Source: Candidatus Zhuqueibacterota bacterium (lineage in GTDB: Bacteria > Zhuqueibacterota > Zhuqueibacteria > Residuimicrobiales > JAFGEC01). From it: DNA of 33,457 nucleotides. Both the position numbers and the translations under genes were made by a program. The notes under the pieces are model-generated. The model was given only the letters and a program-made list of their open reading frames with translations. It made no database searches and was not told the origin of the DNA. Shown here in pieces: positions 1 through 33,457 of this stretch. The stretch covers positions 1 through 33,457 of the forward strand of contig JAFGEC010000517.1 in assembly GCA_016931775.1 (NCBI GenBank). The letters run 5' to 3'. Position 1 is the first letter of the stretch. Each line of letters opens with the position of its first letter.

Positions 1-371
1 GCGGTACCGGCGTGTGCCATAATTTTGTACAGTGTGTTGAGATGCTTTTTGTCTTTCGCCGTATCGGGATAAATCATATAGGTGTCGATTTTAAATTTAT
101 CCGCCAGCCAGGCCTTGTCCAGGATCATTCCCACAAATGATTCCAGTACACCTCCGGTACCGAGTAATCCGATGCCCATAAATGCGGTTTGAAAAAAGTC
201 CGTTTCGGCATCATATTGAACATGAACCTTGAATTGGGAGACTATTTTGGAATCGTCCGAATTAAAAACGAATTTGGCCGCCGATCCGGTCATGCCGTAG
301 TGAGAACTATATGACCATGGATATGCGGACATTTGTAATAAAAATATAATCATTATAATATTTTTTTTCAT
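1..371 (-). CDS. Partial secreted hypothetical protein (runs off left edge); starts MKKNIIMIIFLLQMSAYPWSYSSHYGMTGSAAKFVF...
   Basis: Open minus frame from ATG at 371-369 to the window edge; N-terminal signal-peptide-like segment; only 8 nt from the stop of the upstream minus CDS. Not in the ORF track because it is truncated. Confidence 0.75.
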   Translation of the reverse strand, partial: MKKNIIMIIFLLQMSAYPWSYSSHYGMTGSAAKFVFNSDDSKIVSQFKVHVQYDAETDFFQTAFMGIGLLGTGGVLESFVGMILDKAWLADKFKIDTYMIYPDTAKDKKHLNTLYKIMAHAGT

Positions 372-379
372 GTCGACCT

Positions 380-2770
380 CTATAGTTTGACCGAAACCGG
401 ATCCGACAGGGGAGAACGGTCCCCGTTTTTGAGAAAAGTCTGTACGCGGTACCAGTAGGTTGTGTTGGTGAATACGGCGTTGTCGGTATATCGGGACGAT
501 TTTTGCAGGGCGCCAAGCTGCCGGTAGACACCGTTTTTCGCAGTGCTTTTAAAAATCGCGTATCCTTTGAAATTCATTGATTCCGTTCGCGATGCGATAT
601 CCCAGACCAACACAACACCACAGGATCCGTCGCGGTTTTTAACCGTATTTGCTTTGACCTTTGGCTTGGTCGGTGTCACGATGTGGAATGTTGCCGTGCT
701 CACCGGCGGACAGGGTGCGCTTTTGTTCCGGGAATAGTCGAATGCCGTAACCCGGTACCAGTATATCTTGTCCTCTTCCACGGACCGGTCGTTATAAGAT
801 AATTGATTGACCTTATTGGCCAGCACCGAATCCACGGAACAGGGTATTTCATTGCATGTAACACGTTTCGCCATGGAATCACTGTAGACGATTTTATACG
901 GTCCTGCTTCGGCATCCGCGCGCTCGACAATAAAGCCCTTCATGTCCTGCACCGGCGGTGAAACGCACTTGATTTTAATGGATTTGTTGCCTGCATCCAA
1001 CGCCGTCAAAACCGGCGGATCGGGTGGTGTTTTGTCCCTCAGGCGTTCGCACACCGAATCGGACATGGTGCTGATATTCTGAGGTTTATCGTAGGCCTTT
1101 ACCGCATAACGGTAACATATCGGCGAGCCTTCGGGAACACTGTAATCCTTGTAATACAGCGTGTCCTTGTCGGTTACATCGGCCAGTAGATGCAGGGGAT
1201 AGGCGATGAATTGTTTCAAGTTCCCTTCATCCCGTTTGATAATTTTATAATATCCGCCGCAGATACCTCTGTACACCAGATAACCGGCCAGATCCTGATT
1301 TTTGGGTAAGGCCGTATTCGGCGGTTTCCAGGTGATCAGGATATGTTTGTCGAAGCCCTCGGCGGTGATTTGCTTGGGCGGATCCGGTGGTGTATAGTCG
1401 GGTAACAGACCGCTGACTGCCGCGGTTTTTCGGCTGATGTTGCCGGAGGAATCCTCGCACGACAACCGGTACCAGTAAACGACTTCCGGTGTTACTTTGT
1501 CGTTCCAGTAACGAACGGAATCTGTTTTTATGGCTGTGGGTACGGCTGATTCTTTGATGGTCGCGACGAGATATTTACTGTTGGCCAGCGTATCGGTGAT
1601 GGCGGTCTGGTAATCCGGATATCTGAAAATATAATATTTTTCCACTTTTTCCGCACGCGGTTCGGGTATCCAGATGTCCTTGTACACACGGTTCCAGGAA
1701 ATCAGTAAATCGTTGGTTTTAAGAGCGGTAATATTTACATTCTTGACGATCTGCGGCGGGGTTTGATCCGTGGCTGTAGCGGAAACGGTCGAGCTTTTGG
1801 GGCCAAACCGTCCCAATGGATTGCGCGGAACGACATAATAATAATACATCCGGTTATTGACCGCATGCCGGTCCACATAGCCGTATTTTTCGGTGTTTAA
1901 CGGTTTTCCTGCAAGGTTGTATTTTAGTTTAGACAAAACCGGTATGGTGTCGCAACGGACAAAAGGTCCGGCGGTGTTGGTGGCGCGAAAAACGTGGTAC
2001 CCCAGCACGGAATCGGCCTGTGGCGGATCGTTCCATGTCAGTAGTATTTTGCTGTCACCTGCTTCGGCCGTTAATCCGGTTGGTTTCTCCGGCTTTGGGA
2101 AAATACCGGCCGTAAGTTTGGCCGTGTTGTTGGTAAAATCAAGTTCTTTGTTGGCTTTATCAATATAAGTGACCTTGTATTCATATTCCGTCCCTTTTTT
2201 TACAGAGCTGTCCGCCCATGCGCCTCCCATGACCAGCGCAACCTGAAAATAAATATCACCCAGATAAGAAAATGTTGTCGCGAGTGATGTGTCGGTAAAT
2301 TGCGGGTAAAATTCGGCTTTGGTAGCCAGTCGGATGTGCAGACGTTCCCGGCTGTATCGTGGTTTGGGCAGCACTTTTTCATAGTCATCTGTGGCGGTTT
2401 TTTGATTGACCGGATATTTAACCGGGGTGGCGTTCAGTTTGGTATACTGAGCTCCCGCCGTACGCCGGTATACATTGTATCCCTTTGTACCCTCGATATC
2501 CGGCCATTTAAGCAAAATAAAGTGCGTGTCGGCACAGGCGTACAGGCGGATTTCCTGTATTTTTTCCACAGGAATAGCCGGAAAGTACATGGACGGATCA
2601 ATTTTTAAACCAGCGGCCGCCGGATCGGTAATATACGGTTTTTGCGTATTTTCTTGTAATTTTATTATCCTGTCACCCGGCATTATGACTTGCGATGTGT
2701 CAATTTTAATAACCTGGCCATTGCCTGTCGTTAAAAAAATGGTAAATATAAGTAAAAAAATATTTTTCAT
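380..2770 (-). CDS. Secreted multi-fibronectin type III domain protein (796 aa)
   Basis: Long ORF with signal peptide MKNIFLLIFTIFLTTGNG; GGAGGTG SD before the ATG; repeated FN3-like strings ('PPDPPKQITAEGFDKHILITWKPP', 'YWYRVTAFDYSRNKS'). Confidence 0.88.
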   Translation of the reverse strand: MKNIFLLIFTIFLTTGNGQVIKIDTSQVIMPGDRIIKLQENTQKPYITDPAAAGLKIDPSMYFPAIPVEKIQEIRLYACADTHFILLKWPDIEGTKGYNVYRRTAGAQYTKLNATPVKYPVNQKTATDDYEKVLPKPRYSRERLHIRLATKAEFYPQFTDTSLATTFSYLGDIYFQVALVMGGAWADSSVKKGTEYEYKVTYIDKANKELDFTNNTAKLTAGIFPKPEKPTGLTAEAGDSKILLTWNDPPQADSVLGYHVFRATNTAGPFVRCDTIPVLSKLKYNLAGKPLNTEKYGYVDRHAVNNRMYYYYVVPRNPLGRFGPKSSTVSATATDQTPPQIVKNVNITALKTNDLLISWNRVYKDIWIPEPRAEKVEKYYIFRYPDYQTAITDTLANSKYLVATIKESAVPTAIKTDSVRYWNDKVTPEVVYWYRLSCEDSSGNISRKTAAVSGLLPDYTPPDPPKQITAEGFDKHILITWKPPNTALPKNQDLAGYLVYRGICGGYYKIIKRDEGNLKQFIAYPLHLLADVTDKDTLYYKDYSVPEGSPICYRYAVKAYDKPQNISTMSDSVCERLRDKTPPDPPVLTALDAGNKSIKIKCVSPPVQDMKGFIVERADAEAGPYKIVYSDSMAKRVTCNEIPCSVDSVLANKVNQLSYNDRSVEEDKIYWYRVTAFDYSRNKSAPCPPVSTATFHIVTPTKPKVKANTVKNRDGSCGVVLVWDIASRTESMNFKGYAIFKSTAKNGVYRQLGALQKSSRYTDNAVFTNTTYWYRVQTFLKNGDRSPLSDPVSVKL

Positions 2771-2803
2771 TGCACCTCCAGTTGGAGCAACTTTTTTATG
2801 TGA

Positions 2804-5800
2804 CTAGTTACCCGAATAGCATCCGCCGGTACCGATACCGGTTTCATCCGCGTGCAGTGTTCCCTGCCAGGACCAGCAAAAGACCAGCGCACAAACTTTT
2901 AATCCTGCGGTACCCTGTATGCAAAATTTCAGATCGGCCGGATTCAGGGGGATTGTCATCGAGGAGGTCAACTCGGCAAATAAACTCGCCGACAGCAGAC
3001 CCTCCAGCACCTCTCCGTGAATTTCCACGCCACCGTGACCCAACAAAGTTGTTGACGGATCGATGCCTGTTTTTGATATACTGGGCCCAAATACACCTAC
3101 GCCGGCCCAAACGGTAAAACCGCCTTCGATGATTTCCAACAATCTTACGGTGTAGGCAAACGATCCCGCGATGTATATACCCGTGACTTCACTGGTCCAT
3201 TCTGATTTTTGTTTTTCTATTATAGAACGAATACTCGGTCCCCTCGTGATTTGATCCAGGGCCCAGATATTTTTTATGGGCGCATTGTAGCCGGCAAAAA
3301 AGGCCCCTTCGCATTCAAGGGTAATGCCGAATTTGGCTTTTACCTTGGCATAACCCTGCAGGTAATTGCTGTCGGTACCAAAATAAAAGTTAAACCGTCC
3401 CCTGGCCTCCAGTTCGGCATATTGGGATTGATTGATTGCATAATTAGTGCCGCCGTATACCTGAAAAACACCGTTAATATCTCCTTCCAGAGAGCCTTCC
3501 GATTTATTAAGTACCAATTTAGTCGAGGCAAGACCTACCATGCCGGCACTATAAAGCGTCAGGCTGATTTGTCCGCGGTTGCGTAAAATAATTGTGGTAG
3601 GGGTGATGTCGATATTGGCCAGTGCTTGGCCCTGGAATTTCCACGATTTAATGGATGCCTGGCCTTCCAGTACGATTCGTTTGATGGCATCACCTTTGAT
3701 CTGGATCAACCCGCTGATCTGGTTGACGTGGGCGTAATCGGCACCGAGCACCTTGAGAACCTGGTTATCCATACTCACCTTGTCGGCACAGCAAAAATGG
3801 ATAAAGCTCGTGCCGCTGTTCAGATCGATGGTTTTGGGATTGAGGGTGCCGGCCTTAAATGCGGGCAGGAATTGAAAATCCACCAGCATGGGATTTTTTG
3901 CCTTGATCCCTTGGAATCCGTTTTGATCCTGAATGTCGTAATCGGCATAAAAATCCATGTCCGCCGTGCCGCCGCCCCATTTCTTTGTAAAATGTGTCTG
4001 ACTGTTTTTCAGATCGATAAAGACAAAACGGTTTTTCCATGGTTTTATATCGTGCCCGTTGCGGGCGTCGTTATAATCCAAAATGTCCATACGTTTAGCG
4101 CCGAAAAAGTCAAAATGAACGTCTCCATAAGCCTGCAGATATCCCAGTGTGTCGTTATCTACCGGTTTGCCGGGGACATATTCCGACAAAGCAGCTTTAT
4201 GTAAAGTGAATGGAAATCCGTCGAACTTTTGGCCGGCGGAATTGAAATCAAAAATAAATTTGCAAAGATCGCCGTCTGCGAGCATTTCCCCCCACACGAT
4301 CCGGAAGGGTTTGGTGAAATGGACGTCCTCGGTGATCCACGAGTTCATATAGATAATTTCCCCCGTATCCACCGACAGCACATTGCCGGTGCTGTCAGCC
4401 GTCATTTTCACCCCCCAGTATTTGAGGTTCTTGCTTTTAAAAAATACATCACCGCCGACCATTTCAGCTGTTGAGGTCAGGTTCAAATCTTTGTATTTGG
4501 CGGTAAAATCGCACGGGTATGGGATGGTCAAATGTCCGCCGATATATGAACATGCAACCGCATTGCGAACAAGCTGAATGTTGATCCATGCCAGCGAGTC
4601 GGGCTTGTGCTCGATCGTTGCTGTAAAGGTGCTGTCCGACTTGTAGCCGCTACGGGTGGTGACTCCCAGTTCCACATTCGCCAGCTTGCCCTCCTCCCGC
4701 GATAGCAATTGACCGCTCATGCCTTTGGTGCTGATGTTGAGCCAGCCTGACATTTGGTACTTTGCCATGGGCATGTGTAAAGGCAGCTCCATATCCGGCG
4801 TTTTTATTCTCAAGATATCTTTTTCATCGGGCTCGAATAATTTCATAGTGAGTCCCGGAAGCGAATCCAGAGCTGATTTAATTTTTAGAACCGGCAGCGA
4901 CGTATATTTTTTCATTTCAATGGTGTCCAGCGGGGCGACGGAATAGACACCGGCCATTGCTGGAAGGTACAAACGTGCGCTGTCGGTTTTAAATGTAAAA
5001 GCCCGCCAGCACAGGCTTTGGTTTTCTTCGAAATATGTTTTGGCTCTAAAATTTAAAAATGTATCGATTCGTGCATTTGTCAGGGGCACATCGATTTTAT
5101 TTCCCAATGAATCCGTTATACTTTCGGGCAACTCCATTTGACCGGAAAAAGTCCCGCTGACGATCCGGCTTTTTTCAATTTTTATCTCACCGATGTTCAG
5201 GTTCATGTTAAAACCGATAGGGATCAGTGTTTCGTATTGAACGGCAGAGGTTAGTTTAAGGTCGGCGTCAAATCCCCAACAAGCCTTTAAAACCGCGTTT
5301 TGAAGTTGATAATCTCCGCACGTCCAGCCGGTATTGCTGTTGTACGTCTTTCGCGGAACGGTTTGAGCGGGGGAGAAGAAAATTGTCTTGGTTTTTTGAT
5401 TGAAATCCAATTTAGCACCACCGGCTTTGAACAGGATACCGGTATTGCCGATAAACAGGGAATCGATTGTATATCCCCTAAGCTGTTTGGTGAACGATAA
5501 AAATTCATCGATTTCTGCTTTGATGGGTCCGATATAAAACGGCGAACAACCGGAAGGTGGTGAAAGATATTTTGTCGGCAGGCCAAGATCAAATTCTGCA
5601 ATCACAGAATCCGGATATAAATTCAATTTATACAGTTTAAATTCAAAGCCCTCATTTTCCAGACGTAACGGGGGATTAAACAGTTTGGTAATGCTGCCTT
5701 TGACAATTTTTTCTTTGCTGTCCGGCGGCCAGTTTGTTGTTTGCAGATTTTTAAAATCAACGGAAAAATTCGTTTGCGAGTAAATCTCAATGGGAATGCT

Positions 5801-6775
5801 AATGGTGTTGCTGAACGGATCGAATTGGGTGCTTGTTGTGTAGGTGCAGGGAGTGGTGAGCAGCTGTCCCTCGGCGGTTCCGTTTAAAAGATTGTTTGTA
5901 GTTGACGTAATCTCTTGTACAACAAGTTCAAAGTCACCCATAACCAGGGTATCGGGAGGAGTCGGTCCTCGCAGCTCCGGAATAACGGATGACGGCTGTT
6001 TATATTTAAACGACCAGATTTCACTTTTACCGTCATTTTCGCCGACGGGTTTGCCCTCCAGGTCCAGGGCCTGAATTTGCCATACGTATTCGCTCCCCTC
6101 TTCCAGTCTTAATCCTTCAAGGGGGTATTGAAGAGAGGATTCCCGATAATAGGGAATTTCAAAAGCGGCAATGTTATCAATGGCCTCAAAAACTGTTTGT
6201 CCTTCTTCGCGCCGGCAGATTTTGACGTAATAATAGACCTCAGCTTCCGGCGGCAACGGCGATGGTATGGTCCATTGAAACATCGGGTATTCTTCCTGTA
6301 TTGTTTCATCCTCAAAGGGTGTGACAAGGCGTGGCGCGCCGGGCATGGTTACATTAAAAAAGACACAGCCCGAACCAACTTCGTGGCCCACCTCCATGTC
6401 AACGACGGTTATGCAGATGTTATAGGCGCCTGCCGGAAAACGGCCGTGCCGTAAAATAGCGCTTTCAAACTCCGGGTTGAGCCAACGGTCGTGGATTTCA
6501 TGGATGTCCATGGGAGTGATCTGACGTCCGCCCGGAGGAATGATAATGGGATTACTGGCACCGCGAAACATATCGCCTTTTACCTCTTCAAAGACCTCGC
6601 CGAAAAGGTAAATCTCCCGTTCCCGTTCTTGATTATTCATTATGTCCACCCACCACATGTCTTCCAGATATAACTCATATCCGGCGGGTGTATGGATCAT
6701 AATGTTCCATTCTCCGGGTTGGGCATGAACCCACACCGTTGAGATTAAAATTATTATGGAAAAAAGAGATCGCAT
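2804..6775 (-). CDS. Large secreted protein with N-terminal TANFOR-like domain (1323 aa)
   Basis: Signal peptide MRSLFSIIILISTVWVHAQ; AGAGGAAG SD; N-terminal 'IIPPGG...GAYNICITVVDMEVGHEVGSGCVFFNVTMPGAPRLVTPFEDETIQEEYPMFQWTIP' resembles TANFOR layout; remainder looks like repetitive beta structure. Confidence 0.85.
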   Translation of the reverse strand: MRSLFSIIILISTVWVHAQPGEWNIMIHTPAGYELYLEDMWWVDIMNNQEREREIYLFGEVFEEVKGDMFRGASNPIIIPPGGRQITPMDIHEIHDRWLNPEFESAILRHGRFPAGAYNICITVVDMEVGHEVGSGCVFFNVTMPGAPRLVTPFEDETIQEEYPMFQWTIPSPLPPEAEVYYYVKICRREEGQTVFEAIDNIAAFEIPYYRESSLQYPLEGLRLEEGSEYVWQIQALDLEGKPVGENDGKSEIWSFKYKQPSSVIPELRGPTPPDTLVMGDFELVVQEITSTTNNLLNGTAEGQLLTTPCTYTTSTQFDPFSNTISIPIEIYSQTNFSVDFKNLQTTNWPPDSKEKIVKGSITKLFNPPLRLENEGFEFKLYKLNLYPDSVIAEFDLGLPTKYLSPPSGCSPFYIGPIKAEIDEFLSFTKQLRGYTIDSLFIGNTGILFKAGGAKLDFNQKTKTIFFSPAQTVPRKTYNSNTGWTCGDYQLQNAVLKACWGFDADLKLTSAVQYETLIPIGFNMNLNIGEIKIEKSRIVSGTFSGQMELPESITDSLGNKIDVPLTNARIDTFLNFRAKTYFEENQSLCWRAFTFKTDSARLYLPAMAGVYSVAPLDTIEMKKYTSLPVLKIKSALDSLPGLTMKLFEPDEKDILRIKTPDMELPLHMPMAKYQMSGWLNISTKGMSGQLLSREEGKLANVELGVTTRSGYKSDSTFTATIEHKPDSLAWINIQLVRNAVACSYIGGHLTIPYPCDFTAKYKDLNLTSTAEMVGGDVFFKSKNLKYWGVKMTADSTGNVLSVDTGEIIYMNSWITEDVHFTKPFRIVWGEMLADGDLCKFIFDFNSAGQKFDGFPFTLHKAALSEYVPGKPVDNDTLGYLQAYGDVHFDFFGAKRMDILDYNDARNGHDIKPWKNRFVFIDLKNSQTHFTKKWGGGTADMDFYADYDIQDQNGFQGIKAKNPMLVDFQFLPAFKAGTLNPKTIDLNSGTSFIHFCCADKVSMDNQVLKVLGADYAHVNQISGLIQIKGDAIKRIVLEGQASIKSWKFQGQALANIDITPTTIILRNRGQISLTLYSAGMVGLASTKLVLNKSEGSLEGDINGVFQVYGGTNYAINQSQYAELEARGRFNFYFGTDSNYLQGYAKVKAKFGITLECEGAFFAGYNAPIKNIWALDQITRGPSIRSIIEKQKSEWTSEVTGIYIAGSFAYTVRLLEIIEGGFTVWAGVGVFGPSISKTGIDPSTTLLGHGGVEIHGEVLEGLLSASLFAELTSSMTIPLNPADLKFCIQGTAGLKVCALVFCWSWQGTLHADETGIGTGGCYSGN

Positions 6776-6789
6776 CGCTTCCTCTTATT

Positions 6790-8484
6790 TTATTCGAAAT
6801 GATGTTTGAGACTCAAGCGCACCAACAACTCGCGGTAATTATATTCCGAAAAATTCGAGTTCTTGTAATATATTTTTTCCGCCAGCAGTGTAACACTTTG
6901 TTTTTTCAATTTATATTCTGCGGAAAAACGAAAACCGGTCCGTTTTTGAAGACAAAAATGTAAAAAATACAGTGTATTGTTTGGATCATATATTCGCTGC
7001 AAAAAGTCAGCTTTTCCTTCATCATGATTGAACGATGCTGAAAAAAGCAATTTTTTTCTGAAAAAACTGGCTGTTGCGCCCAGATTGTAGAGTTTACGTT
7101 GATCCTTGCGGGCGGCCGTTTTGTACAGGGTTCTCATCGATCCCACATTGCCGAACATTGTATATTGCCGCTTTATCAAGATGTTTAAGGATAATCGAAC
7201 AAGTTGTTTATCATAATTCTTCAGCGACGATTCGGGATTACCTTTATTGCGGAACCAGGTGTGTGTGGCGTTGACTTGCACGGTCTGGCTGGTTTGAAGA
7301 AATCTGTAACGGTATCCTATGCCCCCGGTCAATGTTTGCAGCAGGTTGTTTATGGGAAAAACACGATCGTTGTTTTTTTGATTGTGGTATTGAAAGCCGA
7401 AACCGGCAAAAGGCAGTTTTCTCGGCGTCAGTTGTGAATTCAAGTGGCCGTAAGTGATGGTGTTCGTTGATTTTTTTAGTCCTGCAAGATTATCGTGCTC
7501 CCTTTTCAAACCGCCATTGACATAAAGAATATTGCGGAAAAATCGCCATGAGGCCCGGGCTTCGGTCCGTTTAAAATCATTATGCAGGTATGGTGTACCC
7601 AGGGAAAAAAATCCGGGACCCACGCGTGTAAGAGAAAGCTGCAGTGAGCGGCCTTTATCAGCGTATTTTACCTCCGCTTCCATCGCCCCGTCGTATTGAC
7701 TGGATGCCCTGGGTTGAAACAGCCACGACGTCTGCGAAGGAACACCAGCCGGTAATTCCAGTTTTCGGCTGGTGGTATTTCTATTATAGGCACTGGCTGC
7801 CGCTTCTCCCTTAAGCGTGATTTTACCGTCGAAAAGCCGTAAAAATCCGTCAATACCGGCAACGACATTTTCGCGCGGTTTTTTCAGCGAAGCGGCTTCA
7901 AGTGATGTTGAATCATCCCGGGCCCGCAGGATATTAAAATTGAATTGGTCGGCATTTTTTTTTCCGATCCCGATTTTTGCAGCATATATATTTTGCTCAA
8001 AATTGCCGAACTGATACAACTGATACGGATATTGTCCCGGTTCAACCGCGCGTTTGGTACGGCCGGCGGCAAAGGCAAAGCGGAAATATCCGGGATTGAT
8101 ATCAAAAGAGACACCACGGACCCGCACGCCGTTTAGAGTATATTTTGAAAGTGTCGGATAACCGTCACCAAGAACAAAATCGCCCCATTTTGGCGTTAAA
8201 AGTACATTGAACCGGTTGTAGGGTTGCCGTGCTATGGATTCAAGTGAAGATAACTTGAACAGAAATTGAATTTTGGGTAAGCCTGGAATGTGCAAACCGG
8301 GCTTGAAATATACCGTTCTGATCCATTTGGGTCGATTTTGATCGCGGCCACTGATGCCGTCGTAATGAACGTCAACACCGGCATCGCTTTCAAATTTTAT
8401 TTTGCCTAATGTATTTTTCTGTGCTGGAACAGTAAGCGGCAATAAGCAGAAAATAAAAAAAATCACAGACATTCTAGATACCAT
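6790..8484 (-). CDS. Predicted outer-membrane beta-barrel protein (564 aa)
   Basis: Signal peptide MSVIFFIFCLLPLTVPAQ, alternating aromatic/polar strands throughout, C-terminus '...YNYRELLVRLSLKHHFE'; 14 nt from the next minus gene. Confidence 0.75.
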   Translation of the reverse strand: MVSRMSVIFFIFCLLPLTVPAQKNTLGKIKFESDAGVDVHYDGISGRDQNRPKWIRTVYFKPGLHIPGLPKIQFLFKLSSLESIARQPYNRFNVLLTPKWGDFVLGDGYPTLSKYTLNGVRVRGVSFDINPGYFRFAFAAGRTKRAVEPGQYPYQLYQFGNFEQNIYAAKIGIGKKNADQFNFNILRARDDSTSLEAASLKKPRENVVAGIDGFLRLFDGKITLKGEAAASAYNRNTTSRKLELPAGVPSQTSWLFQPRASSQYDGAMEAEVKYADKGRSLQLSLTRVGPGFFSLGTPYLHNDFKRTEARASWRFFRNILYVNGGLKREHDNLAGLKKSTNTITYGHLNSQLTPRKLPFAGFGFQYHNQKNNDRVFPINNLLQTLTGGIGYRYRFLQTSQTVQVNATHTWFRNKGNPESSLKNYDKQLVRLSLNILIKRQYTMFGNVGSMRTLYKTAARKDQRKLYNLGATASFFRKKLLFSASFNHDEGKADFLQRIYDPNNTLYFLHFCLQKRTGFRFSAEYKLKKQSVTLLAEKIYYKNSNFSEYNYRELLVRLSLKHHFE

Positions 8485-8900
8485 TATTTGCCCTAACCTG
8501 TTATTTGAGAAACATAACCACCATGAGAATCATTTCTTGAACATGACGGGCGTTATATCAACGGGCCTTTGGGGAGAGTGATTGAATTTCCAGAGTTCGG
8601 ATGAGATAATTGGGCAAATAACCCGCCTGATATTCTGTAATAATAATTGCTAAACACAGATTTATTAAATAGTAACAAAACAGAAAATAATAATCAAGTA
8701 ATTATTTTCCCCGGATGACAATTTTTGACATTATTTAACAAAAATATGACAACTTTTTCTATCTGTCTGCCGTTTATAGTAGTGAATGATACAAATAGAT
8801 TTTTAAATACAGATATGTAGAAAGTTTTGAGTATATAACCATAAAAATCAAAGAAAACCTTTTAATCATCCCTCCTTCAATATGCTCGCTCGTAACGATA

Positions 8901-8929
8901 GAGGCGCCGCCGGGGCGCCTCTTTTTTTT
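8901..8929 (+). terminator. Rho-independent terminator
   Basis: GAGGCGCC (8901-8908) / GGCGCCTC (8914-8921), perfect 8-bp stem, 5-nt loop, followed by TTTTTTTT (8922-8929). Confidence 0.85.
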
Positions 8930-9040
8930 AACGGACATGGTGCTTTGTGACGACAAGAGCACAGTACAACCTGGTGAAAACGGAATGTGTTATTTTTTCA
9001 TTTGTGTCAAATATGAGTCTAAATTTTTGTAAAAATTCGA

Positions 9041-9069
9041 TTGACATTGGCGGCTTTACTTGCTATAAT
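9041..9069 (+). promoter_or_regulatory. Perfect-consensus sigma70-type promoter
   Basis: TTGACA (9041-9046), 17-nt spacer, TATAAT (9064-9069), 23 nt before the 66-aa ORF start. Confidence 0.8.
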
Positions 9070-9092
9070 TATAAAATTTTAAAGGAAATTGT

Positions 9093-9293
9093 ATGCTGAA
9101 ATTTTTACTTTGGCTGGTATTACTGGTTTTTTGTTGGCCGTTGGCTTTACTCGCAATTATTTTATATCCTGTTGTTTGGCTTCTATTGTTGCCTTTTCGT
9201 TTACTTGGTTTTGCCATAGATGGTATTTTAGAATTTATTAAAGCGATTTTTTTATTACCCGCCAGGATTCTGGGTGGCGGGCGCCGGGCATAA
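9093..9293 (+). CDS. Small hydrophobic membrane protein (66 aa)
   Basis: MLKFLLWLVLLVFCWPLALLAIILYPVVWLLLLPFRLLG...; AAAGGAA SD; directly downstream of a consensus promoter; TAATG overlap with next ORF. Confidence 0.75.
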   Translation: MLKFLLWLVLLVFCWPLALLAIILYPVVWLLLLPFRLLGFAIDGILEFIKAIFLLPARILGGGRRA

Positions 9294-10344
9294 TGACAAT
9301 AATGCGATACAGGTTGCTGTTTGGGTGCATTATTGTAATCTTTATATCGTGTGGACGAATCTGTTTATGCGGCGAATTGATAGACCTGGATAATGGCTGG
9401 CAGTACCGATATGGCGATTCCCCCGTTGATGAAGCGGGCGTTCCGCTATGGATAAAAAAAGATGTCGCCGTTCACTGGCGGTCTTTTTCACCCCCGTTTA
9501 ATCCACCCGAACGTAACAAGCGGAATTTTCTCTGGTTGAAAAAAAACCTTCCGGCATCAAAATTCAATCATCCCACACTTTATTTGACCAACGTGATGAC
9601 CGATTTTCAGGTTTATTCAAATGAGGAATCAATCTATTCTTTTGGATCCTTCAAGAGCAATAAAAGAGACCGTTCCAGCGTCATAAGCTGGCATTTAATT
9701 CCTCTCAAGCCCGAACCTGAGGGATATACCCTGTACTTTCGTATCTATTCCACCGATCAAGATTATATCGGAATACCGGTTATGGCGGATAACAAAGCGC
9801 TTTTCGGTGACCATGCGGACGTTTTAGGATTCGTCGTCAAGAACGGCTGGGATCGTTTTGTTTTGGGCTGTTTTTTTATGCTTGTGGGTATTTTTTCATT
9901 CGATGCTTTTATGCATCGTTTTGCCAAAAAACCTTATTATCTGTTGTCTTTTGGTATTTTTACTTTTTTTATTGGATTGGCTTTTGCGTTATCCAACGAT
10001 CTGATGCAGTTAATCTTTGACTGTTCACCCGTGCGATATTTTGGGTCATTATTGGGTGTGGTTTTATTCCCGGTTGGATTTTTTTCATTCTTTGAATATA
10101 TCGTTTTGAAACAACAAAAAAGAACTCTTCGAGTTATATGGCAGGTGCTGCTGGTTTACGGCTTGATGATTTGGATCCTGGATCTGGTTAATATCATACA
10201 TTATAATACGTATCTATTTGCTATAATATTATTGAAAAACACCGGGGTAAAATTCGTGTGACAAGCGAAGAAGGCAAGGGTGCGACCTTTAAAATTCAAC
10301 TGCCGGTGGAAATTGAAAAAACCATAGCTTTTATACAAAAGTAA
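9293..10344 (+). pseudogene. 7TMR-DISM-type sensor histidine kinase, internally deleted and frameshifted
   Basis: Frame 1 (9293-10261) encodes extracellular jelly-roll-like sensor plus 7-TM region; the other frame (about 10213-10344) encodes 'SICYNIIEKHRGKIRVTSEEGKGATFKIQLPVEIEKTIAFIQK*', the end of an HK HATPase domain. HisKA and most of HATPase are absent. Confidence 0.8.
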
Positions 10345-10358
10345 CGGGAAGTGAGATT

Positions 10359-11645
10359 ATGTTTTACAGAAGACAATTATTAAAATGCAGTATTTTTGTT
10401 CTTTTGCTTCCAGCTTTTTGTCCGGCTCAAAGTGCTGCAGTCGATTCAACATCAACAAGATTTCATTCCAAATATTGTGCCAAGCAGCCTTGGGAGAGAG
10501 TAGTATCCTTCCCCGGCATGGTCGCCTACTTACCGTTTCAGGCGGTATTTTATCTTTCAGAACGGTTTATCGCTTATTCCACATCGGGATATAAGGCGCA
10601 AAAAATACTGGATTTTTTAACCACCGATGACGGTAAAAGAGGTATCTTTCCCACCTATGCCGCCAGTACTGGAGCGGGCTATATGTTTTTTCAAAAAGAA
10701 ATATTTAAAATGCCCGAATCGCGTTTCACGTTTAAAACCACTTTCGGACTCAAAGGACGCTCTTTCGTTCAGGTGAATTTGGAAAAAATTCAGCTGCCGA
10801 AAAGATTTTTTATGGGTATGAGTGTTCAATACCATTTGATGCCCGATGAAAGTTATTTCGGAACGCCGGAAAAGGCCGGTATGGATTCCCGTTTTGAGGA
10901 TCGCAACATTTTTTCACAGGAACAAGCCAAAGCGCAAATTTCATTGGGAGGATACCTTCTCCCTGGAATGACACTTGATGCCCTGGGGAGTTTTGAAAAT
11001 ATCAATATTCACAGGGGCAGAGGTGATGATGATCCTGCAATCTGTGAAACTTTTAATGTTTCCAGTTTACCGGGTTTAACCACAAGAACAAAATTGGCAC
11101 GGTTTGAGTTTGAAAGTATACTTACCACTCATAAAACCAGAGCCTATCCTTCCAATGGACTGGATTTTATCCTGAGAGGCGGAATTGCCAATGAAGTTGG
11201 TGACTCACAATACGGATTTTATAATTATGCGGCGGATGTGAAACAAACAATTAACCTTTTCTACGGCCGGTGTTTAGCTTTACGAGTGGCGGGCGAGGTA
11301 ACCCGGCCTCTGGGTGCCAAAAAAATTCCTTTTTACTATCTCAGTGAGATGGGACGTTTTTCCACAATTCGAGGCCTGGTACGCGGGCGATACCGGGATC
11401 GTGATATGATCTATGGATCACTTGAATATATTTACCCGATCCGTATGTTGCGAGGTGATCGTATTAGTTCCATTCTATTCCTGGACGCCGGCCAGGTCGG
11501 CAACAACCTGATTTCTTCCATGGAATTCGAAAATTTTGTCTTTACCTATGGATTTGGCTTTCAATTTTCAAATGCAGATGGATTGATTGCAAGGCTGGAG
11601 TTGGGCTTTAGTCCCGATGGATATAAAATACATTTCAAAATATGA
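10359..11645 (+). CDS. Omp85/BamA-like surface antigen outer-membrane protein (428 aa)
   Basis: Signal peptide; C-terminal 'STIRGLVRGRYRDRDMIYGSLEYIYPI' matches the Omp85 barrel motif (RGxxxGRxRD...EYxxPI); ends in aromatic/charged strand. Confidence 0.82.
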   Translation: MFYRRQLLKCSIFVLLLPAFCPAQSAAVDSTSTRFHSKYCAKQPWERVVSFPGMVAYLPFQAVFYLSERFIAYSTSGYKAQKILDFLTTDDGKRGIFPTYAASTGAGYMFFQKEIFKMPESRFTFKTTFGLKGRSFVQVNLEKIQLPKRFFMGMSVQYHLMPDESYFGTPEKAGMDSRFEDRNIFSQEQAKAQISLGGYLLPGMTLDALGSFENINIHRGRGDDDPAICETFNVSSLPGLTTRTKLARFEFESILTTHKTRAYPSNGLDFILRGGIANEVGDSQYGFYNYAADVKQTINLFYGRCLALRVAGEVTRPLGAKKIPFYYLSEMGRFSTIRGLVRGRYRDRDMIYGSLEYIYPIRMLRGDRISSILFLDAGQVGNNLISSMEFENFVFTYGFGFQFSNADGLIARLELGFSPDGYKIHFKI

Positions 11646-13303
11646 TAAAGGAGTTACGTTTGGGAAAAAAGTTTTTGAAATTATTCGTATTTATAGGATT
11701 ATTTACCTGGATTAACTGTTCAGGCAGCCGCCGTTTTGTCGCCCCGTCTCCGGTTGTTGATGACCGTCAGCCCGTTCCCGAAAACGTGGCGGAAAAGGAT
11801 CCGAATCTCTATGCCTATGTGTTTAACCGGCAGATTTCCGAGCAGTGCCGGCAAAGCTTTGATCTATCCCGGCAGTTACGTTTTTTATTCGGCAGCCCAC
11901 GTCAGGCCATGAACCTGGACGCATTCGACGAGGTCGCAAATTCGAGCTGGTTTACGCGTCGGTTATTTTACCGGGAAATGAGTCTGGAAAAGTTTGTGCA
12001 GGGTCCGAATACCGTTACCGGGCCGGATACCAGTGGTGCCTGGAAAATCGTGCGTGCTAAAACCCAGGGCCTTACCCCCGGCTTTTCCATTAAAGATCCT
12101 AAAGGCGATTTATATCTGATTAAATTTGATCCCCCCGGACATAACGAACTGGCATCCGGTGCCGAAGTGGCGGTAACGAAAATTTTTTATGCTGCAGGAT
12201 ATAATGTGCCGCAAAATTTTGTCGTCTATTTTCACCCGGATCGTTTGGAATTGGCTGAAAATGTCGAATATATCGGGAAAAACGGCCAGGTACGGCCCAT
12301 GAATGAACAGGATCTGGCGGAAATTTTTACGCAAGTTGAATTTTTACCCGACGGCCGTTTAAGAGCACTTGCCAGTAAATATCTGCAGGGCAAACCTTTG
12401 GGCCCGTTCCTTTACAAAGGCACCCGGAAAGACGATCCGAATGATATATATCCCCATGAGCATCGACGTGAATTGCGAGGCTTAAGGGTGTTTACCGCAT
12501 GGCTGAATCATTTCGACGCCAAGGCGCATAACTCGCTGGATATGTTTGTTACCGAAAACGGTAAAAGTTATGTCAAGCACAGTCTTATCGATTTTGGTTC
12601 TACATTGGGCAATGCCTTTCCCAGTTATGGATTTGAAAATTATTTTGATCCGCACCAAATGTTGTTCAATACATTGACGTTGGGACTGCACGTCATGCCG
12701 TGGGAAAAACAAAAAGAACCCTATCCGTCCGCCGGATATTTCGAGTCGAATTCTTTCAAACCCCATGAGTACAAGGTCAATCTTCCCAATCCGGCTTTTG
12801 AGCTTATGACCATGCGTGATGCATACTGGGCCGCGAAAATTGTTATGTCCTTTAAGGATGAACACATCAGGAGCGCCATTGAACAGGGATGTTATACAAA
12901 TCCGGACGCCGCTGAATATCTCATTCAAACCTTGATTGAACGCCGGGATAAAATCGGCCGGTATTATTTTAGCCGGGTCAATCCATTGGACAAATTTATT
13001 GTAAAAGAAAAAACTGACGGCAGTTGTGAATTCTCGTTTGTAGATATGGCAGTCGTAACAGGATTGGAAAAATCCGAAAGCAGCCAATATCTCGTTGAAA
13101 TCATACAAGGTGATAAAATATTGATCGAAAAAAACGTTCTTGAAAGTCCTTCCGTGAAAATTCCTGCCTGGGAGGAAGGTCAGGTCCAGGTATGTTTGCG
13201 CACAAAACGGCAAACGGAAGGACGGTGGAGTCCGTGGGTAAAAGTATATGCAAGTAAGAACAAATCCGGATATAGAATCGATGGCATCATTCGGCAGGAT
13301 TAA
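11642..13303 (+). CDS. Putative lipoprotein with atypical (HipA/PI3K-like) kinase-like fold (553 aa)
   Basis: ATGA overlap with Omp85 gene; N-terminus FIGLFTWINC (atypical lipobox); 'GDLYLIKFD' (beta3 Lys), 'ELASGAEVAVTKIF' (alphaC Glu), 'NHFDAKAHNSL' (catalytic D..N), 'SLIDFGSTLGN' (DFG). Confidence 0.8.
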   Translation: MIKELRLGKKFLKLFVFIGLFTWINCSGSRRFVAPSPVVDDRQPVPENVAEKDPNLYAYVFNRQISEQCRQSFDLSRQLRFLFGSPRQAMNLDAFDEVANSSWFTRRLFYREMSLEKFVQGPNTVTGPDTSGAWKIVRAKTQGLTPGFSIKDPKGDLYLIKFDPPGHNELASGAEVAVTKIFYAAGYNVPQNFVVYFHPDRLELAENVEYIGKNGQVRPMNEQDLAEIFTQVEFLPDGRLRALASKYLQGKPLGPFLYKGTRKDDPNDIYPHEHRRELRGLRVFTAWLNHFDAKAHNSLDMFVTENGKSYVKHSLIDFGSTLGNAFPSYGFENYFDPHQMLFNTLTLGLHVMPWEKQKEPYPSAGYFESNSFKPHEYKVNLPNPAFELMTMRDAYWAAKIVMSFKDEHIRSAIEQGCYTNPDAAEYLIQTLIERRDKIGRYYFSRVNPLDKFIVKEKTDGSCEFSFVDMAVVTGLEKSESSQYLVEIIQGDKILIEKNVLESPSVKIPAWEEGQVQVCLRTKRQTEGRWSPWVKVYASKNKSGYRIDGIIRQD

Positions 13304-13384
13304 GATCGGTTGTCAAATCGGTGAACTATTTTTTAAATTTTTATACATTTTAACGATGGGCGATAAAAAATATACGTGGGAATA

Positions 13385-14500
13385 TCACCAAATATTGGCG
13401 ACTTTTTTGGCATGAGACGCTTTTTTTTCATTTGTTAACAATGATTGAACCCATTCTCTGTTCGACCACATCGCACAGATACCGTCTTTTTCATTCAATC
13501 GCTCGGGGTGATTACGAATGGTTTGTAACAATTTCGACTGCAGCGCATCTTTGAGCGAATGGTTGACAATGTCCGTATCGGAAAACGGTCCGAACGGACA
13601 GGGCTCTACCTGGCCTTTTGAATTAATATGGATAAATCCTCTTCCGGCGGCAAGACAGCCGCCGACTTCTTCTTCGTGGCTGGGTACGGCAATAAACAAG
13701 CTGGAGTACTTTTTCCGAAAATGGTCAAACATCGGCAAGATTTGTTTTCTCTGTTCCGTTTCGAGAACCCAATTCTCAGTGCCTTTTTGCACCGGCGTGT
13801 ATTCCAGGATAAGAAAAAATCTGCACCCGGTTTGAAATATCTCTTTAATGTACAAATCGCTCATCACGGTGTTGAAATTATGGCGTGTCAACGTAATCGA
13901 TGTACCGAAAAACAGATTTTCCTTTTTTAGACGTTTCATCTTTTCCAGCACGATATCGAAAGTCCCTTCGCCGCGTCTGTCATCCGTTTCCGATTTGCAC
14001 CCTTCGAGACTGAACAGGGTCATGACATTTCTGGTTTCTTTAAGTGTGTTAATTGTATTATCGTCGATGAGTAAACCGTTGGTAATAAACAGAAAAATAA
14101 TCTGGGGAAAGCTTTTAATAATTTTCAACATTTCCTTCCGCAGCAGCGGTTCTCCACCTGCGATGACAAAAAATGATACACCAAGCTCATCCGCCTCACT
14201 GACCACTTGCCACAATTTAGAATCATCAATCTCGTCGTTGGTCGAATTTTGTAATGCCTGAGCATAACACCCTTTGCAGGTCAAATTACAGCGATTTGTT
14301 ATACTGAAAATGATAATCGGCGGCACCTGAAGCCCCTCTTTTAACAAGATATTTCTTTTCCGGGCTGCCGTTTTTTGCCACCTTACCGTTTTAATAAAAT
14401 GTAATGCCTGCCGAGGATTGGTCAGGCTGACATATACTGCATCTTTAAAAAAAACACCCAGAGCGCGGTTCAGAACCTGTGAGTTGAATCCCTTTTGCAT
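13385..14500 (-). CDS. Radical SAM protein with SPASM/Twitch-like C-terminus (371 aa)
   Basis: CNLTCKGC (CX3CX2C), 'FFVIAGGEPLL', 'GQVEPCPFGPF', further C-terminal Cys. Confidence 0.9.
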   Translation of the reverse strand: MQKGFNSQVLNRALGVFFKDAVYVSLTNPRQALHFIKTVRWQKTAARKRNILLKEGLQVPPIIIFSITNRCNLTCKGCYAQALQNSTNDEIDDSKLWQVVSEADELGVSFFVIAGGEPLLRKEMLKIIKSFPQIIFLFITNGLLIDDNTINTLKETRNVMTLFSLEGCKSETDDRRGEGTFDIVLEKMKRLKKENLFFGTSITLTRHNFNTVMSDLYIKEIFQTGCRFFLILEYTPVQKGTENWVLETEQRKQILPMFDHFRKKYSSLFIAVPSHEEEVGGCLAAGRGFIHINSKGQVEPCPFGPFSDTDIVNHSLKDALQSKLLQTIRNHPERLNEKDGICAMWSNREWVQSLLTNEKKASHAKKVANIW

Positions 14501-14628
14501 AGCTTTCCTTTCGGTTTAACTTTTTTTAACATTCTGTAGTACTACGAAAATTGCGGCAGAAAGTAACAACGTTTATATTATTTTATGATTAGAGGACTGG
14601 AATAAAAAATACTAACAGGTTTTATCGA

Positions 14629-16470
14629 TCAGGGCAAATACAGACATTTACCGGTTTGAAAATTCTTATTTATTTGTATCTTATAGATATATACCCCAGA
14701 GGCATAGCCTGAAGCATTCCATGTAAATTTATAAAAACCCGCTGGTTGAAAATTTTTTACAAGGGTTATTATCCGTTGCCCGTTGATGTTGTAAATAGTA
14801 AAATCCACCGATGCCGCACTTTCAAGCGTGTATTCAAATGTGGTGACCGGATTAAACGGATTCGGATAATTCTTATAAAGGATAAAACGGCGCACTGTTT
14901 GTTTTTTTATACCGGTATCCTCGGTACAGAGATTGTCTAGAATAGCCTGATATTTCGGTGCGCTGTTCCGATAAGGGGGAAACTGTTCAAATTGATTTTC
15001 CAGAACACCCCAGCTGCCGTATTTACCGCTTTTGGGTGAGATGAATGAAAAATTCATAAACAAAGTCGGCTGATCCTGGCGTACAAGTGTACGCAGCGAA
15101 TCCAGCCACTGGCAGTACAGATCGTACATGGCCGGATGGGTTTGTGCATCCATTAACGCCTGGTTGTAAGTCTGGTCCGAACCGAAAGGTTCCGGGGTTA
15201 AATGCTGTCCGCCCTCGTAGTAAATCATCGGTATGTTCTTTTTTTCAGCAAGTTCGGTAAATTGTGTTTGCAGCCATTCAAAAGCGGAAAAGAGCATACC
15301 CTCCCGTGCCCAGAAAATGACATCCTCTGCCGTAGTTGAAGCACCTAAATTCTGCAATGCTGCTATACCGGCTTCGGTAAAACCAAAATAGGCTGCCGGT
15401 GAAAAGGCATCAAAACTGCCGGGCCGCATGTTGAGGACGATGCGGTTGCTCACGTCCTGCCAGGCGCCCTGAACTCCGACAACACGAACCAGGCGGTCAG
15501 TTTGGCCCTCAAATTCCGTTGTCCATATATCCAGCGCGTTCTGGATGAACGGAACGATACGTTCCGGCCATTCAACGGATTGATCACCGTTATCGTAAAG
15601 ATAATGGGTTTGGTCGAACATCCAGTTCCAGTTTTCATTGCTGTATTCCACATATATTTTTAGCTGTGGATGCAAGGAATCCCGGAACAGATGGGCCAGG
15701 TTGCGAATATAATCATCATCCGCCAGATGCGGAATACAAACCCAGGCATCCGCCGATTTGTAATTGCATATATCGATCATCAACTCGTAGGGCATACCGT
15801 CAAGGGTATAGGAATAGTTTTCGACTTTTGGGCGATTTTCCCATTTTGATAGAGTTGAATTATTGGTATATCCCCAATCCATAAACCGGAGTGTGTTAAA
15901 AGGATCCAGTTTTTCCAGCCATTCCGAGCACCAGGGGGATTCACTGTTTTCCGTACCCGGAAGGAATAGGCGGATATTGCGTATATGGTCGCCCCGTTTT
16001 GATTCTAAAATGGAGAGCCCCAGAATATTGTCATTATGTTTCAAATCGAATTCTATTCGTCCGGTAGAATAGGATATGTTTTCCGCATCAAAATAAATGT
16101 CCAGTCGGCCGGTACCGTCGTAAAGCAGGACATATCGCCCCAGCGGAAGAGCCTGGGTATGTGCCCAAACGGTACGCACCGCCTGAGTGGTTTCCGCCTC
16201 GGCAAAATGTACCGGCATCTCCAGGGGATAGCCGTTTTCATCAAATTCGACAAAATCTTCATAGTGCGTTTCCCAGGGATTTTCACCTCCCTCAACCCAT
16301 ACCGTGTTATGGGTCATCCATTTACGGCAGTATTTCATGATATTATTCAGCGGCCATTCGGAGCCCCAATCCGAAGGTCCCGCCAGATTTGTGCCGATTT
16401 GCAGTTTGCACGGTTCTGAAAAGAGCAAAAGCGGTGACAGAATAATAGCAAATAGTAGTCGTTTTTTCAT
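14629..16470 (-). CDS. Secreted GH clan-A-like TIM-barrel protein with T9SS/FlgD-like C-terminal domain (613 aa)
   Basis: Signal peptide; 'KIYVEYSNENWNW' and 'IPMIYYEGGQH' resemble clan-A acid/base and nucleophile strands; C-terminal 'LYKNYPNPFNPVTTFEYTL...ASGVYIYKIQ'. Confidence 0.82.
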   Translation of the reverse strand: MKKRLLFAIILSPLLLFSEPCKLQIGTNLAGPSDWGSEWPLNNIMKYCRKWMTHNTVWVEGGENPWETHYEDFVEFDENGYPLEMPVHFAEAETTQAVRTVWAHTQALPLGRYVLLYDGTGRLDIYFDAENISYSTGRIEFDLKHNDNILGLSILESKRGDHIRNIRLFLPGTENSESPWCSEWLEKLDPFNTLRFMDWGYTNNSTLSKWENRPKVENYSYTLDGMPYELMIDICNYKSADAWVCIPHLADDDYIRNLAHLFRDSLHPQLKIYVEYSNENWNWMFDQTHYLYDNGDQSVEWPERIVPFIQNALDIWTTEFEGQTDRLVRVVGVQGAWQDVSNRIVLNMRPGSFDAFSPAAYFGFTEAGIAALQNLGASTTAEDVIFWAREGMLFSAFEWLQTQFTELAEKKNIPMIYYEGGQHLTPEPFGSDQTYNQALMDAQTHPAMYDLYCQWLDSLRTLVRQDQPTLFMNFSFISPKSGKYGSWGVLENQFEQFPPYRNSAPKYQAILDNLCTEDTGIKKQTVRRFILYKNYPNPFNPVTTFEYTLESAASVDFTIYNINGQRIITLVKNFQPAGFYKFTWNASGYASGVYIYKIQINKNFQTGKCLYLP

Positions 16471-16742
16471 TTTTGCCTCATAGGTTGTTCAGGATACCAT
16501 GAATAGGTAAATTATCATAATTTTTGAAAAATAATACTTTTTTTTCGACTTGACCAAACGAGCAGTTGTATTTTTTATAAACGAAACAATAACGGAGAAA
16601 AAGAGGCGCAAACAATTACAAGCCGGAAGAATGATAAAAAAATCCGGTTCCGCATCTTAACTTTTTACTTTAGAGCGGTTTTTGCATTTTCGACAGAGTA
16701 AAAATTTATTAAGAATAGGCCGTATTGTATTTTTACGAAAAT

Positions 16743-16787
16743 AAAAACCGTGCGATACACACAAGAACCGGGCATCGCACAGTTTTT
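16743..16787 (-). terminator. Bidirectional-looking rho-independent terminator after the 1659-aa gene
   Basis: AAAAACCGTGCGAT (16743-16756) pairs with ATCGCACAGTTTTT (16774-16787), one mismatch-type pair; U-tract on the minus strand. Confidence 0.8.
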
Positions 16788-16798
16788 AGGAGGAGAAA

Positions 16799-19700
16799 TT
16801 ATTTCACAAAAGCCAGTTTTCTGACCTGGACAAAGTCACCGGCCTTCATGCGGCACAGGTAAAGCCCCGCCGCCACGGGCAGGCCTTTGTCATCCGTTGC
16901 ATTCCATTTTATATTGTAGACGCCGGGTTGATGATGCTTGTCGACCAGCGACCGAACCTGCCGCCCTGCTACGTCGTAGATGGTTAACTGAACATGACCG
17001 GCATTGGGCAGTTCATACTGGAATGTGGTTGTCGGATTGAATGGATTGGGATAATTTTGCTGCAGAGCATACTTTTCCGGGAGAGTTTTTTCCAAACGTT
17101 GTACATCCGAACTGCCGTCCACTCTGACGTGGATGGTACGGCAGTAAAGCGTCAGTTCCGTAGCAACATCACTGGTGATACGGCAGATATATTTGCCGCT
17201 GTCCGAAAATGCTATGGCGGTAAACGGCAAAACTGCGGCGTCCAGGCCTGGAATGTCTACGCCGTCGTGCACCCAGGTGTAATGGTTTGCGGATCCATGG
17301 GTTTCTGAGTATAGTTTGAGGGGAGCGCCGAGAACAACTGTGGTGTCCTGCGTAACGCCGATACTGTCCTGGGGTGAATACTCAAAATCGGGCACACCGA
17401 TATTTGGTTCAATGTCCTCAAAAGTAAACTGGTTGTCGTGTATGCGTAAAAAGGAAAGCGCGCTCAGAGCAGAGAGGTCGGGCAATTCATTGAACCGGTT
17501 GTGGTGCAGATTGAAAATCTCCAGTGCGTGCAGAGCCGTGATCTCGTCAGGAATTTCCCCATGAAAGTCATTCATCTCAATCCGCAGGTCTTCAAGATTG
17601 ACCAGATTTTCAATTTCCGGAGAAATACCGCCGATCAATTGATTATTGGCCAGAATCAAACTTCTTAATTCCGTAAGCTTGTAAATTTCGTCCGGAATGG
17701 GACCGCTGAACTCATTCGAATAAAGGTACAAATTCAGAAGATCTGTCAGGTCTGCCATTCGTACCGGAATGGGTCCTGAAAAGTGATTGTCACTCAGCCA
17801 TAGGTGGCGCAATTCCGACAAATCAAAAAGTTCATCGGGAAGCGGTCCGGAAAAATCATTTCCGAAAAGCCGTAAATTTTGTAGCTGAGTCAGATGTGCT
17901 ATTTCCGGAGGTATCTCACCGGTCAAGGAGTTGCTGGCCAGGTTGAGGACCTGGAGTTCCGGCATGTCGTAAATCGTGAGAGGTATGGTTCCTACCAAAT
18001 TATTGCGGCCAAAGCTGAGATGTTCCAACAGCCCGAGATCTCCGATTTCCGGCGGGATGGTTCCAATAAGCTCGCAGCCTTCGATAATCAGGTCGGTGCA
18101 ATTAGACAGTTGACCCAACTCCGGTGGAATCGGACCGGTGATTAAATTATTGGAGATATCAATATATATACTCGCCTGGCATTTTCCCAATTCGGGTGGG
18201 ATCGTACCTTCGATAGCGTTATCCCTCAGGTACAGTACTTCCATGGCCGTTAAATCACCGATTTCCGGCGGGAGAGTACCTGTCAGGTTATTTATGCCCA
18301 GACGGACCCCTTTAACCCTGCAGTTTTCTATTTCAATACCATGCCATGTATCGACGGGTCCGGTCAGCCAGTTGGTATGATCGGTCCAGGCCGGACCGTT
18401 GGTGCTGTGATATAAAGCCACCAGCGCCAGCGAATCGCTGACACAGGATGCGATATCGCCCAGGGCGATTTTATAATCTTCCACCTCACCGAATACGGCC
18501 AGTCCTGTGTAACCAATACCGGGATCATAGCTGATCCGAAAACGGCCGAAAGAGTAACCGTTAATGGTATATTCCGGAACATAAATCGCAATGGTGTCGG
18601 GTTCACCCATATTGTACATTTCTTTATCCACAATGCAGTGCTCGTCGGCATCGTCCCAATCACCGTCGCTGTTGAAATCGATCCAGGTGTTGACAAAGCA
18701 ATGATCATTGGGCCAGATTTTAATACTGGCGCTGTCACCGGGCAGAAGCGGCGTGAGGAATTCGATAAAATCTTCATCATCGATATTGTTTATGTCGTCA
18801 CCGGTGGCATCGGCATTGGGCTGGCCATCCGGTTCAATGTCCTGATCTCCTACTCCGATATGATAGTTGACAATGTGGCGGGCGCCGTCATTGATTGACA
18901 ATGTCGGATAGGGCGGATCGGGCGCGTCGCCCCAATCCAGCCAATCCATACCGAAACCAATGGGCAGGATATAATCCTCGACTTCTCCGTCGGGGATAAA
19001 TCCATCGTAGCTGATATCTCTTGCACTGCTGAGCCGGAACCGCGCAGCCGCATCGCCTATAACGGCATCAGTAGGAATTCTAATCGATCTCACGTTGGGC
19101 AGTTCGGGATGATCGGCTCTGGGAGCGACCTCCATAATGATGAGATGATCCTGGGGATCGTCCCAATCATTATCCTGATTATAGTCGATCCAGGCATTCA
19201 ACCAGCCGGAATTCGATGGGGTAATTCGCATTTGAAAAGGATAACCCGGAACCAATGGCGGTACAAATTCGATACCATCCTCATCATCCTTATTTGTTTT
19301 ATCATCAGCATCGGCGCCGGGTGAATTTATGCCGTCGCCCTCCCAATCGATGAATTCACCCAGGTACAGGTCGGAGACCAGATGACGCGCACCGTTGTTG
19401 GCCATAGTGGTTGGAAACGGAGCCGGCGCATCGCCAAAATCCAGCAGGAACGGCCGGATCTCAATCTCGTAATCCTCCACTTCGCCGGTTTCAACGACGT
19501 CATAGGGCGAATCGAAATCCTGTTGGCTGAACCGGAAACGTGCATATGTCGTTCCCTCTTTTGCTTCATCAGGGATTACAATTGAGAGCGAATTGACACC
19601 CGCAGATAACTGGTGGTTCAGCACCTGTTCACCGGGGTCATCCCAGTCCTGATCCTGGTTATAGTCGATCCATGCTTTGAGCATTCCGTTTACGGAAGCG

Positions 19701-21757
19701 GTTATTTCCATGGTCGCGGTTTGGCCGATGAACATATCGGTCTTGAATTCAACGCCGTCCTCATCGTCAACATCCTTTTTGTCATCCCCCATGGCATGCG
19801 GATCGGGCTGGCCGTCGTCCTCCGCGTCCACTGCGACGCCCAAAAAGACACCGTCTGCAATGAGATGATGGGCACCGCCATCGGCCAATAACGTGCCAAA
19901 GGGTGCGTCGCCGAAATCCATCAAACCACTGCGATCGGATATTTTTATCAAATAGTCTTCCGATTCGCCTTCACTGAATATACCCGAACCATCCCAGGGC
20001 AGCGGTATGGGATTTTTGGTTATGGTAAGCCTTATCCAAACATAACCGGGATAGGGACCGATGCGGAAATCCGGAGGATCGAGCACTGATAGATGACCGT
20101 TGGAAGCACCCGGTACATGAAAGTTTTTCAGTACATGCTCGGGAGCAAAATTTTGTTCATCACAGCGGCTGGAACCGCCCCAACTGCCGTCCTGGTTCCA
20201 GTCGATCAGCACATTGACATAAGCACCGTCGGGATTGTGGGTATCGAACCAGAGATTAATATTGGAATCGGTTCCCCAGTGGGCCGTTCCACAGGTATAA
20301 CCCAGGGTTTTGCCCTTAAACTCCTCACACAACTTTACGATTTTCAGGACGCCGTCTTCCTGGACGATCGTAAAGGCATCGGGTGTCCACAATCCGGCAT
20401 CCGCCTCGTAGCAGGATTCATCCTGGTCGTATTTATCTCCGAAAACCGGGCACAGGCCCTCGTTGCCGTCGACTTCAAAGTCGGCATGGTTGCCCAGAAA
20501 GCTGTTGTGGTTGCTGCCGTGCTGAACATATCCGGCCGGGCCGACGTTTTTACAGGTTGGGAAGTTGCCTATAACGCCGGTGGAGGGATAAGCGATGACC
20601 CCTTCCGGGGCGTCGCCGTATTCATACAAAGGAATAAAGGCGTTTACATGGATGTAATCGTCTTTTACGACAATATCCGAGCCGTTATCGCAGGTGATTT
20701 CCAGGCTGACATCATAATCCCCGGGATTGTTATAGGTGACCTGATGGGGACCGATACCCTGTGCGCTGGACGGCGTGCCGCCGGGAAATGACCATACCCA
20801 GCTGTTGGCATTGGTGGAATTATCGGTAAACAAAACCGGCAAGGGTGCATCGCCGCTGGTAGGCGTACCGGTAAAATCGGCCTCGCACGTGCAATCCAAT
20901 ACGGTGATATAGGAATTTTTGGTTTTTTTATCGCTGCCGTTTTCACATTGAATTTCCAGTGTTACGGGGTAAGTGCCCGGAGTATTGTAAATTACCGTGT
21001 GCGGCCCTTTGCCTGTGGCATTTGCGGGCGTTCCGCCCGGAAACTGCCACGCCCAGCTTGTCGCGTAAGGGGAATTATCGGTAAATTTGACTTCCAACGG
21101 CGCACAGCCGTTCCGGGGTTGGCCGGTAAAATCCGCTTCACAGGGGCATTCATCCACGTGAATCATATCGGTGACCGTTTTGGAGTCATTTCCATTCGGA
21201 CACACAATTTGCAGAGTGACGTCGTAATCACCCGGTTTGTTGTAGGAAATGGTATGCGGGCCCTTGCCCTGTGCGCTGCCCGGATACCCTCCCGGAAAGC
21301 TCCAACTCCAACTGACGGCGTTTACCGAGTTGTCGGTAAATTTCACATCCACGCCGGGACATCCGGTTGTGGGACTTGCGGTAAAATTAGCGGTGCAATC
21401 GCAGTTTTTAACCGTAATAAAATTGAGTTTGGTTTCGGTGTCGCCCCCCTGTTTGCAATTGATGACGAGTTTTGCATCCCAGTTGCCTACAGTATTGTAA
21501 GTAATTTTATGAGGTCCGGGGCCCGTGGCACTGGAGGGTGTACCGCCGGAGAATGTCCATATCCATTGAGCCGCTCCCGTGGAATTGTCCGTATACCAGA
21601 CATCCATACCGGGACATCCTATGGTCGGTTGTGCCACAAAGTCGGCATTACATTGGGCGTGGACGGGTGTATTCAGACCGAAAAAACCGGTAAAAAATAA
21701 TAAAAAGACGAAAAAATGCCCTCTGAAACATCGAAAGAAAATGTATTGATTAAACAT
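16799..21757 (-). CDS. Giant secreted protein: 4 PKD + about 4 GEVED + LRR + Ig-like + T9SS/FlgD-like C-terminal domain
   Basis: Four 'ADF..P..G..P..V.FTDNS...W.W.FPGG.P' repeats; 'DVDDEDGVEF/NKDDEDGIEF/NIDDEDFIEF...GEVEDY' repeats; LRRs 'LTGEIPPEIAHLTQLQNLRLFGNDFSG'; C-term 'LQQNYPNPFNPTTTFQYELP'. Start set to ATG 21757 because GGGAGGC SD precedes it (track uses 21778). Confidence 0.92.
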   Translation of the reverse strand: MFNQYIFFRCFRGHFFVFLLFFTGFFGLNTPVHAQCNADFVAQPTIGCPGMDVWYTDNSTGAAQWIWTFSGGTPSSATGPGPHKITYNTVGNWDAKLVINCKQGGDTETKLNFITVKNCDCTANFTASPTTGCPGVDVKFTDNSVNAVSWSWSFPGGYPGSAQGKGPHTISYNKPGDYDVTLQIVCPNGNDSKTVTDMIHVDECPCEADFTGQPRNGCAPLEVKFTDNSPYATSWAWQFPGGTPANATGKGPHTVIYNTPGTYPVTLEIQCENGSDKKTKNSYITVLDCTCEADFTGTPTSGDAPLPVLFTDNSTNANSWVWSFPGGTPSSAQGIGPHQVTYNNPGDYDVSLEITCDNGSDIVVKDDYIHVNAFIPLYEYGDAPEGVIAYPSTGVIGNFPTCKNVGPAGYVQHGSNHNSFLGNHADFEVDGNEGLCPVFGDKYDQDESCYEADAGLWTPDAFTIVQEDGVLKIVKLCEEFKGKTLGYTCGTAHWGTDSNINLWFDTHNPDGAYVNVLIDWNQDGSWGGSSRCDEQNFAPEHVLKNFHVPGASNGHLSVLDPPDFRIGPYPGYVWIRLTITKNPIPLPWDGSGIFSEGESEDYLIKISDRSGLMDFGDAPFGTLLADGGAHHLIADGVFLGVAVDAEDDGQPDPHAMGDDKKDVDDEDGVEFKTDMFIGQTATMEITASVNGMLKAWIDYNQDQDWDDPGEQVLNHQLSAGVNSLSIVIPDEAKEGTTYARFRFSQQDFDSPYDVVETGEVEDYEIEIRPFLLDFGDAPAPFPTTMANNGARHLVSDLYLGEFIDWEGDGINSPGADADDKTNKDDEDGIEFVPPLVPGYPFQMRITPSNSGWLNAWIDYNQDNDWDDPQDHLIIMEVAPRADHPELPNVRSIRIPTDAVIGDAAARFRLSSARDISYDGFIPDGEVEDYILPIGFGMDWLDWGDAPDPPYPTLSINDGARHIVNYHIGVGDQDIEPDGQPNADATGDDINNIDDEDFIEFLTPLLPGDSASIKIWPNDHCFVNTWIDFNSDGDWDDADEHCIVDKEMYNMGEPDTIAIYVPEYTINGYSFGRFRISYDPGIGYTGLAVFGEVEDYKIALGDIASCVSDSLALVALYHSTNGPAWTDHTNWLTGPVDTWHGIEIENCRVKGVRLGINNLTGTLPPEIGDLTAMEVLYLRDNAIEGTIPPELGKCQASIYIDISNNLITGPIPPELGQLSNCTDLIIEGCELIGTIPPEIGDLGLLEHLSFGRNNLVGTIPLTIYDMPELQVLNLASNSLTGEIPPEIAHLTQLQNLRLFGNDFSGPLPDELFDLSELRHLWLSDNHFSGPIPVRMADLTDLLNLYLYSNEFSGPIPDEIYKLTELRSLILANNQLIGGISPEIENLVNLEDLRIEMNDFHGEIPDEITALHALEIFNLHHNRFNELPDLSALSALSFLRIHDNQFTFEDIEPNIGVPDFEYSPQDSIGVTQDTTVVLGAPLKLYSETHGSANHYTWVHDGVDIPGLDAAVLPFTAIAFSDSGKYICRITSDVATELTLYCRTIHVRVDGSSDVQRLEKTLPEKYALQQNYPNPFNPTTTFQYELPNAGHVQLTIYDVAGRQVRSLVDKHHQPGVYNIKWNATDDKGLPVAAGLYLCRMKAGDFVQVRKLAFVK

Positions 21758-21988
21758 GTTGCCTCCCAAAAATGACAATATTTTTATGCAGATTTATAAT
21801 TCAGTGCCTTTGTACTTGTATATGTCGATAGAAAATATTAAAATTTTGAATAAAATGAGCAATTTTAATATGATTTGTCACTTGTCAGTCTGCAAGGGCA
21901 TGGAGATAATAAAAGTCCAATAGTGAGTCTTTTTCAACGTGTGTTAAAACAAAAATGGGAGCCGGGCTATTTGTATAAAAACTGATTA

Positions 21989-22531
21989 TCAATAAATAAA
22001 CACACCGATACCTAAACCAACCACAAGCTTTGATTCATCGGACGCTTCATTATCACCATATTTACTGCTCATGATATGATACCCAATAAAGGGCTCAAGA
22101 GAAACGTTCCTGGAAAGGAAAAATTCAACACCACCTCCGAGAGCAATATCCGTATATTTGTGTGCATCGTCGCTGTCTTTTATTTTTATGGAGGAAAACG
22201 AATAGCTCGCAGAGGCAAATGCCAAGATATTTCCGACATTAAAAAAATATTTTACACCCGGTCCTAACCCGGTCGTTGTGCTGCTGTAATCGCCCATGCT
22301 AACATTCGTATAAGTTAAAGTGCCTCCTACAGCCAGATTGGGCATGGCGAAATAATAAAATCCCGGTGCAAGTGTTATCACATTATAATTATCGTCACTG
22401 CCTTCCGATGAGGTACTGCTGTATGACGCCCCGCCAGAAATGCTGTAAACGCCCTGATCTGTTGGAGATTTAGAAAACGTTATTCCGGTGAAAAGTAGAA
22501 AACACAAAAAAGACAAAAGCACTTTTTTCAT
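21989..22531 (-). CDS. Small outer-membrane beta-barrel protein (180 aa)
   Basis: AGGAGG SD; signal peptide; OMP_b-brl-like alternating strands 'YYFAMPNLAVGGTLTYTNVSMGDY...LEPFIGYHIMSSKYG'. Confidence 0.85.
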   Translation of the reverse strand: MKKVLLSFLCFLLFTGITFSKSPTDQGVYSISGGASYSSTSSEGSDDNYNVITLAPGFYYFAMPNLAVGGTLTYTNVSMGDYSSTTTGLGPGVKYFFNVGNILAFASASYSFSSIKIKDSDDAHKYTDIALGGGVEFFLSRNVSLEPFIGYHIMSSKYGDNEASDESKLVVGLGIGVFIY

Positions 22532-22692
22532 GTCACACCTCCTGGTGAAAGCCGGAAGGGAATGTGTTTGTTAATCCCTCCCGACAATAAGTTCACATAA
22601 AGCACGACTCCCAACTCGTTACATTCATCCTGGTATAACAAAATTTGATCAAATGACCATTTTTCCGTCTTTCGGAATAATTTTCATTGTTT

Positions 22693-24975
22693 TTAACGCA
22701 CCAGCAACATTTTGCCGGTTTTTTGAAACTGGCCTGTTCGCACGGTATACAAATAGACCCCGGAAGCCAGCCTGTCCGGTGCAAAACGAATCCGGTGAAC
22801 GCCCTGGGGCATTTCGCCGGAAAACAGTTGTGTGACTTCCCTGCCATTCAGGTCGAATATTTTTATTTCAACATGATTTTTTTTCTGTATAGCATACTCA
22901 ATAATCGTGCTGCCGTTAAATGGATTGGGATAATTTTTGCATATCTGAAAAGATTCGGGTACGTCAAAGTTGCCAATGTGTGTCGGAAAATCAGTATATT
23001 CTACATTTAAATACGGCCGGTGGCCATCATCGTATTCGCTGGCTTTAAAACCGATACCCGTTTGGCTGTCGTTGATCACCAGTAATCCATTGTTCGGTAG
23101 CGTACCGCCGGCCCACTCCTGCACTAAATTTGTGATCGTCACCGGGGGATAGAACGTATGGTTCCAATTCTCCTCTCCCTGCTGATGGACAATTTGTGCA
23201 ACCGGTGCAGTTGTATCATAATCCCCGCCGGCTGCCGACCATTGTTCCGTTTCATTAGCGTTCACCCAGGTGACACTGCTTTCATCCCAGGATCGTGTTA
23301 CGCGAAAAATATCGAGATATTGATTGTCCTGATAGTTGGACTGGTTCCAGACATACAAAAACAGTTTTGCCGACAAAATACGCTTGCCGTTTAATTCCGG
23401 CGGGAGATTAAACTTGATGATAAACCGGTCGATATCGCTTACATAAGGTTCACTGCCAAATCTGGTATCGGGATCGCTTGCAAAGAGAAAACTATCATCC
23501 ACCTGGTCCTGGGTTTCCAACCGTATGGTGTTTTTTTCCTGTGATGGTTCCAGAGTCGTAGCCGAGGCGGTTGCCGACAGACCGGATTCATTGCCTACGG
23601 CGTCGAATGCTGAGACCTGGTACTGATATGTCGTGGATGGTGACAGACCGGTGTCGGTATAAGCGAGTGTAGATGCCGTCCCAATTTCCACACCGTCGCG
23701 GAACACCCGGTAGCCTGCCACAGCGGTATTGTCGGTGGCCGCGTTCCAGGTCAGATCGATTTGTGTGGATGACGATGCTGTGGCCGTCAATCCTGTGGGT
23801 GTAGAGGGTGGCTGGTCGTCAGTTGGGGTGGAGACCTCCACCGGTGAACTTGCCTCCGATTCCATCCCGCCGCCGTTAATGGCGCTGACCTGATAGCTGT
23901 AAGTTTGGCCGGGGACACACGTCATGTCGGAATAACTGGTTGACGACGTGGTGGCAATGGACGATCCGTTGCGGTATACACGGTAACGGGACACACCGGA
24001 TTCTTCATCTGTTGAAGGATCCCATGTCAGATCCACCTGTGTTTCGCTGATCACCGTCGCCAGCAGGTTTTGCGGAATGCTTGGTGGTGTGTCATCCGTT
24101 ACGGGACCGGCCCAGCCGGCCAAACGCGCCCAGAGCCACCAGATAGCATAAGCTTTCATATTGCCAACGACGTGTTCGGTATGGGCGGGATCACAGCGGT
24201 ACCAGTCCACACCCATTACATGGGCATTCTGCCACTCCTGACCCCAGTTACCGCCGTCGTAATAACACTCATCGGTAACATGCTGATCGCCAAAATAATT
24301 GCCGTCGGGATCGTAACATTCAATGTCGTAAAAATCGAACAAAACCTTATCATTGGTTTCGCAAAAATTGCGGATGGTTTGATTGTTTTGATGCAGGTCT
24401 CCCTCCAAGCCTGAACCGTCCGCGTGGCCTGTCATATATACAAATGTTATACCGGGATAATCCAGCTCTAACTGGTTCATATCATTCAGGTACTGGTTAT
24501 ATACGTCGGATTGACTGTACCCGGACAACTGCCCGCACCACGCCCACATAATCACATTATAAGCCGGATGAATGCTGCCGCGTCCCTGGGCGTTCACTTC
24601 GCCCAAAAAGTCCCGCGTCTCGTTCACCCAGCTGGGATAATAGCCGGCGTCGAGTTCCAGGTCACCCGCATCATATCCTGAACCTGAAAAAAGATGCAGT
24701 GCGCCGCCACTGCCGGTATTGTTAAATTGGAATAGATTGTGGGGATATCCTTTTGAATTCATAAAATCAACCAGTCCCGACATACCGCTCGGGATCTGGC
24801 TGCCGTGGGAGGTATAGCCGTAACCGATATGCAACTGTTCCTTGGCCTGTTCGATAGCGGCCACGGGAATTTGATTAATGTCGATACACGTGTGGTCCGC
24901 GATGATGGGCTGGGATAAAACACTTGTCAATGGAAAGAGTAAAATAAAAGCGTAAAGAACAAGAGTGTTTTTCAT
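22693..24975 (-). CDS. Secreted SGNH-like + 2x FN3 + DNRLRE-like + T9SS/FlgD-like C-terminal domain protein (760 aa)
   Basis: AGGAGG SD; signal peptide; N-domain 'IGYGYTSHGSQIPSGM...MTGHADGSG'; FN3 'PPSTPTGLTATASSSTQIDLTWNAATDN'; DNRLRE-like 'DDSFLFASDPDTRFGSEPYV...RFIIKFNLPPELNGKRILSAKLFLYVWN'; C-term 'ICKNYPNPFNGSTIIEYAI'. Confidence 0.88.
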   Translation of the reverse strand: MKNTLVLYAFILLFPLTSVLSQPIIADHTCIDINQIPVAAIEQAKEQLHIGYGYTSHGSQIPSGMSGLVDFMNSKGYPHNLFQFNNTGSGGALHLFSGSGYDAGDLELDAGYYPSWVNETRDFLGEVNAQGRGSIHPAYNVIMWAWCGQLSGYSQSDVYNQYLNDMNQLELDYPGITFVYMTGHADGSGLEGDLHQNNQTIRNFCETNDKVLFDFYDIECYDPDGNYFGDQHVTDECYYDGGNWGQEWQNAHVMGVDWYRCDPAHTEHVVGNMKAYAIWWLWARLAGWAGPVTDDTPPSIPQNLLATVISETQVDLTWDPSTDEESGVSRYRVYRNGSSIATTSSTSYSDMTCVPGQTYSYQVSAINGGGMESEASSPVEVSTPTDDQPPSTPTGLTATASSSTQIDLTWNAATDNTAVAGYRVFRDGVEIGTASTLAYTDTGLSPSTTYQYQVSAFDAVGNESGLSATASATTLEPSQEKNTIRLETQDQVDDSFLFASDPDTRFGSEPYVSDIDRFIIKFNLPPELNGKRILSAKLFLYVWNQSNYQDNQYLDIFRVTRSWDESSVTWVNANETEQWSAAGGDYDTTAPVAQIVHQQGEENWNHTFYPPVTITNLVQEWAGGTLPNNGLLVINDSQTGIGFKASEYDDGHRPYLNVEYTDFPTHIGNFDVPESFQICKNYPNPFNGSTIIEYAIQKKNHVEIKIFDLNGREVTQLFSGEMPQGVHRIRFAPDRLASGVYLYTVRTGQFQKTGKMLLVR

Positions 24976-25369
24976 TTCATGCCTCCTATATTGTGACTAT
25001 CGAAAGCAGGTATTGCATACTATGCTAACATGTGGCCCGTGACGCATTCGAACATTTATTTCATGTTTTAGAATCGGCTGTTTAAAAATAATACTTACCC
25101 CACCCGGCAGTATCCGCTTCGGTCGATTTAAAATCCTTTATCTTTTAATTTAGATTTTATTTCCATCAAATGCAACTTAAAACGCCAATTCACAGATAAT
25201 ATGTACAATTAAATATAAAATCTTGTTGACGGAGATAACATTTATCATTTTTTTTGAAAATTATTTTGAAATTAGTAAATTTAAATGTCATTTTCCGCCT
25301 TCAAGAAAGCTCCGGAACAATTACATTATTTGTCTTATTTTTAATAGCAGGTGTTATTCTCGGAAATAC

Positions 25370-25525
25370 TCTGTGTTCAGCTCTGTGAACTCTGAGCTCT
25401 CTGTGGTTCTATTTTTTAACCACAGAGATACTATGTTAATCTAGATCTATATTTTCAAAGTTTAATGAGCTACAAAGCTTTTAATTAAACGCAGAGATCG
25501 CAAAGCACGCAGAGGCTTCGCAAAG
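25370..25525. repeat. CACAGAG/GCAGAG-type repeat cluster with 11-bp perfect inverted repeat
   Basis: TCTCTGTGGTT (25398-25408) / AACCACAGAGA (25418-25428), preceded by 'CTCTGTGTTCAGCTCTGTGAACTCTGAG', followed by 'AACGCAGAGATCGCAAAGCACGCAGAGGCTTCGCAAAG'. Confidence 0.7.
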
Positions 25526-25915
25526 AAAAACCCAAACTGTGGAATTTTTTATATCATGATGAATTTTGATTTTGACCGTGATTTCTTCGATTACTGCATG
25601 ATACTTATGTTATTGTTAATATTGACTTGAAGGATTACTGGATACTGCAAAATAACCAAAATCGCTTTAATAATATCATTATCATCAGAACGAACTCTTT
25701 TAAATTGGAATGCTATTCAGGCTATAAAAAACAAAGAATAAAAATGTTTTTATGGACTTTTTTGTATACAATGACAGTCCGTTTTGGGTGAAAATTGTTC
25801 AATTGTTAAATTAGCTTGGCGTCAATGGGCAGAGCAGAATCCGCATGTTTACGCGAAAGTGGATTGTCTGAAGTTTTGTACCTTGTTTGACTATCTTTTA
25901 TGGTTTCTTGGTTTA

Positions 25916-28108
25916 TTAAACACTATGCCTATATTGAATTTCCAACAATTCTTCCACATTTCTGATAAAGTCAGCCGATGTCTCCCTGATCTGCTTGATA
26001 AAATCATTGTCTTCTACAGATCCCAGTGTCGCCGTCATTTCATCCCTGTTGCGGAAAGTGACCTGTCTGAAGGGGTTGTCCTCATCCTTTTTCCGAGTCG
26101 AATAAACCTGATCGCAGATAAATTGCTGTATTTTTGCCGCTTTTTTTAAAGCCTGAATCCATTGCTGTTTGGTAATATATTCTACCTCGAATAAATCGCA
26201 CAAGGTCGCATATGCATGCTGCTGTTTATCCAGCGGATACTTTTTCCAGAAATCGTCATATTTTTTATGGATTTCCTGCCACGTATTCACCTTTCCACTG
26301 CCGATATCCGAACGCAGTTTGTCCACATCATTTTGACGCACGATTTGCCCGCCGATATTTTCCCAGTGGCGTTCCCTGCCGCTTTTAAATACCTGTATAA
26401 ATTCATCCAGATTTTTGATCCTATTTATCCGTAAAAAGTCAGCTATATTTTTAACGGCATAATAAAAAAGCATGTCGCCATACGCATGATAGGCTTTTTG
26501 GGCTTTGAGAATAACCACCTTTCGGGCTGATTTTTCCATATTTTGGCCGTAAATTTCCGGTATGGCATTCTCTGTATTTAACATCCGGCGGCCGGTTTGA
26601 GCCATTTGATCCAGGGATTCTGTTTGCGCTCCACCCGCCTGTGCGGTCCACAATTCCAGTAACCGGCGGGCATGGAATATTTCTTCAACCGTATCCGGCG
26701 CCAGGAAATCAAATTCGATATGCTGGGCTTTGTTGATTCGTTTGTCACGGTTGTTAAATTTCCAGGTGTTTCTTGCCAGGGCGTACATGTTGTACATCCA
26801 CCAGTAAGCGGGAAGCACCTCGAGTCGGTCCTTGGCTGTATTATTATTCAGTAACGCAAAAGGGAACGGTATGTCCAGCTCCGCCGGGTAGTCCGCTTTG
26901 GCAAGCAATACAAAAGAGGCGAACCGGCTGGAGTGTTTAAGGCTGGTACACAGACCCGGCCAGAATCCCCTTCCTGCTGAAATTTCATTGTCATGAGCCC
27001 GGCTGTTATGGTTCGATCCGATGGTGGCACCGGCGGCTATGTTGCTTTGTCCCTTGACCACCGCAGCGATTAAAAATGAATTGTTGTGGTGCTGTTCGTG
27101 GGCGGGGAAAATTAAATTGTTCAAAACCTCGCAGCACGAAATGGTCGAATTGTCGCCGAGGAACGAGTGGATGAGACGGGCGCCGTATTTCAAACTGGAA
27201 TTTTCACCCAGGATAAACCTGACCGCCTTGCAGCCGTAAAATACGGAACAGCCATAACCGATAATTCCGTTCACCAGCTCGACGCCCTCACCGATTTGTG
27301 TGGGTTCCTGTGGTGATGAATGAATCGTCAGATTTTTTAATTTATTGGCGCCTTTGATATAGCAAAATGGGCCCATATTTACATCTTTGAGAATACGGGA
27401 GTTTTTTAAAACACACTGTTCGCCGATGAATCCGTAATAACCTCTGCGGTCGTCGAATTGTTTTTGGGTGATCTCTATCAGTTTTTCCTGTAGGGCCGTG
27501 TCGTCTCTGTATTTGGACCAAATCCAAGCATCGGCCGGAAGCATGCCGTCGAACGGCAACACGCGCCTGCCGCCCGCTTCGTTCATCAGGTCGAGCCACA
27601 CTCGTACCGTTTCCGGTTCACCCTGCTTGATGATACCGTTACCGAATTTGGCGTAATTTGTGGTGTGCATTTCATCGATATTGAATAAAATACAGCGGTC
27701 GCCGATGATGTAATGGGCCAGATAGCTGACATTGTGAATGGCGACGTTATCACCGATGTCACATGAAATTACCTTGCTGTTGGTGATCCCCACAGGCAGT
27801 TGCAGGTCGTGATGCTGCAGGATGGAATTTTGAACACTGCCGATGCGCACCAGGCCGAAAAAATTCGCATGAAAAATCCGGTCCGGATCGAATTTTTCGG
27901 TGACCAGTATTTCGCTCCAATTTTCCGCCGAATTGTTGTTTTTCCTCAATCGTTCCACTTCATCGTCGCGCAGATGCCGCCAGTATCCTTCCGGCCGGGG
28001 ATTTTGTTCATTGCGCAGATAGTGCTCGTCCTTGTTTTTGGGTAAATATTGTTCCGGGATAAAATTTTTACCCAGATTGCTGCCGGGCAGCAGGTTTACG
28101 TTGTACAT
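25916..28108 (-). CDS. DUF4954-like protein with left-handed beta-helix (hexapeptide) repeats
   Basis: Hexapeptide-like repeats ('IGDNVAIHNVSYLAHYIIGDRCILFNIDEMHTTNYAKFG', 'AGATIGSNHNSRAHDNEISAGRGFWPGL'); start at ATG 28108 supported by AGGAG SD. Confidence 0.8.
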   Translation of the reverse strand: MYNVNLLPGSNLGKNFIPEQYLPKNKDEHYLRNEQNPRPEGYWRHLRDDEVERLRKNNNSAENWSEILVTEKFDPDRIFHANFFGLVRIGSVQNSILQHHDLQLPVGITNSKVISCDIGDNVAIHNVSYLAHYIIGDRCILFNIDEMHTTNYAKFGNGIIKQGEPETVRVWLDLMNEAGGRRVLPFDGMLPADAWIWSKYRDDTALQEKLIEITQKQFDDRRGYYGFIGEQCVLKNSRILKDVNMGPFCYIKGANKLKNLTIHSSPQEPTQIGEGVELVNGIIGYGCSVFYGCKAVRFILGENSSLKYGARLIHSFLGDNSTISCCEVLNNLIFPAHEQHHNNSFLIAAVVKGQSNIAAGATIGSNHNSRAHDNEISAGRGFWPGLCTSLKHSSRFASFVLLAKADYPAELDIPFPFALLNNNTAKDRLEVLPAYWWMYNMYALARNTWKFNNRDKRINKAQHIEFDFLAPDTVEEIFHARRLLELWTAQAGGAQTESLDQMAQTGRRMLNTENAIPEIYGQNMEKSARKVVILKAQKAYHAYGDMLFYYAVKNIADFLRINRIKNLDEFIQVFKSGRERHWENIGGQIVRQNDVDKLRSDIGSGKVNTWQEIHKKYDDFWKKYPLDKQQHAYATLCDLFEVEYITKQQWIQALKKAAKIQQFICDQVYSTRKKDEDNPFRQVTFRNRDEMTATLGSVEDNDFIKQIRETSADFIRNVEELLEIQYRHSV

Positions 28109-28206
28109 TTTTTTCTCCTGGAATTGTGTCAAATAAACATAAAGACATTTATGGAAAAATACAATGTAAAATCTTTTTCGAAAATATCTGTGTTAAAAGT
28201 TGTGTT

Positions 28207-28428
28207 TTATCGTACATGCACAGGCTCTCGATAAACGCCGGGATTTTGCATACCATGTTTGTTTTTTAAAAATTCGAGATCACTTTTTCTGGCATAATGA
28301 GCTGCCAGAATAAAAGCATATTTTAAATATCGATTACTAAATTTATAAAGCTTGATACGTCCGGATTTTTTTCCCGTACTTTTATCATCTATAGGCGCAA
28401 GACCACGGTAACTGTTGAAATGAGTATA
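28207..28428 (-). pseudogene. IS110-family transposase C-terminal relic
   Basis: Minus-frame reading 'HFNSYRGLAPIDDKSTGKKSGRIKLYKFSNRYLKYAFILAAHYARKSDLEFLKNKHGMQNPGVYREPVHVR*' resembles the Transposase_20 (IS116/IS110/IS902) segment; no start and no upstream catalytic domain. Confidence 0.75.
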
Positions 28429-28785
28429 AAATTTAAATCATCTTTTTTTGAATATTATTTAAATGATTAGTCATTTTATCGGAAAATTCATAACTTTTTT
28501 ACTTTGTCACTGCTTGAGCGCAGACGGTTGTGTGGGGATTGTTGTATTGTGAGGTATGCCGCAAAAGTACACATACGCTCTGCTTCATAATTACAAAACA
28601 AAAACTTTATGGGCGCGTACAATATTGTTTTTCGGGTTTCAAAAATGAAATTTAATCATTCGCTGCTTGACTCGTTAATGATTACAAGATATTATATTTA
28701 CTGAATATACATATGAGTTATTCTTTGGCACAGTTGTTGTGAAATAAAAATTGTATGAGAGTTTTATTTTAAATTTTTGCTCTTT

Positions 28786-28791
28786 TATAAT
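28786..28791 (+). promoter_or_regulatory. Possible -10 box (TATAAT), weak -35
   Basis: TATAAT at 28786-28791; region about 17 nt upstream is only T-rich. Confidence 0.3.
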
Positions 28792-28802
28792 ATAACAGGG
28801 TA

Positions 28803-28856
28803 AAAATCCTGTTGTACAAATCGGCCTGTGGGGGCCGGGACAAAACGGGAGATTTT
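28803..28856 (+). other. Candidate structured RNA element in leader
   Basis: Outer stem AAAATC (28803-28808)/GATTTT (28851-28856), inner stem CGGCC (28822-28826)/GGCCG (28833-28837). Confidence 0.4.
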
Positions 28857-28873
28857 GTAATGTAATCAGATAT

Positions 28874-28924
28874 CTTGTTGATGTTATTTCCTTGTTGATG
28901 TTATTTCCTTGTTGATGTTATTTC
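28874..28924. repeat. Three perfect tandem copies of a 17-bp unit
   Basis: CTTGTTGATGTTATTTC at 28874-28890, 28891-28907, 28908-28924. Confidence 0.95.
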
Positions 28925-29101
28925 TTTATTTGTCTACATGTGTTGGCAAATAAGGAAATGAGGCAAGGATTTTTATTGCAGATGAAACAGAGACAAAAAC
29001 GACTAGTTGTCCCGGGGACCGTAAAGATATTAGAAAAATTGCGGTTATTGCGTTAAATATGTTTATTTTACGAAACAGGCCGTTTTAAAAACAGAACGGA
29101 T

Positions 29102-29127
29102 TCCGCCGTGGGATTAATAACGGCGGA
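29102..29127 (+). other. Perfect 8-bp stem-loop in leader
   Basis: TCCGCCGT (29102-29109)/ACGGCGGA (29120-29127), 10-nt loop. Confidence 0.6.
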
Positions 29128-29153
29128 CGAGTGAGTATTTTATTTTTTCCAAG

Positions 29154-29264
29154 GGAGGTGATGTCCATGAAAGTCAAAAAAGCCGGAGAGCTGTGATTGG
29201 CCACTGCTCCCCGGCACCTCCGTTTGGCAACGGATAAACGGACGGTGAAAATCACAATCCGTCT
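29154..29264 (+). promoter_or_regulatory. Candidate cis-regulatory leader RNA (SD/anti-SD pairing)
   Basis: GGAGGTG (29154-29160) is exactly complementary to CACCTCC (29215-29221), extended by CCAA (29149-29152)/TTGG (29224-29227); further hairpin GGACGG (29240-29245)/CCGTCT (29259-29264). Confidence 0.45.
29167..29196 (+). CDS. Candidate leader peptide MKVKKAGEL (9 aa; 11 aa if upstream in-frame ATG at 29161 is used)
   Basis: Strong SD AAGGGAGGTG (29151-29160), 8 nt from GGAGG to the second ATG; stop TGA 29194-29196; lies upstream of a lipoprotein gene. Confidence 0.4.
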   Translation: MKVKKAGEL

Positions 29265-29313
29265 GGTAAAATGTACGCAAAAAACCAAAAATAATCAACC
29301 GAAAGGTGATATC

Positions 29314-30132
29314 ATGAACGTGCGCTCTTTTTTCAAGACAATTTGTATTTTATCCGTTCTGTTTGTCCTGGCAGGCTGCAAAAAAGACAAATCACCGGTT
29401 AAATCTGTCGAAAAGGAACCGGAGGTGGAAAAGGATGGAGTGGTGACGTTGTATATCCGAAAAGATTATATAAAGCTTAACGGTATGCTCGCCCTGGAAC
29501 ATATGGATTCATTGTTGATCTCGGAGACAGACCACCGTATCGATATTGACAATGCGGTAGTTTTTTCCGCAGATGAAATAAAAACTATAGCGGAATTCTA
29601 TTTCGAAGGTGATTTTGACGGTATGGCGGATACCGTTTTTTATTATTGGGAATATGTCTGGGAGATCAATGGAAAAGAACAAAAAGAAACCGAAGCCGGA
29701 CGCGTTAGAAATCATACAACGTTGGTTACTCTTTTCCCTACCCACAAACCACCGGCAAAAAAAATCCAGGGCCTGATTTTTTGTCTTGATAAAGACAACA
29801 ACAATACAGGCCGGGGTTTTGTTGTGCCTAGCTTCGATGGAGTTCCCAAGGACACACTCTGGATCGATGCAGCCCAAAATACTGTCTGTTACACCCCACA
29901 TGCGGCAGAACATGAATTTTCATTGAGTGATTCCACTGCGGACTTATCGATAGGAGCATACGACATAAATTCGTACCTGGAATTGTCTTTTGGAATGATG
30001 TGGTTTTTACAAAGCTTAGAGACAGAACAAATTTATGGTATATCTTCGGGTGGAATAGGCTTTAACGTGCCTGATCTTGATGCAAATCTCAAAGTTGTCG
30101 GTTTTGCACCAAACTTTTTACAATTAAAATGA
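29314..30132 (+). CDS. Lipoprotein of unknown function (272 aa)
   Basis: Lipobox 'ILSVLFVLAGC' from ATG 29314 with SD GAAAGGTGAT; the track start at 29197 would not give a signal peptide and lies in the structured leader. Confidence 0.75.
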   Translation: MNVRSFFKTICILSVLFVLAGCKKDKSPVKSVEKEPEVEKDGVVTLYIRKDYIKLNGMLALEHMDSLLISETDHRIDIDNAVVFSADEIKTIAEFYFEGDFDGMADTVFYYWEYVWEINGKEQKETEAGRVRNHTTLVTLFPTHKPPAKKIQGLIFCLDKDNNNTGRGFVVPSFDGVPKDTLWIDAAQNTVCYTPHAAEHEFSLSDSTADLSIGAYDINSYLELSFGMMWFLQSLETEQIYGISSGGIGFNVPDLDANLKVVGFAPNFLQLK

Positions 30133-30143
30133 AAGGTAACAAA

Positions 30144-32101
30144 ATGAAAAATAAAAAATTATACATGATTTTATTATCATTATCTCTGTTCTTTAATTTT
30201 GCTATTGCTGATGTGGAAACGCTCACCTCTACTGATGAGCGCTATGTTACGAAATCCGGTGCTGTATATAGCGGACCATATGCGTTGGATGATGGCCCTG
30301 TTGGTGTAGATATTGTGGAAGATGCACTGGTTATATTTCGCAGTGCCTTTACCTGGGACCCGTCCGAAATTGAAGATTATGCATTTATTTCTTCTCCAGA
30401 AGTAAAAATGACATCGACTTCAAATCCGGCCAATTCGTTCGTTCTTGATACCCATCATATGGCGGGTGAGCCGTCAACATTATCAAAAACCGGATTATAT
30501 GATGATATTGGAGCTGGTACAGTTTATAGTTCAACATCAATTTCTACATCAGGAACGGTCGCAAATAACTTGAGAATTTAAACTCAAATTTCACGGAAGA
30601 TCTTCAGGGCTGGGTCGAAGATAACCGGGACTGGTGTGCAATCGGTTTTCACCAGCAAAGTGATTTTAATGAAGATGACGATACCTATGCGGAATTTGAT
30701 TTTAAAACATTGAGATTTGAAAGTGACATCCGCATGTCCACCAGCGGCACCCTGTCCCAGGATGAACGCTGGGGCGTTAGCCAGACACTTACGGGCAATG
30801 TGACGGTACCATCGCCATACGATTTAATTTTGTGGGAAGACGCAACCATTAACATCGGCAGTTATTACATCAAATCGACCGGCGGCAGTATTACCGAACA
30901 GAGTGATGTCAGCGTTAGTCCGAGAATAATGGTGAAAAACGGAGCGACCATCAAGGGTTATTATCCATCTTTAGCTTCAGCATTCTCAAACGCATCTTCC
31001 GGCGAAACAGTTTACATGAAATCAAGCCAGACACTATCGGCAGATCTGAGCGTCCCTTCCGGTGTGACCCTGGAAATCAGCAACGGTACACTGACCATGA
31101 ACGGCAAGAAAATCACATCGGATGATGGAGATATCATCATTAACGGCGGTTCCGTATCACCCAATATCCAAGTCAAGACTGTGTCGGGTATTTACGGACT
31201 TTAACCCCACCATCCAATCTGCCATAACTGCGTCCAGTACATCCCAACAGGTCAAGGTGGCGGCAGGTACATATACTGAAAATATCACCATGGGAAGCGG
31301 TAAAACATTATATGGTTCAGGTAAAACATCAACCACCGTCAACGGTGATCTGACGATGACGAATAATAATTATACCATGCTTCTGCCCTGCCGCTGGCCA
31401 GCGCCGAAAATAGTCCCGCAACCATTATGAAGGCCCTGCGGTTGGTAGCCTACTGCTACCGTGCCTTGGGTGAACACGAGCAAGTCAACATCATTGCGGA
31501 AAATCTGAAAAAGGACCCGGCGCTGAAAACCGCGGCACTGTGCGTGCAAATCCCATGGTTCCTGGAATCGGGCCAATATGAAAAGGCATTGAATAATGCC
31601 GATCAGGTGATTGCTACCGGTACGGCGGAAGAGACCTTGCCCATGCTATACCGCAAGGCCGTGATCTGGCAAAAATATATCAAGGACACGGATAAGGCGG
31701 TGGAAATCTATTCCCGTATCATCAACCAATATCCCGGTTCTCCCATGGCCTGGGCTGCACAAAACCGGCTCAACAGCCTTGAGCGGCATATTTTGCCGCC
31801 GCAGGCAGCCAGTCCGGAAAAAGTACGAAAATTCAGCATCACAAACTATCCCAATCCGGCCAATCCAGAAACCTGCGTGCAGTACTGTTTGCCGGAAGCC
31901 GGCCGAATTGCCATTGATATCTATAATATCGCCGGTCAGCACATCACCACCTTGGTGGATACCCACATGCCCACGGGGCAGCACATGGTGCGTTGGGTCG
32001 GCCGCGACGCCTATGGCCGCCAGAGCGCAACCGGCGTGTATTTTTACCGGGTCGTATTCGGTCACCAGACCATGACGAAAAAATTCCTTTTGCTCCGTTA
32101 A
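30144..32101 (+). pseudogene. Disrupted secreted beta-helix / TPR-like / T9SS C-terminal domain protein (3 frame changes)
   Basis: Conceptual protein continues across ORFs 30129-30581, 30710-31204, 31122-31430 and 31427-32101; ends 'ITNYPNPANPETCVQYCLPEAGRIAIDIYNIAGQHITTLV...SATGVYFYRVVFG'. Confidence 0.75.
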
Positions 32102-32116
32102 GCGATATTTTACATT

Positions 32117-32150
32117 TACCGTTTCCGGCAAAGCCGTGCCGGAAACGGTA
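32117..32150 (+). terminator. Strong stem-loop after the disrupted T9SS gene (possible terminator, no clear U-tract)
   Basis: TACCGTTTCCGGCA (32117-32130)/TGCCGGAAACGGTA (32137-32150), perfect 14-bp stem, 6-nt loop. Confidence 0.5.
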
Positions 32151-32344
32151 TCTTAATGGGTATCGGAGCGTGGCGCATTTACAAAAAAGTAGATTTAGAA
32201 AAATATACAATAATGCCGAATTATTCCGCTAAGGGCGACTTGATAAAAGTCGTTTCTGCCTGTTCGAAACCTCAATCAATGATAAAATATCGCCTCGAGC
32301 GGCGTAATTTCAAGATTAGATGGAGGAATTCATTTTTTGATCTT

Positions 32345-33457
32345 CTAAGACAAATGACGGTCATGACCAGTCCGCCGAAACAGTAAAAACACCGGCACCC
32401 CGACTGCAACCGTAAGTAACGCCACGCTCGATTCGACCGGCCGTTCCAGAAATGACAGGATGAGTATAACCAGACCGATGGCAATGTAAAATATCTGCGC
32501 TACCGGATATCCGGGAAGCTTGAAATCACTGCCTCGGCGCCGTATGATAAAAACGCCGGCCACGGTGAGAATGGGAAAAATGCCCAGCGAAAATCCCATA
32601 TATGTGAGAATCTGATCAAAAGTGCCGGACCACACCATAATAATGGAAATAGCACCCTGTAACAGAATAGCTGTCGCCGGAACGTAAAATTTCGGGTGGA
32701 TCCGGGCTATGGATTTAAAAAAGTAACCGTCCCTGGCCATGGCAAAGTATACCCGGGGCCCTAAAATGATATAGGCACTGAGCGATGAAAACAGCGCAAA
32801 TGCGATCAAGAGTGAAAATACCGTTTCCATATGAATGTTGAACAGTTTGCCCATGGCCAGTCCGCCGATCGATATGACACCCGACATTTCAGCGGCTGGA
32901 ACGGCGTAAATATAAAGTACATTGAGCAGAATGTACAAAAATATTACAATCCCGGTTCCCAGAAAAAGTGATCGCGGCAAGGTTTTGGCCGGATTTTTGA
33001 TCTCCGATCCGATATAAACCGACGCATTCCAGCCGCTGTATGCAAACATGATCCACATGAGAGACAATCCCAGGGTTTTCCAGCTGCCGTAATTCAGTTG
33101 GAACGGCTGGCTGTCAAAGTGCCCCATGTCCCCTTTGCCGAAGGCAAATCCAAGAGATATCAAGGCAGCGATCAACAAGACCTTGAGCACGGTCAAATAA
33201 TTCTGAATTTTAGCCCCGAAATCGATGCCGCGCAAGTGTATCACTGTAAACAACAGAATAACGGCCATAGCGACAAGTTTTTTTGATAAATCCGGACCGC
33301 CGAACAGTTGAATTTGCGGAAAAGCGCGGGCCAAATATTCACTAAATCCGAGAGCAGAGGCGGCAATGGGTGCGGAGAAACCCACGATAAACGACACCCA
33401 GCCGCTTAAAAAGCCGAACAACGGGTGGTATAAACGGGATAAAAAAATATATTCTCC
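32345..33457 (-). CDS. APC-family amino acid permease (partial, N-terminus beyond right edge)
   Basis: Multi-TM ORF; 'FAYSGWNASVYIGSEIKNPAKTLPRSLFLG', 'SSLSAYIILGPRVYFAMARDGYFFK'; frame stays open to the window end ('GEYIFLSRLYHPLFGFLSGW'). Confidence 0.9.
   Translation of the reverse strand, partial: GEYIFLSRLYHPLFGFLSGWVSFIVGFSAPIAASALGFSEYLARAFPQIQLFGGPDLSKKLVAMAVILLFTVIHLRGIDFGAKIQNYLTVLKVLLIAALISLGFAFGKGDMGHFDSQPFQLNYGSWKTLGLSLMWIMFAYSGWNASVYIGSEIKNPAKTLPRSLFLGTGIVIFLYILLNVLYIYAVPAAEMSGVISIGGLAMGKLFNIHMETVFSLLIAFALFSSLSAYIILGPRVYFAMARDGYFFKSIARIHPKFYVPATAILLQGAISIIMVWSGTFDQILTYMGFSLGIFPILTVAGVFIIRRRGSDFKLPGYPVAQIFYIAIGLVILILSFLERPVESSVALLTVAVGVPVFLLFRRTGHDRHLS

Follow-up and report, generated by a model that had tools for sequence, protein, structure and literature searches.

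Kinases of the HipA-like group (PF20613, HipA_2; PF07804, HipA_C) provide the closest profile for the second of two adjoining genes described here, which encode an Omp85-type outer-membrane barrel and a lipoprotein. The lipoprotein differs from these kinases in being exported and in carrying an extra N-terminal region and a fibronectin-III (FNIII)-like C-terminal domain. Nor is it a toxin of the cytoplasm; its family lies below the Pfam cut-offs, and a HipB partner was not seen. The Fam20-type secretory-pathway kinases of animals (PMC7948968) offer a second comparison, the likeness being that of an atypical kinase placed outside the cytosol and dependent on ATP moved there. However, membership of the Fam20 type was not found by sequence, and the present family is bacterial, anchored in the outer membrane and linked to a barrel.

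The barrel resembles the 'noNterm' class of the Omp85/TpsB superfamily (Heinz and Lithgow 2014, PMC4104836), which likewise comprises Omp85 barrels devoid of POTRA or other N-terminal domains; the RG motif is found in the barrels described here. The passages of that paper that deal with the class make no mention of pairing with a lipoprotein kinase, which looks obligate in our case. Major et al. 2017 (PMC5381601) described, in free-living bacteria, the same families of ATP/ADP translocases (NTT), NTT-HEAT and cNBD proteins (PF03219, PF13646, PF00027) that lie near many relatives of the pair, and in the same order, with NTT-HEAT followed by cNBD. They gave no function for the fusions, and what is added here is their connection with an envelope kinase. 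Neither the combination of barrel, kinase and NTT nor anything relevant joining Omp85 and HipA was found in the literature searched, a scope that left most subscription journals outside. On this basis the system, rather than its folds, is taken as new, each protein family having known relatives.

The barrel and lipoprotein genes

The window, i.e., the whole stretch of 33,457 nucleotides analysed, comes from a Candidatus Zhuqueibacterota bacterium (contig JAFGEC010000517.1). Its barrel gene (10359-11645, + strand) encodes a 428-residue protein of the Omp85 superfamily, of the 'noNterm' type, with the signal peptide MFYRRQLLKCSIFVLLLPAFCPAQ. The Pfam Omp85 family was matched only over residues 241-408 (E 3.3e-9; 37.1 bits, the cut-off being 24), and no POTRA domain was found in the Pfam search. 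The L6 motif, of the (V/I/L)RG(F/Y) type, is present as IRGL at residue 337; among paired barrels, its R and its G were each retained in 34 of 35. A sequence-only reading had called this gene 'Omp85/BamA-like'. The Omp85 part of the name agrees with the Pfam score; from the BamA equivalog TIGR03303 the product is far removed, with 23.2 bits against 297 and no POTRA match. A third barrel of the same type in the window's genome (G000:C278) was without a kinase by genome-wide search, so the barrel type can occur alone.

The stop of the barrel gene overlaps the start of the lipoprotein ORF in the tetranucleotide ATGA (11642-11645), as had been noted from the sequence. This ORF (11642-13303, + strand) is 553 residues long. 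Since AAAGGAG, resembling a ribosome-binding site (11647-11653, + strand), lies between the two genes and 6 nt ahead of a TTG codon at 11660, translation may begin at the latter, which may be the true start. The product would then have a typical lipoprotein signal of 19 residues, and the gap between barrel and lipoprotein genes would be 14 nt. The hydrophobic N-terminal stretch ends in Cys26 (11717-11719, + strand), the lipobox cysteine, which is followed by Ser and kept in 36 of the 38 relatives that cover the position; the residue at −1 is Asn, which is unusual. There is no Asp at +2, a feature compatible with an outer-membrane lipoprotein. The earlier description of the second product as exported and lipoprotein-like held good, its signal ending in a conserved Cys. 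A match between the kinase profile and that of the lipoprotein phosphatase described below was confined to the N-terminal signal region and was discarded.

At the other end of the protein, residues 450-553 (12989-13300, + strand) constitute an FNIII-like beta domain with pLDDT values of about 75-87 over most of its length; in Foldseek it was matched best by the FNIII domains found in cytokine receptors (E 1.4e-3, probability 1.00). The product of 11642-13303 matched no family in Pfam or NCBIfam, so members of this lipoprotein-kinase family are probably annotated as hypothetical at present.

Relatives of the lipoprotein were found in 14 of 60 genomes, in 16 of 82 and in 25 of 388, and in the last set nine of the 25 lie outside the phylum; none were found in viral contigs. 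Of 41 kinase genes whose flanks could be read, about 39 adjoin a barrel (exceptions, L026 and L139), usually with gaps of −4 to a few bases and with several 4-nt overlaps. In L138 the order is reversed and the adjacency kept. When the distances among 35 barrels were compared with those among their kinases, a correlation of r=0.90 was obtained, a value that none of 5000 permutations swapping partners within genomes reached (mean 0.36, maximum 0.80). The pairs duplicate as units, and the window's genome has a second one on another contig (L027; G000:C64). The adjacency of barrel and kinase is far beyond chance. A functional pairing, which had been offered as an inference together with a search for conserved neighbours in other genomes, is thus backed by tight adjacency across phyla and by co-inheritance.

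Upstream of the pair, at 9293-10344 (+ strand), lies a 7TMR-DISM-like sensor half (9293-10261; weak match, E 0.25) followed, in another frame, by the C-terminal end of a histidine kinase that contains NIIEKHRGKIRVTSEEGKGATFKIQLP. This is probably a broken histidine-kinase gene, internally deleted, frameshifted or misassembled. It fills the place taken in several other loci by intact histidine kinases, which were seen upstream of the pair in L027, L045, L047 and L132 and, at a distance of a few genes, in L134.

Elsewhere in the window, the gene of a Radical SAM/SPASM-like protein (13385-14500, − strand) converges on that of the kinase. Por_Secre_tail sorting domains occur in large secreted proteins (16799-21778, 22693-24975 and 31427-32101; PKD, GEVED, LRR, fn3 and CBM96 domains), which point to a type IX-like secretion system. 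A protein with DUF4954 and DUF6819 is encoded at 25916-28132, and the 1323-residue product of 2804-6775 had no Pfam match. A defence system was not indicated, PADLOC having found nothing.

Kinase homology and active-site residues

The kinase core (residues 141-326; 12062-12619, + strand) was delimited from the hhalign alignment to HipA_2 members. When the profile of the family core was aligned with 20 PF20613 members taken from genomes, a probability of 96%, an E value of 3.7e-9 and a score of 66.5 were obtained. In the controls, none of 100 block shuffles scored above 33.1, and scores of 12-28 were given by HipA_C and five unrelated profiles. The alignment spans about 150 columns, with K161, E175, D292, N297 and D317 in register. 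Two earlier hhalign runs with seven HipA_2 sequences each had given 33 against 29-31 for shuffles and were discounted as proof, the run with 20 members being the decisive one; the alignment to HipA_C in those runs was restricted to the N-lobe. Weak Pfam matches to HipA_C and HipA_2 were seen over the N-lobe in the relatives encoded at L132 and L138, and an earlier search gave a weak HipA_2 match in one relative. The comparison with HipA-type folds that the first reading had proposed hence gave a match at the level of profiles.

The curated cut-off of PF20613 was not reached, the window protein having no match and the best relatives 11-12 bits against 27. In 28 and 10 relatives, at E values up to 1 or 10, no Pfam match was found to CotH, Fam20C or PI3-PI4 kinases, and a PDB search with the family profile as query gave no match of any kind. 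With a two-sequence input (the window protein and that of L026), AlphaFold returned a pLDDT of 43.8 for the full length and 37.6 for the core; the C-terminal beta domain alone was usable. For the window lipoprotein, a kinase fold of the HipA-like superfamily is predicted from the sequence profiles.

The conservation of individual residues was counted in 41 relatives from several phyla. K161, the putative beta3 lysine of LYLIKFD (12122-12124, + strand), was kept in 40. D292, the putative catalytic aspartate of HFDAKAHN (12515-12517, + strand), N297, a putative metal-binding asparagine (12530-12532, + strand), and D317, the putative DFG-type metal-binding aspartate of IDFG (12590-12592, + strand), were kept in 39 each. 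E175, the putative alphaC glutamate of ASGAEV (12164-12166, + strand), was present in 29, being otherwise Ser, Ala, Gly, Asp or Tyr. Of the ordered motif set first read from the window, and of the expectation that homologues would share it, K, D, N and D have proved to be constants of the family, but the Glu, missing in 12 of the 41, is specific to a subfamily.

It had also been suggested that the protein may be a pseudokinase. For the family this is disfavoured by the catalytic residues, which about 39 of the 41 relatives retain, and only the member in L133 (8630-10588) resembles one. Here the Lys, the catalytic Asp, the Asn and the DFG-type Asp have all been lost and the barrel retained; it does look like a natural pseudokinase, and the joint absence of the four residues is what a single active site built from them would predict. 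Such a member lends something to the view that in vivo the kinase domain has no activity or serves only as a nucleotide-binding switch, the lipoprotein having a structural part, comparable to that of the Bam lipoproteins, in a specialised pore for barrel assembly or translocation. The close association of the lipoprotein with an Omp85 barrel, inherited together with it, and the missing alphaC Glu would also suit a structural role. We consider it improbable, because the catalytic residues are otherwise so well kept and because it leaves the co-occurrence with NTTs, described below, unexplained.

A different target would be a glycan or a lipid, phosphorylated in the envelope as Fam20B does a sugar, with ATP or another donor. 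Folds of the HipA, PI4K and Fam20 types include lipid and sugar kinases; moreover, an LptD gene comes after the full operon of L132, and in L028, which has two pairs, a gene of the AsmA/YhdP type separates them. These neighbours are not conserved, and the closest profile, HipA-like, is that of a protein-kinase group, so that we regard a non-protein target as very unlikely.

Nucleotide translocase and phosphatase genes at related loci

NTT genes, whose products are related to the ATP/ADP carriers known from chloroplasts and intracellular parasites, were found near the barrel-kinase pair in 17 loci. In 14 of these, namely L027, L029, L030, L031, L033, L036, L038, L039, L040, L047, L107, L109, L132 and L138, the gene is a short NTT (PF03219, about 445 residues), often accompanied by an NTT-HEAT gene and a cNMP-binding gene; L034 has a divergent NTT, and L026 and L134 have NTT-HEAT alone. 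The linked NTTs exceed the PF03219 cut-off and match a solved ADP,ATP carrier (9j3n, E 6.4e-29). Directly downstream of the pair in L026, L030, L031, L047 and L132 lies a lipoprotein metallophosphoesterase with the usual GD, GNHE, HH and GHxH motifs; among proteins of solved structure, purple acid phosphatases are closest to it. In L030, L031 and L107 there are also genes for a Na+/Pi cotransporter and PhoU. The gene order in L132, a one-contig genome from outside the phylum, is barrel-kinase-phosphatase-NTT-NTT.

A type-I NTT subfamily was defined by alignment (A7, E < 1e-180). It was found in 16 of the 388 genomes, every one of which also encodes the kinase (Fisher 2e-22, a P value that overstates independence because the linked genomes are related; that the pattern recurs in several phyla is independent of it). 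Of the 25 kinase genomes, 24 carry an NTT of some kind, as do 36 of the 363 others. Within the phylum, nine of the ten type-I copies adjoin a kinase pair and the tenth adjoins a POTRA-type Omp85 gene. In G287, G317 and G335 the NTT and the kinase are on different contigs, with a metallophosphoesterase near the NTT.

Some genes of these families were seen in other settings. NTT-HEAT genes occur alone, away from any kinase, at L099-L104 and L110-L115, so the role of NTT-HEAT is wider than that of the type-I short NTT. A close relative of the lipoprotein phosphatase is encoded in L128 (7676-8944) of a genome, G054, in which the kinase was not found. A longer second Omp85-type gene lies directly upstream of the pair or beside a type-I NTT in L036 (6449-8029), L038 (4599-6296), L040 (44-1630) and L129 (8696-10267); POTRA was confirmed in that of L036.

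At the window pair itself, NTT, phosphatase and phosphate genes are not adjacent. In the window's genome the NTT accompanies the second pair alone, and a search of this genome, whose assembly is 81% complete, gave no close relative of the lipoprotein phosphatase in question. The operon picture is therefore carried over from the relatives and from the second pair. The objection, raised in the sequence-only reading, that ATP is not normally available outside the cytoplasm has a candidate answer in the linked and co-occurring ATP/ADP translocases, one that is absent from the window.

The gene neighbourhood of the relatives also fits the main rival explanation, the scavenging of nucleotides or organophosphates. 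Here the barrel would admit external nucleotides or phosphate esters, the kinase-like site of the lipoprotein would bind or process them, the phosphoesterase would free phosphate, and the NTT, the Na/Pi transporter and PhoU would import nucleotides and Pi. The import of ATP by known parasite NTTs (PMC5381601) speaks for scavenging, as does the nearness of the phosphoesterase to purple acid phosphatases among solved structures. The main argument against it is that it has no need for the conserved catalytic Asp, Asn and DFG-type Asp of the kinase domain. Moreover, Omp85 barrels normally handle proteins and are not small-molecule pores, and the phosphatase is absent from many pairs, that of the window included. 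Scavenging is, on these grounds, unlikely.

A possible route to phosphorylation in the cell envelope

Compared with these alternatives, we prefer an envelope kinase with a dedicated supply of ATP, reversed by its own phosphatase, a reading that we regard as evenly poised between right and wrong. The second gene would encode a HipA-like lipoprotein kinase that is anchored in the outer membrane, works in the cell envelope and is held at the Omp85-type barrel encoded with it in one operon. The sequences themselves show the pair and its conservation, the active-site residues, the homology to HipA-like kinases, the lipobox, and the linkage and co-occurrence with the type-I NTT; that the kinase is active and faces the periplasm is inferred. 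ATP would cross the inner membrane via the dedicated NTT, presumably in the direction of export. At the fuller loci, the lipoprotein metallophosphoesterase would undo the phosphorylation, and the Na+/Pi cotransporter with PhoU would recover the phosphate. As substrate, the barrel or some protein or glycan that passes through its hands would be most likely.

The strict co-occurrence of the kinase with the type-I NTT suggests that some bacteria feed ATP into the envelope for phosphorylation there. Several phyla may accordingly share a kit for ATP-dependent phosphorylation in the envelope, made up of lipoprotein kinase, Omp85 pore, ATP/ADP translocase, lipoprotein phosphatase and phosphate recovery, although we hold this broader statement to be somewhat doubtful. 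The periplasm is usually assumed to be without ATP, and hence without kinases that use it. An outer-membrane lipoprotein kinase, together with a private NTT subfamily found with it in 16 of 16 genomes, would make that assumption directly testable. A role is also proposed for NTTs in free-living bacteria, a question left open by Major et al. 2017 (PMC5381601); if the kit exists as described, it would be the first function for a part of the NTT and NTT-HEAT proteins of these bacteria.
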